This document shows, one piece after another, positions 1-50,247 of a stretch of DNA of 50,247 nucleotides. The stretch lies in the IMG/VR virus record IMGVR_UViG_3300032213_001756, positions 1 through 50,247 of that record. One strand, written 5' to 3'. The notes under the pieces were generated by a model. That model saw nothing but the letters and a program-made list of their open reading frames with translations, ran no database searches and was not told the DNA's origin. Position numbers and translations under genes: made by a program. Origin of the DNA: a virus. The stretch's first letter is position 1. Every line of letters begins with the position of its first letter.

Positions 1-47
1 ACTTGTGGTTTAGTTAAATCCTCAACAATTCCAGTTAATAGTATCAT
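1..47 (-). CDS. Start of an unidentified gene, cut by the window edge
   Basis: Reading leftward from an ATG at 47 the frame stays open to the window edge and gives about 15 residues beginning MILLTGIVEDLTKPQ. It begins just after the terminator that closes the tail sheath gene, with a TATTTATA element 4 bases before the ATG. In T4 the tail tube gene (gp19) follows the sheath, but these few residues do not show whether this is the same gene. No strong Shine-Dalgarno sequence is visible. The call rests on position and the open frame only. Confidence 0.45.
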   Translation of the reverse strand, partial: MILLTGIVEDLTKPQ

Positions 48-51
48 AATA

Positions 52-59
52 TATAAATA
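52..59 (-). promoter_or_regulatory. TATTTATA element before the left-edge gene
   Basis: The minus strand reads TATTTATA here, between the terminator at 72-102 and the ATG at 47. The same octamer occurs in front of several other genes in the window and in front of the tmRNA, so it is a candidate phage promoter. The role is inferred from recurrence only. Confidence 0.4.
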
Positions 60-71
60 TACCCAACAAAT

Positions 72-102
72 AAAAAACCCCGCTTATTTCTAAGCGGGGG
101 TT
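72..102 (-). terminator. Rho-independent terminator after the tail sheath gene
   Basis: A stem CCCCGCTTA / TAAGCGGGG with a 4-base loop (78-99) is followed on the minus strand by a run of T residues. It lies 22 bases past the sheath stop codon, so it ends the leftward sheath transcript. Confidence 0.85.
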
Positions 103-123
103 CGTTATTATATTTACGTTAGA

Positions 124-3100
124 TTAGGAACTAAAACTAGCACCTGTTGGTAGAATGTTGAAATCGAGGATAATGAATTCAGCAGTTCTAGTTGGTTGGA
201 TGAAGATTTGTCCGTAAAGAACATTACGATCAATCAAGTCAGGAGTATTGTTTTCATCATCCATTTTGACTTGGAATGCGTAGATACCGTTACGTTGTTG
301 TACTGATTCCAAGTATGGATTTACAATACTCAAGAAACGATTTCTTGTAGAAGAAACGTTTTGTTCGAATACCAAGTAGTTGCTTGAACTTGCGATAAAC
401 TTCTTCAAGTTGATCAACAAACGACGTACATTGATACGATCCAAAGCGCTTGGGGCGATTTGTAGAGTCTTTTGACCCCATACACAAATACCTTGGCCAG
501 GGAATGCTGCGATTGGATTTACACGGCCTTCGTACAAGGTATCACGTTCACTGTGAGTTACACGATCAAGTACTTGTACTGCGGTTGGAATACCACCACG
601 GTTTAGACCGGCAGGAGCGTACCATTCAGCAGCGGAGTTATCGTTAGCAGCGTAAACTGCTGGCAATACTACTGAAGGAGGAACACTAATAATCTTGTTG
701 GTATTAGTATCTAGAATCTTAACCCAAGGATAATAAGTACCTACATAGTTACTGTCAATGTCTGCGACACTGTTGATAGCAGCATCGATCAATCCTACAG
801 TTTGATTACTTGCTGGGAATACTACGTTATCCATGATGTAGAAACAATCTTGACGAGTTCCACACATATCAATTACCAATTCGGTAACATAACTGTGTAG
901 AGAACGGAAGATACCAGGCAACACGATCAAATTAATATCAAATTCATCTGCGTTACCTAGAGCAGCAATACATTGTTTGTAAGCAATACTACCTGGACTA
1001 TTAATGTTTGTACAATCTAGACCTTGAGTGTTGCCTGGAGTAATGTTACTACCAACATTGATTGGAATTGCTGGCCATTGACCTTCAAATCCACCTTGGA
1101 ATCCAAGTACGAACTTACGTAGTTTTACATATGTAGATTCATTCACAGCGTCATAAACACTTGGAATACTACCGCTCAAGCTTGGGTTTAGTAATGAACC
1201 AGTACTTGCTGATGTACCTTGAGCATAATATTTAGCGGTAGATGTACCGTAAACTTTATCTTCAAGATCGAAGTCGATATTCAAACCATTACTATCGGTG
1301 CTACCATAGTATGGCAATGGATTGAAATATTGTTTAGTGTTGTTATCTACACCAACTCCAAAAGAAGAAGTTGGATATAGAGATTGAATTTCGGAATCAG
1401 TTCCTGGAACTGCACCGAATACAGTGCCAGATGGATACTTACCAGGAGCTAGACCGTAAATACTTGCTTTACTATATTGTACGTATGGCACATAGATGTT
1501 TGCAGTACTATTGATCGGAGTACTATAAGATTCAAATCCATATGGTATACAAACAACTGGATATGCTACATCAGACATTTCGATTCTGATATATCTACTC
1601 AAGTTAGCATAAGTACCATATTGAATGATCTTACCAGCATAAGTAATATAAGCATATCTATCACCAATTCTACGTGCAATAAAGTTTGCACTGTCTGGAT
1701 CTAGATTCAAGTTTTGGAAGATTTCCAAATACTTAGGTTTCTTATCAGTATCACTATAAGCACGAACACCTAGAGTAAATGAACCCCAATCGCTTCCTGG
1801 AACTGTACCAGCCAACTTAACGTTGCTAATTTCAATCTTGTATTTCTTGTTACTCAATGTACCATCACTCAAAGTGTGAGCTTTAAACAATTGGAACTTA
1901 GTTGGAACAGCAGCTTCGTTTGCACTACCTTTGAATGGAGCAATCTTTTGTGAATATACCCATGGAGTATAAGCGTTTGTGATACCAAATTGACTATCTC
2001 CAGCATTTAAATTGGTACTATATTGATCAACAAACTTTAGAGGTTCGCCTACGATTGTACTTCCAGATAGACTATTAGTACCAACTTGCAATCTCCAACC
2101 CAAAGTACTGGTCTTTTCAGCTACGAACTTCTTGATACTGTCTTCAAATAGAACATAGTTGTAAGCAGCTTCAACTTTTTGACCGGCAATTTGTTTGTCT
2201 GGATTTCCAACAGTTGGATCGATTCCGAATACATCTTTAATATAGTTATTATCATTTTCATTTAGACTGAAATCATAATATCCATATGTACCGGAAGAAA
2301 CACTGCCATTTGGATTTGAGAAACTATATCTCAAAGCCAAGTTATAAACGTTTTCGTTTGGATTAATCAAGTTCTTATATGGGAATACGCTACTTGTTAA
2401 TTGACTTAATGTTGTACCATTAAATCCATACACTTCATAGTCGTTACTAAATTGTGTAGAAGCATTTTGGGTATTTGCTAACACTGCCAATATCATTTTT
2501 TGACGACCGTCGATGACAGGATTACATGGATCTATACCTTGGTTACTATCATTTACGGTAAAGTTTCCATTATATTTAGCAAAATTACCACTGATTACAC
2601 CTTTAAGTTGTAGACCAGCAACACATGTTCCTGAACCACGTAAAGACTCAACGCTACCACTTATGAGTCTCACAGTGTTACTGGAAACATTCAATACATC
2701 TGGGTCATAATCAACTATTACATTTCCAGCTGTATTTCCGAAGTAAGAACTAGAAAATAGAGCTACTGTAGTTGTGCTTTCAGCGAATGCTGTAGAAATT
2801 GCAGTTTCGGCACTTACATCTTGTGCTTGTACACTAGAACTTAGATAGTAATATGGATAACTTGAATTACCTGGTGCGCCTTTCTTAGTGAATAAAATAG
2901 GACCAATACTACCCAAATTGAGTTGTTGACCGGCGTATAATACGCTACCACTTAGTGTTCCTGTGCCATCTGTTGATGCCGCGTTTACTAAACTTGTAGC
3001 AGCTACAGATCCGAATTTTACATTAATTGCACCGCTCAATGACAATCTCGAATTGTCTACACGGAACTCATAACTTCCTGTAGATTTAGCTAAATTGTAA

Positions 3101-4080
3101 GTAGCCGAAGAGAAATTAGTTGTTTGATTACTTGGCAGTTTAGCAAATACTAATCCGTATGTAATAACATTTCCGCTTAATGTATATGAAGCGGTCAAAT
3201 AACTATAATACGGATAGGTTGTAGAATATGGAGCGTTATTTTGAGTACCAGCAACATTTCCAAATGTATTTGTATCAAATACCAATGAATCTGTAGTTGC
3301 ACTCTGAGATAAAGATCCTGAAAAACGTGATTTTTGGAAATCAAAATTTGCCAAACTATAGTTAGTTGTTTTGCCTACTGTAAAATTACGTCTTTGTACA
3401 GATGCGGTAAATTGATTGTAATAATCGGTAGTGGTTATTTTTAATACTTTACCTTTACTTCCAGAAGAAGCCAATGAACTTGATAGTGATAAATAATATG
3501 GCAAACTACTAATATTATTCAATAAAAACGATGAAATTTCACTGGTAGATGCTTTGGTTACTGTAATTTTACCATTTAATCCAATAAAATTATTTTTTCC
3601 AACAGCTGTGTTATTACTACCAGATGAATACAACACAGAACTACTTTGTTGATAATTAATATTGGTAGTATAACTAGTATCATCCAAATACATGAATGAT
3701 GATGTTGTAATAGCACCTGCGTCTGATCCACGGTCCCATCGGCCTGGTTGAGCATAAACAATCAATGGACTCTTTTGCCAATAACCGGTTAGACCACCTA
3801 CACGAACAACTGTAACGATACCTTGTTGTTGTAGATATTCTTTAGCGGTATATGGACCGTAATATACTCCGTCAGCTAAACCGAAAGTACTTTCTAAAGT
3901 AGCTACTTCGGAAATTGTTGCTGGGAAGAATGCTGGTCCGTCAGCAAATGGAGCTACTATAGCTCCACCTATATTTGCGACACCTTGTGCTAGTGCCGAA
4001 AGATCGTTTTCACGGGTAAAAACCCCTGGACTTACTATATTTTGTGTTGGTGCGAATGTTCCACCTTCTTGTATTGGCAT
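124..4080 (-). CDS. 18: Contractile tail sheath protein (T4 gp18-like), strongly enlarged
   Basis: This is the sheath subunit that stacks around the tail tube and contracts during infection. The first ~110 residues (NIVSPGVFTREND near the N-terminus, then AKEYLQQQGIVTVVRVGG) and the last ~300 residues (DRINVRRLLINLKKFI, NRFLSIVNPYLESVQ, GQIFIQPTRTAEFIILDF) match the conserved core of T4-type sheaths. At 1318 residues it is about twice the T4 length of ~659. The excess lies in a Ser/Gly/Tyr-rich middle part (~residues 110-900) in which a PYY-containing segment recurs about three times, suggesting repeated beta-rich inserted domains facing outward. GAAAGGA 11 bases before the ATG is a good ribosome site. 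It is the last gene before a terminator, and the upstream neighbour is the glycan gene module. Identity is firm; the role of the insertion is unknown. Confidence 0.93.
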   Translation of the reverse strand: MPIQEGGTFAPTQNIVSPGVFTRENDLSALAQGVANIGGAIVAPFADGPAFFPATISEVATLESTFGLADGVYYGPYTAKEYLQQQGIVTVVRVGGLTGYWQKSPLIVYAQPGRWDRGSDAGAITTSSFMYLDDTSYTTNINYQQSSSVLYSSGSNNTAVGKNNFIGLNGKITVTKASTSEISSFLLNNISSLPYYLSLSSSLASSGSKGKVLKITTTDYYNQFTASVQRRNFTVGKTTNYSLANFDFQKSRFSGSLSQSATTDSLVFDTNTFGNVAGTQNNAPYSTTYPYYSYLTASYTLSGNVITYGLVFAKLPSNQTTNFSSATYNLAKSTGSYEFRVDNSRLSLSGAINVKFGSVAATSLVNAASTDGTGTLSGSVLYAGQQLNLGSIGPILFTKKGAPGNSSYPYYYLSSSVQAQDVSAETAISTAFAESTTTVALFSSSYFGNTAGNVIVDYDPDVLNVSSNTVRLISGSVESLRGSGTCVAGLQLKGVISGNFAKYNGNFTVNDSNQGIDPCNPVIDGRQKMILAVLANTQNASTQFSNDYEVYGFNGTTLSQLTSSVFPYKNLINPNENVYNLALRYSFSNPNGSVSSGTYGYYDFSLNENDNNYIKDVFGIDPTVGNPDKQIAGQKVEAAYNYVLFEDSIKKFVAEKTSTLGWRLQVGTNSLSGSTIVGEPLKFVDQYSTNLNAGDSQFGITNAYTPWVYSQKIAPFKGSANEAAVPTKFQLFKAHTLSDGTLSNKKYKIEISNVKLAGTVPGSDWGSFTLGVRAYSDTDKKPKYLEIFQNLNLDPDSANFIARRIGDRYAYITYAGKIIQYGTYANLSRYIRIEMSDVAYPVVCIPYGFESYSTPINSTANIYVPYVQYSKASIYGLAPGKYPSGTVFGAVPGTDSEIQSLYPTSSFGVGVDNNTKQYFNPLPYYGSTDSNGLNIDFDLEDKVYGTSTAKYYAQGTSASTGSLLNPSLSGSIPSVYDAVNESTYVKLRKFVLGFQGGFEGQWPAIPINVGSNITPGNTQGLDCTNINSPGSIAYKQCIAALGNADEFDINLIVLPGIFRSLHSYVTELVIDMCGTRQDCFYIMDNVVFPASNQTVGLIDAAINSVADIDSNYVGTYYPWVKILDTNTNKIISVPPSVVLPAVYAANDNSAAEWYAPAGLNRGGIPTAVQVLDRVTHSERDTLYEGRVNPIAAFPGQGICVWGQKTLQIAPSALDRINVRRLLINLKKFIASSSNYLVFEQNVSSTRNRFLSIVNPYLESVQQRNGIYAFQVKMDDENNTPDLIDRNVLYGQIFIQPTRTAEFIILDFNILPTGASFSS

Positions 4081-4172
4081 AATTTTAATATCCTTTCAAA
4101 GTTATATTTAATCTATAAATATAAACAAAAAAATCGAAGATGAAACTATTTATTATATCTTTTATTATTTTA

Positions 4173-6275
4173 TTATAATTCTTGTATAACTCGGTCAATT
4201 TGTTCTTTTACCATATCAAATGATATCTTTTTACTACATTCAAACTGTCTAATTGTATTTTTGTGTTCCGGACACCAATTCCAATCGCCTGGGTTAAATT
4301 TATGATTCTGGTTATTCCAACATCCGTTACACACAGATTCATTAATAATCCGATATGGAGTTTCAAATTCAGCAAATTTTTTAGAAAACCCACTTATTAA
4401 TACCACTTTTTTATTTAGCGACCATGTTAACCAACTAATTCCCGATCCCAATCCTATAAAAAATTCACAATTGAAAAGCCAATTAATTGCTTCATCTAGT
4501 GTATTGGTTTTTGGATGTAAAACATTATTTAACTGTTTTAAATCCATATAATTGAGTGGTTCTTTTTGTATAACAACTACCTTATATCCCAAAGAATTTA
4601 AATAATCTACAGTTTTTTGCCATCCTCCATCATTTTGCCAATGTTTAGCGCCAGCTGTTGACGCGGTTGATATACAGACATATTTTTCATTTAATGGACG
4701 TATATTATTTTTTATGACAGCTTTTGCTCTAATATCAACGTACTCTAATCCTAATATATCTGATGCAGTTTTTTGTAAATTAATAGTTCGATTATCGTTA
4801 GGCGTTAAATTTCTATCATTCGGATCGAAATATCCTAATTTGTATGTAGCTAAATAATCAATATTATTGATTTCGCCATAATTAAAGAAATTTAAATTTT
4901 TATAATTTTCTTGAAATAAGTCTTTGTTTGGCGTATAAAAATCTACAATACAATTATTTTTTTTCTGAAATAAATCAACAATTGGTGTCCATGCAATATA
5001 ATCTCCTAATGACGGCGATTCGTTAATAATTTTTACACGTTGGTTATTTAAATCTAATTTGTTAAGAAATGTGATATTACTTTCTAAGTCGGTAATGTTA
5101 ATGGTATAATCAATAAAATATTTTAACGATGTACTTGCCCACATATTATTGGACAATTCTGTTTCATATATACAATTATTTGTTTTATTATCGATAAACT
5201 TTACGTGATATTGTTTAGAAACATTTCCTAAAATTTCAACTTTACAACCATTGTTATAGTCTATATTGAATTGATTCGACGATTCTAAAGACGGTTTATG
5301 ACTTATTTCAGTAATTCGGTATATATAATTTAAAACTTCATCCATATATGGTGTGTAATTTTTTACAATATCATTTATTATGAAATCCCAATTTTTTTCT
5401 TTCACGGTTTGTATCGAATCTATTTTATATTTTTCATAGTTAAGTATAACTTCTTTTAAATCTTCAACTACTCTATTTACATTTCTCGACGACTTTTTTA
5501 AACCTAACAATTCATTATTATCTTCCAGTGTCGCAATTACAGGCATTCCACAACTCATAGCCTCTAACAATGTAAGATTTGGATGTCCCGCTTCTAAATC
5601 TGATAAATGTAAAAATATAGTATGACTTTGATATAGATCTAACAAATCTTTTTCGTTTAAATCAAACAAACACGTAAGCTTATCATATTTAAAATCAAAC
5701 GAATCAAAGAAGTTTTTATTATTCGATGGACCTGCAACCGTGATTGGTAATCCAAGTTGTGCAGCTGCTTTTATAGCAAACCCGAATCCTTTTCTATCAT
5801 GTGTATTATCATGTCCAATTCCGTTATTTGCAACACATAGTAACTTGTGTCCTGTAAAAGGTTTATCTACATATTGAAAATACTGATTGTTAACACCGTG
5901 ACTTTGATAAACCACATTCGGTAAGTCAAAATATTCTATTAAATATTTAGCTGGTACGAACGATTTAACCGAATATTTCATAGCGTCTCTATTTTGTTTA
6001 TAGATCCAACTATCTTTACCATAAATGTAGGTATGATGATCGTGACAAGTAAAATAATACTTCATTCCACGTTGATGTGCTTCTAAAGCTAGATTTGCCA
6101 TGTGTATGTGAATCACATCATATTTTGAAGGATCTATATCATTTAGATACAATATATCACATGTATGCCCTTGTTTTTCGAGTGAAAGTTTATATTCCCA
6201 AATAATTTTTTCTACTGCTCCCCAACCGTTGGGTGGAATTGGTAAAATGCCAGGATGTACTTGTACTATTTTCAT
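4173..6275 (-). CDS. Two-domain glycosyltransferase: GT4 fused to autotransporter-type O-heptosyltransferase (Aah/TibC-like)
   Basis: Residues ~1-320 are a GT-B family 4 glycosyltransferase: NGWGAVEKII near the N-terminus, an HDHHTY segment, and DLEAGHPNLTLLEAMSCGMPV (227-246) in the nucleotide-sugar binding region. Residues ~340-700 resemble GT9-like heptosyltransferases of the autotransporter strand-loop-strand O-heptosyltransferase family: ESPSLGDYIAW at ~419-429, a FIGLGSGISWLTW segment at ~606-618, and a terminal four-cysteine cluster (C649, C652, C668, C680). The cluster includes CNGCWN and GDWNWCPEHK, which resembles the iron site of TibC. Family members transfer heptose from ADP-heptose to serines of adhesins. 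All four cysteines are present, so the domain looks intact. The gene ends the glycan module, 5 bases after the preceding stop. The acceptor is unknown; fibre proteins or host surface are both possible. The fold assignment is strong, the donor sugar is inferred. Confidence 0.8.
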   Translation of the reverse strand: MKIVQVHPGILPIPPNGWGAVEKIIWEYKLSLEKQGHTCDILYLNDIDPSKYDVIHIHMANLALEAHQRGMKYYFTCHDHHTYIYGKDSWIYKQNRDAMKYSVKSFVPAKYLIEYFDLPNVVYQSHGVNNQYFQYVDKPFTGHKLLCVANNGIGHDNTHDRKGFGFAIKAAAQLGLPITVAGPSNNKNFFDSFDFKYDKLTCLFDLNEKDLLDLYQSHTIFLHLSDLEAGHPNLTLLEAMSCGMPVIATLEDNNELLGLKKSSRNVNRVVEDLKEVILNYEKYKIDSIQTVKEKNWDFIINDIVKNYTPYMDEVLNYIYRITEISHKPSLESSNQFNIDYNNGCKVEILGNVSKQYHVKFIDNKTNNCIYETELSNNMWASTSLKYFIDYTINITDLESNITFLNKLDLNNQRVKIINESPSLGDYIAWTPIVDLFQKKNNCIVDFYTPNKDLFQENYKNLNFFNYGEINNIDYLATYKLGYFDPNDRNLTPNDNRTINLQKTASDILGLEYVDIRAKAVIKNNIRPLNEKYVCISTASTAGAKHWQNDGGWQKTVDYLNSLGYKVVVIQKEPLNYMDLKQLNNVLHPKTNTLDEAINWLFNCEFFIGLGSGISWLTWSLNKKVVLISGFSKKFAEFETPYRIINESVCNGCWNNQNHKFNPGDWNWCPEHKNTIRQFECSKKISFDMVKEQIDRVIQEL

Positions 6276-6280
6276 AAAAT

Positions 6281-7045
6281 TTATCTAGAAGAAACATTTA
6301 AATCGTATGCACTTATGTCTCCTATATGTTTACATATTTCATTAACGTGACAAAAACTTTTATATAATTTGGCAAATCTAACCGCAAATTCAAGTTCAAA
6401 AGAACCATCAACCTCGTCAAACTGTTCTAATTTTTCTAATTTTTTGACATCGTGTAATCCTGGTCTGAATCCAAAGTATGGCCAATTGATATATTTACAC
6501 CAATAAGAAGGATCTGGATTTTTTCTCATAATAACCTCGTCAAAAAATAATCCGTCACATAATGGTCTATCTTTTAAGTAAAACCATTCCCAAAAATTTC
6601 CTTGAATATTAATTTCACCTACTTCTTTTGGAATTTCTCTTTTTTCTTGTGAAAAACCAACTAAGGCTACATCTTCTTTATCATTCAGTAGTTGTATAGC
6701 TTCGCCGATAAAAAACTCAGACACATATTCAAAATCGTCTTCTGTGTGAAAAACATAATCTATAGATAGATTTGAAATGTCTTTTTTCCACAAATTCATA
6801 ATTTCCTTGTGTCTTTTTTTCGTATTAAAAGTATTTTCCGAGAAAAAGTTTGTAATAATTTTTTTATTGCCAAAAATCTCCAGTAGTGTTTTTAACATTT
6901 CGATACGATCTTCCGATTTAGAATTATCGTCATACCAAATTATTAAATCGATTATATCTTTATCCTTGCAATATTTGTGAAAAGATGTTAATGTTTTTTT
7001 AAAATGTTCGGGTCTTTTGCAAGATGTTATAGTTAAAGCTTTCAT
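6281..7045 (-). CDS. GT-A type glycosyltransferase (family 2-like)
   Basis: This 254-residue protein has the layout of a nucleotide-sugar transferase with the GT-A fold. It opens with a short strand and the TSCKRPEHFKKTLTSF segment, has WYDDNSKSED at ~37-46, and an acidic HTEDDFEYV motif (E102, D103, D104) in the place of the metal-binding DxD. The second half (FWEWFYLKDRPLCDGLFF, PYFGFRPGLHD) should form the acceptor side. Its ATG overlaps the stop of the upstream glycosyltransferase by one base (TGATG), so translation is probably coupled. It belongs to the six-gene glycan module. No signal peptide or membrane helix is visible, so a cytoplasmic enzyme is expected. Donor and acceptor cannot be read from the sequence. 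Confidence 0.75.
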   Translation of the reverse strand: MKALTITSCKRPEHFKKTLTSFHKYCKDKDIIDLIIWYDDNSKSEDRIEMLKTLLEIFGNKKIITNFFSENTFNTKKRHKEIMNLWKKDISNLSIDYVFHTEDDFEYVSEFFIGEAIQLLNDKEDVALVGFSQEKREIPKEVGEINIQGNFWEWFYLKDRPLCDGLFFDEVIMRKNPDPSYWCKYINWPYFGFRPGLHDVKKLEKLEQFDEVDGSFELEFAVRFAKLYKSFCHVNEICKHIGDISAYDLNVSSR

Positions 7046-8781
7046 CAGTTAAAATAAATTATTGATTTTGGTTTTGTAATTTCTTCTGTAAAAATTAACT
7101 TTTCATTTTCGAAAACCCCAATAGATTTTATATTTTTTGGAATATATTCAAATGTCCAACTATCTCTACCACCTAAACTTTGATAAACAGTGTATTCTGT
7201 ATTGTCGTCTAATTTTATTACTACATTTCTTGATCGTATATAATCAGAGTAATTATAAGATAACAATACATAATTATTTTGTTCAATAAAATTGCCATTT
7301 TCATCTTTTTTACAATTTGTATAAACTTTAGTTGAACAAAAATTATATTTCTTTTCCAAATTACATGTTGATACCTCGGTATTCCATATAGTATCCGAAA
7401 AATCTTGAAACATCAAATGTCCATCACGTAATATTACGTCTTCTGAATCGTGAAAGTTTAAATACATGAATTCTTCTGCCATAATAAAAGTATTATTATT
7501 GTTATATTTTTTAATGAATTCATCATAATCACGTTCTCTGAAAATATTATGACATTTGTTCAAAAAGTATTCTATATCACAGTAGTAATAATGAAATGAA
7601 AAATCGGGCGGAGCATTATTTCTATTTATATAAAATAACCCTCTCTTATTTTCATTAAAACACATTACATCCACCTGTTTTATCCAGTCCAAAGATTTTT
7701 CTCCAAACAAATCATCTACTTCAAATCTTTGAAAATGAGTATAACCAAGTGTTTTAACAATCGTGAGTGATCTAAATATATTTATTAATACAGAAAGACC
7801 GTGCCTTTGTAAATGTGGCACTACTTCATTGATAGAAAACCACCCCATAGATTTATAAAACACAATATCACTGTGTACGTATTTATCATTTGTAAATAAT
7901 CTATTATTAGAATCATAAAAAATATAATCTACTAAACAACTAATATCTTTATCTACAGTAGTATTTGTAATTAAAAATATATCTTTCCCCAATTTTCTTA
8001 AACGTTCAATTGCTAAAATTAATTTTTCTTTTATTTCATTCTTATAAACAAAACAATCTATGATTGATATTGTTCGATTTGTATATCGTTTTTTAATCTC
8101 ATTTAATGTTTCATCGTGTTTTTTTCTTTTGGTATCTTCATCAAAAGCTGTAATCATTCCTGTATTAGTAATTCTATAAACTCCAACACAATGATTCAAA
8201 TCACATTTTGCTGGTCCGTGTACCAGTATTTCACAATTTATTGCCCAATCTGGATACGGTAATTCTTCCATCCAGTTTTTTATTATGTTTTTATAGTTTC
8301 TAAATACTCTACCAAAACTAACATAATTTGTATAAAACATGTCTTGCAAATGAATTTCTGTTTTTAAACCTGTAAGAAATCCATGTTCTGGATTAAATTT
8401 ATTATTTTCAAAATATCTATACCCAGAACAATATAATGAATATGTTTTATTTAAATCTAAAAAGTCTACTGCTCTTTGATAATAATTCGTATCTGATAAA
8501 TAATCGTCGCCGTCCAAAACAGCAACATATTCTCCTGTTGCAGTTTCTAATAGAATATTTAAATTATTAACGGCTCCTATATTAACATCAGGAAGTAATA
8601 TTTTAACCTTGGAATGATTCGAATATTTTTTTATCAAAAGTTCTTGAGTTCCATCATTTGAAAAATCGTCTCTAACAATAATTTCGAAATCAAAATTAAC
8701 ATTTTGATTTAATATTGAATCTATACATTCTTCTATATAGTTTTTAAAATTAAAACACGGAATTATAACACTCAGTTTCAT
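7045..8781 (-). CDS. Family 2 glycosyltransferase with a large C-terminal domain
   Basis: Residues ~1-235 are a classical GT2 domain: KLSVIIPCFN at the start, EIIVRDDFSNDGT at ~33-45 for nucleotide binding, TGEYVAVLDGDDYLSD with the DxD at D90/D92, and a PDWAINCEILVHG acceptor-side segment. Residues ~236-578 form a second domain that I cannot assign. It contains VDYIFYDSNNRLF, LGYTHFQRFEVDDLFG and a beta-rich end. The length is well above the ~300 residues of a simple GT2. The start codon overlaps the upstream acetyltransferase stop by four bases (ATGA), and the stop overlaps the next start by one. It probably extends a glycan or transfers sugar to a protein in the cytoplasm. Substrates are unknown. 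Confidence 0.82.
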   Translation of the reverse strand: MKLSVIIPCFNFKNYIEECIDSILNQNVNFDFEIIVRDDFSNDGTQELLIKKYSNHSKVKILLPDVNIGAVNNLNILLETATGEYVAVLDGDDYLSDTNYYQRAVDFLDLNKTYSLYCSGYRYFENNKFNPEHGFLTGLKTEIHLQDMFYTNYVSFGRVFRNYKNIIKNWMEELPYPDWAINCEILVHGPAKCDLNHCVGVYRITNTGMITAFDEDTKRKKHDETLNEIKKRYTNRTISIIDCFVYKNEIKEKLILAIERLRKLGKDIFLITNTTVDKDISCLVDYIFYDSNNRLFTNDKYVHSDIVFYKSMGWFSINEVVPHLQRHGLSVLINIFRSLTIVKTLGYTHFQRFEVDDLFGEKSLDWIKQVDVMCFNENKRGLFYINRNNAPPDFSFHYYYCDIEYFLNKCHNIFRERDYDEFIKKYNNNNTFIMAEEFMYLNFHDSEDVILRDGHLMFQDFSDTIWNTEVSTCNLEKKYNFCSTKVYTNCKKDENGNFIEQNNYVLLSYNYSDYIRSRNVVIKLDDNTEYTVYQSLGGRDSWTFEYIPKNIKSIGVFENEKLIFTEEITKPKSIIYFN

Positions 8782-9329
8782 GACAAATATATATTCTTTC
8801 TTTTTTTAATAAATTTAGCAGGTGTGCCAGCGATAACATCAAATGGTTCTGTGTTTCTTTTTATCAACGAATGTGCCCCAACTGATGTTGCGTATTCTAA
8901 CACTACATTAGGCAATATAACACTATTACATCCAACAACACAATGTTTTTTTAGATAAATATTACCACATGTTACATTTTTGATAGAATCGTCCACAACT
9001 GAATTAGTAGCATATCCCTCGGTATAATCGTCATTAGACGTATATAATATGCATCTTGCAGAAGTACATGTAAAATCTTCTAAAGTTATATTACCTGAAT
9101 TGCCATAAAAATAACAACCAGCTGAAATGTGAACGTTATTTCCTATAGTTATTTTTGTATCTTTTCCCGCAATTAAAATACACTGTGCGTCTATTCTAAC
9201 GTTATTTCCTATAATAATATTACGTGAGTTGTGTAATATAACGTCATCAGATATTGACACATTTTCTCCAAATTGGATACCTGAATTTATGAGTTCTCTG
9301 GACAAATAATTTTTAAACTGTCTAATCAT
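8778..9329 (-). CDS. Left-handed beta-helix O-acyltransferase (hexapeptide repeat family)
   Basis: The 183-residue protein is built from hexapeptide-type repeats (ISDDVILHNSRNIIIGNNVRIDAQCILIAG, given here only as the repeat region ~26-55), continuing with KITIGNNVHISAGC and ending with the conserved loop and cap VGAHSLIKRNTEPFDVIAGTPAKFIKKR. This is the pattern of the WbbJ/LacA/CysE-like sugar O-acetyltransferases, which act as trimers and use acetyl-CoA. The start overlaps the aminotransferase-like gene by four bases (ATGA) and the stop overlaps the GT2 gene in the same way. In this context it most likely acylates a sugar of the glycan built by neighbouring enzymes. The acyl group and the sugar are inferred, not seen. 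Confidence 0.85.
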   Translation of the reverse strand: MIRQFKNYLSRELINSGIQFGENVSISDDVILHNSRNIIIGNNVRIDAQCILIAGKDTKITIGNNVHISAGCYFYGNSGNITLEDFTCTSARCILYTSNDDYTEGYATNSVVDDSIKNVTCGNIYLKKHCVVGCNSVILPNVVLEYATSVGAHSLIKRNTEPFDVIAGTPAKFIKKRKNIYLS

Positions 9330-9955
9330 TGTTTATAAATTTCAAATTTTGACAAATCTGGATATGGGAGTTCTAAATCCTCATTATGTTTAGGCGTTCC
9401 ATCCGTATTATAAAATTGATTCATCATAAGTAATCCACGAGCTGCCAATTCAGGCATCATATAAAAATTCCAACCCAACATATCAAAGTTGTCAGTATGA
9501 TACGAACATTCTCTGCGACCACTATAACGAGCTCGTTTAAACCACAAATGTGCATCATAATTATCTGTTAAAATCGCGCCGCCTTTAGATAACTTGAAAT
9601 GTTTGTATGGACCTGTAAAAGATATACACATATGAGTATTTTTAATATACATGTTGTGTGTAAATCTTAATGCGGCATCCCATACTTTTGTAGGTGCAAG
9701 TTGATACGCTCCTTTAATAGTTTTTCCTTCTACCGGAGTAAATTTAACCTTCGCACCCGCATGAATTATTTCACATGGAACCGATGGATAGGTTCTTGAT
9801 GGAATTGTTATAGTTTGATCTTTAACATTTTCATACATTAATGATAAAAATATAGCGTTGGATGCGTTGTCAACCGTAATTACGTATGGCGCACCTGTAT
9901 ACTTACTTAGTTGTTCTTCAAATTCCTCTGTTATTTTATATACACCCTGTGACAT
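9326..9955 (-). CDS. Short DegT/DnrJ/EryC1/StrS-type sugar aminotransferase homologue
   Basis: The sequence follows the large PLP-binding domain of sugar aminotransferases: YTGAPYVITVDNASNAIFLSL at the start (a stretch at ~19-39), TITIPSRTYPSVPCEIIHAGAKVKF, VWDAALRF with the cofactor aspartate D93, and SFTGPYKHFKLSKGGAILTDN (~112-132), where K118 is the likely Schiff-base lysine by its spacing to the GG pair. Full-length enzymes have ~370-400 residues; this one has 209 and lacks most of the C-terminal small domain. It may be a minimal active form, a partner subunit or a decayed gene. It starts one base after the preceding stop and overlaps the acyltransferase by four bases. A role in making an amino sugar for the module is plausible but uncertain. 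Confidence 0.7.
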   Translation of the reverse strand: MSQGVYKITEEFEEQLSKYTGAPYVITVDNASNAIFLSLMYENVKDQTITIPSRTYPSVPCEIIHAGAKVKFTPVEGKTIKGAYQLAPTKVWDAALRFTHNMYIKNTHMCISFTGPYKHFKLSKGGAILTDNYDAHLWFKRARYSGRRECSYHTDNFDMLGWNFYMMPELAARGLLMMNQFYNTDGTPKHNEDLELPYPDLSKFEIYKQ

Positions 9956-9956
9956 A

Positions 9957-12632
9957 TTATTTTGTAAATGTTTTATAAGTTTTATCTAAAATAGAATAAC
10001 CGTCACACTGTGTGGCAAGTCTCTCAGTTAGTATACCACGTTTTACATTTTTTTCCCAACTAAAATTGTTAAAATATATGTCGGCGGCGTCCCACTTAGC
10101 CGTTCTCAAATATTCAAATAACGTTTTACGTACTCGTTTTGAAAACATAATACATTGTAAACCTATAATTCTATCAGTTACATAACATATATCTTGATTT
10201 TCAGGTTTATATACTATGTTAGATTGTAAAATTCCAGTATCAAGTGTCTTTGTATCCCCAAACGAAAAATAATCGATGTTTTCTTTTCTTAGTATTTCAT
10301 CAACAGATTTTATAGTTTTAATAAAATCCGTTAAATCCACTTCCAATAAACAATCTCCTTCACATAAAATTATGTAATCCAAATCGTCATCAAATTCACT
10401 TAAAATTCCCAACTTGAACGATTCAAAACACCCATAATGAGCTGCTGTCAGAGAATCATTATGTTGTTTTGTTAATGATACATCATGTGGTCTTCTACAA
10501 TTGTGTGACGGTGGTAAGCTTGAATATAATTCATTTGTATGTAATACGTAATTTACACCATATTGTTTTAAAGACTCCAACGACTTTCTTGAAGCAACTT
10601 CCCTGTCATCATTTAGAGTTGTTTGTAAATGTACTAATTTAATTTTAAGAGGATCGACTGTCTTGGTAAAGAAAATTGTACCATTGTGAAAATCTACATA
10701 ATTGTCTTTAAAGTCTTCCTTTATAAGAGAAGCTTGATTTTGTACAACTGATATATTATATCCAAACTTTTCTAAATGTTTAACCAAAGAAATCACCCTT
10801 TTATCAAAATTATCATGGTATTCGACTAATATTGAGTCTATCTTTTTAAAAGTTGATTCTCCAAGCGAGTGCAAAATTTCATATTCCGCTGCCTCGACAT
10901 CCAATTTCAACATTGTTATTTTTGGCAAATTATAATCATTAATTACATCGTCCACAGTAATACAATCAACTTCTATTTCACGAATAGAATGTGTTTCATT
11001 TTTCAAATGATCTGCGAATATGGAACCAATTGTAGAATTATCGTCTGTTATGTAAAACTTTATTTTTTTACGTTCACCTGCTATAGCTTTATCTATTACA
11101 GTTACATTACTATCATTTCGAGTAAGATGTCTTAAATTTTGTAAACATTTATTATTTGGTTCAATAGAAAATACTCGTTTTGCTCCTTTTTGCAAACACA
11201 ATTTTGTAAATAACCCGGAATTGGCTCCTACGTCTAAAACTATATCCAAATACTTTTCAAATTGAAAACAATCGTATCTATTGTGTACAAACATTTCATT
11301 GTAATTATTAAACAAACAATCAAATGGATCTATAGTATCTAAAACAACTGTTCTTGTCTTCGGAACATCTTTTATAAATAGGTCTTTATAAGATACCAAT
11401 TTTTTATCTTTATCATAAACTTCTATTTTCACACCTCTCATCGATGGTTGATCGATAAATGAATATGCGTGTATTGGAATTGGTATAGACCACATCCAAT
11501 TATTATTTGCAAAGTTGGCGCTATAATAATACATTGATGCGTTAGAATCAATGTCTTTGAAAACCACATAATAAAAAGCACTGTCAGATTTTTTATAATT
11601 AAAATTGAACTTGTTCAGTTGTGGTTCAAAGTTAACATCGAATATGTCATCAAAATTTATTAAAGTTGAAACGTTTGAGCTTATTACTTTTGATTTAATC
11701 AAATTAAGGTTGTCATTAGTATCTTCATTTAACCAGGAAATATTTTTATATTTATCGTACATACCACAATAAACTGGCAAATTATACATCAATATTGGCA
11801 TTTCCCACCCTATAGCTTCACGTAATACAAGTGGACTTGTTTCTTTATCATGATTGTTGCCTTTTGAAGTAAACAGAAATACATCCATTGCATTGTAAAA
11901 AGTATCAACGTCTTTGCGTTCACCCCACCATTTACAATTAGCCGGAAATTCTTTCATTAAAGGTTCCCAATACCACTTAAAATTGTCTGCTTGATTACCG
12001 ACGAAGTGAAACTGAACATTTTCGTGTAAAAGAGATTTAGCATAATTAATAATTTCATCTTGATTTTTACGAGCTGTAAATAATCCTACATTTAAAAAGT
12101 GTGTTTTGTTTGGATCCAATCCTAAATTTATTAAAGACTGGGTTCTATCATTTTTTTTCTTGTACTCAATTGGGTATTCAACTATTGTAATAGGAACGTT
12201 TAAACAAGATAATGTTTTTCTTTGATGTTCACTAATAAAAGCAAATCTATCAGGAAAAAATAATTTATTTTTAGCTTCAAAACTACTATCGTGAGAAGTT
12301 TCAATTATTTTATAAGTTCTATTTTTATTATAAATTTGTTTTGCCAAATTAATGTCACAAAAAAATTCTGGCATTTCTTCGAAATGGATTATATCTGGAT
12401 TAATTTTTTGAATTAGATCTAGTAAATCGAATTTATTAACACCTAGTGTAATTAATTTCTCTTTCAACAATTCTACTAGTTGATTTCTTTGAACTACTAA
12501 TTTACCACCTGTAATGTCACTATATTCTACACAATATATTTCATGTTGATTGTTCAACAACTGAATTTTTTTAAGTAGATATTGTGGAGCGCCGCCTGTA
12601 GATAAATGTGGAGCTATAAATAGTATTTTCAT
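9957..12632 (-). CDS. Three-domain protein: GT4 glycosyltransferase, FkbM methyltransferase, GT-A-like domain
   Basis: Residues ~1-315 are a GT4 transferase (LFIAPHLSTGGAPQYLLKK at the start, NVGLFTARKNQDEI ~181-194, KETSPLVLREAIGWEMPIL ~263-281). A beta-rich linker covers ~320-430. Residues ~440-660 are an FkbM-type SAM-dependent methyltransferase: FEKYLDIVLDVGANSGLFTK with DVGANSG at 467-473, SIEPN at 489-493, LKLDVEAAEYEIL at ~575-587. Residues ~665-891 look like a GT-A transferase: HYGCFESFKLGIL, then DYIILCEGDCLLEVD with an acidic EGD motif (758-760), and DRIIGLQCIMFSKRV. It is the first gene of the glycan module, 8 bases after the Mre11-Rad50 stop, with an AAGAGA ribosome site. The fusion suggests sugar addition followed by O-methylation and a further sugar. 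The reading frame is uninterrupted. Substrates are not visible. Confidence 0.8.
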   Translation of the reverse strand: MKILFIAPHLSTGGAPQYLLKKIQLLNNQHEIYCVEYSDITGGKLVVQRNQLVELLKEKLITLGVNKFDLLDLIQKINPDIIHFEEMPEFFCDINLAKQIYNKNRTYKIIETSHDSSFEAKNKLFFPDRFAFISEHQRKTLSCLNVPITIVEYPIEYKKKNDRTQSLINLGLDPNKTHFLNVGLFTARKNQDEIINYAKSLLHENVQFHFVGNQADNFKWYWEPLMKEFPANCKWWGERKDVDTFYNAMDVFLFTSKGNNHDKETSPLVLREAIGWEMPILMYNLPVYCGMYDKYKNISWLNEDTNDNLNLIKSKVISSNVSTLINFDDIFDVNFEPQLNKFNFNYKKSDSAFYYVVFKDIDSNASMYYYSANFANNNWMWSIPIPIHAYSFIDQPSMRGVKIEVYDKDKKLVSYKDLFIKDVPKTRTVVLDTIDPFDCLFNNYNEMFVHNRYDCFQFEKYLDIVLDVGANSGLFTKLCLQKGAKRVFSIEPNNKCLQNLRHLTRNDSNVTVIDKAIAGERKKIKFYITDDNSTIGSIFADHLKNETHSIREIEVDCITVDDVINDYNLPKITMLKLDVEAAEYEILHSLGESTFKKIDSILVEYHDNFDKRVISLVKHLEKFGYNISVVQNQASLIKEDFKDNYVDFHNGTIFFTKTVDPLKIKLVHLQTTLNDDREVASRKSLESLKQYGVNYVLHTNELYSSLPPSHNCRRPHDVSLTKQHNDSLTAAHYGCFESFKLGILSEFDDDLDYIILCEGDCLLEVDLTDFIKTIKSVDEILRKENIDYFSFGDTKTLDTGILQSNIVYKPENQDICYVTDRIIGLQCIMFSKRVRKTLFEYLRTAKWDAADIYFNNFSWEKNVKRGILTERLATQCDGYSILDKTYKTFTK

Positions 12633-12640
12633 ATATTCTC

Positions 12641-15600
12641 TTATTTATATACTACTTTACTAAACCCATTATCTTTTTTTATTTCGATTTGTTCGTCTAC
12701 CATGTCTCGCATTTGATCCAAATGACTAATTACCCAAATAAAATCAAATTGATGTTTCAAATAACTAAACAAAGCTCCCATCTGACCCAAATGATCACTA
12801 TCTGCACATCCGAATCCTTCATCGATACAAATAATATTTGGTCTTGGTAGATTACTAATATTGATTAAAGCTACTCTAATAGCCAAACCACTGACAAACT
12901 TCTCCATGCCACTAGCCATTTCTAATGGCCAACGTTTATCATCATAAACAATGTTAGTCATAATGTTCTTGCCGTCTGTCTGAAGAGTGATAGAGAATTC
13001 AACAAGTTGTTGTAGAATATTATTTACCTCTTTTTCAATTTCAGGCAATGTTTTGGTGATGATTTCATACGGAATGCCATCTCGACTAATAATATTAGTA
13101 TACAACTTATAAGCCTCATATGAAGCTTCAAGTTCCTTAACTTTATTTAGTTGTTCTGTAGTATTTTTATATTGTAATTCTAACTTGCCTTTTTCAGTAG
13201 AAGAGGTAAACAATCTATTATTTACTGATTTAATCTCCGATTCAATATTTTTAACAATAGTTTTTACTTCATTAACACTAACAAGTAGTTTAGAATTGTT
13301 TTCAATAATATCTTTGTTCTTATAAAAAGTATCAATATTTTGAATTACCCTGTTCAAATCATTTTGCAATCGGATCTTGAAGTTTTCATCACGCAATATT
13401 GCCGTAGATAAAACTTCCTTGGTCTTTTCTAATTTAACTTTTTCAGCATCTACACGTTGACATTCCTTATAACGAGATTCAATATCTCCAAACGAATCCA
13501 ACTTAGATTTGATAACATTAAATTCTTCTACTAAGATTTTGCCCTTGTTTTTATCAAGTTCAAGTTCTTCCTTAGTTTTGATAGCATCTTTTACGAATAC
13601 GTTATTTACGCAGTAAGTGCAATTAGGATCATACTTGTGTTCCTCTAACTTTTTTAACTTATCAATTTTATTCTTAACTACTACCTTAAGTTTTTCTATT
13701 TCAGAAGACTTTTTAGACTCGTTATCTTTACAGATTTTATATTGATCATAATCACTTTCTATATTTTCACAACTCTTCAAAGAAGAAGATAAATTTGAAA
13801 GTTGTGTTTCAATTGAAGAAAACTTAGTTTTCTTCTGGTTTATATCAGTTTCAAATGTATCGATCTTAGATCCCAATTGTGTCTTTTCAGATTCCAATTC
13901 TATAATATCAAAATCAAAATTAGCTGTTTTAATGATATTATTAGACAACTCTAGAAGCTTATTATTCTGATCTTCTTTTTTGACCTCTAAATCTTTAATA
14001 TCACAATTATACTGTGATATATTTTTATTATTTAGATCAATACTACCAGAAACATTTTGTAAATCTTCAATTAAACTATCTTTGCTGATGTTCTTAAGTA
14101 ATGTATTTGTTTCTTTAAACTTATCGTTTGCAATAGTGTATAACTGATCAAATACAGTTAGACCCATAAATTGGCACAATAAGTCTTTACGTTCAGTTTG
14201 GCCCAAATCAATAAATGATCCAGATTTACTATTCTGAATACTCAGTACAGTAAGAATAAAATCTTCATATGTACCAACATAATCTCTGATAATATCGTTG
14301 GTACTACGGCGAGCTTCACCATTTAATGGGACTTCGTTGCCATTTTCAATTTTATAAAACTTGACATCTACTTTGACATTTCCTTTTTTATCAGCCTTAC
14401 CTTCACGTTCAATGAAATAATCCATCCCGTTTACTTCAAAGTTAAACTTACAACGAAAACTCATTTTTTGAGTATTCAAAACGTGTACGGCTTTATACCC
14501 CTTACTAAACTTGTCAAACACACAAAAAGCAAGTGCGTCCATAATACTAGACTTACCACTTGCATTTGGTGCAAATAATCCAATAGTACCTTTTAATTTA
14601 GTAAAGTCAATTAAGTTTCCTTCACCATAACTAAACATATTATCAAATTCAAAAATCTTTGGCTTCCAACGAATATTCTTTGGAGCTTTATCTTTTGGTA
14701 TTTCCAAATTAATAGTTTTATTCAACTCTTTGACTTTATAAATCAAATCAGTTGAAACACTCTTTGATAGAAGATTTTCTTCAATCAGTTTATTTTGATA
14801 GTCTACATCAAAGATATTATGGATATCAAATATTTGCCCAGATTTTAAAGTCAAATCTGTTGTGGGTTCATCAATTCGATTAAATGTGGTCTCAATGATA
14901 TCACACTTATTCTTCACCTCATTGATGATTTCTTTTACCTGAGATGGAATAGATTCACAACAAAGTGTACGAATGCGAACTTTTGATGGAATATTGCTGA
15001 TGTCTGTGACTAATTTACCTTTATTGATTTCAATTGTATAAAAACCATAATCATTCTTAAGTTCATAGTGTTTATAAACTTTTCTCTTTAGATCCCACAT
15101 CAAAAATCCGTGTCCTTTAAGATCTTCGCCGTGATTCTGTTGAATCATAGATCCAGCGTATACAATTACAGGTTTACTTTCAGTTTCATCATATTCTTGT
15201 AGAATTTGATGTTTATGAATGTCACCCAACATTGCAATGTGATGTCCATCAAATAGTTCATTTGTAATAGCACGATTACTTACAGTATATCCAACATCAG
15301 TAACAGCGTGGTTTACTGGACCGTGGAATAACGCAATGTGATGATTTGTTTCTACACGATGTTTAGATGGAATATCCTTATATCGAATGTACTTATCGGG
15401 ATCATCAAATACACTGAAGTTATTAAACAATATATTTTGATAACGATATACCTCGGTATCCTTTAGATAATAAAGATTTGGGTGATTTAATGCCTGTACA
15501 ATTGGAGTTAAACAATCCAATCTTGACTTGTTTGCCAACGTAGCATCGTGATTTCCAGCTGTTAAAATTACGGGTACACGATCAGCACAACTTTTTAGAA

Positions 15601-15826
15601 AGTCGCTTCCAATTTTAACGCACTCGGGACTTAAATCTGATTTGTTGTGAAAAACATCGCCAGCAATAACTAAGATTGCATTTAAAGTCTTAGCTTTGTC
15701 TAATGCATTATAAAACCTTTCAAATACAGATGTATACTCATCATGTCGTTTTGTCAAACGAATGTGAATATCTGCAATATGCATCACACAATTGATTTTG
15801 TCGTCGGTATTTTTTAATACGATCAT
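12641..15826 (-). CDS. Single-chain Mre11-Rad50 (SbcD-SbcC; T4 gp47-gp46 fusion)
   Basis: The protein joins the nuclease and ATPase of the DNA-end processing complex that makes 3-prime tails for recombination-dependent replication. Residues 1-~380 are the phosphodiesterase: DIH (19-21), GDVFH (56-60), GNHDA (91-95), H168 in FHGPVNH and GDIHKHQ (201-207). Residues ~388-1061 are the Rad50 part: Walker A GLFAPNASGKSS (416-427), long coiled coils, a zinc-hook CTYC (C736, C739), signature ASGMEKFVSGLA (971-982), Walker B IICIDEGFG (998-1006) and H-loop VISHLD (1032-1037). Every key motif is intact. T4 uses two genes for these subunits, so the one-chain arrangement is unusual. The start overlaps the primase stop by four bases, which links replication and recombination functions in one operon. 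Confidence 0.95.
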   Translation of the reverse strand: MIVLKNTDDKINCVMHIADIHIRLTKRHDEYTSVFERFYNALDKAKTLNAILVIAGDVFHNKSDLSPECVKIGSDFLKSCADRVPVILTAGNHDATLANKSRLDCLTPIVQALNHPNLYYLKDTEVYRYQNILFNNFSVFDDPDKYIRYKDIPSKHRVETNHHIALFHGPVNHAVTDVGYTVSNRAITNELFDGHHIAMLGDIHKHQILQEYDETESKPVIVYAGSMIQQNHGEDLKGHGFLMWDLKRKVYKHYELKNDYGFYTIEINKGKLVTDISNIPSKVRIRTLCCESIPSQVKEIINEVKNKCDIIETTFNRIDEPTTDLTLKSGQIFDIHNIFDVDYQNKLIEENLLSKSVSTDLIYKVKELNKTINLEIPKDKAPKNIRWKPKIFEFDNMFSYGEGNLIDFTKLKGTIGLFAPNASGKSSIMDALAFCVFDKFSKGYKAVHVLNTQKMSFRCKFNFEVNGMDYFIEREGKADKKGNVKVDVKFYKIENGNEVPLNGEARRSTNDIIRDYVGTYEDFILTVLSIQNSKSGSFIDLGQTERKDLLCQFMGLTVFDQLYTIANDKFKETNTLLKNISKDSLIEDLQNVSGSIDLNNKNISQYNCDIKDLEVKKEDQNNKLLELSNNIIKTANFDFDIIELESEKTQLGSKIDTFETDINQKKTKFSSIETQLSNLSSSLKSCENIESDYDQYKICKDNESKKSSEIEKLKVVVKNKIDKLKKLEEHKYDPNCTYCVNNVFVKDAIKTKEELELDKNKGKILVEEFNVIKSKLDSFGDIESRYKECQRVDAEKVKLEKTKEVLSTAILRDENFKIRLQNDLNRVIQNIDTFYKNKDIIENNSKLLVSVNEVKTIVKNIESEIKSVNNRLFTSSTEKGKLELQYKNTTEQLNKVKELEASYEAYKLYTNIISRDGIPYEIITKTLPEIEKEVNNILQQLVEFSITLQTDGKNIMTNIVYDDKRWPLEMASGMEKFVSGLAIRVALINISNLPRPNIICIDEGFGCADSDHLGQMGALFSYLKHQFDFIWVISHLDQMRDMVDEQIEIKKDNGFSKVVYK

Positions 15827-16737
15827 AGTTTATTTGTTAATTTATATCTGTATAGTAGACTTTCATCCATTATAACACTGCTGCTGATGGTTTGCCAAGT
15901 TTTTATATGTCCTATTTCATTCGGATCTTTTCCGTCCAGTAAAATTAGACGAGCTTCAATATCATTAGAAATTAAAAATTCACATATTTTCAAACTAGAT
16001 CCCAAAGCATCATTATCCAACAAAACATTTACATATGGCGGTCTATATTCCATTAGTTTCATTTTTAACTTCCGAGACATAGTTTTCCCAAATAAAGGCA
16101 CAACATTATACTTTACAGAAAGTGCATCAAATGGTCCTTCAACGATTGTAATGGGTTTAGTAAAATCGGTAAACAGTTCAAATCCGATAATGTCTTTACT
16201 ACCATCACACAATCTGTATTTGAGCTTACTGCTATAAAAATCTCTACCACAATAAAAATTTAAATTTCCATCTTTATCATATGACGGCACTATTACTCTA
16301 TTAGCAAATTGACCGGACGCACAATATCCTATATTGTAACGTACAATTTCGTGTATAGTTAAATTTCGTTTGAAACAATAATTAAGTGCGTGTTTATATA
16401 TCAAATCGCCATTTGATTTGTATAATGGTTTAAATTCAATTGGTAAAGTTAGTGTCTTTTTCTCTTCGGGTACATAACTTACTCTGATTTTATTCTTACA
16501 TAAAATCTGATAATATTCAGAAGACGCTTTTAGTTTCTTAAGAAGAGATGTAAAACTCTTGCCGCTAAATCCACATACCCAACACTGGTAATATCCAGTT
16601 GTAGTATTAATGTTCAGTTTACGTTTGTGATGATTGCAGTTTGTACAAAACACAAGTATTTCAGCGCCACCTTTTTGAATGTGTGGTTTTTGCTTAAACA
16701 ACTTTGATAGTGTTTCTATAACCGAACTATTAATCAT
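15823..16737 (-). CDS. 61: DnaG-type primase (T4 gp61-like)
   Basis: This primase makes RNA primers at the phage replication fork. The N-terminus carries a zinc-binding set FCTNC (C31, C34) and YQCWVCGFSGKSF (C52, C55). A central part includes FANRVIVPSYDKDGNLNFY (~144-161), typical of the primase core. The TOPRIM motifs are ITIVEGPFDALS with E200 and LLDNDALG with D241 and D243. At 304 residues it is close to T4 gp61 (~340) and shorter than bacterial DnaG, with no room for a C-terminal helicase-binding domain. The gene overlaps the fused Mre11-Rad50 start by four bases. A sigma70-like arrangement lies directly upstream, but it would give an almost leaderless message, so I do not annotate it. 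Confidence 0.88.
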   Translation of the reverse strand: MINSSVIETLSKLFKQKPHIQKGGAEILVFCTNCNHHKRKLNINTTTGYYQCWVCGFSGKSFTSLLKKLKASSEYYQILCKNKIRVSYVPEEKKTLTLPIEFKPLYKSNGDLIYKHALNYCFKRNLTIHEIVRYNIGYCASGQFANRVIVPSYDKDGNLNFYCGRDFYSSKLKYRLCDGSKDIIGFELFTDFTKPITIVEGPFDALSVKYNVVPLFGKTMSRKLKMKLMEYRPPYVNVLLDNDALGSSLKICEFLISNDIEARLILLDGKDPNEIGHIKTWQTISSSVIMDESLLYRYKLTNKL

Positions 16738-16779
16738 TTCATCTTAGAATAACAGATGATTTAAATAAAATCAAGTCTT

Positions 16780-17289
16780 TTAATTCTTATACAAACCCGC
16801 AACTATAGCGTCATACATATCGCCATTACGTTCATCCCAATTACCTTTTTTATTTTTAGCAGTAAAATTCAATACATCTGGGATTAACGATTCAAGTTCT
16901 CGTTTGACAAAATCTTTTGACTTGATTCCTTTGATTCTACATTTACCAAACAATTGTTTTCTCATGGTATTAACCGATAACAAATTAACTTTCTTTTTAA
17001 AATGTTCTTCTATAATATATGCAAAAACAGCATTATGTCTGGCTAATGTAATAATAACTTGTTGACTAGTAAATCCTCCTGCAAATCCGCTTAATGCAGC
17101 TTCAAGATTAATTTCATCAAATCTTTCAATCTCTTTTGTCTTTTCGAGATACGAAATAACATGAAAAGTTTTTTCTTTTGTAGTTTCTAATTTTTTTGTA
17201 TCTACGAAACCAGCAGAAAGAATCTTTCCATTTTCACAGAAAGACCAACCAGTTGTAGATGTTGATGAATCTAATCCTAATATAACCAT
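16780..17289 (-). CDS. RuvC-like Holliday junction resolvase
   Basis: The 169-residue protein has the RNase H fold pattern of RuvC-type junction resolvases. It has VILGLDSSTSTTGWSF with D7, DEINLEAAL with E63, and a C-terminal GDMYDAIVAGLY with D157 and D160, giving the four expected acidic residues. The length matches bacterial RuvC (~170). T4 itself resolves junctions with the unrelated endonuclease VII (gp49), so this gene probably replaces that role: removing branches from replicating DNA before packaging. It sits between a small structural-type gene and the primase in the same orientation. Confidence is high for the fold and moderate for the exact substrate. Confidence 0.8.
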   Translation of the reverse strand: MVILGLDSSTSTTGWSFCENGKILSAGFVDTKKLETTKEKTFHVISYLEKTKEIERFDEINLEAALSGFAGGFTSQQVIITLARHNAVFAYIIEEHFKKKVNLLSVNTMRKQLFGKCRIKGIKSKDFVKRELESLIPDVLNFTAKNKKGNWDERNGDMYDAIVAGLYKN

Positions 17290-17301
17290 TTAAAATATAT
17301 A

Positions 17302-17796
17302 TCAACGGGTAAATGATCCGTTGGTATATTTTTTGTCATTAAATCCTTTAACGTATCTGGATAATTCTAAACTTCTTTGTCCAGCTACGTCTTTAAACTG
17401 ACTAGCTCCAAGTGAAGTTTGTAGTCTAAAACCAGGATCTTTAGTATATAGAGCATCTTGCAATGAAGCATTTCCATTCCAATTTGTAGAAATTTTATTT
17501 ACTCCGGTTTTTAGAACAGGACCATTACTTGTTTTATCACTATAATTCAAAGCCTTGCTATTAAAGTTTTCTGTACCTGTATTAGCTCCTACGCCAAAAC
17601 CAGGTTCAACTGTATATTCCACTGATTTTTGTGTAAATCCATATGGAGCGGTTACACCTTTAATCATAGTATTCTTTCCAGAATCATATGCGGAAAATGC
17701 TCCTCCTGCTGGAGCTTTGGAATAATAAAGATCTAAAATTCCTTTAAATAATGATGTACGATTTATTTTTGAAGTATCTGAAGCGATTGTTGCCAT
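17302..17796 (-). CDS. Unidentified protein at the end of the structural block
   Basis: I do not recognise this 164-residue protein. It has no membrane segment or signal peptide. It is rich in Gly, Ser, Thr and Asn, and contains SKAPAGGAFSAYDSGKNT and the charged end GQRSLELSRYVKGFNDKK. Composition and position directly after the large propeller protein suggest a virion component. The stop lies 12 bases before the resolvase ATG. A TATTTATT variant of the recurrent element is found upstream (about 25 bases before the ATG). A small baseplate or neck protein is possible; nothing in the sequence decides it. Confidence 0.7.
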   Translation of the reverse strand: MATIASDTSKINRTSLFKGILDLYYSKAPAGGAFSAYDSGKNTMIKGVTAPYGFTQKSVEYTVEPGFGVGANTGTENFNSKALNYSDKTSNGPVLKTGVNKISTNWNGNASLQDALYTKDPGFRLQTSLGASQFKDVAGQRSLELSRYVKGFNDKKYTNGSFTR

Positions 17797-17822
17797 AAAT
17801 GTCTATTTTATAATAAATATAA

Positions 17823-20486
17823 TTAAGTGTCCCATTTAACTACAATATTAATAGGAATCTCGCCTGTATTTTTAATTGGTTGAGCTAATTTAGCTATAGC
17901 AACCAATTCTGCGCCACTATATAATCCAACAGTTGTTATATATGGCGCCAAATAAGATCCAGTTGGATCCAACGAACTGCTATAGTTGTATCCAAAGAAC
18001 TCTTGTTTTACTAATTTTTTGTTTGATTTTCCTGTTTTATCATTTAAAAAAGAAACCATATCATCGTAATTATTACGTCTAGAACGTGGGTTCAAATAAT
18101 TCTGATAATTGTTTATTGTAAAATCTTGAATAAAATACTTCCAAATAGTTGTTGCATCTTGGTAATTAGCTGTACCGTCTCCGTTGATATCGAAGTTTAA
18201 AGTACTACACTTTGATTTCAATTCGTTTGTTAATCTATTTGCTTGATAATTCGTGTAAGAAGATGAGTAAAAATTGAAAATAGATTCTTCAATGTCTCCT
18301 GACACAAAATTATTCCACCATTTTTCCGAGTTATTAACAGTAATTCTGGTATTGATATATCTCAAAATTATATCCAAGTTATCAAAATTAAATGTCTCAG
18401 TATTAATCACTCCATAGTCAAATAAAGAAGATGTTATTGCAGTTGGATTGGTTGAAACATTAAACTCGCCTGGCTCCACAGTACAGATATATTGCTTTTC
18501 GTGCAATGTTATCTGACTATTGTATTTCATATACAAATATGTATTATTTGGATCGGTAGGATCAAGTGTTAAGTTTTTTAATACGCTTCCTGTATTATTT
18601 ATTATCAACTTATTATTATTATAAAATACATTACCAACGTTAAAATTGGTTTGTAAATCGGACATATCATAAATGTATGATTTTCCGAATATCTTACTAG
18701 ATGCATAGGAATATTCCCCTTGTTCGTCTACAAATATTATCAGATTATCACACGCGCCTGAAAATGCGCCTGAAATAGGTACCGATCCGTTACAACTTAG
18801 ACAATCTTCCATCTGTAAATAAACAAAACTAGAAGTAATAAAACAATCTTCACTTTGATATGAAGATGTATAAATATAATTTAAATCATTAATGCTACCG
18901 GACTCAGTTATTAATGGAGCAGATAAATAAAAGTCGTTATTTAGTGGAATAGGAGCACCTACTACTAAATTTGTATCTGATAGTGATACTGAATAACCGT
19001 AAGCTGTAAATGGCTTTCCTATTTCTTTTCGTTTTGATATAGGATCGGTTGTCATCTGATAAATCAACGATGAACTAAATATTTTTCCATTTACAAGTGA
19101 CTCTGTAACTTGATAAAGAAGCGTTTGTCCGCAATATGTAGATTCTCCAAAGTCATATTGATTAAACGTTTTATCGTAATAGTTTATAGAATTTGAAATA
19201 AATAATGAACTAAATGGAAAATATGGTTTTGGAGAACCTATCAATATTTTTTTATTAAAAACAGACACTGAATATCCAAACAAATTATCTTTAAACGTTA
19301 CATCGTCGCCATATAATTTTGTTATAAGTTGGAATCCACAATTAATGTCAGCTGGACATTGTTGATTATTATATACGTAAACAGATCCACGTTGTCTCAA
19401 AACATTTGAACCAGAATATTCCCAATAAACTAAATCGTTGGGAGCACCTACAGCTAGAACTGTATCATATAATGATACAGAATATCCATATCTACTATTA
19501 ATTTGACTTCCACTAGGAATTAATTCAAAGTTCGTATTTTGAATAGTGTAATATTGTGAACTTGTATTTTGAGATAATACTTGACTTAATTTCCAATCGT
19601 CTGAAGAACCTGAACTTAAAAGAAACAAATAAACATTCGATTGCGATAGTTGATTGCTTCCAACTACCAATGTGTCTTCATTCTTTTTGTCTAAAGAAAT
19701 TGAATATCCAAATCCATATTGATGCGGATAGTTAGTAATACTACAACTTAATATTCTCTGAAAAGAATACGTACAATCGGCATCTGTATATTTGTATATA
19801 TAAACTGCTCCTCGTCCATTATTATATTCTGGAGATCCAACTGCTAAATAGTTGTTAGTAATTGATACAGAACTCCCAAATTTATCAGAAATTGATCCTG
19901 TAATAGTACAAAATGGAATATCACTTATATTATATTGATCAACTGGTATAGAATTTTCTGGGGAAGAAGGAGTAATTCCATCTGTATTATTAAAAGTATA
20001 GTTTGGATTAATCTTAAATATATCTACACATGCAAAGTTATTTGTATGTCCAAGATAATAACTAGATGATACTCCTGTATCTCCTACTGCCAAGAAATAT
20101 GTGGATAAATCAATAGACGATCCATAATTGGATTGATCTACTTTTAAATTGTCCGATTCTACAACGATAAAATCACAATTTGATAAAGAATCATTTTTAG
20201 AACCACTTTCAATTATAAGAGAAGCTGTTAATGCGGCGCTGGAACTTTGTTCCGTATAATACGGAACTAATGCGCCATTTTGTGGGAAAATCTTTTTCTT
20301 TAATATTTTAGATATAGAATAGTTTGTTTTAAAATTATCCTTTTTAACTAAATAAACTTGACCTACTTTACTAAAACCCTCACATGTGTTATATACACCC
20401 GATGGTGGATTTCCAACAGCAACAAGATCTCCATTAGTAGTTACTACACTACCGTAATTTTGATTATATATATTTTCCAAATTCAT
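17823..20486 (-). CDS. Integrin-like FG-GAP seven-bladed propeller with dockerin-like calcium site; probable virion protein
   Basis: About seven repeats of the form YGxSVSLxxxxLAVGxP...GxVYVY cover residues ~10-530. Examples are FGSSVSITNNYLAVGSP, YGYSVSLYDTVLAVGAP, FGYSVSVFNKKILIGSP and YGYSVSLSDTNLVVGAP. This is the FG-GAP pattern of integrin-alpha-type beta-propellers. Near residues 760-785 DINGDGTANYQDATTIWKYF resembles one half of a dockerin calcium loop. The last ~40 residues (ITTVGLYSGAELVAIAKL...) match the C-terminus of the protein encoded at 21277-22386, suggesting a common docking element. It lies in the baseplate block among other structural genes, so binding of host surface or of other virion proteins is likely. 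No signal peptide is visible. The fold call is good; the ligand is unknown. Confidence 0.8.
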   Translation of the reverse strand: MNLENIYNQNYGSVVTTNGDLVAVGNPPSGVYNTCEGFSKVGQVYLVKKDNFKTNYSISKILKKKIFPQNGALVPYYTEQSSSAALTASLIIESGSKNDSLSNCDFIVVESDNLKVDQSNYGSSIDLSTYFLAVGDTGVSSSYYLGHTNNFACVDIFKINPNYTFNNTDGITPSSPENSIPVDQYNISDIPFCTITGSISDKFGSSVSITNNYLAVGSPEYNNGRGAVYIYKYTDADCTYSFQRILSCSITNYPHQYGFGYSISLDKKNEDTLVVGSNQLSQSNVYLFLLSSGSSDDWKLSQVLSQNTSSQYYTIQNTNFELIPSGSQINSRYGYSVSLYDTVLAVGAPNDLVYWEYSGSNVLRQRGSVYVYNNQQCPADINCGFQLITKLYGDDVTFKDNLFGYSVSVFNKKILIGSPKPYFPFSSLFISNSINYYDKTFNQYDFGESTYCGQTLLYQVTESLVNGKIFSSSLIYQMTTDPISKRKEIGKPFTAYGYSVSLSDTNLVVGAPIPLNNDFYLSAPLITESGSINDLNYIYTSSYQSEDCFITSSFVYLQMEDCLSCNGSVPISGAFSGACDNLIIFVDEQGEYSYASSKIFGKSYIYDMSDLQTNFNVGNVFYNNNKLIINNTGSVLKNLTLDPTDPNNTYLYMKYNSQITLHEKQYICTVEPGEFNVSTNPTAITSSLFDYGVINTETFNFDNLDIILRYINTRITVNNSEKWWNNFVSGDIEESIFNFYSSSYTNYQANRLTNELKSKCSTLNFDINGDGTANYQDATTIWKYFIQDFTINNYQNYLNPRSRRNNYDDMVSFLNDKTGKSNKKLVKQEFFGYNYSSSLDPTGSYLAPYITTVGLYSGAELVAIAKLAQPIKNTGEIPINIVVKWDT

Positions 20487-20497
20487 ACTTTATATAC

Positions 20498-21241
20498 TTA
20501 TGTGGATATTGATCCATAATACAAATATTGTCCTAGTCCTGTTATGCCATAATTAACTACACTTTGTGTGTTAGTTGAATAAATTTCAAAATCACTGATA
20601 AAATATGAGCCGGACAAATACAAATTATTATTCCCATCATCTAAAATATCAGCAACTATATCGCCTGTCTGATTAGTAATTAATACACTGAATGGACTGA
20701 TTCTATCTCCACTTTGAGTGACATTTAATGTATAACTTACAAATTTATCATCTAGATTCAAACTAGCTTTAGATATATCATAACTATCAAATCCAAAAAT
20801 ATTGTAGGCGTTGTTATAATTATTATAATACATTTTCTTAATAGTATTATAAACCTGTCCTTGATAAGTGCCGTCTAAATTAGTAGGATTAGTTTCAGCA
20901 TTATAATGAATATTATCGACTGGATAAAATACTGATCCAGTTGGCAATTTTAAACCAAGTTGAAACTGTGGATTGTTTGGGTCGTTTATCGGAGAACAAG
21001 CTAAAAATCCATTATCATTAACAATCGATGCGTCACAAACTTGTGTATTAACTGTGGCAAAAGATCCTGTAGACAATGAATTAAAATTGTAATCACATTC
21101 TTGTACAGGAATAATCAATGGAAAGTTATAAGTTCCATCGCTAGCCAAAATCAAATCGGAAAAGATGTTATTAGCAATCTTTTCTTTTGCTACTGAAAAT
21201 GTAGTGATTTGTATGTCTTGATTTTTAAGAAATTTAATCAT
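20498..21241 (-). CDS. Unidentified structural-type protein
   Basis: I cannot assign this 247-residue protein. The N-terminus MIKFLKNQDIQITTFSVAKEK is followed by a beta-rich, Asn/Ser/Tyr-rich body with LKLPTGSVFYPVDNI and a YLSGSYFISDFEIYS end. Composition matches the neighbouring virion proteins. A TATTTATA element lies 5 bases before the ATG, and GGG directly precedes the ATG. It begins 35 bases after the stop of the preceding gene and ends 11 bases before the propeller gene. A baseplate or fibre-attachment part is likely from context only. Confidence 0.7.
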   Translation of the reverse strand: MIKFLKNQDIQITTFSVAKEKIANNIFSDLILASDGTYNFPLIIPVQECDYNFNSLSTGSFATVNTQVCDASIVNDNGFLACSPINDPNNPQFQLGLKLPTGSVFYPVDNIHYNAETNPTNLDGTYQGQVYNTIKKMYYNNYNNAYNIFGFDSYDISKASLNLDDKFVSYTLNVTQSGDRISPFSVLITNQTGDIVADILDDGNNNLYLSGSYFISDFEIYSTNTQSVVNYGITGLGQYLYYGSIST

Positions 21242-21246
21242 CCCAA

Positions 21247-21254
21247 TATAAATA
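21247..21254 (-). promoter_or_regulatory. TATTTATA element before a structural gene
   Basis: The minus strand reads CTATTTATA in a 35-base intergenic gap, 5 bases before the ATG at 21241. It is one of the repeated copies of a candidate phage promoter. Confidence 0.35.
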
Positions 21255-21276
21255 GGAAGATTTCAACGTATTTAGA

Positions 21277-22386
21277 TTAAAAATCAATACGACACTTAAT
21301 TAACAATTCATTATCAAATGATTTTTGCGTAGGTCTACTTAATTTACCAACTGCAAGTAATTCATTATTGGAATCATACAATCCAATTGTAGTAATATAA
21401 GTACGAGGATTACTAATCAATTCTGGATAGATAATAGTCCCCTTTGTTTGACCATCAGTGCCATCTGACACAAATGTTGGATTGTTACTATAGTTGAACT
21501 CTTTATTTTTAACTCTTATGAAGTAATTCGTAGATGGTACAAATTCGGATTTACGAATTGACATGTATTTATTCGATCTTCTAAGACTTAAATAAAATTT
21601 ACGCAACCAATTTCTCCAATAACTTTTCCAGTTAACTGAATACTGATTTGTGGTTCTAGCACTAGTAATTTCCGGAGGATTTCCGGTAATACCAACTTTT
21701 GCATCTAACTTTAGTGCATTCAATATAACAACTCCGTTTGTTGGATAAAATAAACCAATTCCTTCGTAAACAGCCGAAACTGTTCCTCCTTTGGTATATG
21801 GAGTAGGGACGCCATTAATAACTGATCCCGAGATCAAATTATAAACGTTTTGTTGTGTATTAACTACTTGTGAATCGTCAATATATGAGAATTGACCTAA
21901 AGAGCCTGTAAAATTTAATTGAATTTGACCAGGATCAATTTGATCTTGGAATTTATCTGTTACGTAGTTTAGTACGAATATAGCCGAACTATCGGTTGGA
22001 GAATCTACACTGCCAGAGGCAAAACTAAAAAATGTGTCGCCTGGTTGAAGAAGTGTATTTTTATATTGACTGTATATAATTTTGGTTTCATTGGTATATA
22101 CATTTGCTACGGACTGACCTGGCCAATCAAAATAGCTACTTCCCGAATTATAATAATCTCCATAAGCAATAGCAAAATATTGATCGGCTCCGCTATAAAT
22201 ATCTACATAGTACTGTCCATTTTTAACATCATATGGACTTGATCCTGTCATGACATTTGCTTGAGCAGATGATGTTACGAAGGATGATTGTGCTACTGTT
22301 AAACTACCAGTACCAAACATACCCGATGATACTTGGTTAATTCTGCCTGCTACTATATCGTCTGGAGTAAATGGGGTGAATATCAT
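21277..22386 (-). CDS. Unidentified baseplate-region protein with shared C-terminal element
   Basis: The 369-residue protein is not recognised by family. The first ~190 residues are Ser/Gly-rich and beta-like (PFTPDDIVAGRINQVSSG, YFAIAYGDYYNSGSSYFDWP). The central part has WKSYWRNWLRKFYLSLRRSN, a basic/aromatic stretch. The C-terminal ~45 residues, RTYITTIGLYDSNNELLAVGKLSRP onward, resemble the end of the propeller protein at 17823-20486, including the spacing of ITT(I/V)GLY and LA(V/I)xKL. Two proteins of one phage with a common end often dock to the same partner. Genes are closely packed on both sides (6 bases to the preceding stop). Structural role is inferred from context. Confidence 0.72.
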   Translation of the reverse strand: MIFTPFTPDDIVAGRINQVSSGMFGTGSLTVAQSSFVTSSAQANVMTGSSPYDVKNGQYYVDIYSGADQYFAIAYGDYYNSGSSYFDWPGQSVANVYTNETKIIYSQYKNTLLQPGDTFFSFASGSVDSPTDSSAIFVLNYVTDKFQDQIDPGQIQLNFTGSLGQFSYIDDSQVVNTQQNVYNLISGSVINGVPTPYTKGGTVSAVYEGIGLFYPTNGVVILNALKLDAKVGITGNPPEITSARTTNQYSVNWKSYWRNWLRKFYLSLRRSNKYMSIRKSEFVPSTNYFIRVKNKEFNYSNNPTFVSDGTDGQTKGTIIYPELISNPRTYITTIGLYDSNNELLAVGKLSRPTQKSFDNELLIKCRIDF

Positions 22387-22392
22387 ATATTA

Positions 22393-23034
22393 TTAAGTTG
22401 TGGTAGGAACACTGACAGTTACGTTGATGGAAGAACTTCCGCCACTTTCATTACCGATAATAGTAATATTAGTAGTAGTTGTCTTAGACAAAGAACTATT
22501 TGGGATAAATCTAAACTTATTACCTATGACAACCTGTGAAGCTTGTGACGCTAAATCTCCGGTAAATGCTGGAATGGTTGCTGAGGTAGAGTTCAAACTA
22601 TTTGTTTCAGTAACTACTAAAGTACCTACGTTTTTATTAGATAATATTGCTGTATATCCCAATGTTACGTTATAAACAGGAGTTGTACTAGGAATAATAT
22701 CAATTGCCGCTGAATAAGTACGTGGTACAGAAATTAATGGAGGGGCGATGCTTATGGTTGGTACAGATGTGACTCCATCATTTAGAGTGACCAACTTATA
22801 TTTCATCGTCTGTGATTCATCTGTAATAGGTTCCATGATTGGAGTATTACGAATAGCGATATCGTAATATGCACTGCCCAATGGGTGATTTGGGTTAAAC
22901 TGTGTGTAATCGATTTCGTCATCAGCTAAAGCGAATGCTGTAATGTTCAATCCGCCTGTTTTTGCTAATACTTCACGACCTTTTTTCGTCAATATCGCGT
23001 TAACAGTGAGAACGTTATTATTAAGGTATGCCAT
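22393..23034 (-). CDS. Unidentified structural protein with a conserved-looking N-terminus
   Basis: This 213-residue protein opens with MAYLNNNVLTVNAILTKKGREVLA and a short acidic segment (ADDEIDYTQF). Thr/Ser/Val-rich strands follow to the end (a Thr-rich tail ends in VPTTT). The N-terminal KKGRExLA segment looks like a folded assembly domain and the rest like an extended beta domain. It follows the 1499-residue protein by ~47 bases. A small baseplate or tail-tip protein is plausible; no enzyme motif is present. Confidence 0.72.
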   Translation of the reverse strand: MAYLNNNVLTVNAILTKKGREVLAKTGGLNITAFALADDEIDYTQFNPNHPLGSAYYDIAIRNTPIMEPITDESQTMKYKLVTLNDGVTSVPTISIAPPLISVPRTYSAAIDIIPSTTPVYNVTLGYTAILSNKNVGTLVVTETNSLNSTSATIPAFTGDLASQASQVVIGNKFRFIPNSSLSKTTTTNITIIGNESGGSSSINVTVSVPTTT

Positions 23035-23081
23035 ATATTAAATAATTATCAAATCTTTTCGGTTTTTAATCAAAAATTATA

Positions 23082-26000
23082 TTATAAATTCATAATATAC
23101 ATATTCATACTAGCACTGGTACACGTAGAACATGTAAGTGGTTGTTGTATAAATAAACTATTTGGCGATCCAACCGATCCAGTTAGAATACCATATTTAG
23201 GAAAATTATCGCTTTCAATGTCAACTGACAAATATCCTGGTATTGATATAATAGGAGATGATCCATTTGGTAAACCTTGTCTGTTCACTGTGGTTGTATA
23301 ATCGTTTTGACCTTTTGTATAAGTGTAGTATGATAATTTACCATTAGCCAATGTTTTTATACCATTGTTAATAACGTAATAAGATCCAGAAACGGCTTGT
23401 CTTTTTAGTCTACTACCAACTCGTACAAATTTACTTAAATGTCTTTGGGAATAACCACTACTCATGTCTCCGTAATAAATGTCTGTTAATGAACGACTAC
23501 CTGTAATTTGATTATTTAAATCTCCCGATCCGGAACCAATAGTTTGTACGGATTTATAACTTGATGTGAATGTTACAATAGAACCTGTATTATTATGGGA
23601 TTGATAATAATCATTTTCAGAATAATTTATAGTATTTCGTACAATGTATCCGTTTTTATTAACATTTACGTATTTACCATATTTAGCAAATATAAAATCT
23701 CTATCATCCACTTTATCTTTGATTTCAAATCTTGAAAAATTATAAGTATCACGATCAGTATCAATTCCATTAACAGATTCAATGTTTATAACCGTATTAC
23801 TTGATGAATTGACTGTATCTATTAGCGAAGATAAGAATGACGGCCTGATTTCATATAACATTAAGCTAGATGTTGTATTTGGATCAAGAGGGGAAAATAC
23901 GGCATCTTTATAATTAAACTTTACTCGTTCAAATATAGAAGGTTCCAATAAAAGTCCTCTCTTTAAAGTACCACGGGTCGGAGTCAATTTTTTAATAAAA
24001 TCAAATATTGAAAAATCGATATAAAACTTATAGGTACTATAATATTCTTGTGGATAAATATATTTTTTATTTGATTCCGCAAATTCTCGTTGTCTTAGTT
24101 TTAATTCCGGATAGTTTCTTGATGTGAGATATTTAGGATCTCCAATGATATCAGATATTCCTTCTTTTCCTAAAAAGTCTTCTATATTTTCGTTTAAATA
24201 TCTATATGGAGAAATATAATATCCTACCAAGTTAGAATCGCTTCCGATTATATCTCTTGTATATGTGGAATATTCGTATGGTAACAAATTAGAACTTACG
24301 TCCTGTATTATTTTATTGATATTAGCATTGTCTTTATAATTTGGCCCAAATCGATTTGAGTTAATAGCTTGTTTAACATTAAATTTATCAAATTGATATG
24401 GGAAAATATCAGATAATATGGTATCACAAATGGGAGCTCCACATACCACTGGTGTTCTTTGAAAATTATACGCATGGAATTCTGTGTTGTATCTATTATT
24501 TTGATTGGGAATAACAGATGGATTTCCATACAAATTTACAGGAGTATCAAAACTCCATAAATAATACATATTTTCATACACCAAAGACTTTTCGGGTATT
24601 GAAATCGAACTCAAATTATAAGAGTGTTCTTGGAAATCAGCATCGCTCAATGCATATTTTTGAACTTTAATTTTATCTATATTTCCATTAAATTGAATAG
24701 AAGATGAAAAGTTTCCAACATAGTAACTTCCAGAAGAGAAATATTGATTTTGATCATACAATATCGTCTTGGTTTTTTTATCTGTGAAATTTAATAAACT
24801 TCCATAATATTGATTTACATATAATGTATATGTCTGAGGTATATACTTGTAAGCATTTGGATAAAAAGTTTCACAGATAGATTGAGTTACATTATAATTT
24901 CCATAATATCCAATGCTTGATGTCATTGAGGATGACGGTGACAACGCATCAAATCTTATTGAATCATTTGGTTCTTTTCTAACCATGAAAGTATAAAAAT
25001 CGCCATTTAAATAAGGCATTTCAATACTTTCTATACTGGATGTAGCTGTTGTGGATCCTATAGGACTTAATTCAAAAATTAATTTTGCAGATTCTCTTTG
25101 TTTTGTTTTATACAAATAAACTTGCCAGTCTAAATTATCATTTCTTAGTTTCTTAATAAGTGGAATTTTATCTTTATAATTATATTTATTCCATTCATTT
25201 GATCTAAATGTGCATTCTACAGTAGAAATGCCTGTGAAATTTTCTATATAAGATCTTGTTAAATATATTGTATCTCCGGTATAACTTCCTATATAACTTC
25301 CACTCAAACTATCTTGAGTAGCTAAATATTTGAATTCACTACTAGTAAAATTAAATTTAACAAATTGATCGTCTTCATACTTAGTAGCATACACGATATC
25401 ATCAAAATCGTAGTAAACATTTCTATTTATTAAAACATTTGGACTGCTATATTCAACTACATTAATCAAATCTGAAGATATTCCAAAAATTGAACGGATA
25501 AGATTAAACGATGTAGACGTTCCTTTAGTTTTATATATGTAACTTAAATTATTTGTTATTCTATTAAATATAGATTTAGCATAATCAAAATATGAGGATG
25601 ATAAACTTCCAGACATTTGCGTATTGTTAAACAACAATTGATTTACATCGCTTTTGTTAAACTTAAAATTAGTAACATCCCAGTTAAAATTATTTAATAA
25701 TTCTTCTATATAATTTTTAGGATAACTATTGTTATCGTCCCAATTAATTGGATAAGATTTCGGAAACTTCTTAACAAAAATTAAAATGTTGTCGAAGAAA
25801 TGTCCAACCATTGCTGTAAACTTTATATAATCAGCATTGGATTCTTCGGTCTTAATATACTCTGGCAATTGATAAAATAAAGAATTGTAATTACTTTTAT
25901 CAAAACTTATGCCATCTTCTATTTTTTGATCTATACTAGATGTAGAATAAAATAGATAAGATTCATATTCATCGAAGCTATCTAGTAATGAAATTTGTTC

Positions 26001-27581
26001 GTTTATAATCTTGGTAAAATCATTTGAATACGAAGCAGATATAGAAATGTTAGATGTTGCGGATGCTTGGTTCTTTATTTGACTCTTGGACGTTTCATAC
26101 GAGTCATATTTAGAAATTTTACTTTTAGCTATCTTAGTTCTTAATTCAGCAGAAGAAAAATTAATAAAATTGCTGAAATCATTATAGTTAATCAACAAAT
26201 CATTTATTTTTTGTTGAGTTCTAGCTTTAGCTGCAAATAATGTATTATCATTTGTAGCGTTAAACTTGTCATTCGTTGGATTAACAGACGGTACTGCAAC
26301 TGTAAAATTAACCCCATTCAAATAAACTTTTCGTGAAATTGGAGCAGTATATAAGTTAATTTTAAAATATAAAGGAGCCAATGAAATGTTAGAAATCCAA
26401 CAAGTGTCTCTTATAGAATACTCAGATGGAAGTGGACTATCTAATTTAATTTGAACGTTAATACGATTATCTACTACATTTAAATAACTTGTGTGAGTTA
26501 ATATTTTTACTAAATTTCCATTATCAAAATTTAATGCATTTTTATAAAATCCATAAAACTTTAGACTATAGTCATTTAATAATTCTGTAATCTTTGGTTG
26601 CAACCAATATCTGTATGCGATTTCTACAAATACATTTACTGTTTCGGCGAGATCTGTGTCTGTTAAAGTTGTTCTTTGTAATATTGCGTCTTGACTTACT
26701 TTTGCCGCAATCAATGAAATAGCCGTCAGTATTTCGTCCTGGGAAAATTCAGTTTCATTATAAGTGTAAACAAAGTTTTTTATTTGTTCGGCAATTCCTG
26801 CAAATTTTATATTCTGACTAATTACAGAATCAGGATCATTAGATAGATTTACAACTTTATTATAGCCAACGTAAACTGAATTTATAAATTCTTGCAATTC
26901 AGCCGAAGATTTAAACCCAAGTAGTTGTGCATATTTCAAATAATTAAAATTAGGAGAATTTGCGTTAAATGATTCGTCTATAGGGTTTCTATCTACGATA
27001 GGAACAATTTCATCTATTACTTGTAAGAAAACAAATTTTTTATCCGCAAATGCTGATATTTTCACTGAATCTACTCTATTGGCTTCATTAAGAGTTGGAT
27101 CAAATGCATAAGACAATCTTAATTCAGTTCGACTTGGAGATATTTCTTTTATAAATAATCTATTAGACGTATTACCAGCAATGTTTCTAATTGGATTATA
27201 TAGAACATAATACAAACCAGGGCTTAATTCATCAAACTTAAGATCAAATTGACTGTGTAACAACAATTCATTGCCATATAAAGCATAATTTGTAAATGGA
27301 TTTGCAACTTTATATGATCTTTGAACGTTGTTTATATCTTTATACGACGATTGTACGATGCTATAAGTTGTTTTCGGTATTACCCTATTAAAAAGAATTG
27401 GCTCTTGGTTACTATTATAAACGCTTAATTCTAATATATCATCATTTGTGTCCCCGAAAAAGTTTTCAGAGTTTAAAACTTGTTGTTCGTATAAAGATTG
27501 TAAGTCTTGTTGAAAATACGAAGCACTTGCTATACCATTAGCGAGATCAAGTTCATTAATTGTTAAATAGTCGTAAGGCAT
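23082..27581 (-). CDS. Very large baseplate-region structural protein
   Basis: At 1499 residues this is the longest protein in the window. It starts with an acidic region (LTINELDLANGIASASYFQQDLQSLYEQQVL). Residues ~650-720 contain NRITNNLSYIYKTKGTSTSFNLIRSIFGI. Residues ~790-1010 look like a concanavalin/LamG-type beta-sandwich: YLTRSYIENFTGISTVECTF, LIFELSPIGS, and GSYYVGNFSSSIQFNGNIDKIKV. The last ~350 residues are Tyr/Ser/Asn-rich. Its place after gp6 in the T4-like order makes it a candidate counterpart of the large wedge protein gp7 (about 1030 residues in T4), but I see no decisive sequence match. It begins one base after the stop of the coiled-coil protein gene. Confidence 0.78.
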   Translation of the reverse strand: MPYDYLTINELDLANGIASASYFQQDLQSLYEQQVLNSENFFGDTNDDILELSVYNSNQEPILFNRVIPKTTYSIVQSSYKDINNVQRSYKVANPFTNYALYGNELLLHSQFDLKFDELSPGLYYVLYNPIRNIAGNTSNRLFIKEISPSRTELRLSYAFDPTLNEANRVDSVKISAFADKKFVFLQVIDEIVPIVDRNPIDESFNANSPNFNYLKYAQLLGFKSSAELQEFINSVYVGYNKVVNLSNDPDSVISQNIKFAGIAEQIKNFVYTYNETEFSQDEILTAISLIAAKVSQDAILQRTTLTDTDLAETVNVFVEIAYRYWLQPKITELLNDYSLKFYGFYKNALNFDNGNLVKILTHTSYLNVVDNRINVQIKLDSPLPSEYSIRDTCWISNISLAPLYFKINLYTAPISRKVYLNGVNFTVAVPSVNPTNDKFNATNDNTLFAAKARTQQKINDLLINYNDFSNFINFSSAELRTKIAKSKISKYDSYETSKSQIKNQASATSNISISASYSNDFTKIINEQISLLDSFDEYESYLFYSTSSIDQKIEDGISFDKSNYNSLFYQLPEYIKTEESNADYIKFTAMVGHFFDNILIFVKKFPKSYPINWDDNNSYPKNYIEELLNNFNWDVTNFKFNKSDVNQLLFNNTQMSGSLSSSYFDYAKSIFNRITNNLSYIYKTKGTSTSFNLIRSIFGISSDLINVVEYSSPNVLINRNVYYDFDDIVYATKYEDDQFVKFNFTSSEFKYLATQDSLSGSYIGSYTGDTIYLTRSYIENFTGISTVECTFRSNEWNKYNYKDKIPLIKKLRNDNLDWQVYLYKTKQRESAKLIFELSPIGSTTATSSIESIEMPYLNGDFYTFMVRKEPNDSIRFDALSPSSSMTSSIGYYGNYNVTQSICETFYPNAYKYIPQTYTLYVNQYYGSLLNFTDKKTKTILYDQNQYFSSGSYYVGNFSSSIQFNGNIDKIKVQKYALSDADFQEHSYNLSSISIPEKSLVYENMYYLWSFDTPVNLYGNPSVIPNQNNRYNTEFHAYNFQRTPVVCGAPICDTILSDIFPYQFDKFNVKQAINSNRFGPNYKDNANINKIIQDVSSNLLPYEYSTYTRDIIGSDSNLVGYYISPYRYLNENIEDFLGKEGISDIIGDPKYLTSRNYPELKLRQREFAESNKKYIYPQEYYSTYKFYIDFSIFDFIKKLTPTRGTLKRGLLLEPSIFERVKFNYKDAVFSPLDPNTTSSLMLYEIRPSFLSSLIDTVNSSSNTVINIESVNGIDTDRDTYNFSRFEIKDKVDDRDFIFAKYGKYVNVNKNGYIVRNTINYSENDYYQSHNNTGSIVTFTSSYKSVQTIGSGSGDLNNQITGSRSLTDIYYGDMSSGYSQRHLSKFVRVGSRLKRQAVSGSYYVINNGIKTLANGKLSYYTYTKGQNDYTTTVNRQGLPNGSSPIISIPGYLSVDIESDNFPKYGILTGSVGSPNSLFIQQPLTCSTCTSASMNMYIMNL

Positions 27582-27582
27582 A

Positions 27583-28056
27583 TTATACTAGTGGTAAAAA
27601 CGGAAAGTCATCTGAAAAGTCTGATGGAACAGATCCCTGTCCCAATTGAATTCTAAGGTTAATTATTGTTCTCTTTTGTTCTGCGATTACTTGTTTATCA
27701 TCATTATTCTCATACTTCTCGACCAATTCATTAACCGTCTGATTAAGAATTCTATTTTCTTCAAGTAGAGTGTTATATTGATTCAAAACTTCGTCTACAT
27801 TACGTTTTTCTTCTCGTTGAACAGTCTGAAGTTCGGTAAAGTCAGCTGTATTTGCATCGAGAATTTTATTCTCATTGTATAAGAATGTTTTTAATGGAAC
27901 TTTAACATAATTAACATTTCCATTAACAGATTGAGCTACGGAAAATACCAATTGGAAATTTCCAAAAGAATCTAAATTATTAGTGAAGGTTCCAAAATTT
28001 TTAAAGCTGGAAACTTCATCCGTGGCTACATCATAATTTAATTGTATATCCGCCAT
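27583..28056 (-). CDS. Coiled-coil structural protein
   Basis: The 157-residue protein has a beta-rich N-terminal half (MADIQLNYDVATDEVSSF, GNFQLVFSVAQSVNGN) and a coiled coil at ~80-140 (VDEVLNQYNTLLEENRIL, then NQTVNELVEKYENNDDKQ). It ends with a short acidic, hydrophobic tail DFSDDFPFLPLV. It is packed between two large structural genes with 1-base gaps. A trimeric or dimeric connector in the baseplate is likely. The family is not recognised. Confidence 0.75.
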   Translation of the reverse strand: MADIQLNYDVATDEVSSFKNFGTFTNNLDSFGNFQLVFSVAQSVNGNVNYVKVPLKTFLYNENKILDANTADFTELQTVQREEKRNVDEVLNQYNTLLEENRILNQTVNELVEKYENNDDKQVIAEQKRTIINLRIQLGQGSVPSDFSDDFPFLPLV

Positions 28057-28057
28057 A

Positions 28058-29725
28058 TTATCTTGTTATCTTAAATATTTTTTGAGTGTCTGTAATATCT
28101 ATAGTTCCATCTTTATATTCCGATTTTATAAATATTTTTAAGTATCTTTCTTGTGGCAATCCTGTTGTTTGTAATTTAAAATAATTACCTTGATTTGGAT
28201 CACAACTCAACTTTGTATATTGATCAAATCCAACTAAAACTTCTTCGGACTCAGCATCTTTGATCATATAATATGAGCTAGTTGGAAGATACTGTGGCGT
28301 AACCATAGCTGGTTGTTGATATGCTTTTTGGAAGTTTTTCAATGGATATCTATCTCTAGCAAATACAAATATTTTTGGTAAACTTCCAGCTTTATATGCG
28401 TCTTTCAAGTAATTCAATGTAATTAAATTTTGAATTGATCCTGAAACAGGTTTCAAACTTCCGGTATTAAATACACTGTCATCCCAGGCTACATCAATAT
28501 ATGGACTATAAATAGTATTTGTTTCTTTACTAAAAAACTGTAGTAGTCCATTGGTTGGTTGTAATGGAGGAGTTGAAATTTCCAAAGAACTCAATAACAT
28601 AAGTCCTTGATTTGGAACGCATCCACATAACCATCCTCTAACGATTTTAGTTATATCCATAGTAACGTCACTTTGTTGTCCGTAACTAAATGACTGACTA
28701 CAAATTAAACTTGCATTTACCAAAGATGGATACTTCGTTGAATTGCAAATCCATTTTGGCTTGTTTGTATAAGAAGCTGGTACTTTATAATACCACGTAC
28801 CTCCTTGATTTTGAAAACTAGCACTAGCATAAGATGGATTCGTCAAATAATCTACTTGTTGATAACTATTTGATATCGAATTCCCATACCATAAACCATT
28901 TCCATCGTAGTTTCTATATAACCAACTAGATCCCAATTGAGATCCGTGATCTGCATATCTTCCATTTCCATTATTCCAACTTTGACTGACTGGATAAGCA
29001 TATATACTATAATTTAGTGGTAAATTTCTAGATCCACACGCTTTCAAATTCAGTGTAAATTTAATATTGGAACCGCTTATATTATTATCTGATACGGATT
29101 TACTCAATTCAGTTAAATCAAACTTTATTAATGTTCTTGAAAACTCAGGTCTATTCAAGTATGTAGCAGTAGATGGTCTTTTAAACGATCCACTATAAAT
29201 CCCTTTAAAATATCCAGCAAAATTTACTACATCTACGTAATATAACTTACTAGACGTATTGGTACTGATGATTCCTTTAAAGCTAGAACTATTAAAACTT
29301 CCACTGAACAATGATTTCACACATAAAGATGACGTATACTGTCCAACAAAAGATCCAGATGCAAATGTAGCTGATCCTGAAATGTAAAGTGGTTTTCGTG
29401 GAGGATTTGTTTTATTAGATAATCTTCCGGTAAAATTTGATATAAAAGATGTATTTGGTATTACAGACGAAGTTAAAGAATATGCATACCAAGCACTTCC
29501 TGAATAAATAAATAATGAGGATGTTGTATAGGCTAACCATCCATTGTTTCCATAAGAGGAAGCAGTCTGTGGCGCATCATGCCAAACTGGATCTGTGTAA
29601 ACTACGGAGTTACCAATGTTGGAAGCGTAGATTTCTAAAATTTCATCAATGCCAAAATTTTTATTGACAAATTCAGGCGAATTGTTTATGTAGGTATCTT
29701 GAGATGGATAAATAAATGTGTGCAT
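28058..29725 (-). CDS. Baseplate-region protein with a DNRLRE/CBM96-like fold
   Basis: The 555-residue protein begins with FIYPSQDTYINNSPEFVNKNFG and continues at ~190 with FSRTLIKFDLTELSKSV. At ~345-410 it has VTMDITKIVRGWLCG, NQGLMLLSS and YSPYIDVAWDD. These are the ordered landmarks of the DNRLRE (CBM96-like) beta-sandwich found in surface and carbohydrate-binding proteins. Between the first two blocks is an insertion rich in SGSF-type repeats (SGSATFASGSFVGQYTSS, SLFSGSFNSSSFKG). The residues after ~410 form another unassigned part. It follows gp6 directly with a one-base gap, so it is probably a baseplate peripheral or receptor-contact protein. The fold match is by eye and should be considered moderate. 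Confidence 0.75.
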   Translation of the reverse strand: MHTFIYPSQDTYINNSPEFVNKNFGIDEILEIYASNIGNSVVYTDPVWHDAPQTASSYGNNGWLAYTTSSLFIYSGSAWYAYSLTSSVIPNTSFISNFTGRLSNKTNPPRKPLYISGSATFASGSFVGQYTSSLCVKSLFSGSFNSSSFKGIISTNTSSKLYYVDVVNFAGYFKGIYSGSFKRPSTATYLNRPEFSRTLIKFDLTELSKSVSDNNISGSNIKFTLNLKACGSRNLPLNYSIYAYPVSQSWNNGNGRYADHGSQLGSSWLYRNYDGNGLWYGNSISNSYQQVDYLTNPSYASASFQNQGGTWYYKVPASYTNKPKWICNSTKYPSLVNASLICSQSFSYGQQSDVTMDITKIVRGWLCGCVPNQGLMLLSSLEISTPPLQPTNGLLQFFSKETNTIYSPYIDVAWDDSVFNTGSLKPVSGSIQNLITLNYLKDAYKAGSLPKIFVFARDRYPLKNFQKAYQQPAMVTPQYLPTSSYYMIKDAESEEVLVGFDQYTKLSCDPNQGNYFKLQTTGLPQERYLKIFIKSEYKDGTIDITDTQKIFKITR

Positions 29726-29726
29726 A

Positions 29727-31706
29727 TTATACTACAAGTCCTTTTATGTCAGAATCTGGAAACTTAACTTCAAATACAGCAGGATCCTTTGGTGGATACA
29801 CTATATTATTTTGTGTCGCGATACTAATATTGTATGCAACGGAAGAATAATTACCGTCATCAATAGTTAAGTTTTTTATAACAATGTCGCTCACGGATTG
29901 AACGCCTTCATTTTGCATTATCTCGAAATTTATTTGACTTAAATTTATTGGTTGGTTAAAACTCCATTTATCTATATCAAAAAATGATTTTACAGATTGT
30001 ATACAGCTATTTAACACTTCAGATTTATTAAATCCTTTAAATACAGTTATTTTAAACTCAACTCCAATATTGATTATGTAACCATCGATGATATTAATCT
30101 TATCTGTCAGAATCTTATAGTTCTGAATATATGTGGTTAGATTTTGAAGAGTTGCTGGATTTACTTGTGTTAAATTTTTATTTGCATCATATCCAAGTAA
30201 ATATAAATTATTAGTAAATGGGCTATTTGACTGTAAGAATTTCTTTCTGTCAAGAGGATTTAATGGAGCTAAATTTACAGTTGAATTGTTTTCTGTATTT
30301 AAAATACCACTAATCAATCCATTATATTGAACTTCTCTAGTTAAATTACTTTGTACAAACGCTTTAGCTATATTGCCTAATTGCGGTGGCAATGCATAAA
30401 TTCTCAACAAGAAATCGTCTTCTGTAACCATACGATTTTGTGTGGAAAAATTCAACATTGCATTTTGTCTAATTTCTTCGTCAGATTCAGCATCGTCACC
30501 GCCTGTAGCAGCCTCTATATTGTTTACTCTTAAAGAATTTTTTATAGTATTCAATAATATAACTTCGCTGTCAGTTAATGATGTAGTATCATTTAAATAA
30601 GAAATTCCTAAAATCTTGTTGATTTCCCCAGAGTTTACGTTTGAATTTAAACCTCCGCCTATAACATACGTTATAGTCAATGTCGTATTAGATGGAGACA
30701 TACCATACGACTTTTCTTTTAACACATTGGTATTATCCAATGAGATATTTAAATTTTTTAAATTAGATAATGCTACCCCAACATTAGTTGGATTTGGTAT
30801 AACAATAGTATTTTCAAAATTCTCAGTATTTGCGCCGAATTGTAAAGTAGTCTGATTATTCTCATTAACAACCGTAACATATCTTTTCTCCGTTCTTAAA
30901 TACTTTAGAATTTTTGGAGTTTCACTTCTATATGGAGATAAAGTTTGATTGTTTAGTGGCACGTTATCCACTTCAATTGGAATTGTGTCTTGAGCCAAAT
31001 AATCTACTTCGTAGTAATTATTATTATTACTATCAACGACACTTATGATTTTAAGAACATTCGTTTCATCTAATGTTATACTATAAAAAGGCACTTGATC
31101 TGTTACACTAACTTGTTTAGTAATTACCGTTCCAGAATAAGCTTTAGCTGCTTTCTTGATTAGATAAAATTGAGGAGCACCTGTATTATCGCGACTATAC
31201 ACAGATATTTCTCTAGGCGAAAATTTAGTATCTTGACTGAAGTCTATACTTTCTTCTATTACGAAATTAACTCCTGGCGTACTAGATAGTTGTGAAAATG
31301 GTTGTAATATCAAACAATAACGTTCATCCGGAAGATATTGATTATCTCTGGTACGAATAGATGGTAATAATTGGAATACGTCAACATCAGATGAAGATGC
31401 TGAAGACACTTTTGGTTTATAACCCAAATATTTAGCCGAATTTATAATATTTCTACGATCTTGAGCAAATTGAATATAACTTTCAAAAAATTGCTGATCT
31501 GTATAGTAAGATAATACATCTCCAACATAAGCCGCTTGGTCTATAAAAATTTGACCTGGAGAACTTTCACTAAAATCTTTATAACTTTGTGGATAGTATT
31601 GTTTTGTGAAATCAATTAGTTGTTGACGTAAAGACGTAAAATCTCTATTAAGATAATTTACATCTTTTGTATTCGCGTCAAATGTTTTGTTAATTAGCGT
31701 TGACAT
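29727..31706 (-). CDS. 6: Baseplate wedge subunit (T4 gp6-like, baseplate J family)
   Basis: This protein forms the inner ring of the baseplate wedge. The N-terminus has the classical gp6 pattern: DVNYLNRDFTSLRQQLIDF, SSPGQIFIDQAAYVGDVLSYY and YLGYKPKVSS (~85-100). The central part includes NIEAATGGDDAESDEEIRQNA (~393-413), and the middle-to-end section (RMVTEDDFLLRIYALPP, LLGYDANKNL) matches baseplate J-like proteins. The length of 659 residues equals that of T4 gp6 (~660). It starts on the last base of the gp25 stop (TAATG), so the pair is translationally coupled, in the same order as in T4-like tail clusters. Confidence 0.95.
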   Translation of the reverse strand: MSTLINKTFDANTKDVNYLNRDFTSLRQQLIDFTKQYYPQSYKDFSESSPGQIFIDQAAYVGDVLSYYTDQQFFESYIQFAQDRRNIINSAKYLGYKPKVSSASSSDVDVFQLLPSIRTRDNQYLPDERYCLILQPFSQLSSTPGVNFVIEESIDFSQDTKFSPREISVYSRDNTGAPQFYLIKKAAKAYSGTVITKQVSVTDQVPFYSITLDETNVLKIISVVDSNNNNYYEVDYLAQDTIPIEVDNVPLNNQTLSPYRSETPKILKYLRTEKRYVTVVNENNQTTLQFGANTENFENTIVIPNPTNVGVALSNLKNLNISLDNTNVLKEKSYGMSPSNTTLTITYVIGGGLNSNVNSGEINKILGISYLNDTTSLTDSEVILLNTIKNSLRVNNIEAATGGDDAESDEEIRQNAMLNFSTQNRMVTEDDFLLRIYALPPQLGNIAKAFVQSNLTREVQYNGLISGILNTENNSTVNLAPLNPLDRKKFLQSNSPFTNNLYLLGYDANKNLTQVNPATLQNLTTYIQNYKILTDKINIIDGYIINIGVEFKITVFKGFNKSEVLNSCIQSVKSFFDIDKWSFNQPINLSQINFEIMQNEGVQSVSDIVIKNLTIDDGNYSSVAYNISIATQNNIVYPPKDPAVFEVKFPDSDIKGLVV

Positions 31707-32107
31707 TAGATTTTATTAGTTTCCAAGTTAAACTCGGTTTCACCCACAGTATTATTATATCTAAAGGTAATACTTATAAATATCGAATTTTTACTATTAT
31801 TATCTGGTTGAATTGGAGATAGTTCCACTTTCAATATTGTTGTGCCAGGCATAAATTTGTCAACGTCACGTTGAATTACATCAATAATGATATCATTTGA
31901 TATATCATCTCCTATATTATTAAATAATAAATTGTATAATCCAGATCCAAATGTATTATTAAATCTTCTTTCTCCAGGAATAGTTAACAATAAATTTTGA
32001 ATATTTGTACCAATCTGTGAGATCGTATCTTTATTTGTGCTAAAATAACCTTGATTACCAAGTTGTATTGGTAATGATAAACCTATAGATTTGGTTGGAG
32101 TTGCCAT
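31706..32107 (-). CDS. 25: Baseplate wedge subunit (T4 gp25-like)
   Basis: The protein belongs to the gp25/lysozyme-like baseplate family and caps the base of the sheath. It shows the family landmarks NIQNLLLTIPGERRFNNTFGSG (a segment at ~32-53, with the conserved PGER) and the LLF and DDI segments after it. It ends with a strand pair ISITFRYNN. Its 133 residues match T4 gp25 (132). It is followed by gp6 with a one-base overlap and preceded by an unidentified coiled-coil gene. The assignment is firm. Confidence 0.95.
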   Translation of the reverse strand: MATPTKSIGLSLPIQLGNQGYFSTNKDTISQIGTNIQNLLLTIPGERRFNNTFGSGLYNLLFNNIGDDISNDIIIDVIQRDVDKFMPGTTILKVELSPIQPDNNSKNSIFISITFRYNNTVGETEFNLETNKI

Positions 32108-32112
32108 TTATT

Positions 32113-32583
32113 TTACTTGTCACCACGTTTTTTGTTTACCGCTTTCATTAGTGATCTATAATCTCTATTCATAGCACTATAAACACTTTTTACTGGTTCA
32201 GGAGCATTCGCTGGAGCTTTTGATTCCGCAATTACTTGTGTTGATCCACCGCCAAGTCCTCCCATCATACTAACCAAACCACCTTCTTGTGGTACTCCGC
32301 CTGTAGTTTGATTCAAAATATCATTCAACATTGGATTGTTTGTATATTTTACAAACTTTTTGACCGGTTTAACTTCCTCTTCGATAACTTGAACATCATC
32401 CATAGTTTCCAACTCTTTGAGAATTTGTTGTTCCAAGTCAGATTCAGATGACTTTTTCTTATTCTGACCAACTTCTTTGGAAAATATTTCTGCCAATTGA
32501 AGTTTAATTTCAGAGTGTATTACATTACGTACTTCTTGTTGTACCGTTTTCTTGATGAATTCTTTTAATACTTCTATTTTCAT
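32113..32583 (-). CDS. Unidentified helical protein preceding gp25
   Basis: The first ~75 residues are charged and helical (VLKEFIKKTVQQEVRNVI, SESDLEQQILKELETMDD). A Gly/Met-rich loop follows (GGLVSMMGGLGGG, ~103-115), and a basic end SLMKAVNKKRGDK. No family is recognised. It lies between the glycine-zipper protein and gp25 with short spacers. An assembly factor or minor baseplate part is plausible. No ribosome site of consensus type is visible before the ATG. Confidence 0.7.
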   Translation of the reverse strand: MKIEVLKEFIKKTVQQEVRNVIHSEIKLQLAEIFSKEVGQNKKKSSESDLEQQILKELETMDDVQVIEEEVKPVKKFVKYTNNPMLNDILNQTTGGVPQEGGLVSMMGGLGGGSTQVIAESKAPANAPEPVKSVYSAMNRDYRSLMKAVNKKRGDK

Positions 32584-32600
32584 ACTATTATATATAATTA

Positions 32601-34241
32601 TTAACCCAACGGAGATTTAGGTAAATTTAATAAATCTGTTGCACCTTTTGGATTTGATGGTCTTGGTATTTTGACTGTCTTGATGCGTGGTGTACTAGGT
32701 GGTTTTGGTATATTTGGTTTAGGCATTCCTTTTTGTACACTCGCTAATTTAGCTGCAGCCGCCCCAACTGCTCCTCCTGAAACGGCACCAATTACAGCTC
32801 CTTTTCCACCTCCCACTATTCCTCCGATTCCGGCCCCTAACCCACCACCTGCTAAAGCTCCTCCTGTTACACCTCCAACAGATAATCCGGTACCAAGTGC
32901 AGTACCACTTAATCCACCTATTAATGCTCCCTTACCACCACCGGCTAATGCTCCAATACCGGCTCCAAGAGCACCACCTAACAATCCACCTTTTAATCCT
33001 TTAGCTAATTCAGACGTAGATTCAACCATACCTGTTTTAGCATTTACAAATTTATCATTTCCAGCTATAGATTCAGGACTAAACTTATCTGGAGACCAAT
33101 CCTTACCCAACCCATCTGGTTTAATACCTTTAGGATTTAGTTTATCAAATACTTTACCAGCTACACCACCCGCAACCAATCCAGCACCGGCTCCTATTAA
33201 TGCTCCTTTACCGCCACCGGCTAATGCTCCAATACCAGCTCCTAAAGCTCCTCCTCCAATTGCACCTTTAACTCCGGATGATAAATTACTAAGCACGCCT
33301 CCTGCTGATTCTTGAGCACCACCAATTGCACCTTGAGCTTGACCAGCGACGCCTTGTACTTGGCTAGTCAATCCACCGGCCGCACTTTGTACTTGAGATG
33401 CAGCATTACTTGCTGCGCCTTGCGCTTGTGATGCTGCTTGTTGTGCTGCATTTGCGTCTAACCCCTTTACTTCTTGGGACGGTAGTTTTAAATTAGGATT
33501 ATCTACTACAGGAGCTTTATTTGCTACACCATTAATTGCTTGTGTAGGAGGTCCTGGTAATGCTGGATCAGGATCAGGTAAAAAGCAATCTGGTACTAGT
33601 TTCTTATCAAGTTGACCCGAAGAAACTTTATTTTTAATTTCTTCAAATATATAATTTACGTCAGCTTTAACACTATTTAATGATCGATTATACGAAAATT
33701 CGTAATTGAATGCGTCTGTAACAGTTGGCCAGTTGAATGCTTGAACGTTAAAAAATCGTCTAAAACCAAGTTGTGTATTGGATAGTGTCGAAGATTTGAT
33801 AGAATCATATTGTGCTAAACAAGAAAGTCTATCGCCTATGCTTTCATTAAATATTGGATATTTCTCCAAATCGACGAATACGTTTATTTTAGGAGTTCCT
33901 CCTGATTTTGGCGTATAAGTTTCTGTAAAATAATTTTGAAAAAATTGAAAAGTTCTATCGTATTTTTTATAAATTTTAATATACTTATTATCTCCAATTT
34001 GTGCATATCCATTATTCAATAATTCAGTAGGACTATAAAATTCATATAACGATTGATAGGACTCTGGCTTTATTTTATTATCATCACTAACAGATGTGCC
34101 CTGTGGATTTATTTTAAATACTGCCCCAACACCCGTTTTGTATTTGTTAAAATATGGAATTATTTCCAAAGAGTTTTTCGGAAAAACTCTACCTGTTGCT
34201 GGTTGTAAATTGCCAAATATGTCTACTACTTGTAATGCCAT
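32601..34241 (-). CDS. Glycine-zipper protein of the baseplate/tail-tip region
   Basis: Residues 1-~210 form an unassigned folded domain (VDIFGNLQPATGRVFPKN, GDRLSCLAQYDSIKSST). Residues ~260-315 are Ala/Gln/Ser-rich and helical (NAAQQAASQAQGAASN). From ~320 to ~490 three copies of a glycine-zipper segment appear, two nearly identical as GALGAGIGALAGGGKGALIG and one variant GGLGAGIGGIVGGGKGAVIG, each able to span a membrane as a helical hairpin. The end is Pro/Lys-rich. The gene lies between the gp5-like spike gene and gp25, where tail-tip or tape-measure-like proteins are encoded. Insertion into the host inner membrane during DNA delivery is an attractive inference. The DNA copies of the zipper are also near-identical. 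Confidence 0.75.
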   Translation of the reverse strand: MALQVVDIFGNLQPATGRVFPKNSLEIIPYFNKYKTGVGAVFKINPQGTSVSDDNKIKPESYQSLYEFYSPTELLNNGYAQIGDNKYIKIYKKYDRTFQFFQNYFTETYTPKSGGTPKINVFVDLEKYPIFNESIGDRLSCLAQYDSIKSSTLSNTQLGFRRFFNVQAFNWPTVTDAFNYEFSYNRSLNSVKADVNYIFEEIKNKVSSGQLDKKLVPDCFLPDPDPALPGPPTQAINGVANKAPVVDNPNLKLPSQEVKGLDANAAQQAASQAQGAASNAASQVQSAAGGLTSQVQGVAGQAQGAIGGAQESAGGVLSNLSSGVKGAIGGGALGAGIGALAGGGKGALIGAGAGLVAGGVAGKVFDKLNPKGIKPDGLGKDWSPDKFSPESIAGNDKFVNAKTGMVESTSELAKGLKGGLLGGALGAGIGALAGGGKGALIGGLSGTALGTGLSVGGVTGGALAGGGLGAGIGGIVGGGKGAVIGAVSGGAVGAAAAKLASVQKGMPKPNIPKPPSTPRIKTVKIPRPSNPKGATDLLNLPKSPLG

Positions 34242-34244
34242 ATA

Positions 34245-35951
34245 TTAATCCTCAAATTCAAATTCAACTTGTACTGGACCTTCACGACGATTTCTACCTT
34301 TGAAATCACCCACAACTCCAGTTCCTGTAACAGTATTAATTTCTACTGGGTCTTTACATTCACCACCACTACCAGTAGGTTTGACTCCATTGCTACCAGG
34401 AGCATATCCACCTCCAGTAACAAATACTCGTCTACTTAACGTTTTATGTAAATTATCTCTTAGTAATTTAAGCTTAATTTGTTGTACTGGTATTTGTGTT
34501 TGATCTGGATTTGCATCATTCGTATTTTCCGCATCAATTTTACCAGCATCTACGTGACCGTGTGGATGTGGATGAACGTGATGATACCAGTGTACGTGAT
34601 CCAACAACCAATTGCAAAGATCATACATCCAATCTACAGTTGTTTGACCCAACAAAGCAGGTTCATTAGTTTCACCGTATTGACCCAAAAATATTTGCGG
34701 AGCATTTATAGTAGCAGTATTATTTGTAGTGATAACAACCTGATCATTAGCATCAACGGTATATTCACTATCGGTAGTTACAGCATATCGTTTTTTACTA
34801 AAGTGTAGGGTCTCTGCAAATCTACTACTTAATATTAATCTATCAGAATTTATTACAATTTGATCACGATCTAAAGTGGGAAACTTAAAAGATGTTGATC
34901 CTTTAGGATTAAATCGTGGTTGTTCTTCTGTAGGCTTATTTTCACTATTAATCCCGAATATACTTTTATATACAGTTGTTTGCCAAGTACTTAAAGTATT
35001 TCCACTGGTAAACTGAATAGTACTACCATCGTTATTTATATCTTCATCAATCTGACCTCCGTAGTTTTTTTCCTTTTCGGTTATAGCAGGTATAGGAGGT
35101 AATTTAGGATGTAACTGTTGTGCGGTTTTTTGAGCAATATTACGTTGTCTATTGCGTATAGTTAGTTTAGGATTTCCATATCCACCATCAACTGAATCTT
35201 TAAATAAATTTCCATTCAAAGCATAAGATGGATAAGCACCTTTATCATTCGAACGATTATCATCATACGCACTAAATCTTATAGATTGTCCAAACCTACT
35301 TTCTACTATGGTATCTCCTTCAAATTGACGTACACTACGTATGAATGGATTACATATAAAATAATTACCAAAATACCCCGTTTGATTTTGATTTATAAAT
35401 GCTGGATGACTTACATAGCTTTTTCGGCTCTTGGGTTGTAAGTATGCAATTGCACTTTTACCATCGTCACTACTTGATTTTTCAGTTATAAACTCTCCAT
35501 TTGTACCCAAAAAGTTTAAACGATTAAATGGTTTCGTGTAGTAATAGTTATCTCCTATTTTTATAACTAAAACTGTTTCGTTTAATAATGGAAACTGAGT
35601 AATAGTGTTCTCCAACGGAATAGCCCATGGTAGCTTATCATAAGCAGTTTGTTTTTCCTCACTTAAAACACGAATTTTAGCTCTTCCAATATAACTAAAA
35701 TCGGTATCTGTTGCCACTGGTATTTTATTATCGTAATTTACCGGTATCTGTTGGTATCTTACGGTCGGAGGAGGTTGTGAATTTTTATCTGTTGAGGTTT
35801 TTCCAAAAAATGGATGTTTGTCATCTAAAATAATATCAACTACAACCGCCAATTTCAAAAAATTAGCATCTATATTACTGATAGATGTATTCATAACAGT
35901 TGAAGTAGAAGGATTTAACGATCTAACTATACTTGATACATTCGTACTCAT
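34245..35951 (-). CDS. 5: gp5-like baseplate hub/spike protein
   Basis: The N-terminal part has an OB-fold-like layout (~60-200: PTVRYQQIPVNYDN, YIGRAKIRVLSEEK, WAIPLENTITQFPLLNETVLV). Next come FEGDTIVESRFGQSIRFSAYD (~206-226) and short beta-helix-like repeats (DQIVINSDRLILSSR, ATINAPQIFLG). This is the pattern of gp5/gpV-type spikes in T4-like phages that lack the lysozyme domain. At ~449-466 a His-rich stretch DHVHWYHHVHPHPHGHVD could bind metal, as the spike apex of other phages does. The end is Gly-rich and acidic. It overlaps the preceding small gene by one base (TAATG). The assignment is good from order and motifs; the exact domain limits are uncertain. Confidence 0.78.
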   Translation of the reverse strand: MSTNVSSIVRSLNPSTSTVMNTSISNIDANFLKLAVVVDIILDDKHPFFGKTSTDKNSQPPPTVRYQQIPVNYDNKIPVATDTDFSYIGRAKIRVLSEEKQTAYDKLPWAIPLENTITQFPLLNETVLVIKIGDNYYYTKPFNRLNFLGTNGEFITEKSSSDDGKSAIAYLQPKSRKSYVSHPAFINQNQTGYFGNYFICNPFIRSVRQFEGDTIVESRFGQSIRFSAYDDNRSNDKGAYPSYALNGNLFKDSVDGGYGNPKLTIRNRQRNIAQKTAQQLHPKLPPIPAITEKEKNYGGQIDEDINNDGSTIQFTSGNTLSTWQTTVYKSIFGINSENKPTEEQPRFNPKGSTSFKFPTLDRDQIVINSDRLILSSRFAETLHFSKKRYAVTTDSEYTVDANDQVVITTNNTATINAPQIFLGQYGETNEPALLGQTTVDWMYDLCNWLLDHVHWYHHVHPHPHGHVDAGKIDAENTNDANPDQTQIPVQQIKLKLLRDNLHKTLSRRVFVTGGGYAPGSNGVKPTGSGGECKDPVEINTVTGTGVVGDFKGRNRREGPVQVEFEFED

Positions 35952-36292
35952 TATTCTCCTTTGCTAATTGTTATAACTTCTTCCATTAACTGTTTTCTTT
36001 CATCTTCACTGAGAACCATAGCATTGCCTTCTCCAGTAGATTCTCCTTTTGCGACCAATCGTTGTACCACGGCTGCTAATTTAACTAACTGTTCGTCGTT
36101 TTTAATTCCCACATCATAGTAGTCTTTTATAAGAGGCACGATGATTACAGCGTCATTTACAGTTTTAATTAAAGTACGTAATTCTGAGATCAAAATATCA
36201 ATTTGATCTTTCTTATTCTCTGAATTTTTTACTATGTCTTTACAAAGACCAGAAAAATTCTTCCCTTTGTAAATTTCAAAATTTAAGTCCAT
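35951..36292 (-). CDS. Unidentified small helical protein, first gene of the tail operon
   Basis: The 113-residue protein is mostly helical (CKDIVKNSENKKDQIDILIS, VKLAAVVQRLVAKGE) with an acidic end EDERKQLMEEVITISKGE. No family is recognised. The gene stands directly after the terminator that ends the sigma factor transcript, and a TATTTATA element lies 5 bases before its ATG, so a new transcript probably begins here. Its stop overlaps the start of the gp5-like gene. An assembly chaperone for the spike is a possibility suggested by the coupling only. Confidence 0.75.
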   Translation of the reverse strand: MDLNFEIYKGKNFSGLCKDIVKNSENKKDQIDILISELRTLIKTVNDAVIIVPLIKDYYDVGIKNDEQLVKLAAVVQRLVAKGESTGEGNAMVLSEDERKQLMEEVITISKGE

Positions 36293-36297
36293 ATACC

Positions 36298-36305
36298 TAT
36301 AAATA
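36298..36305 (-). promoter_or_regulatory. TATTTATA element at the head of the tail operon
   Basis: CTATTTATAGG on the minus strand fills the 18-base space between the terminator hairpin and the ATG at 36292. A terminator followed so closely by a gene requires a promoter here or readthrough. Of the copies in the window this is one of the strongest for a promoter role. Confidence 0.5.
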
Positions 36306-36336
36306 GAAAAACCACTCCGATTGGAGTGGTTTTATT
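36306..36336 (-). terminator. Terminator after the late sigma factor gene
   Basis: The stem ACCACTCC / GGAGTGGT with a short loop is flanked by A and T runs (AAAAACCACTCC ... GGAGTGGTTTT), so it can act on the leftward transcript that ends at 36350. It separates gp55 from the tail operon. Confidence 0.85.
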
Positions 36337-36349
36337 AACAATTTAGATA

Positions 36350-37339
36350 TTATAATGTTCCTCTATTACTATAATTTCTCATTACGAGGTTTTGATATGT
36401 TTTCATTTTGTTGATAACTTTTGTAATTTGTTGGGTTTTACAATTACTCAATTCTCTGATATACAGGTACAAAGTTTTTTTGTTGAAATTTTCTATTCTT
36501 TCACAGTTTCTGAATAGTTCTATAACAGCGTATGCGATGTTTAAATCTTTTTGTTTATTGAAAATCTTAGTTATATTTGCTTCCCAATAATTTACAATCA
36601 ACTTCATAAATTCTTGAGTCTGAATATCTTTATGATGTGCATCTTCTGTTTGTAAACAAACCGATGATTCGCTTGGTGTTTCACTAATATCTACGTGTTG
36701 GTTGAATTTCTTATAATTGTTATTGTTGTGAAATATCAAATAATTTTTAGCTACAATACTGAAATAACTAAATGCTTTTCCTTTTCCAGCTTGAAATTTA
36801 TGAATATTTGTTACTAAATGTGAAACAGTTTCTTTCTGAATTTCCAATGGACTATTGTCAAAATACGTGAATTTAAATGTATTAAATATATTTTCTACTA
36901 ATTTATCAAAACTAAACTTTATCTTTGTTTCATAAATTTCATTTCGTCTTACTTCATCTTCTTCATTGTTGTATTCAATAATAGCATCTTCAGTTTTTTT
37001 AGAAAAATATATCTTTTCTTTCTTATTTCTACCACGACGTTTTTTACGTTCTCCGTTAATGTCAAAAGCAGATTCTTCGTGTGAGTCAGAGGCGTTATCT
37101 GATATATGTTCTATTTGAATTGTTCTTGGAACTTCTATATTAGAAATAGTCTTGGGAGTTTTTTCTTTTTTTGTAATAACAATATCGATGGTAATTTTAG
37201 GTTTTTTTACCGATTTAACCTTCTTTACTACTTTCTTAATTTTTTTAACACTGTCTTTAGTAACAGCGATCTTCTTTATTTTTTTAGAAGGTTTCGATTT
37301 TGTTTTTTTCATTAATAGCGGTGGGTTTATCATTATCAT
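36350..37339 (-). CDS. 55: Late-transcription sigma factor (T4 gp55-like) with a Lys-rich N-terminal extension
   Basis: The C-terminal two thirds match gp55-type sigma factors that direct host RNA polymerase to late promoters. Residues ~170-215 (ETVSHLVTNIHKFQAGKGKA, FSYFSIVAKNYLIFHNNNN) resemble the sigma region 2 core, and the end (FNKKTLYLYIRELSNCKTQQITKVINKM, ~287-314) looks like a helix-turn-helix. T4 gp55 has 185 residues; the extra ~100 are a basic segment (MKKTKSKPSKKIKKIAVTK, KKIKKVVKKVKSVKKPK) followed by an acidic stretch. The ORF opens at 37339, but the ATG at 37312 (MKKTKSK) is at least as likely, because it reduces the overlap with the upstream gene. Neither has a clear ribosome site. 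It ends before a terminator. Confidence 0.8.
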   Translation of the reverse strand: MIMINPPLLMKKTKSKPSKKIKKIAVTKDSVKKIKKVVKKVKSVKKPKITIDIVITKKEKTPKTISNIEVPRTIQIEHISDNASDSHEESAFDINGERKKRRGRNKKEKIYFSKKTEDAIIEYNNEEDEVRRNEIYETKIKFSFDKLVENIFNTFKFTYFDNSPLEIQKETVSHLVTNIHKFQAGKGKAFSYFSIVAKNYLIFHNNNNYKKFNQHVDISETPSESSVCLQTEDAHHKDIQTQEFMKLIVNYWEANITKIFNKQKDLNIAYAVIELFRNCERIENFNKKTLYLYIRELSNCKTQQITKVINKMKTYQNLVMRNYSNRGTL

Positions 37340-37598
37340 CAGTTTGAATTCTTTTATTCGTTAGTTCGATGATATTAAGCAGATCTGTAAATAAAAAGCC
37401 AACATCATCATCTTTAACAAAGATACCCCGATCATCAACAAATTTCAACTTATTATATGTATTTTTTACAAGCAATTTGAATTCTAATAACCAAGACTCC
37501 AATTGGTCTATTTGTTCAAAAGACTTTTTAAGGGCCACTAATAAAAAAATATTCACTATTAGTGATGCCAATAATGCTATCAATATAACATATATCAT
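37284..37598 (-). CDS. Small membrane-anchored protein
   Basis: One hydrophobic helix (IYVILIALLASLIVNIFLLVA, ~2-22) is followed by a charged, partly helical cytoplasmic part (KKSFEQIDQLESWLLEFKLL) and a polar tail. The family is not recognised. It starts on the last base of the preceding small ORF stop (TAATG) and overlaps the gp55 gene at its end. A role linked to late gene regulation or host membrane is only suggested by the neighbours. Confidence 0.7.
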   Translation of the reverse strand: MIYVILIALLASLIVNIFLLVALKKSFEQIDQLESWLLEFKLLVKNTYNKLKFVDDRGIFVKDDDVGFLFTDLLNIIELTNKRIQTDDNDKPTAINEKNKIETF

Positions 37599-37747
37599 TA
37601 GTTTAATTCGTCAAAAGTTTCGTCTTCGTTACCTAAGTCAATGTATTCAGCTAAATACTCAATTGATTCTTCTACTAAGTCCCAATCAGATAAATCGAAT
37701 CCTCTTTTTAGATTCTTATATAATTTAAAAATTTCTTCTTCGTCCAT
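37598..37747 (-). CDS. Small acidic protein of 49 residues
   Basis: An ATG at 37747 opens a 49-codon frame: MDEEEIFKLYKNLKRGF at the start, LVEESIEYLAEYI in the middle and DETFDELN at the end. It is strongly acidic and looks helical. Its TAA overlaps the next ATG (TAATG), which supports real translation. It lies 49 bases after the stop of the upstream membrane protein gene. The function is unknown; small acidic phage proteins often bind host enzymes, but nothing here shows that. Confidence 0.6.
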   Translation of the reverse strand: MDEEEIFKLYKNLKRGFDLSDWDLVEESIEYLAEYIDLGNEDETFDELN

Positions 37748-37796
37748 ATACGTGTATTTACATATATAGTAGAATAAAGAAAAATTATTTTTTTAT

Positions 37797-38810
37797 TTAA
37801 AAACTGAACATTCCTCTTACACCCGTAGATTTTTTAGCAGGTTTCTCTATTATTTTCTCCACTATCTTTTCAACCTCAACAGGCTTCTCTACTATTTTTT
37901 CAATTTCTACTGGTTTTTCAATAATCTTTTCAACCTCAACAGGCTTCTCCACTATTTTTTCTATGATGATTTGTTCGGGTTTATTTTGGGAAATATCTTT
38001 GTTTTCTTGAACACGTTCTAATTTTTCTTCGTCATAAACTCTATTTGAAGAAATGTTATATGCTAATAGTAGTATAACTGCCAATGGATCAAATACAGCA
38101 ATTAATACAGCAATAAACCACTTAACAACATTTTGAATCGTTGTACTAAATTGATCCGCTACGAATTTAAAAGTGGTAATATCTTTTTTCTGACTATTAT
38201 CAACTTTTAACTTGAAAATTTCTTCATCAATTTTTGAAACTTTGTCTCCATATATTTTAGACTTTTCGTTTTCAGATTCCAATTGTTTGTTTAAGTCGCC
38301 AATTTGATCATTAATTTGATTTTGTATATTCTGTAATTGAATAGGATTTCTAGCGATCAATGTATTCGTTAACACTTCGGTTAATCTAGATTCTTGAGAA
38401 CTTCTCAATGCATAAATTTTTTCAATAGACTTTTTTACAGAGTCCATTTTTAACTTTTCTTCAATTTTTTGAGTTTCTAATGTAGAGATTTTATTTACGG
38501 ACAATTCTGTTTCTAACGATGACTTTTGAAAAGCCGCTGTTAAAAATCCAAATATACCCAATGAAGTTATACCCATCAAAGCAAATATAGCTACGATCAT
38601 ATAAGTCTTCATCAAAACATTGGATTTATTCCAATATCTAAATAACCAAGAAGTTGTTACAAGTTTACCGAGTTCCAAAGAAGATGCCATTACCATAGCA
38701 GCAATAGTTGCGCCAGAGAATAATAGTCCTATACCATATACACTAAAGTAAGCTGCACATCCAGCTATCAAAAGTGAAGTAAATAGTACCAAATGTTGAA
38801 ATTTTATCAT
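37797..38810 (-). CDS. Multi-pass membrane protein with coiled coil and EKPVE repeats
   Basis: Four hydrophobic segments are visible: ~8-25 (VLFTSLLIAGCAAYFSVY), ~28-45 (LLFSGATIAAMVMASSLE), ~70-93 (MIVAIFALMGITSLGIFGFL) and ~232-252 (FIAVLIAVFDPLAVILLLAY). Between the third and fourth is a long coiled coil (~95-215). The C-terminal tail has five to six repeats of EKPVEVEKI(I/V) and ends KKSTGVRGMFSF. The family has no known function that I can state. It lies between Hsp20 and the gp55 group and is preceded by a terminator and then a TATTTATA element 3 bases before the ATG. A host inner-membrane role is inferred. Confidence 0.8.
   Translation of the reverse strand: MIKFQHLVLFTSLLIAGCAAYFSVYGIGLLFSGATIAAMVMASSLELGKLVTTSWLFRYWNKSNVLMKTYMIVAIFALMGITSLGIFGFLTAAFQKSSLETELSVNKISTLETQKIEEKLKMDSVKKSIEKIYALRSSQESRLTEVLTNTLIARNPIQLQNIQNQINDQIGDLNKQLESENEKSKIYGDKVSKIDEEIFKLKVDNSQKKDITTFKFVADQFSTTIQNVVKWFIAVLIAVFDPLAVILLLAYNISSNRVYDEEKLERVQENKDISQNKPEQIIIEKIVEKPVEVEKIIEKPVEIEKIVEKPVEVEKIVEKIIEKPAKKSTGVRGMFSF
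37850..37965 (-). repeat. Tandem repeats encoding EKPVEVEKI units
   Basis: The DNA carries imperfect ~33-base repeats, such as two copies of CTTTTCAACCTCAACAGGCT on the plus strand, which encode Glu/Lys/Pro-rich heptad-like units at the end of the membrane protein. Such tracts vary in copy number easily. Confidence 0.75.
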
Positions 38811-38813
38811 ATA

Positions 38814-38821
38814 TATAAATA
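38814..38821 (-). promoter_or_regulatory. TATTTATA element before the membrane protein gene
   Basis: The minus strand reads GATATTTATATATATG, with the octamer between the terminator at 38832-38860 and the ATG at 38810. This repeats the terminator, element, start arrangement seen at 36292 and at 47. Confidence 0.45.
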
Positions 38822-38831
38822 TCTGTAAAAT

Positions 38832-38860
38832 AAAAACCCCGTTAATTTAATAACGGGGTT
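38832..38860 (-). terminator. Terminator after hsp20
   Basis: A perfect stem AACCCCGTTA / TAACGGGGTT with a 6-base loop (38835-38860) is followed on the minus strand by a T-rich run. It ends the leftward hsp20 transcript 25 bases after the stop codon. Confidence 0.85.
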
Positions 38861-38884
38861 AATATAACCTTGATTGAATATTAA

Positions 38885-39367
38885 TTAATCAATCTTTACT
38901 TTCTTACTTGTCGGTACAGTTGGTTTCAACTTATTAAGAGTGACTGTCAACAAACCATTTTCAAATTTAGCCAATGGTTCGTCTTTATCAATGATATCGC
39001 CTAATGTAAAACTACGTTTGAAACTACTATGTTTTAATTCTCTACGAATGTATCTGCGATCTTGTAGATCTGTATCTTCAAGTTTTCGAATCTTTTGACC
39101 GCTAATAGTAAGTACATTTTCTTGTACATCAACTGATACTTCTTCTTTAGACAGACCTGGAATTTCTGCTAAAATTTCTACACGATCATTGTAATCAATC
39201 ACATCTACACGGGGATAACTTTGTTTTTCAAAGAATCCTATACCTAGTTCTTTTGTGATTTCTGGGAATTGTGAAGTGAATACTTCATCAAACAACTTAT
39301 CGAATGGAGTTAAAAACTCATCGCGATTTAAATGGCGAAACGCCGGATTGTATCTAATTACTGACAT
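38885..39367 (-). CDS. hsp20: Small heat shock protein (Hsp20/alpha-crystallin family)
   Basis: This is an ATP-independent chaperone that keeps unfolding proteins soluble. The alpha-crystallin domain spans ~50-150: PRVDVIDYNDRVEILAEIPG, LSKEEVSVDVQENVLTISG, RELKHSSFKRSFTLGD, and AKFENGLLTVTLNK with the conserved GLL. The N-terminus (RHLNRDEFLTPFDKLFDEVF) and a basic end complete a typical 160-residue protein. The ribosome site AGAAAGGAAAAT precedes the ATG. A consensus sigma70-type promoter and a terminator make it a single-gene unit, probably transcribed by the host polymerase independently of late genes. Hsp20 genes recur in T4-like phages of marine bacteria, where they probably assist virion protein folding. 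Confidence 0.95.
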   Translation of the reverse strand: MSVIRYNPAFRHLNRDEFLTPFDKLFDEVFTSQFPEITKELGIGFFEKQSYPRVDVIDYNDRVEILAEIPGLSKEEVSVDVQENVLTISGQKIRKLEDTDLQDRRYIRRELKHSSFKRSFTLGDIIDKDEPLAKFENGLLTVTLNKLKPTVPTSKKVKID

Positions 39368-39435
39368 ATATTTTCCTTTCTTTTAATAATTCTATTGAAC
39401 TTATTAACCTAATAGCCTCACTCGAGCACTATAGT

Positions 39436-39457
39436 GAATAACACATCTGTGTCATTC
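39436..39457. promoter_or_regulatory. Inverted repeat at the hsp20 transcription start
   Basis: GAATAACACA-TC-TGTGTCATTC is a 10-base inverted repeat with one mismatch. It lies immediately downstream of the promoter -10 box, where the transcript should begin. A perfect palindrome CACTATAGTG touches it (39427-39436). It could be an operator or a hairpin at the messenger 5-prime end. Confidence 0.5.
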
Positions 39458-39464
39458 AAGAATA

Positions 39465-39493
39465 TATATAAACTGGTTTTTGAAAAATGTCAA
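39465..39493 (-). promoter_or_regulatory. Sigma70-type promoter of hsp20
   Basis: On the minus strand TTGACA (39488-39493) and TATATA (39465-39470) are separated by exactly 17 bases. The predicted start is near 39458, about 90 bases before the hsp20 ATG. This matches host housekeeping promoters, unlike the TATTTATA element of other genes. Confidence 0.75.
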
Positions 39494-39502
39494 GAAAATT
39501 AA

Positions 39503-41065
39503 TTAATAATACCCAACTGCATATCCCTGACATGAATATGTTCCAGCGGCATATACACTTAGTGTAGCTGTACCTGAAGTGTATCCGGCGGGTGGCGCTC
39601 CTTCGATTGTAAAATGAGTTCTTATATCTCCACCGTCCGGATCATATGAATATCCCGTTCGCCATCCCCAACTTGAATATACGTTTGTGCTAACTAAAGT
39701 TCCGTTAAAAGTTACACCATTTAGTATCACGCCGTCATTTTCACCTACATTAAAACTACCTTCTATTTTAAACCATTTTATTTTTTTGCCAACAGCACCT
39801 ATAGTTCCAAAACTGTTTGCTGTGCCTGACTGAATAGGTGTTAGAGATCCAATTTTTTGATTATAAGATGCGTTTGCAAAGCCAGTATCGCCTCCAGCTA
39901 AGTAACTAGCTGTTTGCGCATAACTGCTGCTAACTGCATATACAGAGTATACGGAGTAACTAGATGTAGCATTTACGCTTACACTTTTTCCAGTTCCTCT
40001 AAAATTAGTAATATTGTTGATTCCTCTAAAAGATCCGGTAACTCCTCTGTTTACATTTAATTTTCCGTGAATATAGGTATTACCACTTCCGGATACAAAG
40101 AATGTTTTTGTAAATCCAGTATTAGCACTGCCTGATCCATAATTAACTAATATTGCGGTAGATCTATTTTCCACAGTTGCTTGGGGACTCCATGGCCCTT
40201 CACCACTACCACTAAACATGTTTATTTGTAGTTTAGCTCTTAAATATTTATCGAATGATCCGGTTGGTTCATTTGGCGGTTGTACACCTATACCAATAGC
40301 ACCATCTCTAGCTGGCGTATTATTAGCCATATATGGCCAAAAATAGAAACCATTTCTTCGCTGTACCATACCGTAAATAATAGTCTCAGTGGAAGGAGCA
40401 GCTTTAGATACAACATTGGAACTAGAAATTTCGTATGATCCAATTGGCGTTGTAAATGTTAAACTACCACTTCTATTAGAGTAAATAATCCATCCGTCAC
40501 GATTTGGAAAAGCTTCAGAACTATTTAAATTAAATAGACTAATTCCGGCCTGATTAAAACTATTAAAACCACGACTTGCGATGTTTAAATAATTAAATGA
40601 TAAAGATGAAGAAATACTTAGTGATTTAGCCCCACCTATGTTATTATTAAATATTAAGCCAGGAGCACTTGTTAATCTGGTACCATCATAATATCCAACG
40701 CCATTTGTAGTATTTTGATTAGTTTGACGTAGATATGATGATGTTTTGCTAAAGTTTGATATACCGTAAAAACTTCCACTGAAACTTCCACTCGCACTTG
40801 CGTTTTTACTTATAATTTTTCCCCAATAACTGCCACTAAAACTGCCGCTTGATTTTCCCTTAAAACTTCCAGTAAAACTGCCTGAATATGATCCTGTAAG
40901 TTTTCCCATGGAAACTTTTAAATCATTAACTGTACTACGTCTCGACCAAAGTAAAGAACCTGATTCTATCGTCAACAATATATCGCCACCGTCTAAATTT
41001 GAATATCTAACTAGTTGACTTACTTTAATTGGAGTTACACGGACATTATTACATGGTAAAGGCAT
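39503..41065 (-). CDS. Tail-fibre-like protein rich in SGSF repeats
   Basis: The N-terminal ~55 residues (VTPIKVSQLVRYSNLDGGDIL, then SGSLLWSRRSTVNDL) form an attachment-like domain that also occurs in the proteins at 41078 and 41786. Residues ~55-105 consist of tight SGSF/SGSY repeats (TGSYSGSFTGSFKGKSSGSF), which suggest short beta strands in a triple helix. The middle region has Gly/Asn/Ser-rich strands, and ~350-390 again has SVNATSSYSVYSVYAVSSSY. The last ~110 residues (KKIKWFKIEGSFNVGENDG ... GTYSCQGYAVGYY) look like a globular tip. It is the last gene of the fibre cluster. Host binding is the likely role; no chaperone gene follows. Confidence 0.78.
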   Translation of the reverse strand: MPLPCNNVRVTPIKVSQLVRYSNLDGGDILLTIESGSLLWSRRSTVNDLKVSMGKLTGSYSGSFTGSFKGKSSGSFSGSYWGKIISKNASASGSFSGSFYGISNFSKTSSYLRQTNQNTTNGVGYYDGTRLTSAPGLIFNNNIGGAKSLSISSSLSFNYLNIASRGFNSFNQAGISLFNLNSSEAFPNRDGWIIYSNRSGSLTFTTPIGSYEISSSNVVSKAAPSTETIIYGMVQRRNGFYFWPYMANNTPARDGAIGIGVQPPNEPTGSFDKYLRAKLQINMFSGSGEGPWSPQATVENRSTAILVNYGSGSANTGFTKTFFVSGSGNTYIHGKLNVNRGVTGSFRGINNITNFRGTGKSVSVNATSSYSVYSVYAVSSSYAQTASYLAGGDTGFANASYNQKIGSLTPIQSGTANSFGTIGAVGKKIKWFKIEGSFNVGENDGVILNGVTFNGTLVSTNVYSSWGWRTGYSYDPDGGDIRTHFTIEGAPPAGYTSGTATLSVYAAGTYSCQGYAVGYY

Positions 41066-41077
41066 ATTTAATAAATA

Positions 41078-41422
41078 TTAAACGTTTGGATACAAAGGAA
41101 TTTTGTAAGGATTTCCATTCAAAAATATTTGTAGAAAATTATCATTCAAAAATGTACCGGCACTAGTATCAATATTTACATTAGATCCTGTAAGACCAGA
41201 AGTTATATCTAAACTTCCTGTAAATGATCCTTTATATGAAGCGTTTATTGAGCCAAAATATGTTATTAAGTTTCCAAATGTAGATTTCTTGGAATAATAT
41301 ACATTATTAATACTATCATATTGCGAAATGACCAATAGATCATTTGAACTTATAGTCGAAGAAGCCAATTGACTTATTCTCAAAGTTTTTACATTTAAAC
41401 TATTACAAGGACTTATTGCCAT
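41078..41422 (-). CDS. Short fibre-related protein (shared N-terminal domain)
   Basis: At 114 residues this protein carries the same N-terminal domain as its neighbours (LNVKTLRISQLASSTISSND, LLVISQYDSINNVYYSKKST), then YKGSFTGSLDITSGLTGS and a short end FLNGNPYKIPLYPNV. It lacks the long shaft and tip. It may be an adaptor, a short fibre or a remnant of a longer gene. No frame break is visible at its end. It is spaced 12 bases from the next fibre gene. Confidence 0.7.
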   Translation of the reverse strand: MAISPCNSLNVKTLRISQLASSTISSNDLLVISQYDSINNVYYSKKSTFGNLITYFGSINASYKGSFTGSLDITSGLTGSNVNIDTSAGTFLNDNFLQIFLNGNPYKIPLYPNV

Positions 41423-41455
41423 ATATTATAAGTATATATTTTTGAAATTTTAAAG

Positions 41456-41782
41456 TTAACAATTTACTCCGGAGTTTGTTGGAGTACCCGGACTACCACC
41501 TGGCACTCCTTCGCCTACTACAAGTGTAAAATTTGTAGCATCAAATGGCAAACACGATGTAATAAGTACGGAACTCCCCAATGGAGGTAACGAGTATCCA
41601 ACATTATTAAACTCCGCTCTGAGCGTTCCTGGACCAGAACTAGTTGATGTATAATCATAATAAGCTTCTACAGCACCATTAGCAACCACAGGTCCATTTA
41701 CAGTAGTATATGTTTGAAAAGTTTTATAAGTTACTCCTGGTATATCATCCACGTTTTTCCAAAATGAAAATGAAAAGTTCAT
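41456..41782 (-). CDS. Unidentified small protein within the fibre cluster
   Basis: The 108-residue protein begins FSFSFWKNVDDIPGVTYKTF and contains VANGAVEAYYDYTSTSSGPG and a beta-rich centre. The end is Gly/Pro/Ser-rich with a terminal Cys (VPGGSPGTPTNSGVNC). No family is recognised. It starts 3 bases after the stop of the upstream fibre gene. A fibre tip or accessory beta-sandwich is suggested by position. Confidence 0.65.
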   Translation of the reverse strand: MNFSFSFWKNVDDIPGVTYKTFQTYTTVNGPVVANGAVEAYYDYTSTSSGPGTLRAEFNNVGYSLPPLGSSVLITSCLPFDATNFTLVVGEGVPGGSPGTPTNSGVNC

Positions 41783-41785
41783 AAA

Positions 41786-43150
41786 TTATTGGAAATTATT
41801 TATTGCACTACCAAATATTTTATCGTCAATATTAACAAACGTTATAATATCTTTACTTCCTGTTGCCATAGTAATAGAAGCACTTAATCCATTTTTCCAA
41901 TAAATTTTTGTATTTGCAGTAGAACCGCCGTCCAAACTACCAGACCATTTCAAAACTTTAAATTTACCGCTATTATGTACAAATACATTAGATGTTTGTC
42001 CTTTTAACAAAGACATTGTACAATATGCACTAGCACTTAGTTTTAATTTAACAGATGAATTATCATTACCATATATAATTTTATATGGACTAGCTACTGT
42101 AACGTTTACTGTTTGTGAATTTCCAACGAAAGAACCGGTAAAACCACCGTTTGATTTTATTCCTTGATCAACTTGTAGCTGTGTTTGAATTACATACGTA
42201 TTTACACCGTCCCAATAAAAATTATTTAAATTCTTAAGAGTTCTAGCACCATCCCAGATTGTCAAATAATCGGCAATACCAACATTACTTGCAGTAATTG
42301 GATTGGTCCAACCAACATCATAACTAGTATTAGTATTTTTAGCTAAAACTTGATACTTATTTCCGAGAGCTGGTATACCATTTATTGCTGATCCACCAGC
42401 AGCTGCATAAGCCGCTGTTAGTGCTTGTGTAGCATATGAACTTGTTCCATAAAAATATGCAGATGAAACCCCACCATTTGGCGTTGTAGTAGTATTGCCA
42501 CTTTCTAATACTTTTGTTGTGGTTGAATTATAAACGTCTCCTGTTAAATTTCCGACAAATCCAGTATTTGCTGTTATCGTCGTTCCAGTAACAGCAGCTG
42601 CTGATGAAGCTCCTATTATTGTACCATCTATAGTTCCACCATTGACATCTATATTACTAAAAGTGCTTGTTCCTATAGACGTTATATTGCCTCTGAAACC
42701 TATACTAGCGCTTATTCTCGTTCCTTTTATAGTTGATTCGGATGAATTTCCTATAGACGTTCCATCTATAGCGCCTCCATTAACATCAATACTACTAAAT
42801 GTACTTGTTCCCGTAGATGTTATGTTGCCAGTTACATTTCCAGAAAAACCAGAGGTTGCAATAATAGTATTACCCGTCAGTGTATTTCTAACCGCAACTG
42901 TATAAAAATTAGACGATTTAAAATCTGGGTTGTAAAAACTACCTGTAAATTTATTATTTGTACTAGTGAAGTTTACAGTTGCGTTGAATGGATTGAAATT
43001 ATTAGAACTAAGTATTGATCCACTTAAAGATGCATAACTTATTCGTTTGGTAACTCCATTTGACTGTAAAAGTAATTCATCTTGCCCACTTACAGTCGAA
43101 GTTATAGGCAGTGACGAAATTAATCTTCCGTTATTAGATAAGACTGGCAT
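41786..43150 (-). CDS. Tail-fibre-like protein with tandem beta repeats
   Basis: The N-terminus (NNGRLISSLPITSTVSGQDE, LLLQSNGVTKRISYASLSGS) matches the attachment domain of the two other fibre-like proteins. Residues ~95-205 contain near-tandem repeats of the form TSTGTSTFSSIDVNGGAIDG-xxIG, the pattern of beta-helical shafts in many phage fibres. The C-terminal region (VTVASPYKIIYGNDNSSVKL, SAYCTMSLLKGQTSNVFVHN) looks like a compact tip. It lies just after PhoH, with an 18-base gap that holds a TATTTATA element, so a transcript may begin here. A receptor-binding or fibre shaft role is likely. Confidence 0.78.
   Translation of the reverse strand: MPVLSNNGRLISSLPITSTVSGQDELLLQSNGVTKRISYASLSGSILSSNNFNPFNATVNFTSTNNKFTGSFYNPDFKSSNFYTVAVRNTLTGNTIIATSGFSGNVTGNITSTGTSTFSSIDVNGGAIDGTSIGNSSESTIKGTRISASIGFRGNITSIGTSTFSNIDVNGGTIDGTIIGASSAAAVTGTTITANTGFVGNLTGDVYNSTTTKVLESGNTTTTPNGGVSSAYFYGTSSYATQALTAAYAAAGGSAINGIPALGNKYQVLAKNTNTSYDVGWTNPITASNVGIADYLTIWDGARTLKNLNNFYWDGVNTYVIQTQLQVDQGIKSNGGFTGSFVGNSQTVNVTVASPYKIIYGNDNSSVKLKLSASAYCTMSLLKGQTSNVFVHNSGKFKVLKWSGSLDGGSTANTKIYWKNGLSASITMATGSKDIITFVNIDDKIFGSAINNFQ
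42600..42860 (-). repeat. Imperfect tandem repeats in the fibre gene
   Basis: Two or three ~130-base units encode a TSTFSxIDVNGGxIDGTxIG stretch. On the plus strand the copies near 42615-42690 and 42745-42830 share CCATCTATAG and long matched blocks. Recombination among the units could change the shaft length. Confidence 0.7.
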
Positions 43151-43157
43151 AATATTA

Positions 43158-43165
43158 TATAAATA
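43158..43165 (-). promoter_or_regulatory. TATTTATA element before the fibre cluster
   Basis: The minus strand reads TATATTTATATAATATTATG. The octamer lies in the 18-base gap between PhoH and the first fibre gene, 7 bases before the ATG. It is a candidate phage promoter by recurrence. Confidence 0.4.
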
Positions 43166-43168
43166 TAA

Positions 43169-43885
43169 TTATTGCAGAGTTTTTAGTTTTTTTAATACAA
43201 ATTTAACTAATCCACTTCTCACAATATCTTCTTCTTCGAATCTAAACACATATACACCATTATTTCTACTTTCTTCGTCGTCAAATACATTCATCATCGG
43301 TACAAACCCACTTTTACCATTAATATCGCTTTGATCTGGGTCGCCGCAAATAAACAATTTACTAAATTCACCTACACGTGTAATTAACGTAGTAAGTTCT
43401 TTCTTAGTCATGTTTTGTGCTTCATCCGCTACAATACATTTAGCATTCCAACTTAATCCACGTAAAAAGTTTATTGGAAATCCATGGATACGTTCTTCTT
43501 TTTTCAACTTATCAATATCGTGTTTTGGTACCAATTCTTCTAACTTATCAATAAGTGGTTGAATATATGGACTCATTTTTTCATCCATTTCCCCAGGCAA
43601 AAATCCTAACTTACTATCGCTACTTTCAACTATACTTCTAACATATACTATTTCACTCACTCTTTTTTGATTCAATAAATTCAGACCGGCTAAAACAGAT
43701 GTATAAGTTTTTGATGTACCGGCCGGACCAGCAATAAAGACACACTTTGTATTCTTATTTTGTAATAATTCTAATAATTCTTTTTGTTTTGGTGTTAATT
43801 CACGTTTATCGATCTTGATATCATCTCTGATCTTTGCGTTTTGATGAACTTTTGGGCTTGTGTCTTTCTTGTTGTTTTTGCTCAT
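43169..43885 (-). CDS. phoH: PhoH-like ATPase
   Basis: The P-loop ATPase has Walker A IAGPAGTSKT (51-60), Walker B CIVADEAQNMT (150-160), a sensor FICGDPDQSDI and the VRSIVESSDSKLGFLPGE segment, all characteristic of PhoH. At 238 residues it is a single-domain form as in many phages. The bacterial family is induced by phosphate limitation, and the biochemical role in phages is unresolved; helicase or RNA-related functions have been proposed. The ATG at 43885 lies 65 bases inside the end of the upstream gene in another frame, and no good ribosome site is seen. The basic N-terminal 25 residues may therefore be translated by coupling or partly mis-assigned. Confidence 0.92.
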   Translation of the reverse strand: MSKNNKKDTSPKVHQNAKIRDDIKIDKRELTPKQKELLELLQNKNTKCVFIAGPAGTSKTYTSVLAGLNLLNQKRVSEIVYVRSIVESSDSKLGFLPGEMDEKMSPYIQPLIDKLEELVPKHDIDKLKKEERIHGFPINFLRGLSWNAKCIVADEAQNMTKKELTTLITRVGEFSKLFICGDPDQSDINGKSGFVPMMNVFDDEESRNNGVYVFRFEEEDIVRSGLVKFVLKKLKTLQ

Positions 43886-44180
43886 GTTGTTCTATTTGTT
43901 TTTTTAATTTTACTAAACGGGAACAAAATTCATATTGTTCCGTATTCACATAATATTCAAAGACATTATCAATATTATCCTTGAATTCCGATTGGGTTAA
44001 TATAACAATAAAATCTGAATTTTTAAAAGAAAATACCTCGACAGTAGGATAATCATTGTCCAACGCATATTGTACCGATGATACAATTTGTTCCATTAAC
44101 TTATCTTTGTATGTTTGAATAAATGATTCCATTTCATCATACTCAAACGGTAAAGACATTACACTAAATGATTTATCCAT
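43821..44180 (-). CDS. Unidentified protein upstream of PhoH
   Basis: The 119-residue protein has an acidic, helical first part (PFEYDEMESFIQTYKDKLME), a possible beta strand pair (TVEVFSFKNSDFIVILTQSE) and a very basic end (EQHEQKQQERHKPKSSSKRK). I do not recognise it. It follows a terminator, with a TATTTATT variant of the recurrent element ~8 bases before its ATG. Its 3-prime end overlaps PhoH by 65 bases, which suggests co-regulation. Confidence 0.7.
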   Translation of the reverse strand: MDKSFSVMSLPFEYDEMESFIQTYKDKLMEQIVSSVQYALDNDYPTVEVFSFKNSDFIVILTQSEFKDNIDNVFEYYVNTEQYEFCSRLVKLKKQIEQHEQKQQERHKPKSSSKRKDQR

Positions 44181-44208
44181 TCATTCAATAAATAGAAAAA
44201 TAAAAACA

Positions 44209-44240
44209 AAAAAGGCGTTACCATTACGTAACGCCTTTAT
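44209..44240. terminator. Terminator after the small-gene unit
   Basis: A perfect 11-base stem AAAGGCGTTAC / GTAACGCCTTT (44211-44221 and 44228-44238) is followed on the minus strand by a T run. It ends the transcript that begins at the sigma70-type promoter near 44780. The opposite strand also has a T-rich side. Confidence 0.85.
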
Positions 44241-44260
44241 TTCGAGTGATTTATTTATAG

Positions 44261-44488
44261 TTAACCAACTTTATCTTTTTTCTTTTTTGGAGTCTTTTTT
44301 GCAACAACTTCTTTTTCAGGAGTTTGAGTAACGTCATTGCCAGTTAATGAAGTTAACCTAACTCTAGCTGCTGATTTCCATGACCGTTTTGTGGATTCGT
44401 TTGCAAATTCAAAAGATTTTCCTTTTGTCAATAAAGAGGAAATCTCCGATTCGGAACTTGCATTTTTAATTTGTTCTTTTAATCCCAT
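44261..44488 (-). CDS. Small basic protein of unknown function
   Basis: The 75-residue protein has a helical, Ser-rich start (MGLKEQIKNASSESEISSLL), a middle KRSWKSAARVRLTSL and a very basic tail VAKKTPKKKKDKV. AAAGGTAGGT before the ATG is a strong ribosome site. It follows a second small gene by 2 bases and both should be expressed from the sigma70-type promoter at 44766-44794. Expression from such a promoter suggests an early function; nucleic acid binding is possible from the charge only. Confidence 0.7.
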   Translation of the reverse strand: MGLKEQIKNASSESEISSLLTKGKSFEFANESTKRSWKSAARVRLTSLTGNDVTQTPEKEVVAKKTPKKKKDKVG

Positions 44489-44490
44489 AA

Positions 44491-44685
44491 TTACCTACCT
44501 TTCGTTTCGAGAATTTCTAGTTTACTTCCATCTGGCCAACGTGTAATGATATTCTTCCAATGATCATACTCCACTTTAGCTTCTTCTTTATTCGAATATT
44601 CTAAATCGGATACTCTTAGACCATTACGAATAACAACGTATTTACTCTGTCTCTCCATTGATATGTTATTTTTAACTACTGACAT
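44491..44685 (-). CDS. Small protein of unknown function, first gene of an early-type unit
   Basis: The 64-residue protein has alternating strands and helices (QSKYVVIRNGLRVSDLEYSN, KEEAKVEYDHWKNIITRWPD). It resembles no family I can name. The messenger leader should be ~75 bases long. The next gene starts 2 bases after the stop. Being under a consensus host-type promoter it may be made before late genes are switched on. Confidence 0.7.
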   Translation of the reverse strand: MSVVKNNISMERQSKYVVIRNGLRVSDLEYSNKEEAKVEYDHWKNIITRWPDGSKLEILETKGR

Positions 44686-44765
44686 ACTATATTATTACTT
44701 TTTAAGTGTTTAACTGTTGGTATATATAATTAGAAATACAAGATTACCAGTCTCATACTCAATCA

Positions 44766-44794
44766 AGTATATATACAGAAGATGAAGATGTCAA
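44766..44794 (-). promoter_or_regulatory. Consensus sigma70-type promoter, leftward
   Basis: On the minus strand TTGACA (44789-44794) and TATACT (44766-44771) are separated by 17 bases. The predicted start is near 44759. It directs the two small genes at 44685-44261 and is likely used by unmodified host polymerase. Confidence 0.8.
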
Positions 44795-44835
44795 TATTAT
44801 TTTAAAGTTCTAGATCAAATCTATATTTATTTAAT

Positions 44836-47532
44836 ATGGACCAAAATTTAAATCATAAAGAAGCTGTAATAAAAGACATTTTAAGAGAATTTATATATAC
44901 AGAATTTAATTCTAAGAAGTCTTTGACTGAATCATATTTAGGAGTTAGTAAAAAATCAAAATTCTATAAATTATATCAAGAGGGTATCAATCAGGGTATA
45001 GAATTGCAAACAGAGGTTTTATACGAAATAATAAAACAAGATTCTAAATTAAGCGAAGATATATTTCAAAGAGCAACCGCTGGTTTCAAAAATATATTTA
45101 AAGCTGGAGACGCTAAAACTAAATTAGATACCTATTTTCAGACGTTTAAACAACAAACCGAACCTTACGTTACAACATCTCCTCCGCCTGCGCTTTCAGG
45201 TATGCCAGCTAATGTTTCCGCTGCACTTCAAAATTATCGAGGAGTTGGTCCTGGTCCAAGTCAATATGCACCAGATCCAGAAACAAGTGCCGATAAATTC
45301 GGAGGTACCGCAAATACACAAAATACTAAACAAGGCATTCCTGGTTTAGGTGTACTATTTGGTAAAAGATTTGCAAATTTAAGACCAAATCCTAAACTAC
45401 AATGGTCAGCAGGCACTCCAGAAGAAATTGCTGCAAAACAATCTAAAGTAGAACAGTTATTGAATAAACTACGTGCTAAATTGCCACAATCATTCAATGA
45501 TGCTTTAGATGAAATTGGTATTTTTGCAAGAGAACATCCTTATATAACCAATATACTTATTGGCGCACTCGTTAGTTTGCTCGTTGTTAAACTTGGTCCA
45601 TTAGCATTGATTCCAAAGATATCAACATTTATATTGGGCACCGCATTAAGAACCATAGTGGGCATACTAAAAGGAGAAGAACCTGTACGTGCCGGTGTTA
45701 AAGGCGCAACCGTTACCGCTGCAGCAATTGGAATTAGCGATCTGTTCACAAAATACATTCCAAAAATAATGGAATGGTTGATGCATAAATTTCAAGGACC
45801 AGCTGGAGCAATGGGACCACAAGGACCAGCAGGCGGAATGGGTCCAGCAGGTCCACAAGGCCCAGCAGGAGCAGCTGGTGAACCTGGAGTACCAGGAGAG
45901 AGTGGACCTGGACCTGCGGGACCACAAGGCCCAGCTGGGCCACAAGGTCCAGCAGGACCCGCTGGAACATCATTTGGTGGTGGCACTGGAGGAGTTACTA
46001 CAACCACTGTACCATCAATAACAGGCGATACAATTCAATCAAAAATAAATGCATTGAATAATTTACCAGATTGGACTTCTTTAAAAGCTGGCCAGTTAAC
46101 CCAAGACGTTGTAAAACTTCTTAATGGTCAATATGTACAGCCTAAAGAAGCATTAGAAATGTGGATAAATTCCATAAAAGACGTAGGTGAAGCAAAACAA
46201 TTAATAAATGCTCCTGGCATAAGACAACAACTTATGCGAAAAGGACTATTGAGTATGTTTAGCAAGAAATTCGGCATACAAGAAGCTTTGGAACTAGATG
46301 TGATTAAAGCTGAATTATTAGCCGAAGCAAATCCTCTTCAATATGCGTTTGGTACTAGAGGCGCAAATATGGGTGCCGAAAGAATGGATTATAAATCAGT
46401 CGAAAGTGCTTATAATAAGTTCTTAACAAATGCTGGTATATTACTCAAACTTAAAAATCCAACAAGAGCAGACGTTGAGAAAAAAATATTAGAAACTGAT
46501 AAAAACGTTTATGACTACTTGATGAAAGTTAAAGATTGGTTGTATCCACGTAAATCAGATAAAGAAGCACTTCCAGATAAAGTACCAGCGCCACAACCAA
46601 CTCCAACTCCTCCTGGTCCAACTCCAATTGTACCAGAACCAGTTACTCCTACCCCACAACCTGGTCCAACACCTGTTCCACAACCTGGACCAGTTACTCC
46701 TCCAAAACCAGGACAACCAGGCGATGATAATCTATTTGGACCAGAAGATTGTGAAAAGATTAGAAAAATTGCTCGTAAACAAGTATTCGCGTTACGTTTA
46801 CAAGGATTCGTAATTCCTCAAGGTGGAGATTATACGAAACCAAAATTAACAGGTCCAGACAAGGTAAATGTTGTTTATTATATCAAAAATTCATCAAATG
46901 TAAGTGCTAGATACACAATTTTGATGAATGGAAAACCGATGGCATTTAGAATCGGTAATAAAAATCTCATATCAAAAACATATGTAGATTCATTCAAAGG
47001 AAAATTGAAAGAAGCTGTAGTTAATCTATCTGTTGAGTCAATGAAAAAAGAATTTACTTCTCACTTTGTAATGGCTCTTACAAATGGAATAATGAAAGAT
47101 CCTACTTTTAATCCTAAAAAATATAAGTTCCAAAGTCAAGCTTCGTATCAAGTACTATTTGATAAAGTTAATGAGTGTATTCAAGGCGACGATCAATTGA
47201 GTGGCGAAATTTCTAGTATGTTACAAACCCACACTAGATTTATATCTAAATTCATCGATGATCCAATGAACGAAAAATATAAACCTAAATTTATATTCGC
47301 TGTAACTACAGCTAGAACGTTCATTCTTGAAGAAGACGACAGTCAAATAACTCCTAACAAACCAGAAGAACAACCAAAAGGTTCCAAGAAACCTAAATCT
47401 ATCAAACCAGAACCAACGAGTACTTCTGAACCACAAGTAAAAGGTTTTGGTATTCAATCTAAAGGAGATACTAAAGGCGCAGCAGAATCGATAACAAAAC
47501 TTGGTAATTTGTTAAAAAATATAAACAAATAA
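44836..47532 (+). CDS. Collagen-like protein with hydrophobic core and proline-rich linker
   Basis: The 898-residue protein has an N-terminal helical part (~1-115), a Pro/Gly linker, and a hydrophobic region at ~236-280 ([20 protein letters not shown], then [20 protein letters not shown]) that may enter a membrane. A collagen-like Gly-X-Y tract of ~58 residues lies at ~321-378 ([20 protein letters not shown]), broken once near SGPGPAGP. Then come a helical domain, a Pro/Gly/Thr-rich linker at ~582-630 and a charged domain at ~635-830. Collagen-like tracts form trimers in phage fibres. Unlike all tail genes it is on the plus strand, after the divergent region 44686-44835. A fibre, a head decoration or an injected protein are all possible. 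TATTTATT lies before the ATG. Confidence 0.75.
45796..45972 (+). repeat. Collagen-like Gly-X-Y coding repeat
   Basis: The segment repeats a 9-base unit close to GGACCAGCA and GGCCCAGCA, encoding GPA and GPQ triplets. The repeat is G+C-rich compared with its surroundings and prone to change in length. Confidence 0.85.
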
Positions 47533-47555
47533 TAATCGATTATAAAAACTAAAAA

Positions 47556-47602
47556 AATAACGTCACTCATATGTATATGAAAATACTATGAGTGACGTTA
47601 TT
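47556..47602 (+). promoter_or_regulatory. 15-base inverted repeat that encloses a start codon
   Basis: AATAACGTCACTCAT (47556-47570) and ATGAGTGACGTTATT (47588-47602) are perfect inverted copies separated by 17 bases. The ATG of the next gene is the first codon of the right arm. In the messenger the stem would hide the start codon. The loop holds a short frame, ATG TAT ATG AAA ATA CTA TGA, whose stop overlaps the gene start. A translational switch or an intergenic hairpin are both possible. Confidence 0.65.
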
Positions 47603-47869
47603 AAGTTTACAGAGCAAGAAATGCAATCAATTGCTAAATTGCAAAATGATTATCAACAACATATCTTTACTTTGGGTCAAGTTGATTTGGAGAAAACCGA
47701 TTTGGAACAACAAATTAAAGAATTAACACTTCGTAGAAATGAAGTATTTGAAAATTGGAAGAAAACTCAACAAGAAGAAAATGATTTACTAAACTCGTTG
47801 AGTCAAAAATACGGCGACGGCAGTCTGAATTTAAAAGACGGCACATTTAAACCAATACCTAAACAATAA
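47588..47869 (+). CDS. Small coiled-coil protein
   Basis: The 93-residue protein has an uninterrupted coiled coil at ~8-70 (FTEQEMQSIAKLQNDYQQHI, DLEKTDLEQQIKELTLRRNE) and a short polar end. The pattern resembles prefoldin-like small phage proteins, but no function is known to me. Its start is inside a 15-base inverted repeat. It is followed by a bidirectional terminator shared with the gene on the other strand. Confidence 0.75.
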   Translation: MSDVIKFTEQEMQSIAKLQNDYQQHIFTLGQVDLEKTDLEQQIKELTLRRNEVFENWKKTQQEENDLLNSLSQKYGDGSLNLKDGTFKPIPKQ

Positions 47870-47873
47870 ATAA

Positions 47874-47899
47874 AAAACCCGGTCGAAAGACCGGGTTTT
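47874..47899. terminator. Bidirectional terminator between convergent genes
   Basis: A perfect 11-base stem AAAACCCGGTC / GACCGGGTTTT closes a GAAA tetraloop. T runs follow on both strands, so it serves the plus-strand gene ending at 47869 and the minus-strand gene ending at 47903. Confidence 0.9.
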
Positions 47900-47902
47900 G
47901 TT

Positions 47903-48088
47903 TTACTTAGTTGGATCTCCAATTGAAGCTTCTTCTACAATCGCTTTAATTTCAGATTCAATTTCTTTCATACGTTCTTTGTAGCCAGCAGCTACATCCT
48001 TGAAGTCTTTCTTAACGTGTAAGAGATCTTCGGTTAGTTGATATACTTTCTTTTCGGCTTCAGCCTTTGTTAGTTTAATATTACTCAT
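47903..48088 (-). CDS. Small coiled-coil protein of unknown function
   Basis: The 61-residue protein is one long charged helix (LTKAEAEKKVYQLTEDLLHV, YKERMKEIESEIKAIVEEAS). It overlaps the upstream ADP-ribosyltransferase-like gene by four bases (ATGA), so the two are translated together. It ends at the bidirectional terminator. Confidence 0.75.
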   Translation of the reverse strand: MSNIKLTKAEAEKKVYQLTEDLLHVKKDFKDVAAGYKERMKEIESEIKAIVEEASIGDPTK

Positions 48089-48495
48089 AACTGTTTTAAG
48101 TCTATAATTTTGGTTACTGCTTCTATCGGTATATAACTAGTAACATAATTGCCTGGATCTACATTTTTTAAATCGGGTAATTTACTTTTATCCACTACTA
48201 CTATAATACCCTCTCCTTTGTCTCTGTAATTGACCAATGCAAACCTAGCTGCCAATTTAAAATCACTCGCTAGATAACTACCCACAATGTTTCGGGTATT
48301 TCCTTTACCCTTTGAAGTAACTTTACCAGTATTCTTCAAAATATTATACTCTTTCTCAGACATCCCTCTATAAAGTTTAGTACTATCCGTAGGAATTTTA
48401 TCTAACTCATCAGCAATATACTGTAATTTTCCAGTTGGTTCCCATACTAAATAATCATATATGCTGGATTCGTATAATAAACTATATCTTTTCAT
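48085..48495 (-). CDS. Possible ADP-ribosyltransferase-fold protein
   Basis: The 136-residue protein contains STKLYRGMSEKEYNIL (~38-53), with an arginine in a YRG motif, then GSYLASDFKLAARFALVNY (~73-91), GEGIIVVVDKSKL (~95-107) and YIPIEAVTKIIDL (~121-133) with a glutamate near the end. The order resembles an R-S-E type ADP-ribosyltransferase fold as found in phage and toxin enzymes (YRG..., a Ser-containing strand, late Glu). If active it would transfer ADP-ribose from NAD to a host protein. I judge this by pattern only. The TATTTATA element lies 5 bases before the ATG. The next gene overlaps by four bases. Confidence 0.55.
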   Translation of the reverse strand: MKRYSLLYESSIYDYLVWEPTGKLQYIADELDKIPTDSTKLYRGMSEKEYNILKNTGKVTSKGKGNTRNIVGSYLASDFKLAARFALVNYRDKGEGIIVVVDKSKLPDLKNVDPGNYVTSYIPIEAVTKIIDLKQL

Positions 48496-48500
48496 TACTG

Positions 48501-48508
48501 TATAAATA
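48501..48508. promoter_or_regulatory. TATTTATA / TATAAATA element between divergent genes
   Basis: This octamer sits in a 25-base gap between the ATG at 48495 (minus) and that at 48521 (plus). Toward the minus gene it reads TATTTATA as at other starts. Toward the plus gene it reads TATAAATA, identical to the T4 late promoter core. Which direction is used cannot be told. Confidence 0.4.
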
Positions 48509-48520
48509 TACTTATACTTA

Positions 48521-48736
48521 ATGGAAGAGATTAATTTTCACCAAGTTAGTATAAACAACCACGATATAACTGTTTGGGCTAACAGATTTGTTGTACTAAG
48601 ACATCCAGAAAAATGTGATCTATACGAGGATGATTGTTGTAGAGAACGAATCACGAAGTATTTAATTGAAGAAGGTTACATCAATGATAGTGGAGTGTTG
48701 ATTATTGATAGCTACATTGATTTTGAACCAGAATAA
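48521..48736 (+). CDS. Small acidic protein of unknown function
   Basis: The 71-residue protein has strands INNHDITVWANRFVVLRH, a Cys-rich acidic centre KCDLYEDDCCRERITKYL and an acidic end IIDSYIDFEPE. No family is recognised. It converges on the tmRNA 3-prime end, 2 bases beyond its stop codon. It is the only plus-strand gene in this part. Confidence 0.65.
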   Translation: MEEINFHQVSINNHDITVWANRFVVLRHPEKCDLYEDDCCRERITKYLIEEGYINDSGVLIIDSYIDFEPE

Positions 48737-48738
48737 AA

Positions 48739-49123
48739 TGGTGGACGCGGGCGGAGTTGAACCGCCGTCTTTAACAGATAACCTACATCAGACTACACGC
48801 TTATATATTTTAAATTGTTAGGGAGTAATAATGAAAAATATCTAAAAATATTACCCTTAAGATTTACTAATATCTCGACCATTTACGCAAATCAAATATT
48901 TGGTCCAGTCCAATAATTTACACTCAACACAACTATTAGACTTCATTGTATTGAATGTGCAACAACTTAGGCTGCAAGGGCTACTACTTCATCGTAAGAG
49001 AAGTCATAGCTAACTACGTTATCTTCAGCAGTTAATGTTTCGATAGGTGTATTAAAGAGGCCAACTATCATCCTCTACGTGCCTAACATACGTGTACTAT
49101 TAAATCGATACCAGTACGCGCCC
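48739..49123 (-). ncRNA. ssrA: Transfer-messenger RNA (tmRNA) with 20-residue tag
   Basis: The RNA rescues stalled ribosomes and adds a degradation tag. The 5-prime end GGGCGCG (49117-49123) pairs with CGCGTCC of the 3-prime end, which continues ACCA (CCA encoded). A T-arm GGCGG-TTCAACT-CCGCC precedes it, as in known tmRNAs. The tag frame runs from GCT at 49029 to a TAA at 48967-48969 and reads AEDNVVSYDFSYDEVVALAA, with the ALAA end recognised by ClpXP-type proteases. The length of 385 bases is normal. The tag is about twice the common 10-residue length. A TATTTATA element is found 22 bases upstream of the 5-prime end. Phage-encoded tmRNAs are known, but they are uncommon. Confidence 0.93.
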
Positions 49124-49145
49124 ATAAAATTTTAAAAGAACTAAT

Positions 49146-49153
49146 TATAAATA
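49146..49153 (-). promoter_or_regulatory. TATTTATA element before the tmRNA
   Basis: The minus strand reads GTATTTATAATT, 22 bases before the mature tmRNA end. As the tmRNA is not translated from this point, a translational role is excluded here, which favours a promoter function. Confidence 0.45.
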
Positions 49154-49159
49154 CTATAT

Positions 49160-49771
49160 CTAAATTAAATTTTTATTAATAAATTGCAAATTAGATTCGT
49201 TGTTATAAATATCATTAGATGTGATGTTTTTTATAATAAAATTATTTTTTTCTAGAAAATTAATGACATCTTCTATATAATTATTTGAGTTTTCGTATAA
49301 AACATTTCTTTTATTAGCAACTTCAATCTGACCCTCTTTTACTATAGAAATATAAGTGCCCAAACTTTCTAATGCTGATAAATCTAAACCTTGAATATCA
49401 CAGTGAAAATAATCAATTGTCTTTATATCCAACATTTTTATGAAGGAATCTAATCTAATAACATCTATATGTATAGATTCGGTAACTGTGGCATTAACAT
49501 AATTATCCCAAAATAAAGTAGTATCTGGAATAAAATTTAACAAACTACTACATCCACGATGCGGGTAGTCAACTATATTAAATTTCATTTTACCTTCTTT
49601 ATTTGAAATCGCCTTCTCTATTAGAAAAAAATTGCAATTATTTTTAAAACGAGATCTTAAATCGTCACATAATTTAGGTGTAGGTTCAAATGCAAAAACT
49701 TGATAATTGTTATGAACATAATAATCTGAATCTTTGCCATTATTACATCCTATGTCAAACATTATTTTCAT
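49160..49771 (-). CDS. FkbM-family methyltransferase
   Basis: The 203-residue protein has the SAM-binding start KIMFDIGCNNGKDSDYYV (~2-19; DIGCNNG), AFEPTPKLCDDL (~27-38) with the EP pair, LIEKAISNKEGKMKFNIVD and the late motif IDYFHCDIQGLDLSALESLG (~119-138). These are the landmarks of FkbM methyltransferases, which methylate sugar or peptide hydroxyls. It is a stand-alone enzyme between the tRNA-Gly and the tmRNA genes, far from the glycan module that contains an FkbM domain in a larger protein. It may act on the same or on a different substrate. No clear ribosome site is visible. Confidence 0.82.
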   Translation of the reverse strand: MKIMFDIGCNNGKDSDYYVHNNYQVFAFEPTPKLCDDLRSRFKNNCNFFLIEKAISNKEGKMKFNIVDYPHRGCSSLLNFIPDTTLFWDNYVNATVTESIHIDVIRLDSFIKMLDIKTIDYFHCDIQGLDLSALESLGTYISIVKEGQIEVANKRNVLYENSNNYIEDVINFLEKNNFIIKNITSNDIYNNESNLQFINKNLI

Positions 49772-49877
49772 ATTTAAAATATACTATATATATCGAAACT
49801 ACTCGCTCATAAATTTTTTTACAAGCAGTTGTAGTCAATATAACTTTTTTGCCTTTATACATAACACATTATAAAAT

Positions 49878-49951
49878 TGGAGCGGGTAGCCGGAATCGAA
49901 CCGGCACATCGACCTTGGCAAGGTTGCAGGCTACCACTACATCATACCCGC
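49878..49951 (-). tRNA. tRNA-Gly (anticodon GCC)
   Basis: The minus strand folds as a cloverleaf: acceptor GCGGGTA / TACCCGC, anticodon stem and loop ACCTTGCCAAGGT with GCC in the loop, T-arm GCCGG-TTCGATT-CCGGC and an encoded CCA end. The length is 74 bases. Confidence 0.93.
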
Positions 49952-50003
49952 GCTCTCAACATTAATATATAGTTGAAACTATCCAACATACATTAATTTA
50001 AAA

Positions 50004-50078
50004 TGGTGGACCGTAAGAGAATCGAACTCTTCCCTAAAGCTTGCAAAGCTCCCGTGCTACCACTATCACTAACAGCCC
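50004..50078 (-). tRNA. tRNA-Ala (anticodon UGC)
   Basis: The minus strand has acceptor GGGCTGT / ACGGTCC (with G-U pairs), an anticodon loop TTTGCAA with TGC, a T-arm AAGAG-TTCGATT-CTCTT and an encoded CCA end. The length is 75 bases. The identity follows from the anticodon. The weak acceptor pairing may mean a divergent tRNA. Confidence 0.88.
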
Positions 50079-50131
50079 ATTTAAAAATCTTACACCAATA
50101 CATAGTATAAGTCAAATCAAAAAACAAAAAT

Positions 50132-50247
50132 TTATCCCAGACCCCTTGGCGGTTTTATGGGCATATTTAACCCACAGATTATTAGCCGAACACAGCCGTT
50201 GGTTATTGTTTCGGACCTAGCCAAGTTCAAACCTCTACCATTGTCTG
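50132..50247 (-). other. Unassigned segment richer in G+C at the window edge
   Basis: The last ~116 bases have about 45 percent G+C against about a third elsewhere. On the minus strand a frame open from the edge could encode 37 residues ending GLNMPIKPPRGLG, but the start is outside. Possible stems (CCGAA...TTCGG, TGGG...CCCA) are followed by a T-rich run, which fits a structured RNA beside the tRNA genes. Neither reading can be confirmed here. Confidence 0.3.

Follow-up and report, generated by a model that had tools for sequence, protein, structure and literature searches.

A phage-branch TibC/Aah-family protein fused to a GT4 glycosyltransferase, with a probable role in O-glycosylation of Ser-rich virion fibres

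Results

A sugar gene cassette in a T4-like myophage

The DNA analysed here, referred to as the window, spans positions 1 to 50,247 of IMG/VR record IMGVR_UViG_3300032213_001756 and represents a 50-kb piece of a T4-like myophage genome. It encodes a tail sheath, a gp46/47 fusion, a RuvC-like resolvase, gp6- and gp25-type baseplate genes, PhoH and a tmRNA, and terminase and portal genes adjoin in a near-identical contig, L002. By baseplate and sheath, the closest cultured relatives are Mel-JY01 and the Flavobacterium phages 'immuto', a relationship that suggests a Bacteroidota host.

Six tightly packed sugar genes (4173-12632) lie between gp46/47 and the tail sheath. The last of them encodes a fusion of a GT4 enzyme to a BAHT domain, BAHT denoting the family of bacterial autotransporter heptosyltransferases TibC/Aah (NCBIfam TIGR04414; PDB 4RAP, 4RB4). 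In cassette order, followed by the sheath:

9957..12632, minus strand: 891-aa fusion of GT4, FkbM methyltransferase and a C-terminal region of ~230 aa (Pfam/NCBIfam matches)
9326..9955, minus strand: short 209-aa DegT/DnrJ/EryC1-type sugar aminotransferase (Pfam, 55.7 bits)
8778..9329, minus strand: hexapeptide-repeat acyl(acetyl)transferase (Pfam match; an N-formyltransferase stands here in L002)
7045..8781, minus strand: 578-aa GT2 glycosyltransferase with C-terminal extension (Pfam Glycos_transf_2, E 4.9e-26)
6281..7045, minus strand: 254-aa GT-A-like protein with a conserved H-x-E-D-D, a cassette partner that adjoins BAHT in other phages
4173..6275, minus strand: GT4-BAHT fusion protein, 700 aa (profile and structural matches)
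124..4080, minus strand: tail sheath of 1318 aa, much extended at its N-terminus (Pfam and PHROG sheath)

The sheath thus lies beside the fusion gene, as an earlier sequence-only reading of this DNA had placed it, and this order, sheath downstream of BAHT, is kept in two relatives (L378 and L386). Homologues of the 891-aa fusion adjoin BAHT elsewhere, including in the 735-kb phage LR756501. The 254-aa protein had no family match, and a profile search of it against the PDB gave nothing usable. The aminotransferase is far from the ~360 positions of its family model, and in other BAHT phages it has 209-214 aa at 74-79% identity; it is possibly a working short form. Sheath domains were recognized only at ~974-1317 of the 1318 residues, the extension being conserved in relatives. 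Elsewhere, the window carries a large FG-GAP-repeat protein in the phage structural region (17823-20486, minus strand) and a tmRNA gene (48739-49123, minus strand; Rfam, 124 bits; tag AEDNVVSYDFSYDEVVALAA) followed by tRNA-Gly and tRNA-Ala.

Domains, fold and active site of the fusion protein

An ORF check of the window gave exact boundaries for the 700-aa frame, which runs on the minus strand from an ATG at 6275 to 4173; the plus strand across 4173-6275 is stop-rich. The following features were assigned within it:

5301..6275, minus strand: N-terminal GT4-like (GT-B) domain, residues 1-325 (Pfam Glycos_transf_1, Foldseek, motif positions)
4188..5297, minus strand: C-terminal TibC/Aah (BAHT) domain, residues 327-696 (TIGR04414, 326 bits; TibC TM-score 0.87)
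4234..4331, minus strand: predicted four-Cys iron-finger site, C649, C652, C668 and C680 (alignment to TibC C339, C342, C358 and C370)

The fusion is a member of the TibC/Aah family. Residues 327-696 match TIGR04414 (hepto_Aah_TibC) over model positions 3-374 of 374 with 326.2 bits (E 2.4e-97; curated cut-off 200 bits), and the PDB TibC sequence matches residues 335-695 (E ~1e-58), far beyond chance. Pfam TibC_1st (PF21129, the N-terminal beta-barrel) scores 29.6 bits against a cut-off of 27, and Glyco_transf_9 exceeds its cut-off in the same half. An AlphaFold2 model built from a 28-sequence alignment contains two GT-B modules (pLDDT 88.4, pTM 0.54), with the barrel strands at residues 335-418. 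In Foldseek searches its C-terminal half retrieved TibC (4RAP/4RB4; E 1e-30, TM by target up to 0.87), and its N-terminal half the GT4 enzymes MshA, BshA and PimA. Profile and structure therefore bear out both the family and the GT4 fusion recognized by eye in the sequence-only reading; for the GT4 half, Glycos_transf_1 reaches 30.2 bits over residues 1 to ~300 (cut-off 26.4). That half has an RKGF motif at residue 161 and, at residues 228-238, EAGHPNLTLLE, a non-canonical E-x9-E rather than E-x7-E; among phage GT4-BAHT fusions the majority sequence is LEAGHPNLTLLEA.

Residues were mapped onto TibC of Yao et al. 2014 (PMC4358343). The catalytic base Asp110 corresponds to D425, within the previously noted GDYIAW motif (residues 424-429), and the donor-site residues Thr226, Lys230 and Trp305 correspond to T540, K544 and W615. 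The four cysteines singled out in the sequence-only reading align exactly with the iron ligands of TibC, residues 339, 342, 358 and 370 (PMC4358343). The Asp, the Trp and all four Cys are invariant in 85/85 viral BAHT domains, and the Lys is present in 83 of these.

Other TibC features are lost. Arg286 of TibC contacts adenine N1 of ADP-heptose, and its Ala mutant is largely inactive (PMC4358343); the phage protein has Ala596 at this position, in an ungapped stretch. Arg stands here in 76/83 genome domains versus 55/85 viral domains. Pro300, the stereoselectivity residue of TibC (PMC4358343), is replaced by Gly610. The beta-hairpin thumb through which TibC dimers are joined into a dodecamer (F265/V266; PMC4358343) is locally shortened: L579/K580 align with F265/V266 but do not form the hydrophobic tip pair, and the AlphaFold2 model of the phage protein has no hairpin here, so a TibC-like dodecamer is doubtful. 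Because activity of TibC on TibA requires both Arg286 and the thumb (PMC4358343), the phage enzyme must handle its donor and assemble in another way, and TibC-like activity is not assured. Ser O-glycosylation is likely, since the catalytic Asp, the Thr/Lys/Trp set and the four Cys are retained; heptose is unproven, and the donor may be a nucleotide-heptose or another sugar.

The function 'heptosyltransferase', as earlier assigned, therefore does not carry over: judged from its residues, this should be read for the phage protein as a family name only and should not name its donor. ADP-heptose pathway genes, considered as support for heptose, were mostly absent from BAHT phages apart from a few sub-cut-off matches; among 50 BAHT records, one had a gmhA-like gene and one a strong rfaE-kinase-like gene. 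On contig G030, which holds loci L369 and L040, a GmhA-like protein (L369; 202 bits, just below cut-off) accompanies a BAHT fusion, and LR756501 has an rfaE-kinase-like gene (306 bits). These genes hint at phage-encoded heptose supply in a few phages.

Could the acceptor be something other than protein? The cassette might build or modify a polysaccharide, LPS or hypermodified DNA, with the BAHT half acting as a GT9-like transferase. The GT9 heptosyltransferases of LPS are distant fold relatives of this half, as the Glyco_transf_9 match reflects, the thumb and Arg286 are lost, and the set of GT4, GT2, aminotransferase and acyltransferase resembles O-antigen genes. However, the protein keeps the BAHT-specific barrel and the iron finger, which have been described for TibC-type enzymes only, and matches TIGR04414 over its full length; no base-hypermodification gene was recognized in the window, which is part of the genome only; and the link with arrays rich in Ser/Thr, not Pro (below), would be unexpected for a lipid or DNA acceptor. 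We consider a non-protein acceptor improbable and retain protein O-glycosylation, the general idea of the sequence-only reading, as the best-supported one.

Phage BAHT domains are widespread and form their own branch

An alignment-based scan of IMG/VR confirmed at least 586 contig stretches as BAHT-encoding, and 176 matches were confirmed in the GTDB species-representative genome set; in INPHARED, the domain occurred in only four records. A single-protein search of viral contigs had recovered L002 alone, a 91% relative, so the alignment-based search was needed. The phage location reported earlier is secured by gp46/47, baseplate and gp25-type genes, with terminase and portal in L002. Nor is it an isolated case: hundreds of viral contigs encode the domain.

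A tree of 114 BAHT domains splits with full support into two sides. One holds TibC with 52 of the 60 genome sequences; the other holds every one of the 53 viral sequences and the remaining eight genome sequences. At least one of these eight (L086) is a near-exact match to a viral contig, and four come from proteobacterial genomes or MAGs (Methylobacter, Methylomicrobium, Polaromonas and Methylococcaceae). Bacterial BAHTs are mostly stand-alone proteins of ~430 aa; the ~700-aa GT4-BAHT architecture is common to more than 20 viral contigs and homologous along its length.

Ser/Thr-rich collagen-like arrays often accompany phage BAHT genes

Near many viral BAHT genes there are genes for long Gly-X-Y arrays with Ser/Thr predominating at X and Y (GTSGSSG...). 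Once near-duplicates were removed, 27/53 BAHT loci had such an array within ±8 kb, compared with 0/80 loci centred on gp6, a baseplate gene (Fisher p=8e-14). In the reverse direction, BAHT was found in 8/120 Ser/Thr-array loci versus 0/119 loci with Pro-type (GPX) arrays (p=0.007) and in 0/80 gp6 loci; within the DNA examined, the other 112/120 Ser/Thr-array loci had no BAHT. Whole-contig counts (arrays in 31/50 BAHT contigs and 2/50 gp6 contigs) come from sets that are not length-matched (~3.8 versus 1.6 Mb), and we therefore rely on the counts within ±8 kb. A 31-bit BAHT match in control contig G061 was rejected as an unrelated 222-aa ORF, so that of the two array-bearing gp6 contigs only G052 has BAHT. 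GSFxGSF tetrapeptide repeats, tried as a general BAHT partner, showed no link (1/81 BAHT loci versus 1/80 gp6 loci).

The statistical link is to fibre genes: the array proteins bear Mtd_N, Peptidase_S74 and YadA_head, which are phage receptor-binding or fibre domains. In four loci (L007, L012, L035 and L060) the array gene lies 31-63 bp downstream of the BAHT gene on the same strand. The Y position is predominantly Ser, and TibC modifies Ser, not Thr. The original BAHT papers argued for autotransporter partners by similar genomic-partner logic. In the phage branch, the adhesin-type partner that the sequence-only reading associated with the family gives way to these collagen-like tail fibres; Pfam scans covering nearly all large ORFs of the window returned no autotransporter domain.

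This partnership bears on two further explanations. The enzyme might glycosylate host surface proteins during infection (adhesins, autotransporter-like or outer-membrane proteins), for example in receptor masking or phage exclusion, with the virion not being the target. Bacterial family members do modify surface adhesins (PMC4358343), remodelling of the host surface by phage glycosyltransferases is a known phenomenon, and a neighbouring gene has a PHROG GtrB-like match. Yet what accompanies the BAHT gene in phage genomes is tail genes and collagen-like fibres rather than adhesins, the gene sits in a structural-gene neighbourhood (sheath) whose order is kept in relatives, and no gene for an integrase or for lysogeny was noted in passing within the 50 kb. 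We regard a host-surface target as of low probability.

Alternatively, the link to arrays could be indirect, the enzyme acting on other virion components (the extension of the sheath, or capsid or decoration proteins) and the two kinds of gene being common in large aquatic myophages; long fibres and sugar cassettes may simply be two traits of one set of large aquatic phages, a confounding that the gp6 and Pro-array controls address in part. The sheath directly adjoins the BAHT gene in the window and in the related contigs G050/G052, sheath homologues occur in 35 viral BAHT loci, and the known sequence of the window's phage has no array. Direct adjacency of array and BAHT genes in several loci, a similar pairing in methanotroph chromosomes and the absence of the pairing from baseplate-anchored and Pro-array loci all speak against it, and we judge an indirect link unlikely, though it deserves some weight. 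Fibre arrays are accordingly kept as the preferred acceptors across the family.

Three of the proteobacterial genomes, mainly of methanotrophs, pair a viral-type BAHT gene with a neighbouring gene for a small GTSG-array protein that is secreted or lipoprotein-like (Methylobacter, L087 6893-9113; Methylomicrobium, L119 7848-9918; Polaromonas, L089 7998-9441). The flanks of L087 and L119 look chromosomal rather than phage-like. Each of the three could be a minimal enzyme-substrate pair.

Acceptor half and acyltransferase are exchanged between near-identical phages

Neither the 50 kb of the window nor contig L002 (62 kb) contains a Ser/Thr-rich array; either the array of this phage lies beyond the sequence known, or other Ser-rich fibres serve instead. 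Two features are relevant here:

39503..43150, minus strand: cluster of four fibre-like genes (products of 520, 114, 108 and 454 aa), Ser-rich with GSFxGSF repeats; its products are candidate acceptors (most diverged genes between window and L002)
44836..47532, plus strand: 898-aa protein with a GPQGPAG collagen-like array, Ser/Thr-poor (sequence repeats)

An Hsp20-type small heat-shock protein (38885-39367, minus strand) adjoins the fibre cluster.

Most proteins of the window and L002 are 99-100% identical. Against this background, nucleotide identity falls to 72-83% over BAHT residues ~351-525 (mostly barrel and N-lobe) but is 98-100% in the C-lobe, starting at about residue 561; residues 106-210 of the GT4 half have also diverged (76-89%). 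The acetyltransferase at 8778-9329 is replaced by a sugar N-formyltransferase at L002 6669-7340, between neighbours that are 98-99.5% identical, and the fibre genes are at 48-89%, with one missing. The N-lobe side is the acceptor side of a GT-B enzyme. Acceptor half and acyltransferase are thus exchanged between near-identical phages, and the pattern fits an exchange of acceptor recognition and terminal N-acyl group with the donor side held constant. The same divergence points to the fibre cluster at 39503-43150 as candidate acceptor; fibre genes are hypervariable for many reasons, and window and L002 constitute one correlated pair.

G052 provides a more distant comparison (sheath 74% and gp46/47 75% identical to those of the window). 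Its equivalent slot holds a different cassette, which also ends in a GT4-BAHT fusion (43% identical); a common slot with different cassettes marks an exchangeable island. The G052 protein syntenic to the 898-aa protein has GTTGTTGTSG arrays, and G052 elsewhere encodes a Ser/Thr-array protein of at least 1591 aa.

Proposed pathway and relation to known systems

We propose that this phage-branch BAHT, fused to a GT4 enzyme, probably serves protein O-glycosylation of the phage's own virion, most likely of Ser-rich fibres. With Asp425 as base, the BAHT half would transfer the first sugar onto Ser side chains of virion proteins, the most likely acceptors being Ser-rich tail fibres and, across the family, collagen-like Gly-X-Ser arrays. 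The GT4 half, followed by the 254-aa GT-A-like protein, the GT2 enzyme and the second GT4-FkbM fusion, would extend this sugar, and the aminotransferase and acyltransferase could supply an N-acylated amino sugar for the glycan tip. The enzymatic activity, the donor sugar, the acceptor used by the window's phage, the sequence of transfers and the biological role are inferred; the glycan may act as a coat or in receptor tuning.

The broader generalization is that many tailed phages have their own TibC/Aah branch, widespread and previously undescribed, which initiates Ser O-glycosylation of Gly-X-Ser fibre arrays, that fused and neighbouring enzymes build exchangeable glycans, and that near-identical phages swap the acceptor half and the terminal N-acyl group; for this statement as a whole we see the balance as even.

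Phages are rich in glycosyltransferases with unknown targets, and many environmental phages have collagen-like fibres rich in Ser/Thr, a composition for which no reason is known. The BAHT-array association offers a testable joint explanation, an enzyme and its acceptor. If true, a family so far tied to bacterial adhesins enters phage virion biology, and fibre glycans could affect adsorption, protease resistance and immune recognition. The L002 comparison suggests that glycan and acceptor half are exchanged modules, that is, a diversifying pressure.

With TibC/Aah the phage protein has in common the N-terminal barrel, the catalytic Asp, the T/K/W donor residues and the four-Cys iron finger; it differs in its fusion to GT4, its place on the viral side of the tree, Ala596, Gly610 and the lack of a thumb and of a neighbouring autotransporter. 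In mycobacteriophages (Freeman et al. 2023, via PMC12619734), glycans are likewise carried by virion proteins, as proposed here; the sites described there are the C-termini of capsid and tail-tube subunits rather than fibres.

We found no study of the function, fusion or fibre association of phage BAHTs in the open-access literature, and a phage fibre-glycosylation system with BAHT is apparently undescribed. Two relatives in named phages are not annotated as BAHT. LR756501 (uncultured huge phage, 735 kb) encodes a GT4-BAHT fusion (40% identity over 99%) near a GTSGSSG-array protein. In Microcystis phage Mel-JY01, the domain forms the C-terminus of a 1227-aa protein (WWT39291) close to a Ser/Thr-rich array protein; it differs in having other fusion partners and is annotated 'methyltransferase FkbM'. 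A database label for a phage BAHT does already exist: UniProt A0A6J5SVC1 is entered as 'Glycosyltransferase Aah/TibC [uncultured Caudovirales phage]', and its predicted structure agrees with that of the BAHT half at 36% identity and rmsd 1.9.
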